Assembly: GCA_001414345.1 (NCBI GenBank)
Contig: LLCB01000263.1
Location: forward strand, 16,885 to 80,884
Source: Hymenoscyphus infarciens
Taxonomy: Eukaryota > Ascomycota > Leotiomycetes > Helotiales > Helotiaceae
Length of the DNA stretch: 64,000 nucleotides
Direction of reading: 5' to 3'
Shown: positions 1-64,000 of the stretch, in pieces
How positions within the stretch are numbered: position 1 is the stretch's first letter
How the letters are laid out: each line of letters starts with the position of its first letter
Position numbers and translations under genes: made by a program
Notes under the pieces: generated by a model
Seen by the model: only the letters and a program-made list of their open reading frames with translations
Database searches by the model: none
Told to the model about the DNA's origin: nothing

Positions 1-59
1 AATTGCACTTCTCTGACTGCATATTTCTCTGCACATCTGAAGCTACTTACATTCAATTC

Positions 60-180
60 CACACTTTCTTTTTGATCCAAAAACCCCACTGCAAAATTGC
101 GGGCCACAATTATTTTCACGGCGATCCTCGCGCCCTTGGCGGCTCTCGCTGCTCCAAGTTAGTATGATAATAAAGCTAGC
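60..180 (+). pseudogene. Relic of a signal-peptide exon
   Basis: A short open stretch reads as a hydrophobic, alanine/leucine-rich segment resembling a fungal signal peptide (core ILAPLAALAAP, about 119-168). It is followed directly by a possible intron donor (GTTAGT). No ATG lies in frame before it and I find no convincing following exon before the AT-rich element at 435, so I read it as a decayed or truncated small secreted-protein gene. An open frame on the opposite strand over the same bases shows no recognisable features. The identification is weak. Confidence 0.22.
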
Positions 181-434
181 ATTGGTGCAAGACAAAGTGC
201 CAAGTGTACCAAGCTCGTTCCTTGTGTAGTGATTGTTCCGGAACCGAGCGAGGCAGGAACCGAAGCTCGATTTGATAAATTTGCTAATGCTTTTATCGTG
301 ACGAAGATTATCACTGAGGCTTTTGAGTATATCACCGTGTGTTACATAGTATGTCGTCTCTCCTTCCCTCATTGCAAACTTCTTGAGTTTTGAGGGATAT
401 AATAAAAATGCTAACTAAAAATGAAATAGAAGCA

Positions 435-614
435 TGTTATGGGGTGCACACGTGACCTGGCGGACCTGTATATATATTCATAGCTCCTGCCAGTCTTTAC
501 TCTTTAGTAGACGTTTTATATACTATATAATTAATTATATTAAATCTACCTTTCTTTTAAGCCTCGACTAGAGTAAGACAACAAAACTACATTTAATACA
601 ACTATTCTATAATA
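435..614. repeat. 5' LTR of the TRIM-like element
   Basis: This 180-bp repeat aligns without gaps by eye to 4902-5081. Differences are mainly transitions (C/T and G/A), consistent with RIP. The TSD AAGCA precedes it. Confidence 0.8.
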
Positions 615-779
615 TAGTAGTAATACTATAATTCGATTCTAGACAAGCCTCTATCGAACGAACTCTTACACTTCTATATATACTCTATCGCTTCTATATC
701 TATCTCTCGCCTCTACCGTAATCTCACACTCGTATACTTAAATCGAATACTAGCTCTTACTAGTACGACTCTATATAGG

Positions 780-3700
780 TAGGTCTATACAACGAATTAA
801 TAAATAAAATATTAATTATTTATTATAAATATTAAATAGATAGATAGTATTCAAGCGATTATTTAAGTGATAAGAGCTTAAATAAATATATTACAAATAG
901 TTTCTATTTATTAGGCTTAATATCTACACTCTAGGTCTTAGTATAGAGGGTTTATATAAGTTGAAATTTACTCCCTTTTTATATATATATATAAATATAA
1001 TAATACTCTTAATTTACTTACTTTTTAATTATTACTAATAGATTACTATCGCCTCTACTTAAATCTCTAAGGATATCTATTTATCTCTTATTATTATTAT
1101 TTTATTTATCTTTTCCTAAAAGTCAGATTTCTAGTCCTACGTAACCTTTAAACTAGTTTCTAAACTAGTTTAGAACTGTTAAGATATAATAACACTAACA
1201 TCTTAATTTAAGCTCTATTCGAAGGAGCCTCTACTACTAGCTATCTACTACTTAAGCATCTCCTAAGAGTAATTAATTATATCTTAATTACGCTACTATT
1301 AAACGAATCGATCTTATTATCTAAAACTACTAACTAGGAGATGTCCTCTATATACTATCTTAACTTCGATATATCTAGTCCTAGGCCTCCTTTAAAGACA
1401 ATACTACTATAGTATAAGCTCTTTAAGCCTCTCTAAACGCCTCTTCTCTAGCCTCTCCTTCTCTTATAGTATTACTAGAGACCTAAGATAAGGACCCTAA
1501 ATCGCCCTCTTAAGATAGAGCACGTAAACGTTCTAAATATACTATTTCTACTACTATTACTCTCTACTAAGCTCTCTAATAAAAGCCTATACGCTCTTAT
1601 AATAAGATAACTTTTATATGTAAATACTTTAATATTATATACTTAGATAGCTCTTAGGAAAAGTATACTAAAAAAGGTAAGAAAACACTACTTTTTAATC
1701 ACTAATAAATATATAAGTTTTATCTCTAGAACTCCCTCGATTCCTACTACTATAGTAATACCTCTAATATCGTCGATTACCTATTTAAAAAGCATAAGTT
1801 TATAAAGGATATATATTATAAGGGAGAGCTAGTACTAGAGACGCCTACTATAATAAATATTACGCCCTTTATTTAAGCACTCTTACTAAGAATTAATACT
1901 ATAGATACTTATCTACGTTTTATTATATAGATAAACTAAGCTTTCGCTCTCGTCGATTATATAGCCTTTAAATAGTTATATCGTTCTAATACTTAACTTC
2001 TACTCTTTAAAAGCTATATAACTCTCTAATAGTTTACTAAGTAAAAGTTTAATAAGATAAGATAGGAATAAGCGCTTTTACTTATAGAAATATACATATC
2101 TATCTCTATTACCTTTAATAGATAGTTATCTAAAAACTATAAGCATATTATAGGAGGAATTAAGTATTAGATTAGCTCTAACTAGTAACGATATTATATA
2201 AATGTTAAGTACGTTAAAGTAGTTTATAATAAGTCTAGAGAGGGAATAGTAGATGTTTTATTCGCCTCTTTTTCTAATAATATTAATATAACATAATTTA
2301 ACAAGATAGATAATAAGACGCTTTTAGAGTAACGAAGTTAAAGTTTTAGCCTTAGGATTATATATAAAGTACTTACGATTTATAAGGATAATACTACTAA
2401 TAATAACACCTTTTATAACTACTTTCTCTAAAAGCTTAGGTTCTACTATAATAATAATCCTATACTCGATCTTAATATACTATAGTATCTCTTTTAAGGT
2501 TATAACTCTTAGATTAGGTGTTTAGTATATTATTTAACACTTATTACTACTATAGTATTTAACTTCTTAAAAAGTAGGAATATAGAAGAGGCTTTAAGAG
2601 TTATAAACTTAGTATAAAATTTACCTAGAAATAGAGAGTTTCTTATATACTATGCCTCTCTCTTAATTTATATAAAAATACGTTATCTTATACTCTAGAT
2701 TATAAGAAGTAATAAACGTTAAGATACTTAGTATTAAATCGCTTAAATAAGGATAATTCCTATTAATATCGATACTTAGTAGAATTCCCTCTATTTAATA
2801 ATATTTAAGGCTTAAAAATAAAAGAGTATAATCGCTTAATTTAAGAGAGACTTTAGTATATATCGGTTCCTTATTCCTACCTAGGATAAGTAGGATCTTT
2901 ATAAGTAGATAGAGCTTTATATAGAGCCTTTTTATAATCATATACTTTTAGTTTTATACTAGATACTATCTCTCTCTAAATACGTTAGTATTATATAAGG
3001 ATTAGCTAACCTTATTTATAATATTATAATAGAAGAGGCTTCTTATACTCTTATATCCTAGGACCTTAAAGATACTTTTAATTATACTAAAATTTCACTT
3101 AAAAAGTAGACTTTTAAGATAGAGTAGTTACTAATTTACTTTATCGCCTATATTCTTAATCTATATATTAAGTATATACTAATTTAATAATAATATAACC
3201 TCTCTTAAGCTCTCTAAATTATTAATTAGATTAAACTTTATATAAAGCACTAATACTCTTAAGATAGTCTAATCGCTTAAATAGAGCCTATTATAGAGTA
3301 CCTACTAAGATACTCTATCTACTAGTAGAATCTCCTTTTAAGAGCTTATACTTTAAATACTACTAGCCCCGACGAGTTATATACCGACTTTAATTAGTAT
3401 CTTAATAACCCTTATATTATAACTTTCGATACTAATAAGGAGTAGCTTCTAGAATAGTAGAAGTTAAATACCTTTTAATACCTAAATACTATACTTTATA
3501 TATACGATTTATTAGCTATTCTAAGTACTAAAGTCGACGTTAAAAAGCTCTTTTTAGAGGGTTAAGATATAATTAGGGTATAATATATAGTAATAGATAG
3601 TTCTACTATATGTATTATAAGACTTTTAAAGAGTTACTACGATTAAGAGGATAAAAAGAGTAAGGAAAAAGAGAGTAATTAGAGAGCGATTTTATAAGCT

Positions 3701-4022
3701 AAGCTCGGCGTAAGTAACACTTTGAGAATAGCCTTATTTAATAACTAATTTATCTACTTTTTTAGTCTAGAAACGCCCTAGCGTAGCTTAATTAAGACAA
3801 CGAAAGCGACTAAAGTAGATAATTTCAAGGGATTTTCATATATGTTTAGATAAGTGAGAAACTATACTAAAAGGGTGGAGAATATAGAATATTCTTAAAT
3901 AAACAACTACTATTTATACCTTAAACTCTCCTTATTCTTAAATAATTTAAAGGGTAATTTATCCGTGGAAAATCGTGAATATTCTGAATATATTCGTAGC
4001 TTTTATTCGTTGTACAGACCTA
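780..4022 (+). mobile_element. hAT-family DNA transposon, RIP-inactivated, nested in the LTR element
   Basis: Terminal inverted repeats are TAGGTCTATACAACGAAT at 780-797 and its near-perfect complement at 4005-4022. A perfect 8-bp target duplication TATATAGG flanks them (772-779 and 4023-4030), which is diagnostic of hAT integration. The plus strand encodes a ruined transposase. Its C-terminal hAT dimerisation domain can be read at about 3504-3642 as the pattern DLLAI..STKVDV..LF..G.DII followed by LLKSYYD, with internal stops. CA/TG depletion and stops throughout show RIP. The element has inserted into the interior of the short LTR element, so it is the younger of the two. A second, deleted copy begins at 63550. 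Confidence 0.85.
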
Positions 4023-4109
4023 TATATAGGGCGTATAACTATCTCCTAGGAAGCTCGATTAGTAGTAAGCACGACGTAAGGTACTACTCTTCTATACTTC
4101 AATTCACTC

Positions 4110-4405
4110 CGCTCCGTAACCTATATCTACAAACTTCTCTTTAAGTCCCGAGTCTTCGATCTTCTCTTCTATACCCACACCGCTTTAAAACCTATATCTA
4201 CAAACTCCTCAAGTCTCGAGTCTTCGATCTACCCTGCCTTGCCGAGCCTTCGATCTACTCTGCCTCTTCGATCTACCCTGCTTCGCCGAGTCTTCTTCTA
4301 TACCCACTCTGCTTCGAAACCCACATCTGCGAACGTCTCTTTGAGTCCCGAGTCTTCGATCTGCCCTGCCTCTTCGATCTACCTGCCTCTTCGATCTGCC
4401 TACCT
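4110..4405. repeat. Minisatellite-like interior of the LTR element
   Basis: The motif TCTTCGATCTACCCTGCC, or close variants, recurs many times. A longer unit containing 'acctatatctacaaac ... gtcccgagtcttcgatct' occurs about three times (near 4120, 4185 and 4315). The stretch is pyrimidine-rich and less RIP-mutated than the hAT beside it. Confidence 0.6.
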
Positions 4406-4901
4406 CGGCACACCTACAGCCTCGCTTTCGTCCTCCTTAAGTAGCTATAGCAACCTCTAAGCCTAAGCTCTCCTCTCCTCTCCTCTTCTCTTCAACAAGT
4501 CAATAACTCGGACATTGCTATAGTAACCGCCTAACATATATACTTAATAGCTTCGACTTTATATTTCATTGAATTCTTACTCTCCCGCTTCTTACATCGA
4601 TATACATCTCTAAGACGTAGTATAGGCTAGTAGAATACGTTCACAAAGCACGGTTTAAAGCGCTCTTAAGCAACTCGAAAAGACTAGTTATATATATACT
4701 AGCTAGGGTATAGATTCCTCAAAGCCTATCTCTAATTAGTAAACTAGTATAGAAGAATAGATAGCTTAAAAGCCCTAGGTTATTTATACCTATACTAAGG
4801 TACTATGCTTAGAGAGGAACCTTACTTAAGGACTAGAAGACAGATTATACCCTTATTATTTCTTTTTAGTCCTCGAAGCTAACCTTTCTTTTAGAGAGGC
4901 A

Positions 4902-5081
4902 TGTTATAGAGTGCACACGTAACCTGGCGGACCTATATATATATTCATAGCTCCTGCTAGCCTTTACTCTTTAGCAGACGTTTTATATACTATATAATTG
5001 ATTATATTGAATCTACCTTTCTTTTAAGCCTTAACTAGGGCAAGACAACGAAACTACGTTCGATACAACTATCCTATGATA
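4902..5081. repeat. 3' LTR of the TRIM-like element
   Basis: Direct copy of 435-614, preceded by a purine tract and followed by the target duplication AAGCA at 5082-5086. Confidence 0.8.
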
Positions 5082-5086
5082 AAGCA

Positions 5087-5594
5087 CAACCCTTTAGTTC
5101 AAAGGGGCTCCGACTTAGCCTGGAATCTCCTCAGTCCAAACTAGGCAAGTTAAAATAGCAGGTTCTTAGGCACGAAGTTTAATATGACGCAGGGTGGTTG
5201 AACTATGAAAGTGGGTTTGGTGTGATTGTTGAGCGGTTTAGATGGGAGGCTGGTTGTATTGCTGAACTGGTAAGCATTCCTTTGACGTTTGGAAATAGGT
5301 TAGCTAATTGTTTCAATAGTGGGATCCGGGAGAGGTATTCCCGGAGACTTGAGACAGTATATCTTGCTTGGTGTTTGCATAGCATGCGGTCCCTTTGTGC
5401 TTCGAAGTTTATCCATAGTTCTCAACCAATGAATTCCTGACTCGAAATGCAGCATTAATAGGCACAAATTCAACTAAAACACGGCCCAGAATTGAGAAAA
5501 CACTGTTTGTATTTCATTCCTCTCAATCTCCTCCCACCCCCCACCCCCCTCCCCCAAATCTCCCCGATGGCAACAGCCCGGACTCTAAAAACGC
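5087..5594. other. Intergenic, no gene seen
   Basis: Composition returns to normal immediately after the LTR element. Open frames on both strands at about 5200-5440 overlap each other and show no family features. A C-rich run (about 5525-5555) lies just downstream of the gene ending at 5595. Confidence 0.5.
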
Positions 5595-6023
5595 TCAAAG
5601 AGCACGACTAATCTCCTCCTTCTTGACGACACCAGCCTCCACAGTAATCTCCTTCTTGGGCTCAGTGACCGACAAAGCATCTAGAGGGTTTGGTTGGCGA
5701 GACCAAACCAGAGCGGCGCCGAGACCCAAAAATGGTTGCGGAGGGGTGGGCTCCTTGATTCCTCCCAACGTCTCCTTCACCTCCTCGACCTCGGTGGTGA
5801 CCTTGGCCTTGTACTGCTCGACGGAGTTCTTGTCACCAACTTGGTTGGCATTGCCGGCAGATTGACGAGCGATCTCTGCGGTGAGGAGGGCGATGGATGC
5901 GCGGACCTCGGTGGGAGGGGGGATCTATGTTGAATAAGTATGTGCGAAAACCCAAATTGTTCGAACGGGGTGATATACTGCTTTAGTGCGACGCTTCATG
6001 CAGGACTTGAAGATGCAAGGCAT
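5595..6023 (-). CDS. Small hypothetical protein, two exons (124 aa)
   Basis: The model joins exon 1 (6023-5979) and exon 2 (5924-5595) across a 54-nt GT-AG intron (5925-5978). It starts at an ATG in the context ACCATGCC. The protein begins MPCIFKSCMKRRTKA, with a basic, cysteine-containing start. It continues with a proline-rich turn, a helical acidic/lysine middle (about 16-65), a proline/glycine-rich segment around PPQPFLGLGAALVWSRQ, and a charged tail KKEEISRAL. There is no signal peptide or membrane span. I do not recognise the family. The clean splice and biased composition argue that it is real. The hydrophobic-proline patch before a lysine-rich end could suit a small mitochondrial or complex-associated subunit, but that is a guess. 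Confidence 0.6.
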
Positions 6024-7385
6024 GGTTGGTGCTATTGTCTGCTAGTTTTGCGATTAATTTGATTATTCTGAATGATTGGAATGATTGAATAGTTTGAAAG
6101 AACTTACTGGAATGGACGGTTTTGAGGGCTTTCGTTCGAAAAATTGGTGGATTTGGTGCGTATGGTAGTATGTGACGAACGTGTTGTTTACTTTCGACAC
6201 CAGCTTTTCTCGCGACGGTAGCAACACTGGAGCTAATTTTACCCCGGCAACCACATAGGCTAGCTTAACTTACGAAACATATCGGGTTTAAACTTACTTT
6301 ATCAGAGTGGAATATCCTAAATTTTAGAAGTAATTGAAATACACGAAGCTATTTACGACGATGCGCCTACCAATGACTTCTCACTGTCGCGTGGAAAACT
6401 GCTCTTCTTGCCCTAGATTTGCAGCCTGCCACAGGTACGATTACATGATTTTCTAAATCTTCCTAAACGCTCTTATTGACTTTCATGTCGTGCTGTTTTG
6501 TAGTTTTTATTTTGAGAGGGCAAGATGTCCCCCCTTAATTAGCCGAATTCTTCAGCCCCATTTCCAACCCAGCCTTTGTTTACTTGTCATTTTCTGAACA
6601 ATGAAAGACACCCTCTCACAAGAATGAAAGGGCCCCGACTAACTCCACTCCTATTCCACCGCTGCATCAACACCATGTGCTGGGGCCTACCTACATTGCA
6701 TGAGTGACGCGTGACTTGAGCTCTCCTGAAAAAAAATACAAGCTGTGATTCTGAACTGGCGGCGCTCTCAGCAGGTTATTTGATCGTGTATAGCTAAGGA
6801 CCATCGCATGCATAATGACTGTCAATGCGAAATTTGCTTCCAGCGCTCAGCTCACCTAACACCTCACTTTTCCATTCAAGGTTCGCTTGAATTTTCTAGC
6901 CCCACAGGGCACCATCTTTCCTTTTTTCTTCTATATTTCTCTGACTCGCAGGTTGACAATCTAAATGTATTAGCCTGTAAATATTCCTGGTTGCTCACTT
7001 TAAAGAAAGAAAAGAAGAGAGATGCATGCAAGTTTGGAATATACACTACTGTCGTCACATCCAATGTGTGATGGGGAAAAAACAGGGCATTCATCTGAAA
7101 CAGAGAGTCCTGCAAGTAAGTTAGTCATGCTTGTTACCTGTAATATTCTTATACTAGATGCCTAAGGTAGCTAGGAAAAAGATGAGATGAGCATTTATGT
7201 TTTCAACAATTTTTGGCATAATCAACCCGTTGGACGAGTGTGTTGAGCGATGATGAAGACACCCAAGTACCACCTCAAGGTCACCTGCAATGACTTGAAG
7301 CGAAGAGGAGGGCTCTTGGCCGTTCCTTCCCAAGTCAACTCAAGTCACTCTTCTCGCAGGAGCGACTCGACCCCGGCCATAGGGT
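6024..7385. other. Intergenic, no gene seen
   Basis: This is non-RIP sequence with moderate AT content. Short open frames on both strands (for example about 6808-7115) overlap as mirror images and have no recognisable motifs. I see no RNA gene or repeat here. Confidence 0.5.
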
Positions 7386-7395
7386 CACACGGCTC

Positions 7396-7402
7396 TATAT
7401 AA
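7396..7402 (+). promoter_or_regulatory. TATA box of a now-dead gene
   Basis: TATATAA is followed by a CT-rich tract and an AC/CAA-rich leader (about 7430-7465), the usual look of an ascomycete core promoter and 5' UTR. It points into the decayed coding block that follows. Confidence 0.4.
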
Positions 7403-7439
7403 CCGAGGCTTCACCCTCTCAACCTCCAACAACAGTTCA

Positions 7440-10400
7440 GCAACAATACAATATCCAAACATCAGCTTCAGAGGGTGGGCACTCTCCAACATTCACTTGC
7501 CAACCAACTCAAGGGAGTTATATCCTACGACAGTCACAGATACCCCTACAACAACGCCAATCCGCTTGTCCATAGGCAAGCCCAAAATCGTCCCCTTCTT
7601 CTCATCAGCCTCCGAGAAGAAGAACAAGGGAGACTGGGCAGACGAGCTGGTTGGCATCCCAAGAAACGACCATCGCCATGGCCAAAACTCTGACCAGCAA
7701 CAACAACCTCTTCTTGGAGGTGGCGGGAGTGTCACTGCTGATGACACTCTCGTCGAATCTTGTCGACTCGAAATCACCTCCAAATTTCGCCATTTCTTAA
7801 TTTCGCCTTCTTGACGTTTAGTGTCGGTGGTATCTCAGCTTTCGGCCTACCTCGTGAGTATTTGATCAATTCAATTGCTCGGAGCCTTTCATAATAATAT
7901 TATTTGATTTATGGCAGTCAAGGGAGAATTGGTTGACTGTAGGACCGGCATTTCTTGGTCCAATCCTGGAGTATGTTCGCGGAATAATAGCGAGCAAGGA
8001 TATCCTCTCCAACGTCCCCATCATACACTCTGTCATATTGGGATTCCTAGTGGTCATCACACGCTGAGCTCCCGAGAGCCCCTTTCACTTGAGCCTGTGC
8101 TGACAACATCACCATAGCTCACTTGAACCATGCCTGGCGGCGCTGATCAACGTCGGCTTAAAGACCTTGACGATCATCCAAGTAACGGCGGATATCCCCA
8201 AGAATATTCTCAAGGCCCTCCTTAAGGATATTCTCAACAACACCATCAGCATGTCGAGCAGGACAAAGACTGATGGTCCTGGTCCCGAATTGCTACACTA
8301 ACAACCTCCTCGTGGAGGTCCAACAGGTCGATTGCCAGCTTCTTTAGGATACGTCCCGCGCCGCATTACCTCTGCCCCTGTTAGAGAGTCTCGAATCACA
8401 AACAGACGTCTTGACTTCCTGCTTTCAAAATCAAGACCGAAGTTGGAGACCTAGACAGAAAACTTGGAGTGAACCCTCCAATCAGCGAAACTATGACAGC
8501 TTCTTCCGAATCATATCCAAAACTGCATAAATTTCGTTCTAGGCTCTTCCAACTACACTAGAGCTGCGAACAAAGTTGATTTTTCGACCTCTAGACGCCT
8601 CTCCGGCGTTGTCTTCTTGACAATTTGTTGTCCTGACGCTACCCTGGCATCTCGTTCTCTTCCTGATGAGTGTAAGTCTATCTCTTGAAGTCTTCTTTTG
8701 ACCTCTTTGCTAACTTCAAAGGTCTCAGCCTGCCGAGTCTGTATACACCAACAACCCTTTCTTTGTGCCTGGAGGTAGAAGAGTTTTGAGCATTGTGGCA
8801 ATGTTGACATTATCCTCAACATACACCAAAGACTGAAGCTAAGTTCGCTGACAAAAGGAACGGCTTCTAAATACTAGGTGGTCACAGGTTATGAATGTCA
8901 GTGATTATCAACCTCTGCCTTATTAAAAAAGTGCCACCAAATCTCAGTAAAGCAAGAGTGTCCAAGCGGCAGGATATTTCATAAAAGAAGGTCGGAGAAG
9001 ATATCGCAAAGGACTCTGGCGACTGGAAAGGTCTCCGTGTCATGGTAAAGGTCACCATTCAGAATCATCAAGCAGCTGTTTCTGTGGTTCTTCCGCCTCA
9101 TAGCTCAGGAGAAATCCACTCCTTGGGACGAGATGATCGAGATTGCCCCAACAATGGGATTCAACAACGCTCGCAAAGAATGGTTTCAAGGCGAAAGATG
9201 TTTACTACTTTGAAACGAGCTCAGCCATCACCCAGGAGGGGCTGTGGGTGGGCTGTCATCAAAGTTCACTTTCGGAAGGCATCTTCTTTCTCAAGTTCTC
9301 AGATAAACCTGGTTCATACCAAAACTGAGCCTGAAGCACAAAGGAGACCAAGATGTCACATTCAAGGCAAAGTAGTGAATGAAACTGGAGAAATTGCTAC
9401 ACGCCTTTGAAGGAAAGGTTCCAGGTACCTATCGCTTCTTGTTTGAAGGACAACGAATCTAGAAGACCGACACTCTAGAAACGATGGGAATGGAGGACTA
9501 AAAAGACCAAATGGACGTTTGAGTTGCTTGCGAACGAGGATCGTTCGGCCAAGTATCCTTCGTACATTGCGCTGCTAAAGTAGCAGGATACATTAAACCA
9601 AAACTCAGGCCAAAATATGCGTTTTTTCTCTCTTGATTGCACTTCAAGCTCTTTCTGTGCGAATCAGATTGCAAAGTCCCCGGGTTGACCAGGTGGCCAT
9701 CCAACTATACTCGCTCGTTTACTGGGGCTGCGGGTTATTCTCTCAGTGGTATTCATGATCTAGCAGCTTAATGGGTGGCTTTGCAGATGGGCGCCTTCTA
9801 CCCTCACCCGCAGCCAGAAAAAAAGCACCTCTCCCTCAGTTAGAAGACCATTCATTCCGGAAAGGACATCAAATCCGTCCATGACGACTTGTTGAGCATG
9901 ACGCAACTTGATGTTGAGTCCGTCGAAATTAAAGCGCCCCACACAACACCAAATTCAACAAGGTCCGCGTTGTCAGGACCGCAGGAGGCGATCTCAGATA
10001 TCTTCACATTGAACTTGCCAACCCTCCCGATCAGAGAAGGTCGTGCAGCGAGCATGTGGTGGATTTTCAGCCTCATCTCCGAGCTCAAGGGCGGAGGCCG
10101 AAAACTTTTAATACGAGTACATCTGTTCTTTGTCTCCTATTAGGCGAGGGCTCCTAGGGGACGGAGAGCATCATGGTGCTCCTTGGAGGAAAAGCAATTA
10201 TTGGAACACAAAACCCTTAGATGGAGGAGGAGGTGGGGCTACATAACCCGTCAATCTTCATATCAATTCAACCGTCCACTATAGAGGCCCGTTGGAAGAA
10301 TATCAAGACAGCTGGTAGCGACCTACACCAACCGCAATACCAAGCACCGTTTCTTCTAACTTGTCCTCCATCCCATCAAGCGCGATGTGAACCCCATTGT

Positions 10401-12240
10401 CGACCCCTCACCTACTCTTAGCTTGAACAGGAAGTTAAAAATTGGCAAGTTCTAGGCTAAACAGCACCGAAACTTCGACAATCACAATCGTGCGTACGTA
10501 TGGCTCGGCGCACCCAGATCTCCTGAATTCAAGCTGACAATTGTTTTAAAGCACCAAAGATAGACCCCACTGAGCTCAAGGTGACCCACTTTCCGATCCT
10601 TGAACATCAATGTCTATCTCATCGCCACTGAGAAGGAGTTGACCACGAACTACACCAACATGGGGTTTTAAAGAAGTACTCAGTTACCTCGCGCCTTTCT
10701 GGCAAGCGAATGCGTCCTTTTGATAAGGGATCTTGGCTAAGCAGGCCTGAAGAAAACTTGGAACGACTTGCTGGTTCCAGCACTCCTTGCCTAGTGTAGC
10801 AATTGAGAAGGAGCAAATCTTCTGGGGATTATGGAGAATAAGTACTCTATAACCTGGCACCTCTCTAATAAGCTAATGTGTCCTCGCGAGAAAACCAAAA
10901 AAACAAACTCGTTCCTCAACTAGTAGACGCCAGATCAACAGAGATTGAGAAAATCTCAAAAACAAGGGGTTGACCAGCCATACCCCTCGTCTCCTTTATC
11001 CCATCACCGTATCACTACAGTATAGGATTTGGACGGGTAGTTCGTACGGTGGGAAACAAGTCGACAGCACAACCACAGCATCAACCGGCTTGTGCATGCT
11101 ATAGAGTCGCGCGTGTCTACCACTTCACTGCTTGAGCCAGGGTAAGCAGCATCTCTGCCTATTGATGCAGATTTTGACGTTTGAGAGTAAGTTCCTGGTT
11201 GAAATGCAAGTGTCAGCGTTGGAATTCATAAACCCGAGTCTCCTACACAACTTACCAACACAAATCTCTACGTACGATCTTCTTGTCTTGAATTGCGCAC
11301 ATCTAAGAGATTGAAGGGATCGCGCTAGTAGGACTCTCCTTTCGAATGGCTCCCGCTTCAGCTCCGGGAGGAGTCGATTGATGGAGGCAACCAAGGGATG
11401 GATGATACACGAGGCGAGGGAGAGGAAGTCGATACGCTAGATGAGAACTACGACTCGGATGAGTCGGATGAGAGCGACACGATAGTTTACCCGGTGGTAC
11501 GAAAGGACATGAACACTTTTCAAGACACATTTACGGGTATTAAAGAACGCTTTCGGCTCACCAATCGCATTTGGGGGGGGGGGGGGGTGCTGAATCAATT
11601 GAATCAGCAAAGTAAAAAATAATTTCGGCTTTAATATGTTCGTCCCTTCCCTAGGATACCATAGAAGATGCTTCGGTCGTGGCTCCGGTCTAGTTGACTC
11701 TTTGCGATTTGCGATTTAGTCGTTTTTGGAGTTTAGTGTATTCAGGATACTCTAATTCGGGACGCCGTAGGTATCGATGAAGAACCCGGCGGAATGCGAT
11801 CAGTGAAGTGAATTGCAGAAGTCTGAGTGGGAATCCAGTATGTGAAGTTCTTTCGATGGTGCGAGAAGACCAAGGCAAAGAGTACCACTTCTCCGAAGTG
11901 AGTCTTCTCCTCTAGTCTGTCATGAGGAAATAAGGCTGACGTTTTTGAGTTTGAAGGTCGATGCCCGAGGCCGAAACCGACGCCAGGAATGCTTTGATCG
12001 AGGAACTGAAGAAGCAGGGTAACTACGAGAGCGCAATGTAGGACGAAGAGATGATTGAGGCTTTTCTCGAAGGTGAGGAAGAAAGTACTTTGATAGAGGA
12101 GGTGGGGCCGGTAGGCCAAATCCCAATCTGCTGAATGGGGAGGCGATGGCGAGGAGGCTATGAATGTTTTATCCTATGAAGATGTATCATCCCAGGTCAC
12201 AGGAGCAGTTTCAGACGACGGCATAAAACCTATACTCTTT
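7440..12240 (+). pseudogene. Block of decayed coding DNA of unknown origin
   Basis: The plus strand has protein-like stretches in shifting frames, broken by stops and frameshifts. Composition is normal rather than AT-rich, so this is slow decay and not RIP. Readable pieces include MAKTLTSNNNLFLEV (about 7678), a helical segment near 8190-8290, a stretch with SLNRKLKIGKF and NINVYLIATEKEL (about 10410-10660), an acidic aspartate/serine/glutamate tract at 11398-11520, and an acidic helical piece DEEMIEAFLEGEEEST (about 12040-12090). A 14-base G run lies at about 11573-11586. One segment (9310-9540) is a dead SUMO gene, described separately. I cannot say whether this is one large dead gene, several, or a decayed mobile element. 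Confidence 0.45.
9310..9540 (+). pseudogene. SUMO/ubiquitin-like protein, dead copy
   Basis: Reading through stops, the plus strand gives LSLKHKGDQDVTFK (about 9331), LEKLLHAFEGKVPGTYRFLF (about 9393-9452), then EGQRI, TDTLETMGMED and DQMDV. This is the order of a SUMO (Smt3) beta-grasp fold: beta1-beta2, the helix, the RFLFDG strand, then the conserved T..TL..M.MED.D.I.V segment. At least three in-frame stops and a shift near 9375 break it. The C-terminal di-glycine is not preserved (a single glycine follows). Similarity to SUMO is convincing over about 60 residues. Whether the copy arose by duplication of the cellular gene or belonged to a larger fused protein is unknown. Confidence 0.6.
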
Positions 12241-12663
12241 CTAGGTTAGCACTGAAAATGAGGATACAAGAGTTCGAGCACTACTTTACTATTGTTCGAG
12301 TAGAAGAATGAGAAATGTTGTTTCTCGATTCTCCTTAAGACTGTCTGGGACAACAAGTTAGATTGCTCTAAATCGGTCGCCAAGTTTCTGATTCTCGCAA
12401 AACGGCTCGTAGTAGAGGTACCAAAAGGAAGATAGCAAGGAGGTTGGCTCACAGGCAAAAATCATCATTATATTCTCCTTGGCCCAAAGCTTCATTTGGG
12501 TATCGTTGTAGTCATACAGCCCCCGCATTCCATCCCTCCAGCAAATATCCAGCACACAAGCGTCTAGCTTTCTGGGCCACAGTATGCTCGAATCCATAGC
12601 CGTCTGCTGCTGCTAAGTGTGATCTTTCTGTATCCCTCCCATCTTGCAAGATATATTAGACCC
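12241..12663. other. Intergenic, possible decayed coding
   Basis: A minus-strand open frame (12597-12358) looks protein-like (WPRKLDACVLDICWRD, then LLSSFWYLYYEPFC) but I do not recognise it and find no clear start or splice context. It may be further debris of the preceding block. Confidence 0.3.
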
Positions 12664-13766
12664 TCAGAAGAATCTCCACCACAGAAAAATGATAATAAAC
12701 AACCCCAACCCACCAAGCGGTCCATACTGCTTCAACAACAACTCCCAATTAATCCTCACAGCCGCCTGCTTATACTTCCTACTATCCTCTCTCAACCTAC
12801 TGCTCACCTCGCCCATCTTCTCCAAACTATCACCTCGATACAGTAAATCCTCAATATTCTTCGTCATGACTTTTGTCACGTCTCGTAGTTCGTCGTTTAG
12901 CTTGTCCAGGTTTTGGGTTGCCCGACTGTCGGAGTAGGTGGCTTTGGTGCGGGAGATGAAGGTGTCGAATTCCATGAAGGCGTAGGGACGCAGGATGGAC
13001 GAGAGGACTTGTTGCGAGGGGTAGGTGGTGCTGAATTCGTCGCGGAGGTCGGAGAGGTAGGTGAAGGCTAGTTTTCGGGGGTAGGACTTTTCGCAGATGC
13101 AGATGTAGACTATGTCGGAGGAGATGAGGTAGCTAAGAGGATGTGTTAGTTGAACTGCGTTTGACACTTGTAGTATTTGGGTCTTTGAGATTTGGAGCAC
13201 GGGTGGTTTGGGTTCCGTTATTCCTTTCCTCCTCTTGAGATCGATCCTGGGGACAGAGTACTTGCTGAGCCCAGTAGAAACTGGGCAGCATAACGCTCGT
13301 GAAAGAAAGACCACCCTCCTACAGCAGCGTTCCGTCGGGCCAACTATAGAAGGGCAAGTTTCCCCCCTCCCCGTCTCCCAAGAATCCAAATATGCCTCTA
13401 TTGCTGTACCATATGTACCTGGGAAGTCGCCGCAAGCTTTACAAAGAATGAAACCAGCAACACCCACTGTATCGTATATGAACCGCTCTCAATAGACATT
13501 TGAGGCTCCGAGTTCCGACCTATCTTCCGTAGAATGCTTTTGACTTGTGATTTGACATCGGAGAGGGAGGAATCAGTCTGTTATCGTATAAATTAGCTAT
13601 TGCTTGGGCGTGAGGGTATTGCGCGCGAGGCGTACCTGTTCATTCTCGTCGACTGAAGCGCAGAGCATGAGGCCTGGAGATAGATGTTAGTTGGCTTCTC
13701 GTAGATTTCGTGAGGATAGTTTAATAGTTTACCATCGAGCCGGGCGATTTGTGTTGACTTGATCAT
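12664..13766 (-). CDS. SEC22: SEC22, ER-Golgi R-SNARE (216 aa)
   Basis: This is a vesicle SNARE for ER-Golgi traffic, anchored by a C-terminal membrane helix. Exons: 13766-13733, 13673-13636, 13577-13468 and 13132-12664; all junctions are GT-AG and in frame. The protein opens MIKSTQIARLDG, then LMLCASVDENEQ and SDVKSQVKSIL, which is the N-terminal longin domain (about 1-120). An R-SNARE coiled coil follows (about 130-190: LDKLNDELRDVTKVMTKNIE..LLYRGD). It ends in a tail anchor (GGLGLFIIIFLWWRFF). The length is close to that of the yeast protein. The third intron is unusually long (335 nt, 13133-13467). It is open in one frame, producing a misleading 267-residue frame that should not be used as the protein. 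Confidence 0.93.
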
Positions 13767-14918
13767 CTTCTTTCTCCGAACATGCAAATGAAGCTTGTTC
13801 TCCTGGTTTAGTTGTAGGACAGCCTGGACGGAGCCCGGCGCGCATTCAAAGGGTTGTAGAGTCGCTCCTTCGAATTATTTGCCAAACTTAGGAGGTTATT
13901 CCGAGATGTAGGATTGTTGGAATCAAGATGACGACTTTTGTAGAGTGCAATTATGGCAGAGGAATAAGTGTTCTAACTGAATCATTGGTAGTTTTGTCGG
14001 AATCGGTGGAACTATTTACCGCGAAAGAGCCCCACCATTCACATCTTCAACTCTAGATCGTCCTACTTCAGGGCAATGTACACTTTCAAAACTCTCGACT
14101 TGAATCATTTGACTCCAAAGGAAACGGGATGATTTCACCTGATTATTTCCAAACTTAATTCCTTCAAACATCCGAATCCTAGGGTTCACACCTGTTTGAC
14201 CAACAACTCGACCAAAGTCTCAAACTCGGGTTCACATGACTTCCCAGGCCTTTGGAAGCCGCAACATCAAGAATCTCCTCTGACCAGAAATGAATGCTGA
14301 GCATTTCAAAAGAGTGACACACAGATAGCGTCCTCGAGAGGACTCAATAAAGGTTAGTCAACCAATCTCTTCCTCTTTTTCAATGAAGCTATTTTTAGCC
14401 TCATTGAGGTCTTTGCAAACTGAAGTTTGCTACAAACTTTCATCAAAGTCAATTGCCCGTCTCTCCTTTCAAGTCATGTTTATGTTTGGTTTGAATTGAG
14501 ATTCTCCAAAGCCTTTGCAAAGCTATAACCCTATACAGCTTTATCATGCCTGTCCCCTTTCATCCTCGGTTAAAATGGCTTGGAGCTCTTATATACTTCG
14601 CCTCTCTTCCCAAAATAGCTATTCCAAACTCCCTCCTAAGCTAACGAAATTAGGCAGTATTGCTCCTACTCATTCACCAACCTTCTTCCACCAATATTGA
14701 ACTTCGGCCATCTCAAAGCACCAAAAGGCTAGCCAGCATATCCCAGGCTGGTGACATCAAACTCTATCACCCAAGAGGCTCTTGGATGCTCAGTTATCGT
14801 CAACGACATCTTTCAATCAGATAGGCCGCAGATTCAAGTCCAAGAAACCAGGACCGTCACAACTTTCCCCAACGGACCCAATCCAAAATCCCGACCCGAT
14901 AAACCCAATACCTACACC
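13767..14918. other. Intergenic between divergent genes
   Basis: This is the shared upstream region of SEC22 (minus) and the hypothetical gene at 14919 (plus). An in-frame extension upstream of 14919 runs back to 14751 but has no ATG, so it is taken as 5' UTR. No repeats or RNA genes are seen. Confidence 0.5.
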
Positions 14919-15810
14919 ATGTCTCGAAAAGGCGGGAGAGTAAAGCTAAACACCCGCTCCAAAGGCGGTCGATCCAGAAAAGAAAAAGACATTTGGGAAG
15001 AATTCTCCGTCCTCGGCTCAGAAAACTCCATAGCCTACCGCGAAGAACTAAATCTCTCAGTAAGTCCTCTCCTCTCTTTTCAACTCATATCCCAAACCAA
15101 ACCAACGGATCTCCTAGGCAATCCTCAGCCACCCAACCGCCCAAGCAATCTTCGCCAGTGTCGAAAACGAAAAAGTCTCAACCCTCATCAGCAGCGGCGA
15201 AATCACCCGCACAATCACAGAATTCAAAGCCGACGGCGCAACGGGGAAACACGATGCTCGTTGGATCGCAGAGGCTATGGTAGCTTCTGAACGACGGGCG
15301 GCAGGGGATTATGATGAATTTTTGCGGGCGCAGTTTCTGAGGGATTGGGGTGATGTGGGGGGTGAGATGCTTTCTGATTCTGAAGATGGAGATGGCCTCA
15401 AGGAGAAGAAGAGAAAGAAGGCGGTGGGCATGAATTCGACACTTACGGTCAATACTACTGCTAGGAATACTGTACCAGCTGACAGTAATGGTGTTTCGAC
15501 TTCTCCGAATGGAGTCCAGAATCGTTCAGCACGAGCTGGAGATTCTTCACCTTTCTCGGAACTTTCAGAGTTGGGGTCTTCACCTTCTGTGTCTTTTTTT
15601 AACGAAGACTCGCCCTCTCCTGCGCCAGAAGACAACGGAAATAGTGTCGAGTCAACAAGCAATTGCCTTCAATCAACGGAGATTCACGACGATAGAACAA
15701 CGGAGATCAATGGGACGATCCCGGACAGCGAACAAGATACTTCAACAACTGAAAGTCCAGCACCTATCGTTTCTGACTTGCCAAACCTGCAAGATTTTCT
15801 CCACACTTGA
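14919..15810 (+). CDS. Hypothetical conserved-type protein, basic N-terminus and acidic/serine-rich tail (277 aa)
   Basis: Exons 14919-15059 and 15118-15810 join across a 58-nt GT-AG intron (15060-15117) in phase 0. The ATG lies in the good context ACACCATGTC; the longer upstream frame lacks an ATG. The N-terminus is strongly basic (MSRKGGRVKLNTRSKGGRSR). Residues about 25-130 look folded and mostly helical (DIWEEFSVLGSEN..AYREEL, then FASVENEKVSTLISSGEI..TITEFK and DEFLRAQFLRDWGD). After a lysine cluster (KEKKRKK, a possible nuclear signal), the last ~130 residues are serine, asparagine and acid rich and look disordered. I do not recognise the family; a nuclear role is only suggested by the basic clusters. 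Confidence 0.7.
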
Positions 15811-16634
15811 GGGGGAGTGTTTGGAAGCAGAGAGTTTCATATTGCATGGATGCACGGGAAGGATTGACTTATTGAGGGTTCTTGGTCAGAAACGAGACGG
15901 GAATCGAATTATTAGCTATTGCTCCAATAGAATGAGATAACAGCAATGAATAAATATCACGATATCGACGGACGTGTACTTTTTGAGAAATGAATTCATA
16001 ACAATGACTTCATTTTAGCCCAATGGTCTCTTCAGAGGAGGTGAAGCCAAGCAGCGAAGTGAGCTTTGCTTTAACTACTTGGTGTAATCGTGGATGGTGC
16101 TAGATACTTCCATTCTAGATATTCCTTAGACCACTCCGGGAAAGTCTGGTTTCGAAATGTAAGGAAATTATCCACAAAATCGTCTTTCGTACTACAACTT
16201 ATCTCCAAGTAAAAGTCCCAGGATTTCCCACACAGTCTTATGAGCAAGAAACAGACCAATACCTCCAACAAAAACACAAGCACAGAAGATACCTGACACG
16301 TTTCATCTGAAATGAAGACCCATGATTCATATTATCACCCCTCAGGCATATCTCCACCACCAACTCTATCAAAAGTAAAAGCCAACAAGTAAAAACATGC
16401 ATCCAGCACAGACTTTCCAGAGCCATCTTCTGCCTACTTCCCTACTGTTCCCATCCCTCCCCCATAAAAGACATAGCAATAAACATCATGATGTACTCCC
16501 CAACTCCAAACAATGCATAATTGACTGCAAACGAATTCCGCATCAATGTTCCCCCTCCTACTCATATATGCTGTCCTTCCGCTTGTGCTCTCCTTCTCGC
16601 GTTATGCTTTCCTCCTCGTGCCATGCCTTCAAGA
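15811..16634. other. Intergenic between convergent genes
   Basis: This holds the 3' ends of the plus-strand gene to the left and the minus-strand gene to the right. Several mirror-image open frames show no motifs. No further feature is seen. Confidence 0.5.
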
Positions 16635-17411
16635 TTAGAATCTCTTTCCTCTAGGTCCGGTGGGCAGTCCCATAGGTCGATTACCACCCGGTCCACTAGG
16701 GAGTCCTCCTGGTCGTCGAGCACCAGCATTCCGCACGGGGACGTAGTTGTCTACGGGCGCGGGAGGGTTGTAGCCGCCTTCAAATTCGTTTGGTTGGTTG
16801 GACCATGGCTCGGAAGCAGCGACGTATGGTTTTTCGGCTCCACGATTGGAGTAGGAGTTGGATCTGTCGTATGTGTTTGTGGCGGCTCTGCTTTCCTGGT
16901 AACTCCCACCATTCGAAACTGCTCCTCGACCTTGTAGGCTGTCGCTAGAGGGTACGGATCTTTTGCTGGCAAGTCTTTCCCTCAACCTGTCCTTCCTGTC
17001 AACGGCAGCTGTCTCCTGGTTGCTGACTGCTCTCCCTGGTACTGGGCGAGTATTACTTGGACGGTAGGTTCGAGAGGTCCCTTCGCCCGTTGTAGGGACG
17101 TATGCAACTTGAACTTGCTGCGGCGGTTCTGTCTCGGTGTAGATGGCGAGACGGACATTTCTCTCGTTGTCCACTTCCCACTCCGGGCGGCCTTGTCGAT
17201 CCACAGCTACCGTTTGTTTTCCACCCGAATCTGTTTTCATCCTCATCTTCATCGCTTTTGGCTTGAACGTTCGCCCTTGCTCCGTATAGTAGCTTCGCAT
17301 GGCGCGCGCAATGTTGGTTTCATGTACAGATGGGCCATCGCTTTCGGTCGCAAGGAGGTTCTGTCGAAGGTTGGCCACACGGCTAGAGAAGCCAGAGAGG
17401 TAGTTCGACAT
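16635..17411 (-). CDS. MSO1-like exocytosis protein (258 aa)
   Basis: This is a single exon starting at the ATG at 17411; an apparent longer frame to 17429 begins with GTG. The N-terminus MSNYLSGFSSRVANLRQNLL, then ETNIARAMRSYYTEQGRTF (about 38-56), matches my recollection of the Sec1-binding region of fungal Mso1, a short N-terminal motif that contacts the Sec1 protein at exocytic SNARE complexes. The remainder is low complexity: serine, proline, glycine and arginine rich, ending with repeated PGGLPSGPGG / MGLPTGPRG units. That is in keeping with Mso1-type proteins being short folded motifs on disordered tails. The role at the plasma membrane in vesicle fusion is inferred from the N-terminus only. 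Confidence 0.65.
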   Translation of the reverse strand: MSNYLSGFSSRVANLRQNLLATESDGPSVHETNIARAMRSYYTEQGRTFKPKAMKMRMKTDSGGKQTVAVDRQGRPEWEVDNERNVRLAIYTETEPPQQVQVAYVPTTGEGTSRTYRPSNTRPVPGRAVSNQETAAVDRKDRLRERLASKRSVPSSDSLQGRGAVSNGGSYQESRAATNTYDRSNSYSNRGAEKPYVAASEPWSNQPNEFEGGYNPPAPVDNYVPVRNAGARRPGGLPSGPGGNRPMGLPTGPRGKRF

Positions 17412-17842
17412 GCTGGGACGAAACGGCACGCTGCTCCTTCACGGAATGTGTTCAGATAGGACTCGTAGATTCAAATCGAGGGAGCGAAGAGGTTTCTGTG
17501 AATGTAACCTAGTTGAGACGGGAAGGAAAAATGGCAGTGGTGGTGAAGCAATTATTAAATCCCACGAGAGTTGGGTCTGGTGGTTGAAACATGGATGTTT
17601 CGCACCGCACCTCATGGGCTGCTGCGGTGACCCCACCTGTAAAGCGCAACCTGAGGCTGAAGTGCAAACCAAAACACAATTTCTTCATTGTGATAGAGGC
17701 ACTTTTGATTGAGGGATTGGCATTGCTATTAGAAAAAGCGACTATTGCGAAAGAGTATACCCACTTGACACCCAAACGCCGATTTTGTCTGTACCAGTAC
17801 TCCGCAGCCAGAAACCCTACCTATTGCAATAGCTTCATACAC
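17412..17842. other. Intergenic
   Basis: Spacer of 431 bp between two minus-strand genes: promoter of the MSO1-like gene and 3' region of MAK16. No other feature is seen. Confidence 0.5.
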
Positions 17843-18861
17843 TCAATTCCGTACCAGTTGCCGAGGCGTTTCCTCAATCTCTTCCTCGTACTCAATTTCC
17901 ATTCTCGCAAGCTTCTTTGGTTTGGCCTTGGAAATTGGTCCCTTCTTCCTCTTTGCGCCAGCAGTCTTATCATGCTCGCTCCCGTCGCTGTCATCCTCAT
18001 CCTCGTCGTCAGTAGCATCTTCTTCCCCACTTCCAAGCCAATCCTCCAAATCTCCGAGATCTTCCTCCTCCTCACCTAGATCACTGACATACTCCACTTC
18101 TCCAACGCCTTCCTCCTCCTCGTACTCTTGCTCATTCTCAAATTCGTCCTCCTCAATGCCTTCATCCAAGTCCTCATCCCTCGTGCCCTCGCCACCTCTC
18201 TCCAAGCCTTTGAGAACCTTCTTCCAGATAGCTTCACTAACATTCAATGGTTGGTCGCCATAAGCTCCGCTTCGTAACCGCTCAATCAGCTCTCTCTCAA
18301 TTGCTCTCTCAACCTTGGCCGCGGCCTCGGCTTTCCTCTCACGGGTCTCCTCACGCCTTCTGACCTTTGGGGCCAGTCTTGGAACCAACTTTTCGCCGAG
18401 TCTCTCGTCTTCCTTGGCGATTCTTCTCATCCGAATCCCAACTTGTGTCAATCTCGTAAGTCTCTGCTTGCATTTGTGGATGAGGAAATTTGGCCAGTAG
18501 ATCAATCGCTCGTCGACTTGTTGCAGCGCCTTGGCATAGTTTTGCGACAGCTTTATTCGTTCCCATAGCTTTGACGGCATGTGCGCGCGCTCGATGGTCT
18601 TCATGTAGAGGTAGAGGGTGCCGGTGTCGGGATTTGCGCGAACAGTAGCATATCGAGAATTGGCGAGAGGGCAGGACTGTCGATTGCAGAGACCGGTGAC
18701 ATTATACTCATTGCGACAGAAGTTCTTTTCCTTCGTGGTTCTGTGGAATGTTAGTCTTGAAAACTCGATTTGGGACTCGCTCGAGACGGGAGAACGAACT
18801 TGAGCTTGAAGGAACAAAACTGCTGGTTGATAACCTGCCAGACAATTTCGTCGGACGACAT
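17843..18861 (-). CDS. MAK16: MAK16, 60S ribosome biogenesis factor (319 aa)
   Basis: Nucleolar RNA-binding protein of the early pre-60S particle. Exon 1 (18861-18800, [20 protein letters not shown]) joins exon 2 (18740-17843) across a 59-nt intron (18741-18799). The N-terminal ribosomal L28e/Mak16 domain covers about residues 1-120. It includes the conserved cysteine motif [20 protein letters not shown] and the segment [22 protein letters not shown]. The Mak16-specific region follows, then a very acidic tail (about 195-285, with long glutamate/aspartate runs) and a lysine-rich end ([15 protein letters not shown], a likely nucleolar signal). Length and order match the family. Start and splice are well supported because the family's N-terminus is reproduced exactly across the junction. 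Confidence 0.95.
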
Positions 18862-19448
18862 TGTGGAGAGGGGCAAAGGTATTCTTCTCAACCTAGAACT
18901 GACCGGACGTTGGTTGTAGAAAATTGTGTTGGCGGGGTGCTGGTGCACCTCAATCTTCGTTTTTTTGCGGCCAACGGGCGATAAAAAACGTACCAATCAG
19001 ATACGACTGGGCCCACCAAGTGGGGCGGGTAGTTTCCCTCGTCGGGTAGGTACTTCCATTAGACCAATTAATAAGTGCACGCTAGCACTCAACCCTTTCC
19101 CAAAAGTCATACGACGTAAGGCTTTAAGAAGTCTATTATAGTTGTCTTATATAAGCTTAGAAAGATAACGTATACTAAGCTTAAGTTATTTTACTCTATT
19201 ACTCTTCTAAATACTATAAATAAGATTATAGACTTAGTACTTATTAAGAAAATCTAGTATTATATAAAGAAACACTTTATACTACTAGTAATATATATAA
19301 GAGAACGTAAGCAATTATTATATAAATATAGTATATATCTCTTTTTTAAAAAGATATACTTAGCTTAGAGAAAGAGAAAAGTAATAAGTCTACTTATACT
19401 TAATATTTTTAGAGTCTTTAACTATATATTATATAAGAGACACTACTA
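18862..19448. other. Boundary of gene island and RIP-mutated block
   Basis: Normal composition ends near 19110-19140. From there the DNA is AT-rich, with hardly any CA or TG. 19140-19448 is unidentified RIP-mutated sequence preceding the tandem array. Confidence 0.5.
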
Positions 19449-19937
19449 TTAGATAAATCTATATAGAATATATAGATATTTAATATATTTAATCTTTTTA
19501 AATCTATTAATACTCTTTTATACTAAATATTATAAATAAAGATCTAAAAGACATTAGATAGTTATAGTAGCTTAGCTACTATAACTCTTAGATAAATCTA
19601 TATAGAATATATAGATATTTATCTATTAATATTCTTTTATACTAAATATTATAAATAAAGGTCTAAAAGACGTTAGATAGTTATAGTAGCTTAACTACTA
19701 CTACTATTAGATAAATCTATTAATACTCTTTTATACTAAATATTATAAATAAAGTTCTAAAAGATATTAGATAGTTATAGTAGCTTAGCTACTACTACTA
19801 TTAGATAAATCTATATAGAATATATAGATATTTAATATATTTAATCTTTTTAAATCTATTAATACTCTTTTATACTAAATATTATAAATAAAGGTCTAAA
19901 AGATATTAGATAGTTATAGTAGCTTAGCTACTATAAC
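19449..19937. repeat. Tandem array (left part) of palindrome-bearing units
   Basis: About four units begin TTAGATAAATCTAT (19449, 19588, 19707, 19801) and are 94-139 bp long. Each contains the block 'tactcttttatactaaatat' (or a close variant) and ends in a palindrome AGTTATAGTAGC-tta-GCTACTATAACT or a variant. The array is cut by the copia element at 19938 and resumes at 26108. The last five bases (ATAAC, 19933-19937) are the copia target site. Confidence 0.8.
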
Positions 19938-20108
19938 TGTCGGTATAACTCAAGAGTAAGTAACTGCTCGGGATAGCGTACGTGGGAACACGTAACCTTC
20001 TCGCTTAAGAGCTACTTAAGTAGGCATCGTAGCTAGCTTTACTCGGTATATACGAATAATAATATAACTCTTTTTATATTACTTTTATAATTATAAGTTA
20101 TACTAATA
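19938..20108 (+). repeat. 5' LTR of the copia element
   Basis: 171-bp direct copy of 25937-26107. It differs chiefly by transitions and is preceded by TSD ATAAC. Confidence 0.85.
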
Positions 20109-23100
20109 CTAATTAGTAGACGTATAGATTAGATACTTAGTTACTTTATATATTTCTACTATAAGTATACTTATATAAAAGTAAACTCGATATTACTAGC
20201 AGACTTCTCTTTATAGATCGTAGTTCCTTCTACTATCTAAATTCATAATAATATACTATAAACGCTTCTTAATATAAGAAGCACCGATTACTAATACTAA
20301 CCTTCTATTATCTTCTAAGATAATTTATACTCTCTAAGACATCTATTTATCTAAAACCTAATATCTCTTTTACCTACTAAGTAAAGTATAAATAGACTTT
20401 TAATAATATCTATTAATTTAAGTAATAATAACACCTATAATATAATAGACTTACTAATATCGATTCTAACGATTTCAGAAGCTTTAACTTTAACACCGAC
20501 TTCGGCACTAAAATAGGCTCTAAAGCTAGTACTAAAGCCAAAGTTAATATAGATAGAAGAGATACTTTTTACTACTAAATAAGAAGAGGAGTATACTAAA
20601 GAAGAGAACAAAGACCTTCTTCTTTAGAACGAATTTCAAATAGACTTTAAAGAATAGAATTAAGATAAACTCGCTAAGATCTACTAGTCTATAAATACTA
20701 AGTTATACTAGATACTTTATAAAAGAGGTATATAAGTTAAGATAGATAGATATAAAATACTTATATCTTAAGTACTATATAACACTACTACTAAGGTTAA
20801 CTAAACTAAGTAGTTAGACGAAGAATTAAAAGCTATAGTATTAGAAGAAGCTAGTAGTAAAGTCTTTAGATCTTGTTATAAATATATAGTAGAATATGTT
20901 AAAAGATAATAAAAGCTATAGTAATAATAACTATAATAATAGTAACCTCTAGCTAAAAATATTACTTAAAACACCTAATCTAAGATAAAGGCTAGAGACG
21001 AAGCTTTAAAAGCATCTACTATATAATAATAATAATAATAACTAATATAATAACCGATACCTTCGACGACTTTAATTCTACTAACTAAAAGAAAAGACCT
21101 AAGCGATCTAGTATAACCTCTAATCTAATCTTTAAATCTACTAAAAGATAACTAGATCTTCTTCTTTATATTCTATTAATTTAGCGAAGATACTAGTAGT
21201 AACGATTTTAACGATACCTCTAAGTATCTAGAATATAATCGGCAATAGAATAAACTTAGTAGAAGACTACTAGTATAAATAAATATAGTATATTTCAAAC
21301 TAGAATTAACTTCTCAAAGTTTAAAGAGTTAAGACTACTCTTATATATTAGGCACTCTTATAAAAGTATATAAGGATAATTAAAAGTATAGTAGAAAAGA
21401 AGACAACTTTATAATTAAAGTTATAATATTTAAAAACATATATAAGAGAAGTAGAGTATTACTAACGATTTACTCTCTTATCTTTCTTACTATACTAAAA
21501 GGTAACGCTTTAAATTACTTTTATACTATACTTTTTAATAAATATAATAATTAATCTTTTAAAGTTTTATCTATATCTATATAATAATACTTTAAAGATA
21601 AACTTTATAAAAGAGGCTAATTATCTAAGTAAAATAATATTAATTTATAAGAGATAATATAAGTATCTAAAGTATTAATATTATAGTCTTTTAAGAATAT
21701 ATTATTAAGACTTAATTTACTAAGATTTTCTCTTTCTATAGACTTTTATACTAATAGTTAGTTTTTAAATAAGCTAATTTTAGTATATAAAAAGGTCCTA
21801 GATTATACTATTATAATATTAACCTTACTCTAAGACTCTTTAATTTCTAATACTATTACTCTTCTATAAAGTTTAATCTAATCCTATATAAAAGTCTATC
21901 TAAAAACAGTTATAAATAAAATTATAATAACTAAGAGATACTTCTATAAAAGTAGATAATATAATAGTATAAATAAATTTAGTAGTATAGATTAATATAA
22001 GAAGAAGAGGATATATTATATATATAAAAAGAATAATTATTTATCTTAGGATTATAGTTAAGAAGAGTAAGACTATTACTTTACTAAATAGACTAATAAG
22101 AATTCTAAATACTTTAAAGAAAAGCGAGATAAGTATACTAGAAAGGTATATAATATAAATATAGTATATACTTAAGATATCTAGAAGGAAAAGATATTAA
22201 AAATACTTTAAGCTATTACTCTATTAAAAGAAGATAGTTACTTATTAAATACTAGCTTAGATAACGAAGTTATTTATTATAATATTACTTCTATAAGATT
22301 TATTAACGATTTAAATACTAAATAACTTACTATAAATTTAATAAGTTTAGTATAAAAACACGCTATTAATAGATATATCTTATAAAACCTAAACGACTTA
22401 AATAACACTTCTAACGTTATATATAAATTTATAAAGAAGGTATTTATAATAATAGCTAAAAGATATATAAAAGAGAACTTCTTTAGTATAATAATTAATA
22501 CTAAAGTAGCTTAAAAGTTCAGTATAAGATATAACTAATATCTTATATATATTAGACTTATTAAAAGTATCTTAATTAATAAAGATATAAAGAGTTAATT
22601 TAATATCTAGTTTAGTAAGAGATATACTCTATCTTTAGAATTAATAATAATTGATATATTAATTAGAAAAGTAGAGTTTTATATAATATAATCTAATACT
22701 CCTTTTATCTTTTATATTAATAATATAAATAACTTAAATATTACTTTAAATAATCTTTAAAATATACTTATCTAAGAAAATAAAAAAGAGGTAGAAATTA
22801 AGAGGTTCTCTATTATATAACGATTTAGACACCCTTTTCTACTCTAGGATAAAGCTATATATAACTTTATATAAGAGTATTTGATATTTCTTATAAATAT
22901 TAATATTTAACGACTTTATAAATAATTTAGCTACTTATTAGTACTAAGATTATAACGTATATTAGAAAGAGCTAGGTATTATATTAACTAAGGCATCTTT
23001 TAATATCTTACTAAATTTTATAAATACTATTAAAAGTATAGAAGTTCGCCTAGCTAATTTAAGTTTACTCTTTATAATAACCTTAAATTTAATTATAGTA

Positions 23101-25936
23101 TTTTAATTAATACTTTCCTCCTTAATAAGTAAGTAGTCTTATACTATATAGACGAAGTAATAAAGTATTAAGTAAGTAACTTTTTACTAGATATAAAAGT
23201 AACGACTATATAAGAGGTCTTCTAAAGATATTAAATTAATATATATCTTAAACCCTCTAATTATATTATTATAAATACTAGAATAAACTTTATTAAAAAA
23301 GACTTTATATACTCTACTACTAGAATAGATACTATAATAAAGACTATACTAGTTAAAGTATATAATTTAATTAGTATAATAGAACGTTACTATAGACTAA
23401 TTCGACAGGTATATAATATTATATATAAATAAGAGCTCTATCTCTTATAGAGTTTAGCACTTTAAATAGCCTTTAAAGTAATTAACGATATAGTAGGCTT
23501 AAATAGACTAGTCTCTACTCTATTAGTATATAGAGTATATACTCGAATAACTGTAACTAACACACCTTTATAACTGATTTCTATAAGGTCTAAGACTTAT
23601 AAGAAGGCTACTTAAGAGGTATAAAAGTAGATTATATCTTATTAAGTTAAAGAGGCTCTTAATATACAAAATAGACTAATTAACTAAGTTAAGAACTTAT
23701 ACTTAAATTTAGACGTTTTAGTATAAAGAGAGTATATAAAGTCTTAGATAAGACCTTTTATCTTTTAAGAAATCAAGAATAAGAACTATATAGTAGTACT
23801 ACTAAGTAGTTCTATAAAATTTTAATCTATAGTTATAAAGCTATACTTTATTAAAACTTCTAAAACTTCTAAAATAGTACTAGTAACTAAAGAAGTTTCT
23901 AATATAACACTGTCTAAAACAACACTATAACTCTATAAAAAAGAGGGAACTTTTAAGTAATAGAGTAGATAGGTAGTAGAATAATATTCACCTTTCTCTT
24001 AATATTAACTTCGTTAGTTATAAATCTATTAAAATACTAATATTCTAGAACTATTACTAGAACTACTCTAAAAGCGTAGACATAGACGGCTCTAAAAGCA
24101 TCTAAGGCCTTTAGATAATATTAAAGTATTATTCTAATAGTTAGATACTTTTATTAATAATATTAACTATATTACTCTTAAAGACGTTGAAACTTTTCTT
24201 ACTAATTTAAGTAAACCTTATAATATTAAAGTCTTTATAGCTAATAATAGTATAATATATATTAAATTATAATAAAAAGAGATTAATAGATTAACTAATT
24301 AAAGTGTTTTTAAGATTATTACCTAAAAGGAGTTACTTCTTAATACTAGAATATTTAGATTACGCTTTATAGATAATATTAAATTTAAGAGTATAGTACT
24401 TACTTTTATAAAGTTAAGATTAGTTATCTAAGCCTATAATAATACTAGAAAGTCTCTAGTACTTATCTAAGCGTCTACTATTTAAAGAGTTAGCTAGAGA
24501 ATAATTCTTATACTTATTATAATACTTCTAGGCTTATAAGTATTTATTTAGAATATTATATAAGCGTATACTTAATTATTAACTAACTTAAATTAAAAAT
24601 TCTTTATATACTCTTCTAAAAGTTATTCTTAATAGAAGAATATATTCTTTAAAGTAATTAGACTATTATATAGTATTCTAGAAGCTAGTAATTATTAGTT
24701 TACGACGTACTATAAAAACTATATTCTAAGGCTTATAATAGAATAGTTAATATTTAACTTCTGTCTTTTATATACTAAGTTATACTAATACGATAAGTAA
24801 GTAAAGTTAGATACCTCTTTTAGTATAGTAGGCCTTTAAACTAATAATACTCTTATACTTACTAATAACGCCTTTACTAATAAAGAGAAGGTTACTATTA
24901 ACAAGGCTAGATTTATATCTAAGAAGAGGGAAAAGCTTACTATTAACTATCTAATTAAATTTAATAGAGGACTAATTACTAAGTATTAAGATAGCTTTAT
25001 ATCTCTTACTTAAGATTATATAAAATACTTAGATTTAGTACGAAAAGCTCTAACTAAGATATCTAATATAAAAAGGACATTATATATAGTAGATACTAAA
25101 GATTAATATATTATATAACGTACTAGAGGTATATACTTAGCTATAGTATCTTAACCTAAGGCTGCTTTTAACTTATTATATACTACTTAAACTATTAATT
25201 CTTAAGATAATAATATTTTACTTCTTAAGAAGCGAATTTAATAGTAAATTAAGAATACTATAAGAGGGCTTAAATTCGTTAAATTAGATAAAACTTCTCT
25301 AAAGTTATATACTTTTACTAATAGATTATTTACTAATAATAAGAACTTATTATTATAAATTAGTTATGTTATTACTCTTATAAATAAGGATAATAATACT
25401 AATATCTTATATCAGTCTTCTACTAAGTATAAGAGAGTTACTTATAGTGTTTTAGTATTAGAAAATATATATAATAAGCTCTAGATTTAACGTTATAGCT
25501 TTAATAAAATCAACTTTTAAAAGTATTTTAGGATTTAAGATACTACTTATAATATATACTAATTTGAAGTCTATTTATAAATATATAGTTAAATTAAGTA
25601 CAACTAAAGAGAAGCGACTAATAATTAATATTATATATCTATAAGAAGTATATAAATTAAGAGAGATTAATAAGATTAAATAGATTAATAATAAAAGTAA
25701 TTCTATAAATACTATAACTAAAAAGGGTTACTATAATACTCTATAAAAGTTAATTAATACTAATAAGCTAGATATTAACCTTATAGAGTAAGTAGAACGA
25801 AATAAGAGATAATAGAGGATTAAAATAGAGCCTTCTTATTAGTTAAGAACAGAGATAGAGAGCTCTAATTAGTTAGATTAGATATATATTTTTTTAATAA
25901 TTTTAAGTAACTTCGACCTTTTTAGAGAGGTGCTAG

Positions 25937-26107
25937 TGTTAGTATAACTTAAGAGTAAGTAACTGCTTAGAATAGCGCACGTAGGAACACGTAATCTTCT
26001 CGCTTAAGAGCTACTTAAGTAGGCATCGTAGCTAGCTTTACTCGGTATATACGAACGATAATATAACTCTTTTTATATCGCTTTTATAACTATAAGTTAT
26101 ACTAATA
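25937..26107 (+). repeat. 3' LTR of the copia element
   Basis: 171-bp direct copy of 19938-20108, followed by TSD ATAAC at 26108-26112. A purine-rich tract (agagaggtg) lies just upstream. Confidence 0.85.
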
Positions 26108-26515
26108 ATAACTCTTAGATAAATCTATATAGAATATATAGATATTTATATATTAATACTCTTTTATACTAAATATTATAAATAAAGGTCTAAAAGATAT
26201 TAGATAGTTATAATAGCTTATCTACTATAACTCTTAGATAAATCTATATAAAATATATAGATATTTAATATATTTAATCTTTTTAAATCTAGTAATCTCT
26301 TAATACTTTTATATACTAAATATTATAAAAAATATCTAAAAAACGTTAGATAGTTATAGTAGCTTAGCTACTACTACTATTATATAAATCTATATAGAAT
26401 ATATAGATATTTATTATCTTTTATCTTCTTAAATCTATTAATACTTTTATATACTAAATATTATAAATAAAGGTCTAAAAAACATTAGATACTTATATTC
26501 GCTTAGCTATTATAA
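26108..26515. repeat. Tandem array (right part)
   Basis: The same units as at 19449-19937 resume (about 26115, 26234 and 26380), with the 'tagttatagtagcttagcta' palindrome arms. This shows the copia element inserted into the array. Confidence 0.75.
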
Positions 26516-27399
26516 ATCTATTATAACTATTTATTATATAAATATAATAACTTATATTAAACCTAAATCTTTATCTAAATATATATATTATCTTAGCTTT
26601 TATAAGAAATTTAATTTAATTATAATACTAAAAGCTACTATAGTTTACTTTCTACTTCTTTTAGCTTTACCTCTTAAAACTATCTATAATTTAGCTATAA
26701 AACCTTATTTATATAGTCTTTTTCTCTAATATTTATATTAAGAATAAATATTACTTAGTTCTCTTTTTATTTTAAGAAAACTAGACTAGTTATACTACTA
26801 ATTAGATAAACAACTATTAATATATAAGATAGTTTTATAAGAAACCTCTCTTTCTCTTATCTCTTTATCTAGCTCTCTTTACTTCTAGCTTACGTATTAC
26901 GTTACTTAAGAGGTATCTTAAACTCTGCTTTGAATTAGCGATTAGCAAAGGCAACTTGTGGCGTAAGTGAGGCTGTGCTGTCACTATAGCTGTTATACCA
27001 GGGTTTTGACCCTTTTAAGAGTTTGTTACGTCGCTATGACAGCGCCTTAAAAGGGGCACAGCAGGGGTGGCTCTGCCATGCCAGAGGTGCTTTTGTGTTC
27101 TTTCTCACACAATACAGCGAAATTCAGCGGATCAAACGATAGGAATACTCACAAGATGAAGCTAAAAGCGCCCCGGACCGTTGCAAATCCTCCCCGGCCG
27201 TTGCCCCTGATGAAGGCTATGCTTGTAGGCGGCAAGAAACCAGGTGAAGGACTTTAAATCATCTCTTCCAATGGATTTCCTCAGTTCTCATAAAACGTGA
27301 CCCAGACCACATGTCATAACTCAATTCCTCTAACCCTCCAATGATAAAAGTTGTGTGACATGAATGATAGTTCAGCCCGTAGAGACGAGGTGTGAAACC
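26516..27399. other. RIP-mutated tail and transition to normal DNA
   Basis: AT-rich RIP-like sequence continues to about 26930, then composition changes abruptly. An inverted repeat CCCTTTTAAG / CTTAAAAGGG with a ~30-nt loop lies at about 27010-27057. No gene is seen. Confidence 0.5.
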
Positions 27400-27855
27400 T
27401 CATGTCTCTGTTGGAATATCCTCCTCCCCAAACGGCCAACCACCTTTACCCCACGCCTCTCCAACCCTCGTCCAAGTCCCCAGACTTTCGACCTCCGCCT
27501 TGCCCAACTTTAGTTCCCCTCCCTCCGTATGGTAGATATGTGGAAAACCACCAAGTCTACCCTCTGTATCCCAGCAGCTCCCTTTCTCATCTTCCGGACC
27601 CAAACCCTTTGCCATCTCCCATTTTACGCGTGGCTCCACGCGTTCATATGGAACCCGAAGAATGATGACTGCGGGTGTTGTTGTGAAAAATCTTTGAAGC
27701 GTGCCGAGGATTTGTTTGGAGGTGCTCATGTGGATAAAGCCATCGCAACTGTCGAGGTCGGAGAGGGGTAGACAATCTGGAAGGGGGGATGGTGGGGGTG
27801 GGGAGGATGGGAGAATTTTGTAGATGTATTTTGGAGGTCCTGAGGGGGAAGACAT
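27400..27855 (-). CDS. DUF952 family protein (151 aa)
   Basis: A single exon starting at the ATG at 27855 (MSSPSGPPKYIYKILPS); the frame extends upstream to a GTG at 27900 but without an ATG. The order of motifs fits the DUF952 family: YKILP near the start, LPLSDLDSCDGFIHMSTSKQ (about 27-46) with the conserved DGFIH.S, then the FF..........LRVPYERVE..VKWE segment and FPHIYH (about 105). Members are small cytosolic proteins of uncertain biochemical role, and I assign none. The C-terminus (GWPFGEEDIPTET) is acidic. It sits between the RIP-mutated block and the metabolite locus and is probably unrelated to the latter. Confidence 0.85.
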   Translation of the reverse strand: MSSPSGPPKYIYKILPSSPPPPSPLPDCLPLSDLDSCDGFIHMSTSKQILGTLQRFFTTTPAVIILRVPYERVEPRVKWEMAKGLGPEDEKGSCWDTEGRLGGFPHIYHTEGGELKLGKAEVESLGTWTRVGEAWGKGGWPFGEEDIPTET

Positions 27856-28226
27856 TTTGGGTGATGGTGTTGTCAATGTTGCGGCTTGCAAATCAGACAC
27901 CGAGACAGGTCTAGAGGTTGAGTTGTCGATTACAAGATAGACTGTACGTATTGGTACGAAGAGTTCCAGATGGCGGGGAAGTCTTGGTCACCTGATTTCG
28001 CGTTATTTTAAAGAATATTGAAAAAAGACGCGACGTGGCGTGTGAGTTCCAAACCATTTTTGTTTCAAGAATCTCAACACAATATGATAATCATTCGAAA
28101 TGGTTAGTAGATTTAAGGAATATTTACGCTGTTTCCCTGAACTTATTTCGCGTAACAGTTTCAGAATATCGTGCACAATTTAAGAACTGGTTTTCTCAAA
28201 GAAAGCCCGGATCCTTCACATGAGGT
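27856..28226. other. Intergenic
   Basis: 371 bp: promoter side of the DUF952 gene and 3' side of the NRPS-like gene. No feature is seen. Confidence 0.45.
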
Positions 28227-31200
28227 CTATGCTAGCCACTCCTTACACCACTTTTGTACCCACTCCGTCTTAATCGCCTCCACATTCTTCAACTTCTCAC
28301 TTACCCCAACTGTCTTGGCCACCTCAAAATCCGGAAGCTTACCCTCACCCAAAAGACTCTTATAAGTATCAAGCAACTTAACAGCCGGATTAACTTTGAC
28401 AATCTCCTCAATCTTCAATCCACTCGCTTCAGCATTATCAGAGACCCTCTTCAACCACTCTTCAAACGAAACAATCTCGAGTGAGGTCGAGCTCGAAGGA
28501 GCGATACTCTTTATGACTTGAGGAATGAGAGCCTCCCAAGTCGTCGTATTGGGATTGTGTGGGTGAAAAACAACTGCCTTTCCACCATCTCCCGTCTGGC
28601 TGGCTAGAGCTAAGTCCACGATTATATCCGCGAGCACATCAATAGGTAGCCAATCGATCTTCTCAAACCCACTACCAAGAGAATCAGGTAAAGCACCAAT
28701 ATACAATGAACTCAGCACAAGACTTGGAAACCACTCCCATTTATTCCACAAGCCTGCCAAAACAACCGGACCAGCGATTTGGCCTACGCGAGCGATACGA
28801 GTATCGATTTGTAGCTTCTCTGCTGCGTAATCGAGAAGGCGTTCGGCGACGTATTTACTTTGCCCATAACCCATTTTGATGGGTGCTGAGTGGTCTTTGA
28901 TGATTTCTTCCGGGATTTGGGTCGTTGTATCGGAAAGACCTCGAGCGGAGCTGATGGAGGAGACAAAGAAGATTGTGGGGTGGGAGGGAGCGTGGTTTGC
29001 GAATTTGGCAAAGTTGATCACGCCGTCGATTTGTTGTTCGAAGGAGGAAAGAGGGGTGTTGAAGTTTACGGACCAGCCGTTTAGGAATATCTTTGTGGTT
29101 GTTTGGAGGAGGGCATTGTAGGTTGATGGTTCAAGGCCGAAATTTTCTTTGGCCAAGTCGACTGTGTGGAAGGAGACTCTGTCGGTAGGGAAGTCGATTG
29201 GTAGTCCACGGGAGGCGTTTCGCTTGACTTGGACCTGTTGAGCATCGGGGCTTCTGTTAAAGCAGTATATGTGGGAGACCGAAGGAGTATTGAGAAGCGC
29301 AAGTAATAAGTATGAGCCCAAGCTTCCGGTGGATCCGGTAAGAATCACGGTTTGTTTATCGCTGGCGACTCCGTTTTGTCCATTTGTTGTTGGAGATGCA
29401 GCTGCAATATCGTCAATGACTTTGAATTTCTTGTCAAGTGTCTCGCTGATGGCACGCTTTCTTTCTTGTTCTGCTTGTTCTCCGGATTGTTTGATCTGTT
29501 GGGAGATATCCAGGACGGCTTGCGAAAGTTGTGCGATCGACGGGTTTGTGTACACGGTACTTGGGGCAATCTCTGGAAGTAGAAAAGCCTGCTTCATATC
29601 TCGCGTGAGAAGTAACGTTTGCAATGAGTCCATACCAACAACATAGAAATTGTCTGCATGGTCAATTTTCTCCCATCCAGTTTGAAACTTTACGAGCTTT
29701 TCCAAGATAGCACTGACACTCCCAAGTGTTAGTGGACCATCTATTGGTTTCACGTCAGGGTTTATTGATGATGACTTTAATTTTTCGGCATCGGCATATA
29801 ATGCTTCGAGTTCCGCTGCGTACATGGCCACTGTCAATGGTCTTTGAATCTGGAAAGGGATGAGCAAGTGATCGTAAAGGGTGTGTCCCACATCTGTGAG
29901 ATAGGGATTTTTGGGAAATTCACATACCGTTCCTTTGCCAGCTCTTCCCATAGGTCTTTTTGGATCTACTAAAAGTATGTGTGTCTTTGCGATTTTCGCA
30001 TGAGCTGGACAAAACTGGTTGGCTTCTTGGACCTTTGGCCAAATCCGCTCAATAACTGCCGCACGTTCTGAAGGGCCTAGCTCTTTTTCATCGATGAGCT
30101 CAATGAGCAAAGCCGCTTGGAACTTTTGAGCTCCAGTAACAAGAACTGCTTTAACTTCAGGATGGCTTGTGATTTGGTGCTCCATGGTCGTAGGATTTGT
30201 CTTCTCGCCTGTAAGGAACACGATAATGTCGTCACTTCTCCCGCCATAAGCCCAAAGATTGGGTTTGGTTGGATGAGGCGTATACATATCGCACTGAAAG
30301 TGTATTAGTTTAGAAAATCTTTTTTATTTTATGTGGAGAAAAAACTTACAGTGGAATACTCGGTAAGCTCGGGAAACAATTTAAAGATGGGCTGATGCTC
30401 TTCGATAGCTGGGTCACGTACCACCCACATTTCATAAAGATTCTCATTCAGATGTCGAAACTCGAGTCCAACATTTGGATGGAAATGCGTATAGTGCCAG
30501 TCCTCACGAACGAAATCGCCCTCAGGACGAAGTGAAGGCAGATTTCCAACCTCGGAAGCTCCATATATATCGACAAGGCGCATCTTTTTCGAGATGGCTT
30601 CTCCGAAAGGTTGAGGCAAATCCCCACCCGCAAAAATCATTGTATCCAACCGTGAAGAAACGAAATCAAGAGTCTCTGCATCCTTTGCGAGGTCAACTGC
30701 AGTTGGGGGCGCGATGAGGGCAGCATCTGCAATGGTGTGTTTTAGGCCATCGGCTAAGACCTTCGCAGATGGAATGGCAGACGCCAATGGGTAAATCCAT
30801 GCCGTTCTAGTGGCAATGGCCGCGCAGAGAGTTATCAGATGGTTTGCACCCTAAGTGAGATATAAGTAATTGAAGATAGACAGACTACTGAAGAGACTTA
30901 CGTGAAACGGAGGAAGCATGAAAAAGACCCGATTTGCTTGGACCAACCTATCGTTGCTCTCATCTGCAGGATCTCGGAGTCAATTTACTTCTTCGGAAAG
31001 ATTTGAGGAGTAGAAGGAGTAAGAGTTTCAAGGAAAGTTTAAGAATGAGGCATGTCTCAGCTCTGGTTTTTACCCAAAGAAGAAATTCACTCGGAGAAGC
31101 TGGGTACTCACATCCTGGTGGGGGATCAAGTTGAATCATGTTGAAGTAGGCAGCCGCATAATCATGATTCCATGTTACCGGTTTCGGAAGACCGGTTGAG

Positions 31201-31823
31201 CCTGACGTATGGAAAACGATAAGGGGGTCGAGTTTGGCTTGCTCAAAAGACTTGTTATAAGGATAAGGTGGGTATGTTTTAGTGAGAAGTTCATCAACAC
31301 TCGGTGCTTTTATAACTTTCAGAGGGAATACGGTAAGAATGGAAGGAATCGTTGCTGGTTGTGGATCTGGAACCAAGATTGTCTTGCAGTCAACAGCTTC
31401 GAGAAGATGGGTGTGAGCCGCAACACTGTTTCGGGGCGAGGAGAAGAACATCTATTCCAACTTTCAGCTGTATTCATATTCAGAATAGGAAATGGTGATT
31501 CGAACTTTATACCCCGCCTTTACGGCACCCAAGGCAAAAACGTTGTACCTCATATCATTGGGACCGATATATGCCAAAGTCTCAAAGTTATTGCCCGGCC
31601 CGAGGGTCTCGTGGAGGTACCATGCAGTGCCATTGATGGCATTTGCAAAGGTCTTGTAGTTGACTTTACGATATCCAGCATCGTAGGAGGTTGGTGAGAT
31701 GGGAAATTCCGCGTAGAGAGCTTGGGGTGTTTTGCGGGCTGTGAAGTCAACGATGTTGGTAAGAATATCCTTCTTTCCCGGATAGTATTCGGGAAGATTG
31801 CTTGGAGAGGTATTGTTTGCCAT
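28227..31823 (-). CDS. NRPS-like carboxylate reductase, A-T-R (1095 aa)
   Basis: Adenylate-forming reductase: it activates a carboxylic acid with ATP, loads it on its carrier domain and reduces it with NADPH. Exons: 31823-31506, 31451-31112, 30963-30902, 30850-30350 and 30293-28227, all in frame. The adenylation domain (about 1-560) has the phosphate-binding motif HTSGSTGLPKP (about 187-197) and YGASEVG. The carrier domain has GMDSLQT with the phosphopantetheine serine near residue 630. The thioester-reductase domain (about 722-1090) has the Rossmann motif TGSTGSLGS (about 726-734) and the catalytic Y...K in MGYGQSKYVAE (Tyr about 883, Lys about 887). There is no condensation domain, so it does not make peptides alone. 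The second intron (30964-31111) is an introner-like element shared with the PKS. The substrate is unknown; aryl acids or a polyketide acid are possible. Confidence 0.9.
30964..31111 (-). mobile_element. Introner-like element B3, an intron of the NRPS-like gene
   Basis: This 148-nt intron is homologous to the PKS introns at 37387-37490 and 38723-38890. Shared pieces are the GTG.GTA start, TCTCCGAGT, TTCTTTGGG, GAGACATG, AAATTG and the CTCCGAGATC end. Its ends form an inverted repeat of about 25 bp (plus-strand arms 30972-30996 and 31074-31097). It lies in the adenylation domain coding region, phase 1. Confidence 0.75.
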
Positions 31824-32658
31824 GATGCTGTAAGTGGTGGTGGATGTGGTGCTAAAAGGATAAGACTATTACTTTAAAGCTGGGAGGAAAATCTCTACAG
31901 TTGAGGTAGTTTGGGGAGGTGAATATCCCAACCCCTATCAACAAATCTCACTGCATCGATTACGTTGGAAGCTGGTCGAGTAGATGAGGGGAACCTTGGC
32001 CAACATTAAAAGTTCCTTTCAGCTGCAACATGGTTGGCATCCTTCAATTGCACCCCTGAATCGATTGGGGCAATTATCCAGAATTGTGGGGAGCCAGAGG
32101 GAGGTTGAGAGGAGTTTCGAGATTGTTGGTGTTGGTGTTGGTGTTGGTTGGTATGCGATCGCTCTTGCGAGGCGTGTACGTACTACCTATGGTCGGTCTC
32201 AAAACGGAATTGTGCTCCGAAAAACCTGCATGGTTCTTTTCATGCAGACCCTACCAGTTCAAACCATAATTCCCAAACGTGCATCAAGATAAGCATGAAA
32301 AAGGCACAGAAACTCTCCATTGGAGCCAACCGTTTGCGATGGTGCACTGCCCACTTCCACATGAGAAACATGGAGCCGAAAGTATTTTTGTCTTTGTATG
32401 CAAGAAAAAACCCCTCACAGGTGCATAGAGCCCCCGGGATACTCTCCTCAAAAGGGATATGGAAGAGAACCATGAAAGCATGTCGTTCCTTCCTCGGGGG
32501 GAGCCGTCTGCCATCTCATAAGCGAATTGTGAAGGAAGAATGGGTTCGGAAGGATAGCCCACGTAACGCTTCATAAGGTAATAGCAAGTCCATTTTATTC
32601 ATCGTACATCACACCAAATAACGCAAAACTTTGCTCTCAAAACCGTACGCTAGCAGCT
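31824..32658. other. Divergent promoter region
   Basis: Shared upstream region of the NRPS-like gene (minus) and the membrane-protein gene (plus). It contains a (GTTGGT)n-type microsatellite at about 32124-32150. Open frames on both strands here lack features. Confidence 0.5.
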
Positions 32659-33881
32659 ATGGCTTCTGCTCCCGCCCATCATGCAACAGGAGAATACCTC
32701 TACGAGTACCACGGGCTGAAGCTTGTTGTACTTGCCGCCTTTTTCATCCCGTTGGAGACAATTTTCGTCCTTCTGAGAACATGGTCGAGAGCTTTGTCTG
32801 ATGCGAAGATGGGGTTGGATGATCTTTTGATCTGGCCTTCATTGGTCTTTTGTCTTGCGATCAACATAATTGGATTTGGTATGAAATGGAAAGCCCCGGC
32901 GATGCAGTTGCTGTCACTGACACCAACGAAATAGTAATGGTAAATTATGGAGGCGTGGGACGCCATGTTTCGGCATTGGCAATGCTGGGAGAATCCCATA
33001 AGATTGTGATCTGGGCCAAACTTCTCCTGGCTGTACAGTGGATATACATAACAGCGGTTACGTTACCCAAGATCTGCGTGATAGTATTGTACCTTCGAAT
33101 CTTCACGCAGAAGGCCTACCGGACGACTTGTTACTTGTTGATTGCGGTCGTCATAGGCAACTTTCTGGCTGGTGGGCTGACCTCCAGCTTGAGTTGCATT
33201 CCTCTAGCAAAGTTTTGGAACAAGAGTCTCCCGGGACATTGCATTGATACCAATGCCTTCTTCCGATGGATTAGCTTTCCAAACATTTTGACTGATGTTG
33301 GCATCTTGGTCCTTCCACTGCCACTCATATACGGCCTCCACTCGACCAAGAACCAGAAGTTGGGCTTGGTAGTGACCTTTTTGACGGGGAGCACGTATGT
33401 TCCCTTTCCGGTTCATCTACCGAATAGTTACTAACTCTCTTGCAGTGGCTTGATCGTTTCCATCATTCGATTTGCAACGTTCTTTGGGAAGGACGCACTC
33501 GAAGACGCAACTATGGCGTCCGCGGACTTGATGTTGTGGACCATCATCGAGCCAGGAATGTATCTTATTGCAGCATGTTTGGTTACCATGCGTCCCTTGA
33601 TTCGACACCTGCGACACGGAAGTGCGTTAGGAACATATACTACCCAAAAGTCACGGTCCCGCGGATATAAAATCTCCTCTTCGGGAAACCATGATGTGCC
33701 ACTCGCTTCGATGGAACCTCGGATCAATGTTGCCCCTGAGGTTGAAGAGCATGGAGGCAATTACAAAAACAGTGCTGCATGCATGGCGAGTCCGAAAGAT
33801 AGGACTGTGTTTGGAAAGCACCAGATTGTCGTCAAGCAAGATTACGAGGTCTCCCTAGCAGCACGTCAGCCCGCTCGATGA
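32659..33881 (+). CDS. Fungal rhodopsin-domain integral membrane protein (371 aa)
   Basis: Exons 32659-32878, 32935-33394 and 33446-33881; both introns are GT-AG (56 and 51 nt). Seven hydrophobic segments can be picked out, for example LKLVVLAAFFIPLETIFVLL, LLIWPSLVFCLAINIIGFV, LLLAVQWIYITAVTLPKICV, LLIAVVIGNFLAGGL, ILTDVGILVLPLPLIYGL, LGLVVTFLTGSTGLIVS and LWTIIEPGMYLIAACLVTM. This is the layout of the fungus-specific rhodopsin-domain/SAT5-like family, whose members are frequent in ascomycete metabolite clusters and resemble PTH11 receptors without a CFEM domain. The last ~90 residues are cytoplasmic and polar. It may be a sensor or carrier-like protein. Its position between the NRPS-like gene and the hydrolase suggests membership of the locus. 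The ligand is unknown. Confidence 0.85.
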
Positions 33882-33966
33882 GACAGACATACGATTTTGG
33901 GTCGATCGATAGATCGCAGGCAGGTAGGCAGGGGTTTCTGACTGTGGATATTGAAGAAGGGTCTTA

Positions 33967-34150
33967 TACTATCCCCCCCCTAATTACATTTTATGCGCAC
34001 AGACATTTGCTATACTAAATGTCTGTGCACCCTACATTCTGTTTAGGGGGAGGGGGAGAGTACTACCCCCCCTAATTACATTTTATGCGCACAGACATTT
34101 GCTATACTAAAACGACCGTGCGCATACAATGTAATTAGGGGGGGTAGTAC
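33967..34150. repeat. Tandem pair of C-run palindromic elements (MITE-like)
   Basis: The block 'taattacattttatgcgcac' preceded by a run of 7-8 C occurs at about 33972 and 34066. The second copy (34061-34150) is a near-perfect palindrome: TACTACCCCCCCTAATTACA at the left is answered at the right by TGTAATTAGGGGGGGTAGTA. The first copy (33967-34062) has the same left arm but a degraded right arm ending in a G-rich run. It lies 85 bp downstream of the membrane-protein gene and may form strong hairpins. Confidence 0.75.
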
Positions 34151-35221
34151 TCGTATATTGTAAACACCCCCAAGAGAATCCAAGAAATCAGTGGCAGTAA
34201 ATGTGAACCGATATGGGCTGTTCCCGAGGAATCCTTCGCGACCTACAAGCATCGAACTAGTCCCAGATAAGGTCGAATGCCGGCTGAGACGGAAACATAC
34301 TCCGTAGTACCTGGTACTGATACGGTATATAGTACGTATGTTGGTAGATTATGGTACAGAACTGAACATCCCGTACCAAAGAGGGAAGGAGCCGCGGCGG
34401 TGCGGCACGGACCGGTTGAATAGAAGAGAATTCCATTACCCCATGCGAGATTCTCCTAATTCCACCGAGATTCAACTGGTGACGGGATTGGTCGACTAAG
34501 CGCAGTCATGTGCTTGGCTTCAACGGGCATCTCCGCTTTTTGACAGTTTGACATAAAACGCACATCACCTCGGATCAGATCACATCAAAAACGTTCCCCC
34601 AGATGTACGAACCCAATCCTCCCATTTGTCGCCTGCTTGTTTACGTAAAGCTGAGACCAACCACTTCTCAACTATAACGCAATCCAACATGTAACGGCAC
34701 CGTGTCGCCGGTGGATTAAACTGTCGGATGATCGATGTCTTCGTATTGGCAAGTATGGCGACTCCCCCACCATCTTCTGCCTCCTTTTCGGAGCCCATTG
34801 AGCTCTTCCTTTCACGCCAAGTAGCTCAGTCCCACTATTGGATCCAGCATGACCGTAGAGTCGAGTTATCCTCAACGGTAGTAGACGGGTAATAACGGGT
34901 AACAATCATTTACGAGATAGTCCACATGATATATCTGCTGCTAACTACCCTTAGACTTCTCCCGAAGACTGCTTCTGCCCTCTCCGCCTTCCCCGTCCCT
35001 ATGTAAGGCTGTGTGTGGCCAACCTCGCAATGGGCAACAAAAGCGGCAGTAAACAGGAGCAGCTCTCATTGTTCGTACTTTCTAGTAGAATTTAACAAAT
35101 AATACCCCAAACAAACCAAGACGACTGAACATGCTTGTTCTCAATATTTGGGTCAATATATCAAAATTCTCCTAGAAATTTAGAAAAAGGAGAGCCACCA
35201 CCTGCCCCTTACCATTTCACC
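34151..35221. other. Intergenic, no gene seen
   Basis: About 1.07 kb of normal composition downstream of both flanking genes. Minus-strand open frames around 34580-34905 have no recognisable motifs. I cannot support a gene. Confidence 0.45.
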
Positions 35222-36086
35222 CTACAAGCGCCCCCTGCAGAGAAGCTGCTCATCTTCAGCCAAGCAGATCGCTCTTTTGACGATGTGTGCCGCCTTGGTA
35301 ACTGCGTCCCTTGACCTGGAGCTACTGGGGATCTCATGTCCTCCTTGATGGACATAAATGGATCTGTTCTCTTCCTTGCACATGTCTGCTAATATTTCCG
35401 CTTTGCCTTGCCATTCGTCATTGGAACCCCAGATATGAGCAGTAGGGATCTCGATCCTTTTTTGACCTGTCGGAAGCTCCAACAATTCGACAGCGCCATT
35501 TTCCTGCTTCAGATCTTCATGGAACGGCACCATTGCGGACAAGAAAATTGCACATCTAAACGGCGCCGCGTTCATACCGTTGGATGCACCTCGAAGTATC
35601 AACGTTGCAGCCAAGCCAGCCCCGGCGGAGAAGCCGATAATTCCTCCAAAAGGCCCTTCGGTGGCAATATAATTCTCCAGGTCAGCCAACGCGGTGGCGA
35701 GATTTCCTGTTCTGGCGGGGTCGAAATAGGAAAAGTATTCGTCTTCAGCCGGAAAGAGATGTTTAATGCCTGCGGAAAATCAGTGGACTTCCCTTCCAAC
35801 ACTGTGCCTTACAGCAATCAACATACCTGGTTCGGCCTCGACCAGGAAGGAGCCTTCTGCAAAGTCATACGTGTGCTTTCCTCCAATCTCATTTCTCAAC
35901 GTTGCTTCGATATGTCAACCGACGAGATTTACCAAAATGAGACATTTTCTGCCATTATCACCTACCAATTTGCATTTCGAGAACCTGTAATATTTTCTCA
36001 AGTTAGTACTGATTTCTTTCAATGGTTTCATGTCTGGAAAGTACCTTGTTGCTGGTGCCATTGCCATGGAGACATAAGAAGTGCAT
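35222..36086 (-). CDS. FSH1-type serine hydrolase (228 aa)
   Basis: Alpha/beta hydrolase of the fungal FSH1 family; relatives in polyketide clusters release or edit PKS products. Exons: 36086-36045, 35984-35966, 35904-35827 and 35769-35222, with introns of 57-61 nt. The start is the family hallmark MHFLCLHGNGTSNK, then VLEMQIG and GGKHTYDFAEG. The nucleophile elbow is GFSAGAG (about 97). A strand-turn segment TAHIWGSNDEW (about 157) probably carries the acid residue, and HQGGHEIPS (about 190) carries the catalytic histidine. The triad is therefore complete by eye. It is divergent from the PKS, sharing a 721-bp promoter region, which supports co-regulation. A role as the off-loading thioesterase for a PKS without its own release domain is inferred. 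Confidence 0.9.
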
Positions 36087-36807
36087 GTCGTTCTGGTGTA
36101 GAAGTATGTTGATTCTTAAAGTTGATTGTCTATCATTGGATATCTGGGCCTTCTTCTGGACACTTTCTACTTATGTAGTAGCACTTTGTCCAACAGTTTC
36201 GAGTCAACCATTGTGGTAGTCCCATTGGTACTTTTAAGCTAGTCCCGATAGAAACAGAAGTTTTGAACAAATCAGGTTTAGCTTGTGGATTCTCAACGGC
36301 AGTTGGGCTCTGTGATGGGCTGTTGACCTATCTATGCACAGCTTACGAGCACGAGCGGCACGGTAGATAAGACCCATACTTCGGACACTTCATTGCGCAA
36401 GCTCTCAAGTCATCACCGATCCCATCTTTGACGACACTTGACTGGACTACGATGTGCGACCCGTAGGCAAGGAGTCCTTCCTAAACCGTCTTCTCGACCG
36501 AAGAGCCCTTATTGACGGTGTGGGATTGCTCCAAGCTCCTTTAGCGTCATTTTGTCCTTTTGGACTTACAACTCTTCTTCAAGCTGCTTTAAGTGTGCAT
36601 TCTCCAAGTCCAATTTGTGATATTGTCTTCAACATAAATTGTCGTCTGTAAGAAAAAAAAAAATCCTTAATGCCATCAAGTCGGTGGCGTTCGAATTCTT
36701 AGGCGGACACATCGAGGAAGCTTTCTATTTGGTTTGGTCGACCCTATATAATTTCTTGAACCCAAGTAGAAGAATACACTGTATGCCAAGCAAATCGAAG
36801 TGCAGCC
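36087..36807. promoter_or_regulatory. Bidirectional promoter of hydrolase and PKS
   Basis: 721 bp separate the two divergent start codons. A TATA-type box precedes the PKS. No palindromic CGG-type site stood out to me as clearly as needed to call a Zn2Cys6 binding site. Confidence 0.5.
36745..36751 (+). promoter_or_regulatory. TATA box of the PKS gene
   Basis: TATATAA lies 57 bp upstream of the PKS ATG (36808), a normal ascomycete spacing. Confidence 0.5.
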
Positions 36808-39800
36808 ATGGATTCCTCACCTATTCCCGACGACTTGGAGTCAATCGCTATTATTGGCATGGCACTGAAGTTCCCTCAAGAGGCAACCTCTACAGAATCT
36901 TTTTGGGATACTTTGCTAGAAGGAAGATGTCTTTCAACCAAAATACCCCCCGAGAGAATGGAAGCCACCTCATTCTATCACCAGGACAAAACAAGAACAG
37001 ACACAGTAAGCACCCCAATACAGAAGACGATTGATCGCGCTGACAAGAAAACAGCTCAATGGCCTTAGTGGTCACTTCATAAAAGAAGATATTGCTGCTT
37101 TTGATGCACCATTCTTTTCTATATCTGCAACGGAGGCTGCCGGCTTGGACCCCCAACAACGACTCTTGTTGGAAGCGAGTTATAGAGCACTTGAAAGTGG
37201 TATGCTGTCTCTGTTGAGCGACTACTATCAAGACTAATTTGGTTAGCTGGGATCCCCATAGATGAGATCTCACATTCAAAAACGTCAGTGTATTCTGCAT
37301 CCTTTACCGACGACTACAAGAGTATCAACGCGAAAGACCCCGAGAATGGTTCGAGTTATGGCGCAAATGGCTTGTCCCCGAATATGGTGGGTATTCTCCG
37401 AGTTCTTTTTCCCTCTTTGGGAGGAATGAGACATGGTTTCCTTAGGCATACTTCTTAAATTGGCAATACTAACTCCGAGATCTTCCATAGCTGGCGAATC
37501 GAATTAGTTGGTTCTACAACCTCCATGGTGCCTCGTTCAATGTCGATTCGGCGTGTTCCAGTAGTTTGATGGCATTGGATGTTGCATGCCAAGGACTGAG
37601 AAACGGAGATGCAACCATGGTAAAGCACATTCTGAAACCCTTTGTACACCTCTAACTATTGCCCAGAGTCTCGTTGCTGGCAGTAATCTGATCCTTAATA
37701 TCGATTGGATGCTACTTCTTTCGAAAATGAGTTTTCTATCACCAGACGGGAAATGCTTCAGTTTTGACGAACGCGGGAATGGTTATGGAAGAGGCGAGGG
37801 CGTGAGCGTCATTGTCCTCAAACGAGTGTCGGACGCAATCCGTGACGGAGACAACATTCGTGCTGTGATACGTTCTTGTGGGTCAAACTCTGATGGGAGA
37901 ACTGCTCAAATCACACAGCCGAGCCCAGAAGCACAAGAAAGCTTGATAAGGGAGACTTATGCTAAGGCAAACCTGGACATGTCTGTTACGAGATTTATGG
38001 AAGCGCACGGCACTGGCACTGCTGTAGGAGGTACGTATTGAACTATTCCTACTACAAACAGATTATGATGTTCATATGGACAATTAGACCCCATCGAGGC
38101 GCATGCAATAGGCGCTTGCTTTAGAAAGTTTCGCAGTCCTGAAGAGCCGTTGTACATGTAAGTAGCTCCATTCGGTTCGTGGGTAAGAATCCTGAGCTTT
38201 GCTCTGCGTACACCCCCTTCATTAGTATCCCTGGAACTCTTCTACAATCTAAAGCATGATGCGAGAGCGGCTAGAAGAATTAAGAAGTCGATTTCTCGAT
38301 TCTTCTATACCGGGTCGGACAACAGATAATATTGTCCTAGACCCTTTCGCGCAATATTTACGAAAGCGAGTGTACTCAGCGGAAAGCCTGTCTCTCTTAC
38401 TATACTAATAGAGCACAATTTTAGTGGGGCGGTGAAGTCCATAATCGGACATTTGGAAGGATGCAGTGGTCTTGGTGGAATAATAAAGACAGTGCTCATC
38501 CTTGAGAATGGGTTGATAACACCAAACGCCAACTTCGAGAAATTGAACACCAAAATCGACCATGAATTCCAGAACCTTGAGGTATGCTTGGCCAGAACGG
38601 ACTCCCTTTCACTACTCATACTTAATAATGGAGAACAGTTTCCCATTGAAGTAACTGCTTGGCCTAGTGATGGTCTACGTCGCGCCTCGGTTAATTCCTT
38701 CGGATTTGGTGGCTCAAATAGTGTGGGTAATCTCTGAGTTCTATTTTCCTCTTTCAGGTTGTTATAGGAGGATTGAGACACCGTTTCCTCCTCAGACAAC
38801 TTACATCTTCCTCTCGTAACTCTGTTTTATCCTCCTTTTCCTCAAACATACCTCTAGAAATGGCAATACTGACCCCGAGAGCATCCACAGCATGCTGTTT
38901 TAGGTACGTTGTTCGTCTCGTGGAGTTTTTGAAATCTGAAGTTAATAGCACTACTTGTTAGACGATGCTTTCCACTACCTCCAAGCTCGAAATTTACTGG
39001 GCAACCATCAGACCGTTGCCCATCCTCCCAACCTATGCACACCAAAGTCACCCGCCAACTCTGATGAGGGATATAATACACAAAGCTCGGAGAGTGACTC
39101 ATCACCCTCCGAGACTAATCGCCCTCTCCTGTTGACTTGGTCGGCGATTGATGAGAAGGCTCTGAATACTGTTACGGATCAGTATGAGCACCTCACATAC
39201 AAGAAATTCTCCATCTTGATGGAAGTCGACAATCAATTCAGGAACTTAGCTTATACTTTGAATTCAAGGCGAACAAAGTTTCAATGCCGAACCTGGGCGC
39301 TGATGAATTCGGTTCGTGAAATGAATGGGCTCCAAACCCATCTTTCCCCAAAGCAAACATGTGTTTCCGAACCTCGGCTGGGATTTGTTTTCACAGGACA
39401 AGGAGCTCAGTGGTTTGCTATGGGTAGAGAATTATTGTCATTTCCAGTATTCGAAGACTCTCTTCTACAGTTTTCAGAACACCTTCAGGATATTGGTTGT
39501 CAATGGTCGTTGATGGGTAAGTGATGGACCTTCTCTTGATTGTCACAACTGACCTTTTTAGATGAGCTTCTTCGAGACAAGTTGACTTCTTCAATCAGTC
39601 AACCAGAATTCAGCCAGCCTATTTGCACTGCTATCCAAATCGCGGTAGTGGCTTTGTTGAGGCACTTCGGTGTCACCCCCACTGCCGTGGTTGGTCATTC
39701 CAGTGGGGAGATCGCTTCTGCGTAAGTTTAACTTTCTTTACGATATAGGATGTTCAGCACAATTTTGGTATTGCCCCAAATACTTTAGAGCAATGAAACA

Positions 39801-42800
39801 TGGTTGTTCCAAACACATAGGGTAATATCTTGAATTGTATTAAGTATTTAGGATAATTTACATACGTTACCCTAGAATGTTGGGACAATGAGCTAGATGG
39901 GCAGGTACGAACCCGAAGTGTTTATCGCTAAATCATTCCAGGTATACCATAGGCGCTATTTCAGCAAAGACGGCTTGTCGTATTTCATACTTCCGAGGTC
40001 TTCTGTCGTCGCAGCTCGCTGCTTCAAGCAGAGAAGACCGGGGAGCTATGATGGCTGTCGGTATTTCTGAAGAGCAAGTTTTGCCATACTTCCAACTCGT
40101 TTTCAAAGAAACCAATCGACAAAGTCTCACCGTTGCTTGTGTGAATAGTCCGAAAAGTACTACAATATCGGGAAAGAAAGCCGATATCATTTTTTTAAAG
40201 CAGTTACTGGACGAAGACGCTATTTTCGCTCGTGTACTAGATGTCCCAGTTGCTTATCATTCCCCGATGATGAACGCCATCGCAGATGAATATCTGGGCC
40301 TTCTCGACAACTTAGAATCCGATGAAATTAAGCCAAAATCAGGCGTGGACATGATATCTTCGCTGACAGGATCGCGAGTTTCTCCCCAGGAATTATCTTG
40401 TGGAAAGTATTGGGTTGCAAATATGGTTTCACCGGTCAATTTTGCAAAGGCGCTCACAAAATTCCGTATCAATACCGGTAAAATAAGAAAGAAGCTCAAT
40501 GGCAGTCACCGAGATCTCGCGTATGTCAATGACTTACTAGAAATTGGACCACATTCTGCATTACAAGGACCCATAAGAGACACCCTTGTGACACAAGGTA
40601 AAAGTAGCAGTATACGCTACTTCTCTGCTTTGGTTCGGAATCACAGCGCCATGACGACAACTTTGACAGCTATGGGAAATCTCCACTCTCTGGGATATCC
40701 CATCAATTTACTTCGTGTAAATCAGATGGAACATTGTACGGATTTAAAGCCTCTTGTCGACCTCCCAGAATACCCGTTCGACCACTCAAAGTCTTACTGG
40801 TCCGAATCGCGCTTGAGTCAAGGTTTACGGCTTAGAAAAGTCGCTAAAAACGATCTCCTTGGGACACCCGTAGCCGACTGGAATCCCAATGAAGCTAGGT
40901 GGAGGAATTTTGTTAAAGTATCGGAGTTACCATGGGTAATGGACCACAAAGTCGGCGGTTCAACGCTGTATCCAGCTGCCGGAATGTTGTGCATGGCAAT
41001 TGAAGCTGCCAATCAATTGGCCGATCGCTCTCGCCTTGTCAAAGGCTTTTGTATCAAGGATGCAACCTTCATTGCTCCAATGACAATTCCAACCACCCCC
41101 GAAGGTCTAGAAACACAATGCTTTCTTCATCCCCTTGAGCAGATTACAGCCACTTCAACTACTTGGTATGAGTTCAGAATATCTACCTTCGTTGGACATT
41201 GGACTGAGGTCTGTCGTGGAAACATACAAGTCGAATACAAGTTGCCTGCTGGAGAGTTATCATCTTGGCAAAAGAGTAAGAACCTAGGCTTTACTCTGCG
41301 TACACCCTCCTCCCATTGCTCCAGAATTCTGACACAATTTCAACTATTGTGCGAGAGTATTTAGAAGAATTGAGACTAGTGTTCTTGCTTCTTCTAAACG
41401 TTCTCAGAGAATGAATGTCATTGTTCTAAACGTTTTCGCACATTACTTACAAAAAGGCAGGTGTACCCAGAGGAAAGACTGCCTCTCTTACTTCTACCAA
41501 CCAACAAGCACATCTAGAAGATTTTGAAAACATGAAGAGTCTCTGTCCTAACACTATCATTCCAAAAAACATGTTTAATTTCTTGCGGGAAGCTGGTTAT
41601 GATTATGGGAAAGCCTTCCAGCGTTTTGCAGATATTCTAGCTGGTGAGGATTATGTCGCCACGGCGGGTATCAATATCTATCAAGATTACCTAGAACCAC
41701 ACATCATCCATCCCACTACTTTGGATGGTATTTTTCAGCTTGCATTTGCTGCTTTGACGAATGGATGTCAAGACAAACTTGACTTGGGCCTCCCAACTCG
41801 AGTGAATAGCATGTGGATATCGAGAAAGGGGATGAGCAATGACGAGAAATCCCTCAAAGCAACCGCTCGTGCTCATCCAGATGGCCGCATCACAGAAAGC
41901 ACTTTGAGAGTATTGGATGAAGAGGCGCAAACCTTGCTCCTGCGGATTGATGGTCTAGAAATGACCAACATATCCCAAACTCTCTCGGCAGAAGCGGAAC
42001 CAGCACCACAACTTTGCTGTGGGGTAGCTTGGAAGCCGGACCTCGACCTTCTTAGTCAGACGGAACTCTTACAATTCTGCCAGGAGATCCCGAAAGATGA
42101 TGAACCAATTGAATTCTTTCACGACCTCAATATATTGCTTCATGCCTCGATGCAGAGAAGTCTATCTTCGCCGCCTTCGGATCTCGACCCCACAAGACCT
42201 CATCTACAAAGATATCAAGAGTGGATGGCCAAGGTAGTAAAATCGTTCCAAGAAACTTCGACACCAGCCAAGATTGCTGTCTGGAATGAACTTGTCAATG
42301 ACAAACTCTTATTCAAACAGGCTTGTGATCGTATACGAAATACCAATAGACAAGGTCCACTTTACGTTGCGGTCGTCGAGGCACTGGATGGTATCATCAA
42401 TGGGAAAGTTGATATCCTCTCCCTTCTTTTCAATGGTACTCTAGCCACCGAATTTTACGAGGATATGAATGAAAGCGCAAATTGCATGCAGCAGTTCGCC
42501 AGATACCTCGATGCGGCCATTCACAAGAACCCAGGTATGAAAATTCTCGAGATCGGCGCTGGAACAGGTGGAACCACGGAGATGATCATGCGAACATTGG
42601 TTTCTGAAGACCGAGAAAGACGTTACGACACCTACGATTTTACAGATATCTCAGCCTCTTTCTTCGAGAAGGCTCGTGAGAAGTTTGAAAGATGTACGAA
42701 TATGAATTTCAAAACGTTCAACATTGAGGTTGCTCCCGAGAGTCAGGGATTCGAGGACGAATCGTATGATCTTATCATTGCTGCAAATGTGTTGCATGCT

Positions 42801-45800
42801 ACCAAGGATATCAGTGCTACGATTCGTAATACCAGGAACTTGTTGAAGCCAGGTGGGAAATTGATGCTTTATGAGGTCACCAGTCCTGAGACTATTTATG
42901 CTAATTTCGTATTTGGGTTATTGCCTGGTTGGTGGCTGGGTGTTGAGGAGTTCCGTCAGTGGAGTCCCTTCATTACCACTGAGAGGTGGAACGGCGTTTT
43001 GAGAGACCAAGGGTTCAGTGGGGCTGATCTCATTCTTTCTGACTATGAGAATGCTGAGTGTCGCTCGTGTAGTGTGATCGTCACGACAGCTACTGGCGGC
43101 GAGGATAGGATCGTATTCCCAGAACTTATTTTGGTGCTTCCCGATACACCCTCCAAGAACGAAGAAGCTGTTGCGGCCGAAATCGAGACTGTGTTGAAGA
43201 CTAATGGGTGTCCCAGTTGCGAAAGCAAAAAGATTTCCGATCTCGCGCTGGGAAACAATCAAACTGGCTTGTACCACATCTTTCTTGTCGATCTTGAAAA
43301 TTCACACCTTTCATCACTCAGTTCGGAACATCTGAAGGCATTACAATGGACGTGTGGTGCGAGCAAAGGTATACTTTGGGTTAGCGACAACGAAAGTCCA
43401 GACCACGCCATAGTAGATGGCCTTTCGAAGACAGTGCGAAATGAATTCTTGGGATTGAATTTCAGCACTTTGGCCTTAGAGAAGCCCGGCATCAACAAAT
43501 GCTTAACCGCGAAAACGGTTCTTGATGTTCTTCGCGCGACATTGCTTCAGGAAAGCGATATTGGCGAGTTGACCTTTATTCAAAAGAATGGAAGACTTCA
43601 AATACCGCGTTTGGTGGAAGCAAATCGACTTAGTTTGGATATCAACAATAAGTCACTTGTGAGGAGCAAAACAATCAAGGGGCTGGACACTTGTCCTCCA
43701 CTTAAGCTAGTTATGGGATCCACTGGTCAAGTGGACTCCATGTGCTTTGTTGAAGACTCGGGATTCGCCAAGCCTCTTCAAGAAGGCGAAGTCGAGATTG
43801 AAGTCAAGGCTATTGGTGTCAATTCAAAAGACAAACATATTGCCTTTGGGAAGGAGCGTGGGATACTTTGCGGTTCCGAAATTTCCGGAATTGTCAGTCA
43901 GGTTGGTGTCAACTGTGTATTTCAACTTGGCGATCGTGTTTGCGGGAATGTGGAACATGCTTTCAAGAATTTTGCCAGATCAAAGACCGCTACGCTTCTT
44001 CTAATACCTGATGGCATGAATTTCGTTGAGGCAGCCTCCTGGCCATCAGCATTTGGAACCGCATATCACTCTTTGGTTCATATTGCCCGGATTGAGCGTG
44101 ACGAGACCGTGCTCATTCATTCCGGGGCATACCCTGTTGGTCGAGCCTCCATCCAGATTGCCCTTGCACATGGGGCTATCGTCTTCACCACCGTTGCCAC
44201 AGAGGATGAAAGGACCCTTCTCCGAGAGCAATATGAGCTTCCGGAAGAGCATATTCTCTTCAACGGAGATACATCCTTTGTCACTGGTATCCGACAAGCT
44301 ACACGAGGAGAAGGAGCCGATGTGATTCTCAACTCACTAACTGGCGAGAAACAACTTTCGTCTCTAGAAAGTATCAAACCCCATGGTCGATTCGTGGAGA
44401 TTGGTAACCAGAATATACAATCCCATAAGCAGCTTCCCATGTTTGCTTTTGCCAAAAACCTCACCTTTAGCGCTGTGGATTATACTTCTTTGATTAAGGA
44501 ACGACCACTTCTTGTTCGGAAAGCTCTACAGGGGGTGTTGGATCTTTTCGAAAAGAAGGAAATTCAGTTGGGGAAAGATTTATCTATTTACAAACTGTCG
44601 GAAATCAAGAAGGCCTTTTTGGGGGTTGCGTTGGAGCAATTTGATAACACAAAGACCGTGGTAGAGATTGAAAGAAGCGACAAGGTTGAGGTTTGTACTC
44701 GGGTTCTCTTTGTGTGGTGCTTGGCTGACTTACCATCAGGTTGAATTTGATACTAAACCTAGTTTCCGATTCAAGGAAGATAGGACATATGTTATTGCAG
44801 GCGGTCTCGGTGGGGTTGGTAGATCAATGGCTCGTTGGTTTGTGTCTAACGGGGCGAGAAATCTTATCTTGCTCTCTCGGTCAGGCGCAGCTTCATCAGA
44901 AGCAAAAATACTGATCGAAGAACTAAAGAAGAAGAGTGTAAATGTCCAAACCCCGGCTTGCGATATCTCCGATCCATCTGCGTTGGAGTTGGTCTTGGAA
45001 GCCTGTAGACTCTCACTCCCTCCAATCGCTGGGTGCATCCAGAGTTCCATGGTTTTAAGAGTAAGAGTCTTCTTCAAAGGTTCACTTATAAAGCATCATC
45101 ATGCTAACGAACAAAGGACGCTTTATTCCAAAATATGACCCACGAAGACTGGACATCAGCTATCAAACCCAAAGTCCAAGGATCGTGGAACTTGCATTCT
45201 ATCCTCCCCAAAGACCTTGATTTCTTTATTGTGTTGTCGTCGCTGGCGGGAATAGTAGGAAGTGCAGGGCAAGCAAACTACGCTGCTGGGAATAACTATG
45301 AAGATGCGCTTGCTCGATTCCGGATCTCAAGGGGTCTAAAAGCCGTATCAATCGATCTCGGGGCCATGTTGACCAGCGGAGCTTTAAGCGAGAACCCGGA
45401 CTTGATGGATAAATGGGTTGGTGAAACCCCATTTATTCCCATTACAGACGCGAACCTTTTCGCTATTCTGGATTATTACTGCAACCCCGAACTCCCAATT
45501 CTATCAGAATCAACCTGCCAAGTAGCAGTAGGTCTTGAAAATCCAGCCAACCTCCAAAATCGAGGTATCGACCAGCCTCCATGGATGGCACGTTCCCTCT
45601 TCAAACATCTTCACCAGTTTCCTGGTTCTTCTTCAACTTCCGAATTTTCGCAAAATCCCAAGAGTGGGAAAACCGTAGACGTCACCAGTACATTCAAGAG
45701 CGCAGCAACTTTATGGGAAGCCGGTGCGATTGTCACAAAAGCCCTTGCTGATAAACTGGGAAACAATATAAGTGGAGGCGAAATCGACATTGAGAAACCC

Positions 45801-45974
45801 CTGGTGCAGTATGGTGTTGATAGTTTGCTGGTAGTGGAATTAAGAAGTTGGATCATGGGAAGGTTTGGAGCTGATGTGCAAGGCTTTGAGATCTTGGGCG
45901 GTGCAAGTTGTATTGAGGTTGGACTCGTGGTTGCGAGAAAGAGTAAGATTGGGAAGGAGACGTGGGTTAGTTAA
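36808..45974 (+). CDS. Highly reducing polyketide synthase, KS-AT-DH-cMeT-ER-KR-ACP (2569 aa)
   Basis: Iterative type I PKS. Exons: 36808-37005, 37055-37199, 37247-37386, 37491-37619, 37667-38030, 38088-38157, 38425-38581, 38639-38722, 38891-38903, 38962-39516, 39562-39721, 39942-41275, 41509-44690, 44740-45060 and 45117-45974; the frame is kept throughout. KS (about 1-435): DSACSSS cysteine, EAHGTGT histidine. AT (about 570-890): GHSSGE serine near 666. DH: H in [12 protein letters not shown] (about 1007), D in HPTTLDG (about 1189). cMe[11 protein letters not shown] (about 1464). ER (about 1855-2170): its cofactor motif is HSGAYPVG instead of the usual A.AGGVG. KR: GGLGGVG (about 2198), tyrosine in GQANYAAGN (about 2339). 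ACP: GVDSLL serine near 2520. No release domain. Five introns are long (104-267 nt) and four of these form two homologous pairs. The KS is cut into nine exons. The last ER-KR splice (44691-44739) is the least certain. Confidence 0.93.
37387..37490 (+). mobile_element. Introner-like element B1, intron 3 of the PKS
   Basis: 104-nt intron in the KS region, phase 0, starting GTGGGTATTCTCCGAGTT and ending CTCCGAGATCTTCCATAG. Arms 37395-37412 and 37462-37480 are inverted repeats (TCTCCGAGTT... against TCTCGGAGTT...). It is homologous to 38723-38890 and to 30964-31111. Confidence 0.75.
38158..38424 (+). mobile_element. Introner-like element A1, intron 6 of the PKS
   Basis: 267-nt intron in the KS region. 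From about 38181 to 38400 it aligns with the intron at 41276-41508: shared CTCTGCGTACACCC, GCGAGAG, TAGAAGAATT, TTCTTCTA and CTGTCTCTCTTACT. Inverted arms are 38197-38214 and 38368-38386. An inner palindrome TAGAAGAAT...ATTCTTCTA lies between them. Confidence 0.72.
38723..38890 (+). mobile_element. Introner-like element B2, intron 8 of the PKS
   Basis: 168-nt intron, phase 0, starting GTGGGTAATCTCTGAGTT and ending ACCCCGAGAGCATCCACAG, homologous to B1 and B3. Arms 38731-38748 and 38862-38880 are inverted. A 13-nt exon (38891-38903) follows immediately. Confidence 0.75.
39722..39941 (+). mobile_element. Possible introner-like element C, intron 11 of the PKS
   Basis: 220-nt intron directly after the [10 protein letters not shown] codons of the AT. 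Internal arms ATTGCCCCAAATACTTTAG (about 39768-39786) and the complement of CTAGAATGTTGGGACAAT (about 39872-39889) form an imperfect inverted repeat. A second pair, GGGTAAT/GTTACCC, nests inside. It has a piece (AATGAAACATGGTT) resembling the B family. Membership is uncertain. Confidence 0.45.
41276..41508 (+). mobile_element. Introner-like element A2, intron 12 of the PKS
   Basis: 233-nt intron in the DH region, phase 1. Terminal arms CTTTACTCTGCGTACACC (41289-41306) and GGTGTACCCAGAGGAAAG (41460-41477) are inverted repeats, 16 of 18 matching. Further inward pairs (TGTGCGAGAG / TTTTCGCACA and TAGAAGAA / TTCTTCTA) make the whole intron one long imperfect hairpin. Homologous to 38158-38424. 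Confidence 0.75.
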
Positions 45975-47709
45975 GTATTCTTTGGTTCCGATGTTTTGAT
46001 TTTGTGACTTTTGGTATTTATAGGAGAAGCAATCTTCCAATGAACTATGTAGAAACATTTTTGCCACTACTAGTTTCCACCTCCATTACCAATGCTTATT
46101 GTATCCAAAAAGAGTCTCACACATCATATATAGGACTTTTATCGAGAGAGGGAAATGAGTAACCCATGTCGATGTTTCCCAAGCGATAGCAGAGGAAGAT
46201 CTAGAAAGGAAGTTTGGGAGAAGTAGACGTATTACGAATAAGCGTGCTGAGAGAAAAATTTCTTGATTGGAAGCACTAGATGAGTCATGTGCCAACATCA
46301 ACTCTCATCTCCCAATAGAAACCATCATAAGTTACCGGAGTCCCCCTTCCTTTGGCTTCTGCTTTTTACCTTTAGGTTAGCATCTGTTCTTTGGACACCG
46401 GCTTTTAGGTCGAACTCACAATTATCGAACGATTGAAAAAAGGAGCCGGTTTATTTACCATTCATGTTTAACTCCCATCTGTATTTCAGTTCAAAAAGAC
46501 CGGTGAGAGGCCCGGCTCTCTCACAGAGATAGCTCACGATGTCCGTCATTTACTTCCTGAAAGCCACCCTACATGGATACATCTCAGCCGGAGAAGCACT
46601 ACCTTTCTCTATCTAATATGCACGATCATCCTCCACCGTTTTCTTTCCTTTTGAAGGATGCAACTTATCCCACTCATGGTATGCTGGACTAAGATCAAAT
46701 TCTGCAAGGACAATCAGTGTTTTAGGTTTCTCCGCCTAATCTGTTATCCTATCCTACCTCGACGATCCTTCTCCCTCCTACCTCTATTTTAAGGCTATCC
46801 CGCCTTCTCCTATCCTTAAATTCTAGCTTTCCTAGCTACTCCTATCCTATAGTACTTACTTGCCTTTCCTTACCAAATAGAGAGGCTAGTATAGGAAGAG
46901 TTAGGCTAGTTAATTTCACTTAAAGTCTAGAAAGCAGGTAGAAAAGAGGGTCTAGGTCCTAATTAGGACTCTTAGAAGGTTACCTTCCTAACCCTACTCT
47001 AGCCTAGCCTCCTTTTTTTACCTACCTAGCTACTTCTATCCTGTTTTTAGAACTTTCCTAGCCACTTCTATCCTAGTTAGAGTACCTAGTCTACTAAAAT
47101 TAGCCTAGCCTTGATTCTAATCTAGCCTAGCCTCTTCTATTCTTATCTAGGTAAGTAGCCTATTCTATTCTAAGTACTAGGCTAACTAAGGTAGAGAAAG
47201 CTAAAACACTAAGAACAATTACAAGTGTAATCTTAATCTCTAGAATTACTAAGCCATAGCCTATACGGTTTCTTCGGCCGTGCTACGCTTTAAAGAGAGA
47301 GAACTAGAGACATACCTTGTTATTATTAGTATTATTAATAGTATATTTTTTTAATATAAAAAGTAACTACGCGCTTATTTATAAATAAATAAACAACGTA
47401 TAGACTACCTCTCCTGAAATAATATGGTGTCCTTAGTAAGAAGCTAGCAGGGTACCTATGCTAGCGTTGGTTATAGAATAGTGTTTCCTGAAAAGAGTAA
47501 CTTTGAATTTGAAATCACATGATTACGCGTGTGATACGCAACACCCGACACCCTGTTCCGTGTCCTTTCAACGATTGAATCGACCTTTGTTTCACGGCAC
47601 ACATAGATGAATAACTTTTTAAGAACACTAGAGATGATGTAAACCCAATTCAATAAGTTTTGGATTGACAAATTTCTCGTACCTGAATAAGCCCCACAGC
47701 GGCTCAATC
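45975..47709. other. Intergenic with pyrimidine-rich low-complexity tract
   Basis: About 46740-47230 is dominated by CCTA/CTAG-like words on one strand (for example 'cctagctacttctatcct'). It looks like degenerate low-complexity or mutated repeat DNA. A hairpin GTGAGAG-gcccgg-CTCTCTCAC lies at about 46503-46524. No gene is seen. Confidence 0.5.
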
Positions 47710-48535
47710 AGCACCAAAACAAAAATATATACACTCTACCACAAACCCTCCCCAGCAACAACTCTCCGCGCCAAATACTCATCCATCAACCTCATCCAGG
47801 GCAACATGAACAACACAACTGCCATCTTCCGCGCCATCGATTCCGCTCACGACACTTTCTATTTCATGACAATAAGCGAAGGGAAAAAAATAAGTAAAGC
47901 AAGGGAAAGACCTTATTAGCGCAGCTGTATCAGCCGGTACAAAACTCACAATTATGAGCAGCATCGATCGAGGGCCAGGCGGTGAAGTTCGATGTGGGGT
48001 CGATATCTGGGATACCAAGCACGAGGTTGAAGCTTTTCTCCGTGCGCAAAGTGCTGTCACAAACACCATCATCCGACCAGCCGGGTTCCTAGAAATTTTC
48101 TCTGGAGATTTCATCAGTCCAGTCTACGTGAGCGTTTGGCGGGACTATGGTGCTAAAATGGCACTTGTTTGTACAAGGGATATCGGAAATACGGTCGCGA
48201 AAGTCATGGTTTCGTTGGAGAACTAGCGTAATGCCGAGTTCAGTATTGCGGAGGATGATATGACGTATGAACGGGCGACTGTTATTTTTGCAAAGTTGAC
48301 TGGGAGTAAAAAGTTGCCGGCTGCGAATAAGTAGCTTACTTCGGCTCTTGTGGCGATGATGAAGGATTTGAAGCAGATGGTGGTATTTTATAAGGGGAAG
48401 GGGACTGGGGCGACGGTGGATTCTGAATTGATGGATTGGAAGACAGAGTGCTTATATCAAGTCTTGAATTGCGACTGGGGGGGCAGGTTGTGGGAAATGA
48501 TTTTTCAGATGGGGTTCCTGTAGATGTTTTGGGGC
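47710..48535 (+). pseudogene. NmrA-like NAD(P)-binding protein, broken
   Basis: Readable pieces on the plus strand match the NmrA-like (atypical SDR) family: INLIQGNMNNTTAIFRAIDS (about 47785-47845), FYFMTIS, GKDLISAAVSAGTKLTIMSS (about 47905-47970), then IDRGP, TKHEVEAFLR, IIRPAGFLEIF and DIGNTVAKVM. The N-terminal Rossmann glycine motif is missing. A frameshift separates the pieces near 47890-47910, a stop follows SLEN at 48224, and another lies near 48332. After the stops, the expected tail (EDDMTYERATVIFAKLTG, with MMKDL further on) continues in frame, so these are true breaks. The gene is dead. NmrA-like proteins serve as redox-sensing regulators or reductases, and this one may once have belonged to the metabolite locus. 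Confidence 0.75.
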
Positions 48536-48642
48536 GTAGGAAGAACTTTGATGGGATCCAACCATTCCACTAATTAATTGCTTCTTTTTCGTCTTCTGTT
48601 GCTTACCCTGAATTATCTCAATTCATCCATGCTTCCTCGTCA

Positions 48643-49994
48643 TCAGATCTCATCCTCTTCATCGTCAAAATCCTCGCGGTCCTCATCTCCCATATCGTAC
48701 AAAATTCTCCCCCCTTCACCAGCACCACTTCCACCCCCATCCTTTTGCGCGTCAAAGTAAGGAAGTACAGCATTCTCCCGATCCCGTTTTTGTTTCTCCG
48801 TCAATCCTAAGTTGAAAGTCGTAGCCATGTCCTCTGGATCTTCTCCCTCGCCTGAAGCAGGCTCAGACACAATGGGAGTGGCGTAAAGGGGATGCTCATC
48901 TAACAAAACAACCTCCGGGACATTAGCTTTCGTGGCCGTTGAGGAGCTAGGAATAAGAACGAATTCCTCGATAATCCCTCTACCGGAACGACGTCGTAAT
49001 TCTGCGTGGATGACGACGCCATTTTCTGCATTGGAAGCCTTTAAGTTGTTTGTGAGAGAGATGAGGGCTCCTTCTGGGAGAGAAGAAAGTCCGAACGAGG
49101 GGGCTTGAAGACTCTTATCTCGAGCCCTCTTTTGAGCGAGGACTTGAGGGAGAGCGGAGAGGGCGAGAATGCTGGTCGAGACGTAGGTGAGGGTCGTCAG
49201 TGGATGTGGTGTGTAAAGTGTTGTGTTCTGGTTGGGAAGAGGGATATCTAGGTGGTAGGTTGCCAAAAGGGAGATCTGGGATGTTAAGAGGAGGGACGAG
49301 AGGAAATTTGAGATGTGAGGTGCGTGGAGAGTGCAGAGAGGGGTTAGCGTGTCGATTATGAGGAGTGATTCTAAGATGGTGTGTCAGTTGCAACCTTGAA
49401 GAAATTATATATTGGCGGGGGCAGGGTCAGGGGCTTACTTTGTGGTATAGTAGCTGAAGAAGGGGAAGGCGATTGCGGAATGTGAGAGAGAATCTCGCTT
49501 CTTAGTGCAACAAGAGCCTTTGATCGAGCTGTGATGAAGACATCTGCTTCAAAAGAGAGCTTTTTTCGGAGTGTGGCAAAAGATATGAATATGATTTTTG
49601 TCTTTGAAATCTAAGAGTATTGGTATTAGAAATTATCACACGAAAACCTCGAAGAAAAGATTGCACAGGAAGAGTCAGAGGAAGTCTGACACGTGACATG
49701 CGCAATAATTCTACCCATGAAGTTCAAACCATAGGAAGAATATGTGTAACCTTTGTAAAGCCATCGCGTTCTAGTCCGATAATAGAAGCAAACTAAGGGT
49801 AACAAAAACCTCAAAAAGAAATAACTCGCGCATACCTTTGCCCTTCTCACAAACTCCCTCACAACGCTCCCACTCCTCTGCTCCAAACTATCTAGCACCA
49901 ACGTAAAGGGACTTGCCCCATCTCTCAAATTAAGTAGCTTTTGAAAAAGAAGCGTATTATGCGTTCTACGCTGTTGTAATGGTGAAGGTGCCAT
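48643..49994 (-). CDS. ELP5: ELP5 (IKI1), Elongator complex subunit (352 aa)
   Basis: Subunit of the Elp456 sub-complex of Elongator, which modifies wobble uridine in tRNA. Exons: 49994-49836, 49610-49439 and 49370-48643. The N-terminus MAPSPLQQRRTHNTLLFQKL...LRDGASPFTLVLDSLEQ and the following SKTKIIFISFATLRK, then ADVFITAR and SLLIIDTLTPL, match the RecA-like fold of the family. The C-terminal signature is clear: FNLGLTEKQKRDRENAVLPY (about 306-325) and a final ILYDMGDEDREDFDDEEDEI. The first intron is long (225 nt). It is a housekeeping gene lying inside the otherwise metabolic region, between the PKS and the transcription factor. Confidence 0.85.
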
Positions 49995-50588
49995 TTTTCG
50001 TGGAGTTATGAAATGGATGATGGATTTTGAGTTCAGATTAAAACTACTCAAGTTCAACTCATCCGACTCTCGGCCCGACGCTCGCAATATCGGCCCGACT
50101 TATAACCGGGACCCGCCATAGAACAAATATGAGGATGTTTTGCCGAAACAAGCCGCAGATCTACCTTGAAAGCACATCCCAGTGTAGCTTGCTACCTATT
50201 GTATTAAACCCGGGGGCCCTCGCACGCAGTCGCTGGGAGTGAGAACTCAGGTTTTGCCAGTTTGACTTTCTTTTTCGATTTTCATTTTTATAGTTCTTTT
50301 GGAGGGGTGAGATTTGGATGTCTACGCCTTTTTTTGTTTTCGAGGTGGCGGAAGGAAGTGAAGTGGCCAATTTACTCTGGACAAACTAAAACCCAAGAAT
50401 CCAAGTCACTTTCTCTAAAGCCTTGCATTTCGCGGCGACGGCGAGGGACAATACCACTTAGTTTTAATCAAGCAAGTATCAGATTTAATTGTTTTGTATA
50501 GGTAGAATAAGTATTAGATTTACTTACTTCAAGTAAAGCTTTATTATCCTAATCAAAACTACCCGTTCAATATACCTAAGGTATATTG
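49995..50588. other. Intergenic
   Basis: Promoter side of ELP5 and 3' side of the acyltransferase pseudogene. A minus-strand open frame at 50161-50370 (lysine/serine rich) has no recognisable features. Confidence 0.4.
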
Positions 50589-52181
50589 CTATTGTCCAAC
50601 ACTCCAGCTCCAGAAACCACTTGAAGCCCAATCCACAGCAAACTTCAAGAACTCCTCATTCTTCACCATCCTCTCCATCGCCTTACTTTCCAAAGCAGCC
50701 ATAAACTCCAACCCACCACCTTCCACTCTCGGCAAAAGAGCAAACGTGCTATCTACCCTTTTATACAGTATACGAACTCCCTCCGGTTTCCCCAGAAATC
50801 CCCATCCTCTATCATGAACCATAATATCCGCCCCCTAAGTTACCGTAAGGTCAGGTCCCAAAAAATCATTGCTAGAAACCTTCAAGTCATGAGGATTAGG
50901 TCGAGAGCTGAAAATTCCGATAGTCAAGGGAATTCGTGATGACTCCTTGGAGGTGTTGACTGCGTATCGCCGCAGCTGCAAGTGGGAGCCCGGATTTGTA
51001 GGCTGTGAGAATTGTTAAAGAAAGACATTTCGTTATTCCGCCGACTGTCGCATTTCCAAAGTAAGTTAGAGGGAGTGGTGGACTTGTGCGACTGCGCATG
51101 TCGACGGCAAAACAGACACTGGGTGCTCTTTCGTCCTCAATAACATCGATAGTGGGATTTCTAGCTTTGTCATGTGGTGCCAGAAAGAAGGCTAAGACGG
51201 AATCGTAGGTTAGATAGGATTTTGCTGCTGCCTTCAGGTCTATAAGACGTTCTGGTGAGAAGTAGAATATCTTGGATATCATCGGTGGCATCTCACTTGT
51301 AGGTGGCGCCATGTAGGACGGTCAGTTAGAGGGGAAGGCTGTATGATATATTCCGGAAAGTCTGCTATATTTGCTGGCAGTCTTCGGCAGAGAGGGGTAC
51401 GATCATGCGAGATTGGGTCGTACTCGCAAAGGGATTTAGGAGTATCAACAACACTGGTATTTATTGCCCAGGTACCGAGAATAGAATCTAATCCAGTAGG
51501 ATCACAAGCGGAGTGATGGGCACCAACTTTAAGAAGGCCGCCTTCAATGAAGTTTGCTTGAGCAGCAAAAACAGGTTGAGAGGGTTGAATGACTTAGAGG
51601 GGAGATGCGAGGACCGCTGTAAGCTTAGAAAACGGAAAATCATTATCCTTGAGATCAGTATATGATGGCAGGATGTTGCTGAGACCAATCCGGTCAGTTT
51701 CTCATCGCTTGATAATTCGTTGTTAAGGAATCGGACCTGAACTCGACCCTACCAGCTCCTTCTGTAATTTGGATTCTGCTATTTTCTAGAGAAGATCCTT
51801 CTTCTGGTCTCTTTAGAAATTACCAGTGTGAAACTTCTACACAGCACGGTAAATTTAATCTCTAGGAAATGCTTACAGTGTCACCGGCGATCCATGGAAT
51901 AGAAGCAATTGTGTGAGCCAACCTCTCCCTTAGTTTCTCGTATCTGAACATATTAAAAATGAAAAAAATTCAGAATAGAGGAATGGTTTTCAAACTTACA
52001 AAACAGCATGATCTGCTCCTAGTGACAATAGAAAACAGAGAGTCCAGTTCATATCGAGTAGGGATATAATTAATTTCGCTGAAGGTTTGGACAAAATGTT
52101 ATACTCTTTAACATAAACAAATTCTTTTCGTGGCGTTCTATCAATCCCCGGGCCTTGAAAGCCGCCTTTGGTAGCAGTCAT
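50589..52181 (-). pseudogene. BAHD/trichothecene-type acyltransferase, broken
   Basis: The pieces follow the order of a fungal acyl-CoA acyltransferase (transferase family). RYEKLRERLAHTIASIPW lies at about 51950-51897, ILPSYTDLKDNDFPFSKLT at about 51680, and the catalytic HHSACD motif (HH...D) at about 51514. After these come NIADFPEYIIQPSPLT, KIFYFSPERLIDLKAAAKSY, DMRSRTSPPLPLTYFGNA (the structural DFG-like region) and WGFLGKPEGVRI near the end. It is broken by an in-frame stop after LASPL (about 51588), a frameshift near 51312, another near 50920 and a stop in place of tryptophan near 50835. The N-terminal boundary is uncertain; an ATG at 52181 opens a frame that may be its first exon. Such enzymes esterify cluster products, so loss would remove an acylation step. 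Confidence 0.72.
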
Positions 52182-52593
52182 GGCTGCACCGTCGAAGCCT
52201 GACAATAATTGATAAGTGTGGGTTTGAAATCGTAACTGAGTAGGCTTCCAGTTTCCCGTACGATAGCTTGAAGGAAACCGATCAAAAAGACCAGCTTTGA
52301 GACAATGAGTAAGCTGTGTTTATATAAGGTTGGTTGAGGTGGGGAGACCCGGCAATGTTGCGGAAGAATAATTAGGAGAGACGAAAATTTGAAAAAGCAA
52401 TGGCTCTCAGTTGGCCATCGGAGCATCAATAGTGTCTGGACCCAGTAATTATCAAACATATACATAAAGATGAATTATTGAGCATTCCCGGTGGATTGTG
52501 TCAGGTGGGGTATCTCGCGTTGATTGGCTGTCTCGATTATTGCCTAATTCGGTCAGTAATGCTCAAGGTAGTCCTTACTGTTATCCAGTTTGC

Positions 52594-54571
52594 TCATGAG
52601 TTTGAAAGATTTGAAGGGTTCCGTTCCCCGCAAAAGAGCCACATCAAATTTTCAAACGCAATCGAATGTGAAAGCCTCTGGACCTCCCAAAAGCGTTTGA
52701 CTTTGAGCTTCACAAAGACTCTGCTCTGCACCTGTGGCACGTCATACTCAGCAATCCACCTTAATTGCGCCCGCATCATTGTTGTTGAGATTCCACGATC
52801 GAAGGCACACTACAAGAAATTTAGAGGGGCCATATGAGGGGAAATCTGCTGGTATGTTTTGAATTGTCGACGTAGCTCACCGAGTTTTGTGGCCAAATTG
52901 ACTGATCGTCCTTTGAATTTGTATCCGCCAAAGGTCTTCTTAAGCTCGATATTTCATACCCCAAAAGAAATGGTATACTGGCACATATGTCATTGGCCAA
53001 TTCCTTGCCGAGTTTTTCAAAGTGAGTGTTGCCAGGGGGTGTTTTGTCACTTGGCGAGCAAGGCCAAGACGATGCTCGAGTGAGAATTGACTGAAGACTA
53101 AATCGTGATATGCGGTATAGATTCCACACGCGGGCCACATAAAAGTCCGAGTACGTGTGGATTTCATTCGGAGCGTAGTTCGGGGTTGAGGGCTCTGGGC
53201 TCTTGGTGGAGTTGAGGTTGATAACCACAGAATACGACCACCCAGAAGGTACCTTACGGGCCCACTCAGCCAGCTCCTGATCCAATTCTTTGACAGCCAA
53301 AGTAAGGTCCAGAATCTGATTTTCTGTAGTGGCTTCTATGCTTGAACTGGGCCGAGAAAGAATGTCGTTCGCTAGACACTGAAACTGTGGCACTTTGATT
53401 GTCTTTGAAATAAGTTTATCTTCAGTATTTTCGAATGAATGAACTGATTCCTTCAGTTCATGAAAAATTGGATCCGCGGGTTGAGAAAGTTCAGCATGAC
53501 TGTGCACCTGCGATTTTGGGGTCAGAAATTTGGCTAATATATTCAATCAGAGGGTTCGTTCTCACAGCATACCTCCGAACAAAGAGAAACATGTTGCATT
53601 GCAAGGTTGTAAACAGCCGTGCTCTCCCGTGAGCTTTGAGAATTGCCACCGCCCCATCTACGTGGGAGCCCCATGCCGAGAGCTCTTTCAAGTTGAACAT
53701 TATAGTCTGGAAATACGTCAGAAATTAACCAGAAGACTGATATACCAGACAATGGATGGTGGGCTGACCTCTTGGCCAGAAAGAAGAAGCACCGCATAAA
53801 GTGTATCGTCGCTTTTCACTTCGACTGGATGTTGGATGGCAGCTTTCAATGCCGCGATGGCTTTCACATAGCGTTTTCTAGAAACTTTTATAGCGCTAGC
53901 ATCATTGTTCATAGACTTCGCCCACTGTGGTATCGATTAGTTAGCTTTTGCTCAACTACATATGGAGAAGAGACGTACCACTGCGTATGATATGACCTGG
54001 GTGGCCAAATCTAATACAGAGTCCTGTTGACTTTGTGGATATAATGCAGGAAGCCGCAGGTGAAGATACCGGGGACGATCAGACTCGGGAACAGTAGTCA
54101 AAATAGACTCATAATAGTAGAGTATCTTCTGATCGTCTTGCAAAAAGGGGGGAGATCGACGATTCAGCAAGTCATTTGAAGAATACCACCCCTGAATAGA
54201 ACCCTCCAAATTTCGATGGCTTACCGAACTTGCGACTGGATTGCCAGTCTCGGCGCGAAAGGGGAGAGCTGCTTCATCTCGGTAGCCATTACATACCTTC
54301 TTCAATCTCACACAGCGTGAGCAGTTTGGGCGCTTTTCGTCACACTAGAACTCCGTCAACAGCCCATCTTATGCCGAGATCGGATGGGACGGTAAGCAAA
54401 CCTTTACATGCCCCTTTCTACACCAAAAAATTAGCCAATGGATATTACATTGGTTGGAGGTCAGATTACCTGCATGTCTGGCATCCCCTGCTTGGTTCAT
54501 TCGGCTTTGTGCTTAGCGCAATGCAGTCTGAAAGTCAATCTGTAGTGTCTATTTACGCTTCCTCTTTCCAT
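52594..54571 (-). CDS. Zn2Cys6 transcription factor with fungal TF domain (523 aa)
   Basis: Likely pathway regulator. Exons: 54571-54557, 54504-54470, 54417-54402, 54344-53979, 53924-53769, 53706-53566, 53507-52881 and 52809-52594. The zinc cluster is spread over three exons: GCQTCR, then KGHVK on a 16-nt exon, then CDEKRPNCSRCVRLKKVC. Joined, it has the six cysteines with normal spacing. The body matches the fungal-specific TF domain 2 type: YYYESILTTVP, VSRKRYVKAIAALKAAI, RARLFTTLQCNMFLFVRRYA, SDFYVARVWNLYRISRFSLQ and a C-terminal RAQLRWIAEYDVPQ. A stop after WPL at 52821 lies inside the last intron (52810-52880) and is not the end. The short N-terminus before the zinc cluster (MERGSPNEPSR) relies on two small exons. 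Confidence 0.85.
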
Positions 54572-55386
54572 TAATGATAAAGTTGATGAGATTTGAGTTG
54601 TAGGTAGAGGTGTAGGTAAGAAGTTGGTGTTACGTACAGGCGGGAGGTTCGGGTCGAAGATTAGGACGGGACCGGGAGGTTTCAATTCTAGGGCTCGTCA
54701 CGTGATGAGCCAAGATCTTTGTTTCCAGGTTCAATGTCTGTTCAAGTTCTTCGCAAACATCTTATCAACAATTAATTTCAATCTAATGTTTAAATCCCAT
54801 TATCCTCGTTACTTTGTCCAACTACTATTATACCACCTCCCACCGGCTCTATGAGCCAAGTGATGCTTAGGTTGGTTCAGTTCAAGTGTTACGAGCGCAG
54901 TTTGTAGAACCTCCCAAGATTGTGCAACCAGTCTCGGAGCAGAAAACGAACACCATCCTCGTTACTGGCTGAATCCTAAGTTTTAGAAACGTCAGCACCG
55001 TCATTCGGGACTATTTCAGGTGAGATTCTTGCTTATTGTAGGACTCGCCGAGTAAGGATTGAAGTTGCACAGCCTCGTATACAGCAACAAGTCACGACAG
55101 GCTCCAATACTCAAGTTGAAATCATTGGATACAAGGAAGCAAGGAAGCTGCAGCAAAAAGTCCTTCTGCAAACCAGCTGAGCTAGAAACCCAATTTGGCT
55201 CATTGCCAAACCCGGATCCCTGGGAACCACAAGGCAACGATATACCCCAGGCATAGCATCCTTTCTTAGCCTCCCTCGTTTTCTCAGAAGTCGCATTCCT
55301 CTTCCTTTGCGGATTTTGTTCGTCCATTGAATTGTATTCTCAATCTCCTTTTTAACTTTGGTCCTGCAACCCTGTTTTTCGCTAAA
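54572..55386. other. Intergenic between divergent genes
   Basis: Upstream regions of the transcription factor (minus) and the membrane protein (plus). Open frames on both strands at about 55016-55410 are mirror images without motifs. A small upstream exon of the next gene could be hidden here. Confidence 0.4.
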
Positions 55387-56215
55387 ATGGAAACCACAGG
55401 TGGCGAACATGGAGTGACTTGGCTCTACCCACCTCCTGGAAAAATCCTCAACTACCTCGATACAATAAACATCACATACACTTCTCCGTTTGCTACTCCG
55501 TTACTCTATACCTGGTGCCGCAATGCCTCAATGCCACAAGACGATGCCATTTCAGGTGAGTCTATTCCTTCTTTGCACATCTCTCCAGCCACTAATCCCA
55601 TACCCAGAGAGAAGAGACAGGGTTCCTACAAACGGGACATTCTCAATCTTATTAGATTATAAAGATGTTTCCTCATGTTATTGGCAACTCCGCCCAAACA
55701 TTACAAGAGGAAACGGCGCCCAAAGCCAGGCTGTCGTTCTCCTTCCCACTCAACGTTCGCCAGCGCCATCAATATGGGGGTTGGAATCAGAACCGTCTGA
55801 GCCTTCTTCCACTCCGCCAGCTACCCCATCATCAACCCCAATGCCAAATACAGAGAGCGGTCTCTCGACAGGAGCGAAAGCTGGTATTGGAATCGGTGCT
55901 GGGGTTTTTGGACTTGCTCTCATCGCATTCATAATCTGGTTTGTTTCCCGAAGAAGACGACAAAAAAGCGCCACAGACCCTCACAGCATGAAGGGAGAAT
56001 TTCGAAGGAAACTCGGATCGTCCTCGTCCGCACCTGCTTATGATCCCAGCATTGCGAAGCCAACAGTGGGAGTATTTCCGGGACAGGAAAACAACAATCG
56101 AATATCAGAACTGGGTGCCGCAGAGCCTGAAACGATGGAGCTGGACTCGCGGAGCGTAGTCCCTGAGCTTGGGTTGGGGAACCCAGGAAATCAAGCTCCC
56201 CAGAACCGACATTGA
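55387..56215 (+). CDS. Single-pass membrane protein, extracellular domain plus cytoplasmic tail (258 aa)
   Basis: Exons 55387-55555 and 55608-56215 with a 52-nt GT-AG intron. The N-terminal ~110 residues (GVTWLYPPPG...NYLDTINITYTSPF...LYTWCRN, then SCYWQLRPNI) look like a small cysteine- and tyrosine-containing ectodomain with N-glycosylation sites (NIT, NAS). A serine/threonine/proline stalk follows, then one membrane helix (AGIGIGAGVFGLALIAFIIWFVS) with a basic stop-transfer RRRR, and an ~85-residue cytoplasmic tail. The layout resembles WSC/Mid2-like wall sensors, but the WSC cysteine pattern is absent, and I do not recognise the family. No signal peptide follows the ATG; the frame stays open upstream (hydrophobic ILNLLFNFGPATLFFA) without an ATG, so an upstream exon may supply one. 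Confidence 0.7.
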
Positions 56216-58107
56216 AGTGTACATGTCCTTCAAAAATGGTATCGATGATGGGTCTACAGCAGCAATAAAACCCACAACCTCCATTACGAAAACCTTACAA
56301 TTCCCTCCCTTCCGAACCACCACAATATTCCGCCGCCAGTCCTTTACTGGTAGCTGGCGCAACAGTCGCTCGTAGTTGCAGGTCAACTGGCTCCAGTATC
56401 GATCGCCTTTGTACTCGTTCGTCTCCGAAAGAAACCCGTTCGTCTCCGAAAGAAACCCGTTCGCCCAGCAACAATATCCGTAGCAGCAACCGAGCAGCTC
56501 TCCTCAAATTGAGCGAAGTGAGTTTCGCTACCGTTGAGATGGTTGAATTGTGGGGAGATGCGAGATATAGAACCCAACAGAACAAGCAAGACTTTTCCAA
56601 GCCTGAAGGTGGGAATCTGGGGCACGGAGAAGGAAAGGGCCATGGTGGACCCAGGGAAGTTCCTGCTGATGTTGATGGAGGCCGTTGCATTTGTAAATGC
56701 AAGATTGTAGGTGAGGGCATTTGTCGAATTCTCTTCGCGAAACAGTAGCAATATCAAAAATATGCAACAAAAATAGGAAAAAGGAGTAATTACCTCTCTT
56801 GAATTTTGCTAGTTTCACTCTCACCATACCATGATTTCTTCCCTCTCTTCTCTACCTATCTGCTGGACTTTCAATTCGCATATAGACAAGAACTTATCCA
56901 CCAACTCCCATTCTCCCAGAATTCCCCGGCAAATAAAAGCACTCACCCAAAGTTACGCTCAAATAAAACATTCAACCCCTTTTCCTTCAGAAATCGGTAT
57001 GCCAAATTCCATTCCCTCAAACCATTCAGACAGAAGAATCAGGTATCAAAACTCAACCTTTAGTTTATCCAATTATCAATTTCGCAAAATAACATTCAAC
57101 TTCTTTTCCTCTACTATCTGGAAAAATCAAATTAATGAAACAACCATACTTCCCTCCACCGAACTTCGCGTAACAAAATCCGTTGAAACAAATTCTCCTA
57201 GCCCACCAGAACAACTGAAATCGAACCCTTCAAACAATTATCAGAATATGTTTTGTTTTGCAGCTATTCCCAGGTAACCTACGAATAACCCCAACCTACA
57301 TTATCTCAACTGTTCTCAAGTACCTCACCAAAAGCTTTATTCTAATTATTGATTCTTATTCTTATTCACGACAATTAATAAGTAACTCCCCGCTAGTGCA
57401 ACCTCCCATTACTCGTTATATTTAGCATTTTCTCATGGTAATTCCTAGCTAACCTATAAATAGCCTCAACTATTCCCGTGTAACTTATCTGTATTTCCCC
57501 CAGCCAACAGCCCCTCCCTCACAACCCATCACCTCAAAACAGAGAACGGTGCTACCTTGTCACTTCCTACCCAAAAAGGTTTCAGAGAATTCAGAATCCA
57601 AGTTCCACATTCTATCGAACCCCCCCTCAAATCATCTCGCACAACCAAGTCCCCCCTTTACCCCCGAGTGCTGAAAGCAGATAATTCAGCGAGCTTAATT
57701 TCTTCATAGAATTATTCCAAAAATTCACGATGCCAAAAGCAATCATAGGGGCGGGCGGCTTCATCGTTCAAAAAAGCCAATACACCTCACCCCTCTATCT
57801 CAAGCCCCGTCAAGCCCCATAATCATTGTCAAATCAGGATCCAGCTCCCACCTTGAAATGGTTGCCTCCCCGCACAATCACATCGGATCAATTCCATGCC
57901 GCATATTTCGAGGAGGGGAACCTTGTTCCTTTCCCATTATCAGGAAATAAGTTCCCAAAAGAGACTCGTGGCTTGCATCAAGAGATATGGTTGGCCAGCT
58001 TCATCGCAGCTGGCTTGCATCTCCCAAGACTGAATAAAAGCAGCAGGCAGTACCCTCAAACAACCCTCATTTTTCATGGTAGGCATTCTCATATATACAA
58101 AAACCCC
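56216..58107. other. Intergenic, possible unrecognised gene
   Basis: Minus-strand frames at 56827-56295 include a threonine/asparagine-rich stretch (LAFTNATASINISRNFPG), but splice sites and start are not convincing. 56830-57700 is C/A-rich on the plus strand, with short open frames and no motifs. A plus-strand frame over 57826-58671 overlaps glucosidase I antisense and is a shadow. Confidence 0.35.
56416..56463. repeat. 21-bp tandem repeat
   Basis: The unit CGTTCGTCTCCGAAAGAAACC occurs twice exactly (56416-56436 and 56437-56457) plus six bases of a third. Being a multiple of three, it keeps frame in whichever ORF might use it. Confidence 0.8.
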
Positions 58108-60750
58108 CTACAACTCATCCTTACTAGGTTTAACCTTCTCCTCAAACGATCCTCCGCCACTCGCAACATATTTCCCACCGCTCAGATCAGGCATCCCCAT
58201 GATTTTAACAACGAGACTGGTCCACCCCGTGAAATGCTGGGTGCGTTGACCCTTCCCAGTCTCAGGGTTGTACTGCTCCCAAGCGAAGCCAGTTTCTTGC
58301 CATCCGTCATACACAGTTTGGATGAGGATGATTCTAAGACGCACGTAGAGATCTCTGGCAAGCTCCTGGGAGGGTCCTGGAGTTTGTGCGTATTTCTACA
58401 AATGTTAGTTTCATTGGATCGATCGAACATGGAGAGAAGATGGGGGAGAGGGGATACACACCAAAAGTTGCACAACAGCGAGGTAATTCATATTCATCCA
58501 AATCGGTCCCCGCCAATAATTCTCATCCGTCCCATAAAATGCATCTTTCTTACTCAAACTTCTGATTCCAAACTCACTCCAGAGCTCCTCCTCATCACCA
58601 AGAAGCCTCAGTACGTGACCGAGTTTCTTACTCTGAGGATCCATCAAGCCCGTAAGGAACGGGAAGAGTGAGATGTAACCTTTATGACAAACCAGTTCAT
58701 TTTCCTCAAAATCATCAATCGTAGCATCACAATAACACTTCTCCTTCTCACTCCAGTGCAGATCATCGATATTTCGAAGGATGGCGGTTTCAATAGTTGT
58801 GAGTTCCGCAACATCATCATCGATAGCGAGAAGGGTAGCGATGTTCTTGAGTGACTTGGTCATCATTCCCATCCAGGAGATTAAATCCACATGTAGCTCT
58901 CCTGGGTGAGGTGGTTGAGGACGTGGGTAATCATCAAGACCGCTGGTGAGAATATGTTGAGGGGTGCGTCCACGCCATCTGTATCCCTCCTTGGAACTAA
59001 ATGCTTCTCGGTCGTAAGACTTGAGATCTCCTGATTGGGTTTTGCGGAACCAGTAGTAGTGTTTCTTTAACTTAGGATACAGTTCACCAAGATAATGAAG
59101 GGCGAGATCCCTGCTCTTGAGATGCTCTGCGTTTAGGAGAGGTCCGCCGAGGTTCTCTTTTGCAGCAGGCGTGGTACCATTATGAGAACCAAGCTTGCTA
59201 ACAAAAGTGTCAAGGATGAAGAAGAGAGTAGGTGGGTTGGCGTAATGAGGATATTGAGTTTGAAACTCTTGTGGGACTTTGCTTCTTGCTTCTGCACCAA
59301 GAATTTGTTCACGTCCAATCCATCCGTCTTCGTCCATAAGATTGAACCAACTCTTGACAATTTCAAGCGTAAGATCCAAATCCCATTCAACAATGGGCAT
59401 CAAGTGGAATCCTTCATCCCAGAGAAACCCTCGTGGGAAAAATGGTCGTGAGGGAACGGTGGTGAACAATTCCGATGGTCCTTCGAGCGCTTCTTGGTGC
59501 TTTGCGCGAGCTTCTGCAGTTTCTTCCCAAAAGCCCTCGTTTTCCTCGTCATACTCGGGGGCATATGATCGATCGACAACAGAGTCTCCTTGGAAGTATC
59601 CCAAACCACCAATGAGATTGGCAAACATACTACTGGCAAATCGTTGCAGATTCTCAACATCAAACGGTGGCTTCGGGTCGAAAGTACTGACAAATCTTGC
59701 CCAATAGTTCTTGGAGGCCTGGTTGATATACCCAGTAACATCTTGACTGAAAAGCTCCTTTGGTGCTGAGCCACTGTTGAAAATGATGTCAAATTCGAAG
59801 TTGCCTTCAAAGACTTTCTGGATCAAGTGTAGATTCCCGGTTCCTCCATCATTCCTGATGGTGTATGCCTGGGGTGGTGGAGGTGGGTTCTCTTGTGTGA
59901 ATTCCTCCAAGTAAAGATCAATTTGCTCTTTCAACTCCTTGAAAACAATTGGCTTAACCTGCCACAAAATATCCGCTGGTGCCTCAATCGATCGCACGAT
60001 TGTTCTGTCCAAAGGCTTTTGATCATACGAAGGATGCGAGTGCTTTGGGTGGTGTCCTCTGCCAGCCGTAACCACCACCTTGTATTTGCCCAATCCGTCA
60101 GAGTCTCCGTCCAATATAATATCGCCTGTGTATCCCAAGGGGTCCTTTTCGTTCTCGAGTTGTAAGCTTCCCAGTCCTTCCAGACTAGCATAAAACATAA
60201 CGGTTGTCTTCAGATCCGGTGGGTTGTCCTTCCTCACTACTCCTCGCACACGGGTAGCCCAGCTTCCCCCATTGCTTCCCCCAGGGATTTTCACAAACAT
60301 GGTCGTAATATCAATTCCATTGCCCTGGTCATAAATCGTCTGCTGTCCGCCAGATCTCGCATCGAATTCCTCCCAGCCATAGCCTTTCATGTCATCGCCT
60401 TGCTCGCAGGTATGCCTGAAGTCTGCAGAGATATCCAATCAGTATATACACACCCAACATCAAGCTTCAATTGCTTCTCCAAAGCTTCCTTCAGCTTGAT
60501 TATTAAATAATGGTGATAACTCACGATGCTGCACATCCTGAAAGTTATCCACCTTAGACCACATCAACCCGCCCACAAAACTCTTAGGAATCCTAGGTCT
60601 CACCCCAAAATAGACATTAGGTCTATAAGGATTCCATAATAAACTCTGGTTCGTCTCCCTGGCAAATTCGTTGAAGGGGATGGTGCTTGGGTCCTCAGCC
60701 GCGACTACTGAAGCCGCCGCAACAAAAGCGGTTAACAACGACCGCAACAT
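58108..60750 (-). CDS. CWH41: Mannosyl-oligosaccharide glucosidase (ER glucosidase I, GH63; 824 aa)
   Basis: Removes the terminal alpha-1,2-glucose from the N-glycan precursor in the ER. Exons: 60750-60525, 60422-58462 and 58395-58108, all in frame. A signal sequence MLRSLLTAFVAAASVVA is followed by the family N-domain (NQSLLWNPYRPNVYFGVRPR, then GLMWSKVDNFQDVQHHFRHT). The catalytic (alpha/alpha)6 domain shows SRPFFPRGFLWDEGFHLMPI, then EWD, DEDGWIGREQILGAEARSKV, and a final YWRGPIWMNMNYLAV and FTGWTSLVV. These are standard GH63 landmarks, including the acidic residues in the WDEG and E..GW.. regions expected to be catalytic. Length matches the fungal enzyme. An ATG upstream of 60750 is lacking; the frame continues only to a TTG. 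Confidence 0.95.
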
Positions 60751-61272
60751 TTTTATTGTGTACAATGTGAAGGAGGAAAGGTTTCCGGAGCTCCAGGAGT
60801 GAGATGGGAGCTCGGAGGAAAAGATTTAAGAGAGGGAGGTTAGGGGAAGAGCTGTTGGAGGAGCTTGAGAACACAGTTGCGACGGATATTCTTTGGCGAA
60901 TTGGAGGTCGCGTATTCAGCCTGGAGCGCAAGGCTGCGATGCGGGAAGGCTGCCTCCGTTTTTGGGTGAGGGGTACCGGTTACTTGTAACATGAAAGGAA
61001 ACGTTATGGATTACTTCTCTTTAGAAAATGTTTGCCAGAGTTTTTTTGCTATGCATATCTACTCTAGAGGGTCTGAGGAATCTTTGGGTATAAATTTCGC
61101 TATCTTTGCGACTGTGACAAATTCATTCTACACCAATGGCTGGCTAGAGACTGTGGCATTGGGCAAAACACCCCCGGGCCATTTCTCAAGGCCGGAGAAA
61201 TTACCATATTTCCAGAGAAAGGAGCCCGGGAGAAAGAACGATTTTCCGGTTCCTTCTTAGCAATGCGAACAT
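60751..61272. other. Intergenic
   Basis: Promoter of glucosidase I and 3' region of the snRNP gene. No further feature is seen. Confidence 0.45.
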
Positions 61273-62271
61273 CTAGACATCTCTCGTAGGACTCAATGGC
61301 CTATTGAACCCACCAACCCGATTCATGTATTGTCGATACTCCGTTTTCTTCTCCTTCCTAACCGCAGAAATGTCATTGCCAGGAACCTTTTTGTTTTGCG
61401 TAGTTGAGAATCCCCCAAAGCCCATCATAGCCTGCATAGCTGCCATCCCGTCGTCTTCAATGACAATCTCATCATCGTCATCTTGCTCCTCGAGATCCGC
61501 GGAATGCTTGGCCTTGCCAGAGTCCATCTCCATCCGATCGTGATCCTGTGCTCCAGATGCGCCAACCTTGAAGCTCACAGGCGGGGTATTCGTTCGACTT
61601 TTCGCGTCCTCCTCCTCGAGTTTAACAGACTTGCTCTTCTCTCTTCTCTCTCTTCCAGCCTCGCGGTCGAATTCCTTATCAACATCTCTTCTGCCATCCC
61701 TCAGACGATCTTTTCTTGGACTCCTACTCCTTGTATTCTTGTGATCCCGATCCCTCGACCTCTCCCGTGGTTTATCTCGAGCGTCCCGTCCATGGTCTTC
61801 GTAGCGCACCGTGTCAGGTCTGCTTCGATGAGGCAAAATCAGATCCGCTGGCTCGTACATACCTCGTTCTCTAGCACCTTCCCTCTCCCGATTCCTATCA
61901 ACTTCCCGTCTGCCACCTCCTCTGCCGCCGCGAGAATCCCGCCCATGGTCTTCAGAACGAACACTGTCAGGCTTGGTTCGGTATGGTAAAGTCAACAACG
62001 CTGGCGCGTACATACCTCGGTCTCTAGGGCCATCCCGGTGATCTCTATCATCTCTTCGTCCTCCGCGGTCTCTGTCTTCTCTTCTGCCACCTCTGTTGTC
62101 GCGGCGTGGTGATCGACTTCGATATCTTCTCTTATCGTCACGTCCATTGCGGTCATCCCTTCGTGGCTCGTCTCGTTCGCGGGTGGGTAGAGGTATAGGT
62201 GCGCGACGGTCTGCTTCGTCCCACATTTGCTTGGAATCAGGCCTCCGAGGACGTCTTGATGAGTCTGCCAT
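61273..62271 (-). CDS. U4/U6.U5 tri-snRNP 27 kDa protein homologue (332 aa)
   Basis: Spliceosomal tri-snRNP protein of the SNRNP27 family. The conserved part is the C-terminus (about 280-326): MGFGGFSTTQNKKVPGN, then YRQYMNRVGGFNRPL, which is the family signature. The N-terminal two thirds are an arginine/aspartate/serine-rich, RS/RD-type disordered region, also typical. It contains an internal duplication: a ~28-residue block RGMYAPALLTLPYRTKPDSV...EDHGRD (about 86-113) recurs as RGMYEPADLILPHRSRPDTV...EDHGRD (about 137-164). The two copies begin with GTATGT and could be mistaken for intron donors, but both stay open in the same frame. It is longer than the human protein because of this region. 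Single exon; the ATG at 62271 is clear. Confidence 0.85.
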   Translation of the reverse strand: MADSSRRPRRPDSKQMWDEADRRAPIPLPTRERDEPRRDDRNGRDDKRRYRSRSPRRDNRGGRREDRDRGGRRDDRDHRDGPRDRGMYAPALLTLPYRTKPDSVRSEDHGRDSRGGRGGGRREVDRNREREGARERGMYEPADLILPHRSRPDTVRYEDHGRDARDKPRERSRDRDHKNTRSRSPRKDRLRDGRRDVDKEFDREAGRERREKSKSVKLEEEDAKSRTNTPPVSFKVGASGAQDHDRMEMDSGKAKHSADLEEQDDDDEIVIEDDGMAAMQAMMGFGGFSTTQNKKVPGNDISAVRKEKKTEYRQYMNRVGGFNRPLSPTRDV

Positions 62272-62539
62272 GATTACGGTTGAGATGGGCTTGGTTTGGG
62301 GTTATGCGACAAAGGTTGTGGAGATGGAAATGTGATCGGAAAGTAGGTTGATTATTTCTCAAGGCTCTTGAGAAGGCTGTTGTGGCTGGGTGATAGTGAG
62401 GGCCTGACATGCGAGGCATGAGTATTTATGGGGGCTTTCATATGACAGCCCTCCAACTTTTGTATGGAGATTCGCGAATCGAGGCCGCGAACCAAACAGG
62501 CCCTTAGGAAGCCTCTCCAGCCAAGAAGAGGAAAAAAAC

Positions 62540-63084
62540 GGGTACGCTTATTTGGGTCCCCAGTGGCATAAAAGTGAGGGATGCATAAGTGCGGCTGGCA
62601 GAGTAGTCTATTCCTAATCTAGCTAGCTTAGGCCCACTCGCTTAACGGCCGGGCATTGTCGCATCATAACACCATAAGCAGACCACACCCTAGTACACGT
62701 GACTATTATATTACTTTTTATCGTAGAAGAAGTAAACGTTATCGATAAGGGGCTAAAAGACCACCTAATCGGCTAAAGTAAGGGAGAAAGGTATCAGAAG
62801 GGTAAAAAGTAAGGCTCGAAGTTTAGGTGTGTCACGTGCTAGCGTTAATAGGTCATTACAGTGGAGGTGGTCCTTAGAGTTAAAAAAAAGTCGAAAAGTG
62901 TAAGGTAGTAGAAGTGTAAGTAGTTGTATACCCTAATTAGGAATAGCGGTGAGAGTAGTGCGGCTAGATGGACTTTAGCTCCGACGCCGACGGGGCCTAG
63001 TACTAATTAGGCATAGTGTGGGTCTAGAGGCGTCGTTGTGCACGTTGAGAAGTTATGCCACTAGGGACCCAAATAAGCGTACCC
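62540..63084. mobile_element. 545-bp terminal-inverted-repeat element (non-autonomous)
   Basis: Arms of 32 bp at 62540-62571 (GGGTACGCTTATTTGGGTCC...) and 63053-63084 are inverted repeats with one mismatch (a transition). The element is flanked by an 8-bp direct repeat AAAAAAAC (62532-62539 and 63085-63092). There is no long open frame. 8-bp duplications point to hAT-like or related mobilisation. The TIR differs from that of the hAT at 780. The A-run makes the duplication slightly less secure than a complex one. Confidence 0.75.
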
Positions 63085-63092
63085 AAAAAAAC

Positions 63093-63549
63093 AGCAAAAA
63101 GAATGTTATGATACAGAGAATTGCCTCCGCCAACACGACCCAAAGTCACCCTGAATTTAATGAGGGATGTTTTTGTCTAGCAAGGGATAGTGGAGGTAGC
63201 TCAATCTCTTTTTAAGATGTACTTTTCTAAGAACCTTATCTAACCGTTCCAGCCACGGGGACTGTTTTATGCTGGAAGGATTACGCATTATTTTAAATTA
63301 TGTTGTCGCGGAAAATGCGGCTGGTGGGGTGGGGCCTTATGGGGCCTCCTCAGTTTCCAGGGGTCACGATTTCAATCTTCACCCTCCACTATTGCCGTGT
63401 TCTTTTCCACTACAAAATGTATTCAAAAACGCACTTTTGGTTAACAATTTGTTTTCTTATTAGCTCTCTTCCTTACTGAAGAAGACATATCTGATCAGTA
63501 TTAGCCGATACGATAATTATCGTCTAAGGCTACGATATCTCTATAATAT
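63093..63549. other. Intergenic, no gene seen
   Basis: Normal to AT-rich sequence between two transposable elements. Short plus-strand frames have no motifs. Confidence 0.4.
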
Positions 63550-64000
63550 TAGGTCTATATAACGAATAGATAAATAAAATATTAATTATTCATTATAAAT
63601 ATTAAATAAATATATAGTATTTGAGCGATTATTCGAGCAATAAGAGCTTAAATGAATATATTACGAATAGTTTCTATTTATTAAGCTTAATATCCGCTCT
63701 CTAGGTCTTAGTATAGAGGGTTTATATAAGTTGAATTTTACTCTCTTTTTATATATATATTTAAACATAACTAAACTATAAATTCACTTACTTTTAATTT
63801 TTATTAATAGATTACTATCGTCTCTACTCTTTATCACTTATATTATGTGAAATAGGGTATCATGTCCCCCCGGCCACTTTCTAAAACATTATACACGTGA
63901 CCTTTAAACTAAGGTTTCAAAAGGGTCGAAAGGCTCCACTCTTTTCACCTCATTTAATAATTTATCCACTTTTTAGCCCAGAAACGCCTTGGCGTAGCCT
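63550..64000 (+). mobile_element. Second hAT copy, internally deleted, cut by the window edge
   Basis: 63550-63835 aligns with the left end of the hAT at 780-1065, starting with the same TIR (TAGGTCTATATAACGAAT). About 63950-64000 then aligns with its right part (about 3731-3788, 'agaaacgcc..ggcgtagc'). The ~2.7 kb encoding the transposase is replaced by ~110 bp of unrelated sequence (about 63836-63949). It is therefore a non-autonomous derivative. The right TIR lies outside the window. It is less CA/TG-depleted than the first copy towards its right side. Confidence 0.75.

Follow-up and report, generated by a model that had tools for sequence, protein, structure and literature searches.

Judged by sequence comparison, the 65.6 Mb genome of this Hymenoscyphus-like fungus holds a family of introner-like elements, with two sub-types (A and C) and about 230 or more copies, three of which lie in two neighbouring biosynthetic genes of the window (the whole 64,000-nucleotide stretch of contig LLCB01000263.1 that was analysed). 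The family is a further case of the known fungal introner-like elements, and there is a somewhat better than even chance that it spreads as spliced-out intron RNA, probably held in a hairpin, which would insert into the coding sequence of transcribed genes and be made into DNA. The origin of new spliceosomal introns is an old open question, and intron birth by copying, a known but unexplained process, is now placed in a fungal group for which no earlier report was found. Within a single genome, the family offers some 230 or more copies, two sub-types with different stems, and both shortened and insert-carrying copies; given this variety, the predictions of RNA copying, DNA transposition and break repair diverge and can be checked in related strains.

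Introns of the window and the wider family

The predicted introns A, B and C were borne out at the coordinates that the initial annotation had given them, all with GT...AG ends. The features of the window are as follows.

28227..30323, minus strand: NRPS-like gene, 3' part, host of intron A, with AMP-binding C-terminal domain, carrier protein and Male-sterility-type reductase
30964..31111, minus strand: intron A, an A sub-type introner copy, 148 nt long, at a phase 1 site within the AMP-binding domain of the NRPS-like gene
31073..31102, minus strand: 5' arm of intron A's inverted repeat (columns 10-40 of the consensus structure)
30967..30997, minus strand: 3' arm of intron A's inverted repeat
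36808..45974, plus strand: highly reducing PKS gene, in which introns B and C lie (approximate limits)
37387..37490, plus strand: intron B, a shortened C sub-type copy of 104 nt that lacks the middle part, phase 0, within the ketosynthase domain of the PKS gene
37469..37473, plus strand: CTAAC, branch site of intron B as predicted from sequence
38723..38890, plus strand: intron C, a full-length C sub-type copy of 168 nt, phase 0, where the ketosynthase domain of that PKS ends
38723..38755, plus strand: 5' arm of the terminal stem predicted for intron C, beginning at the donor G
38857..38888, plus strand: 3' arm of that predicted stem, stopping 2 nt short of the intron end, so that AG overhangs
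38869..38873, plus strand: CTGAC, predicted branch site of intron C (from sequence; CTRAY is common across copies)

The PKS gene encodes ketosynthase, acyltransferase, dehydratase, methyltransferase, zinc-binding dehydrogenase, ketoreductase and carrier-protein domains. Its match to PF00109 picks up again at position 153 directly after intron B, and the CTAAC of that intron matches the fungal branch-site consensus. Ordinary introns had been put at 45-60 nt, in agreement with a scan of 36806-40000 that showed three other intron-like stretches (49, 47 and 45 nt); two further, overlapping candidates in the same scan (117 and 41 nt) are probably coding sequence. Elsewhere in the genome, 17 ketosynthase matches cover PF00109 position 152/153, the site of intron B, 12 of them without a stop, and one of these 12 (C117) has several other exon limits in common with the window gene. 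At the site of intron C, the equivalent motif is read through in two of three paralogue loci and was not found in the third. The AMP-binding family search, in which 14 of 76 candidates were scored and the window gene was not listed, has no bearing on the site of intron A.

When used singly as queries against their own genome at E<=1e-3, introns C, A and B gave at least 41, at least 33 and at least 9 matches, respectively, self included in each case, and none of the three retrieved another of the three. At profile level, the earlier claim that all three form one family held, in the shape of two sub-types that match each other. An A-type profile made from 17 copies, without the window's intron C, matches intron C over positions 15-153 of 158 (E 1.1e-5), and a C-type profile of 35 copies, without B, matches intron B as two pieces (E 1.8e-10 and 2.3e-10) and intron A at E 0.006. 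Across the genome, 3'-end patterns found 168 and 68 places, against 2 and 0 for the reversed controls, and 5'-end patterns gave 115 and 26 matches (controls, 2 and 1), and E-values between copies are as low as 1e-38 across 150 or more bases. On both the likeness of the introns, which is far above chance, and the presence of further genomic copies, which are many, the outcome was in favour of the initial annotation. Its description of the gain as recent is partly right, the nearest-neighbour identity of C-type copies being 82-95% with a median of 87%. Capture-recapture with C-type ends at <=1 mismatch gave about 155-158 copies, an estimate not taken as a total because it falls below the 168 matches counted directly. 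Viral contigs held no exact match for a 20-base C-type pattern. Shortened copies of near-ordinary intron size also occur in the family.

Splice signals, coding context and the copied unit

The element set contained 131 copies, of which the 104 with both splice-site patterns were used for the analyses of frame, duplication and inverted repeats, and 27 were set aside. GT and YAG patterns stand at the profile ends in 104 of the 112 copies that match both ends, a count that supports the proposal that the elements carry their own splice sites; the remaining eight, without the GT or YAG pattern, are among the 27. Within the last 45 nt, CTRAY is present in 95 of the 104 copies. Over +-60 nt, the joined reading frame is open after intron removal in 94/104 copies, compared with 56% of 544 random positions, and separately called exon frames agree in 71 of the 104, against 27% in the control. 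The coding score is better on the sense strand in 85/104 copies, compared with 64% in the control, whose positions were drawn from the same gene-rich loci as the copies. Based on these comparisons, the copies appear to be mostly sense-strand introns within coding sequence. Sense placement could also result from the purging of antisense or badly spliced insertions. The antisense score is the better one in 19 of the 104 copies, exceeding 5 in six of them, as against 27 copies with a sense score >5 (+-60 nt); among six doubtful copies inspected with longer frames, the sense frame is the longer in four and the antisense frame in two (L094 and one in L022). Three copies, intron C itself among them, have a joined frame that is not open at +-45 nt; in intron C this is explained by a following intron 14 nt downstream. 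A [D1,2] sister stwintron, i.e. two nested introns that, if removed in one step, leave a surplus G and so a shifted frame, was rejected, as one-step removal keeps register in 74/104 copies, with a shift of 1 in 19 and of 2 in 11.

The copied unit is, as far as the alignments indicate, the intron. In seven close pairs (for example L106/L045, with 94% identity over 159 bp), the blastn match extends at most a few bases beyond the intron, and with the introns masked, neither blastn nor tblastx matched the flanks of these pairs at E<=0.01. The flanks of the 104 copies show a weak bias, with A at -3 in 44 and G at -1 in 40, which would also arise by splicing selection. Flank identity is raised at -2, -4 and -6 in 19 close pairs, but these pairs reuse few copies and nothing was drawn from them. 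Host exon peptides contain five related pairs among 95, one of which consists of overlapping stretches of a single locus. Look-alike introns in mostly unrelated genes support the earlier claims of intron gain by copying and of an introner-like nature, whereas the suggested seeding across a secondary-metabolite cluster proved to be nothing special, since the host exons come from many families genome-wide. Copies are clustered within genes relative to uniform placement: ten pairs lie within 1 kb versus 0.82 expected, all 10 on the same strand and six of the 10 with mixed sub-types, counting the listed places (100/168, 100/115, 66/68 and 26/26) minus two A-list places judged to be C-type. Additionally, an insert of ~270 nt, a dispersed repeat, is shared by two A-type copies from different genes, where it occupies an identical position and is bordered on either side by GTAAATCC.

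Inverted repeats and predicted hairpin

The terminal inverted repeats noticed in the window introns are real, as judged from the typed consensus sequences, in which the arms align over about 48 nt in the C sub-type (shuffle p 0.005) and over 26 nt in the A sub-type (shuffle p 0.001). Single copies are worn, and the inverted repeat reaches p<0.05 in 19/82 C-type and 7/22 A-type copies. Folds were computed with copies >200 nt left out, i.e. for 79 of the 82 C-type and 20 of the 22 A-type copies, and at least 12 terminal pairs were predicted in 71/79 C-type copies versus 15% of shuffles, and in 10/20 A-type copies versus 21% of shuffles. The mean number of terminal pairs in the 79 C-type copies is 19.5, against 4.9 in shuffles, and the mean fold z is -1.43 for the C-type and -0.92 for the A-type. 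For the C-type RNA, the folds predict closure from one end to the other, with AG left as a 2-nt overhang.

Compensatory change was not seen in the arms of either sub-type, as pairing is 85.8% observed and 85.8% in shuffles for the C-type, and 85.0 versus 85.6 for the A-type. With no covariation between the arms, there is no sign that the stem is maintained after insertion. Terminal pairing has no link to divergence (rho 0.11, p 0.33; 77 copies), and, together with the lack of covariation, this leaves a role of the stem in copying without direct support. A conserved RNA structure was likewise rejected, RNAalifold giving 4 and 0 pairs for the two sub-types and no terminal stem; the stem is evident in single folds compared with shuffles.

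Routes of spread and known systems

In the reading that we favour, the intron RNA would be spliced out of the host transcript, and the excised RNA would be the form that is copied, with the end-to-end hairpin probably holding it together; the stem would also help its copying. Transcription would expose the target, e.g. through R-loops and reverse splicing or through RNA caught in a break, and the inserted intron RNA would then be converted to DNA within the coding sequence of a transcribed gene. The data are genome copies analysed at the level of sequence, in which neither an RNA intermediate nor a transcript or an insertion event was observed. RNA-mediated copying appears to fit better than the DNA-transposon route that had been proposed from the inverted repeats. 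In a more specific version, which we regard as unlikely, the debranched C-type intron would be a hairpin-RNA parasite, i.e. a protected RNA that is copied, carries transposon cargo to a new gene and hits the same few transcribed genes repeatedly. The donor G would then face the third base from the end and leave a 2-nt AG 3' overhang, which is mirtron geometry, and the hairpin would be under selection during copying, not after insertion.

A MITE-like non-autonomous DNA transposon, with terminal inverted repeats and both splice sites, a transposase encoded elsewhere, and insertions outside sense coding positions lost or missed, would account for the inverted repeats in both consensus sequences and for multiplication to about 230 or more copies, and such repeats are known in DNA-type introners of other eukaryotes (PMC9860276). 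Nevertheless, we give it a low probability, and as the best explanation it is rejected for absent duplications, sense-coding placement and the lack of a longer element in 20 loci. No target-site duplication stood out beyond scattered low counts across 1183 registers, in which the top z of 3.4 corresponds to 2 cases versus 0.13 expected; in the 104 copies, 3-nt repeats number 1 against 1.8 expected, and repeats of 4 nt or more 0. The sense strand is favoured, and among 20 loci chosen by their 5' end, no longer element was found within 500 bases downstream, the profile 3' end lying within that distance in 19 and the twentieth matching up to profile position 140.

Copying by break repair, whereby double-strand breaks in transcribed genes take up intron DNA, or intron RNA as a patch, with no step by the spliceosome, seems improbable to us, albeit seamless ends without duplication and clustering in certain genes would suit capture at fragile transcribed sites, and Fekete et al. 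propose intron RNA capture at breaks (PMC12403724). However, microhomology is not clearly above expectation at either junction (3 nt: 2 versus 0.9, and 1 versus 0.9), and the shared sequence ends at the splice sites, which DNA-only capture does not foresee and spliced-RNA capture does. That the introns are ordinary and unrelated, and alike through shared splice signals and chance alignment of pyrimidine-rich sequence, can practically be dismissed: although the conserved blocks include branch-site and splice-site motifs, the E-values between copies reach 1e-38 over 150 or more bases, the pattern count is 168 against 2 in the control, and the cross-sub-type profile match spans most of the intron.

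Several known systems resemble the family preferably read here as copied from spliced RNA. Fungal introner-like elements of Dothideomycetes were reportedly described by van der Burgt in 2012, and DNA-transposon introners are said to have been described by Huff et al. in 2016. No earlier introner report was found for Hymenoscyphus in a search of main texts in one paper library, and for Leotiomycetes together with introners that search returned one Cladosporium and Dothistroma genome paper. The introner-like elements of Dothideomycetes (Collemare et al. 2015, PMC4457414), which belong to another fungal class and are likened here by features, likewise comprise look-alike spliceosomal introns by the hundred that exceed regular introns in length, lie in unrelated genes and decay towards ordinary introns. 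DNA-transposon introners (Gozashti et al. 2022, PMC9860276) are also multi-copy introns with inverted repeats in some families, but many of them generate target-site duplications or take a splice site from such a duplication, whereas the Hymenoscyphus family shows none. The same paper describes ascomycete introner families as an outlier without inverted repeats or duplications; unlike those, the Hymenoscyphus family has inverted repeats, and like them it has no duplications.

The sister introns of Hypoxylaceae (PMC8469720 and PMC12403724) have imperfect terminal inverted repeats of 45-55 nt, compared with about 48 in the C consensus, and share with the Hymenoscyphus family seamless sites, the absence of target-site duplication, some genes holding more than one copy, and introns that are functional, in the Hymenoscyphus family by prediction, on the coding strand only. 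Their 10-nt palindrome WTTCTAGAAA resembles CTTCTAGAAA of the C consensus at 9/10 positions. Unlike the Hypoxylaceae sister introns, the members of the Hymenoscyphus family are predicted canonical one-step introns, which fall into two sub-types, number about 230 or more, and include copies with a repeat insert.

A dispersed family of introns in two sub-types

The initial annotation had grouped three look-alike introns of neighbouring biosynthetic genes as a single introner-like family, and a search of the whole genome (65.6 Mb in 742 contigs, the window being contig C183, 16885-80884) upheld that grouping.

30964-31111, minus strand: intron A, in an NRPS-like gene
37387-37490, plus strand: intron B, in a highly reducing PKS gene
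38723-38890, plus strand: intron C, in the same PKS gene

Counting itself, intron C has at least 41 matches in its own genome, intron A at least 33 and intron B at least nine. The 3' end of C gave a 20-base pattern that, with up to three mismatches allowed, matches 168 places (two for the reversed control), its 23-base counterpart from A matches 68 (control, none), and the 5'-end patterns match 115 places for the C-type (control, two) and 26 for the A-type (control, one). When 5' and 3' ends were paired, there were at least 233 distinct copies among the matches listed (157 C-type and 76 A-type), a total that still includes about five chance matches, as the controls suggest. The consensus ends read GTGGGTATTCTCCGAGTT...GGCAATACTGACTCCGAGATCNTCCNCAG for the C-type and GTGAGTACCCAGNTTCTCTGAGTAAAT...AAGAAGTATACTGACTCCGAGATNCTGTAG for the A-type. 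A profile of 17 A-type copies matches intron C (E 1.1e-5, profile positions 15-153 of 158) and one of 35 C-type copies matches intron A (E 0.006); judged by this similarity, the two are sub-types within one family. The same C-type profile, from which intron B had been left out, matches B as two pieces, each at about 2e-10, and B is by that measure a C-type copy without its middle. Further copies of about 50-100 nt, e.g. in L043, L098 and L095 (L numbers denote stretches fetched from the same genome), suggest the same shrinkage towards ordinary intron size. Identity between nearest neighbours is 82-95 % (median 87 %) within the C-type and 81-90 % (median 85 %) within the A-type.

For the RNA polymerase I subunit 2 of the fungus, the nearest named relatives come from Hymenoscyphus albidus (96 % identity) and then Glarea lozoyensis (89 %), both genera being placed in Helotiales, Leotiomycetes; the fungus is accordingly taken to be a Hymenoscyphus-like member of that order. 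The PKS part at 41430-44741 shows 93 % identity, over 96 % of its length, to the metagenome protein P0001, which may represent a near relative in public data.

Placement in coding sequence and probable gain

The 121 sequences read (120 fetched stretches and the window) hold 131 elements; 112 match both profile ends, and 104 of these have GT and YAG at their ends (the full-length copies; median 157.5 nt, range 104-434), the other eight being set aside together with 19 elements matched only at one end or in the middle. After removal of the element, the joined frame is open at ±60 nt in 94 of the 104 as against 56 % of 544 random placements, and exon frames called separately agree in 71 of them as against 27 % in the control. 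The better coding strand at ±60 nt is sense for 85 copies and antisense for 19 (control, 64 % sense), the ratio being 88:16 at ±90 nt and 27:6 for scores above 5 at ±60 nt; with longer frames, the antisense frame is the longer in two of six doubtful copies. At ±45 nt the frame is not open in three copies, including intron C, which is followed by an exon of only 14 nt. For 95 of the copies, the adjoining exon pieces match 40 Pfam families in total; among the 25 listed, HET is commonest (three members), and others include transporters, glycosyl hydrolase 28, tyrosinase and PKS domains. Related pairs among these 95 pieces number five, one of them within a single locus. The exons beside the 104 copies show a weak preference for A at -3 (44 copies) and G at -1 (40 copies).

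Copies are also crowded within genes. Under uniform placement of the 233 listed copies, an expectation that ignores confinement to genes and might by our estimate rise about threefold, 0.82 pairs would lie within 1 kb, 2.5 within 3 kb and 4.1 within 5 kb, as against the 10, 13 and 19 observed. All ten of the closest pairs are same-strand, as are 12 and 15 of the wider sets, and six of the ten mix C-type with A-type. Six of 60 stretches of 3-4 kb hold two or more copies.

The ketosynthase match in the window PKS gene picks up at PF00109 position 153 directly after intron B, and 17 of the 41 ketosynthase matches in the genome cross this position. Twelve do so without a stop (contigs C293, C237, C292, C732, C246, C492, C719, C46, C736, C170, C133 and C117), and five have stops inside (C113, C25, C24, C241 and C739). 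The C117 gene, probably a close paralogue, shares with the window gene its exon limits near 56, 105 and 196/197, has an additional one near 168, absent from the window gene, and is without intron B. For intron C, the equivalent motif is read through in open frame in two of three fetched paralogue loci (L118 and L113) and was not found in the third (L114). In this comparison with paralogues of the same genome, gain is inferred by parsimony for intron B and more weakly for intron C.

Inverted repeats and the route of copying

The inverted repeats noted in the window introns are present in both consensuses, with arms aligning over about 48 nt in the C-type (shuffle p 0.005) and 26 nt in the A-type (p 0.001). 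Predicted RNA pairs between the first 40 and last 45 bases average 19.5 in the C-type versus 4.9 in 790 dinucleotide shuffles, and at least 12 such terminal pairs are predicted in 71 of 79 copies, but in 15 % of the shuffles and, among 165 random genomic 160-mers, in 16 %; the A-type averages 11.9 versus 6.2, with 10 of 20 copies reaching 12 versus 21 % of shuffles. Since the C-type donor G pairs with the third base from the end in 33 of 34 alignment rows with letters, folding would leave AG as a 2-nt overhang at the end of the intron, a geometry that may resemble that of a mirtron. There is no covariation between the arms (C-type pairing 85.8 % observed and 85.8 % shuffled; A-type 85.0 % and 85.6 %) and terminal pairing shows no trend with divergence (rho 0.11, p 0.33), so that the symmetry seems to come from the parent copies, with no sign of upkeep after insertion, low divergence limiting the power of this test. 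Conservation is 0.87 in the arms versus 0.82 in the interior, which splice signals alone could explain.

From the inverted repeats, a DNA-transposon route had been proposed at the outset. In seven close pairs (e.g. L106/L045, 94 % over 159 bp), the blastn match ends within a few bases beyond the intron, and with introns masked the flanks have no match at E≤0.01 by blastn or tblastx. No target-site duplication was detected in the 104 copies (3-nt repeats in one versus 1.8 expected, none of 4 nt or more), the best z among 1183 registers scanned being 3.4 and resting on two cases. Spread through RNA is favoured over the transposon route on four grounds: it is the intron that is copied, insertion duplicates no bases, most copies are oriented with their gene, and genes are hit repeatedly. 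The intron would be spliced out, and its excised RNA would be the form that is copied, entering transcribed coding DNA in the sense direction, either through reverse splicing or by being captured at a break, and becoming DNA by reverse transcription; the hairpin may have a part in copying.

The family belongs to the fungal introner-like kind. Fekete et al. (PMC8469720) describe Hypoxylaceae introns that carry inverted repeats of 45-55 nt, sit seamlessly in their sites, lack duplications and work only on the coding strand, and later short near-terminal stems in Xylariales (PMC12403724). Gozashti et al. (PMC9860276) report introners across eukaryotes and regard ascomycete families as an outlier, being without inverted repeats or duplications, and Collemare et al. 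(PMC4457414) describe introner-like elements of Dothideomycetes and their decay. Cargo-bearing copies exceed what these descriptions give, as does the crowding within genes, save three Hypoxylon EC38 genes remarked on as having two copies. The C-type 3' arm contains CTTCTAGAAA, which agrees at 9 of 10 bases with the palindrome WTTCTAGAAA reported in Hypoxylon sister introns, a likeness that may reflect distant kinship.

Cargo and other repeats

Two enlarged A-type copies, of about 430 nt in L071 and about 405 nt in L110, share one insert, identically positioned and bordered on either side by GTAAATCC; it measures about 270 nt, less in L110. By blastn the copies are 81 % identical over 441 columns, with no match between their flanks. 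The inserted sequence is a dispersed repeat with 41 matches in the genome, these two included, one of which lies between the two A-type ends (C69:275972-276332). On the simplest reading, one introner was invaded by a mobile element, and later copying carried the enlarged intron along whole.

Repeats in introner copies and in the window
L071:2140-2405, L110 and C69:276067-276193: palindromic dispersed repeat, inside two A-type copies and, in C69, flanked by the ends of a third
Window 33974-34150: MITE-like repeat with poly-C ends, its 46-nt sequence present in two exact copies separated by 92 bases
Window 19396-20120 with 25937-26515, 769-1030 with 63539-63800, and 428-617 with 4895-5084: further direct repeats, 180-260 nt long

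By eye, the palindromic repeat is also seen in a C-type copy (L064), and the MITE-like repeat has inverted partners. The introner copy in L042 holds a hairpin insert whose C-rich ends are similar to those of the MITE-like repeat.
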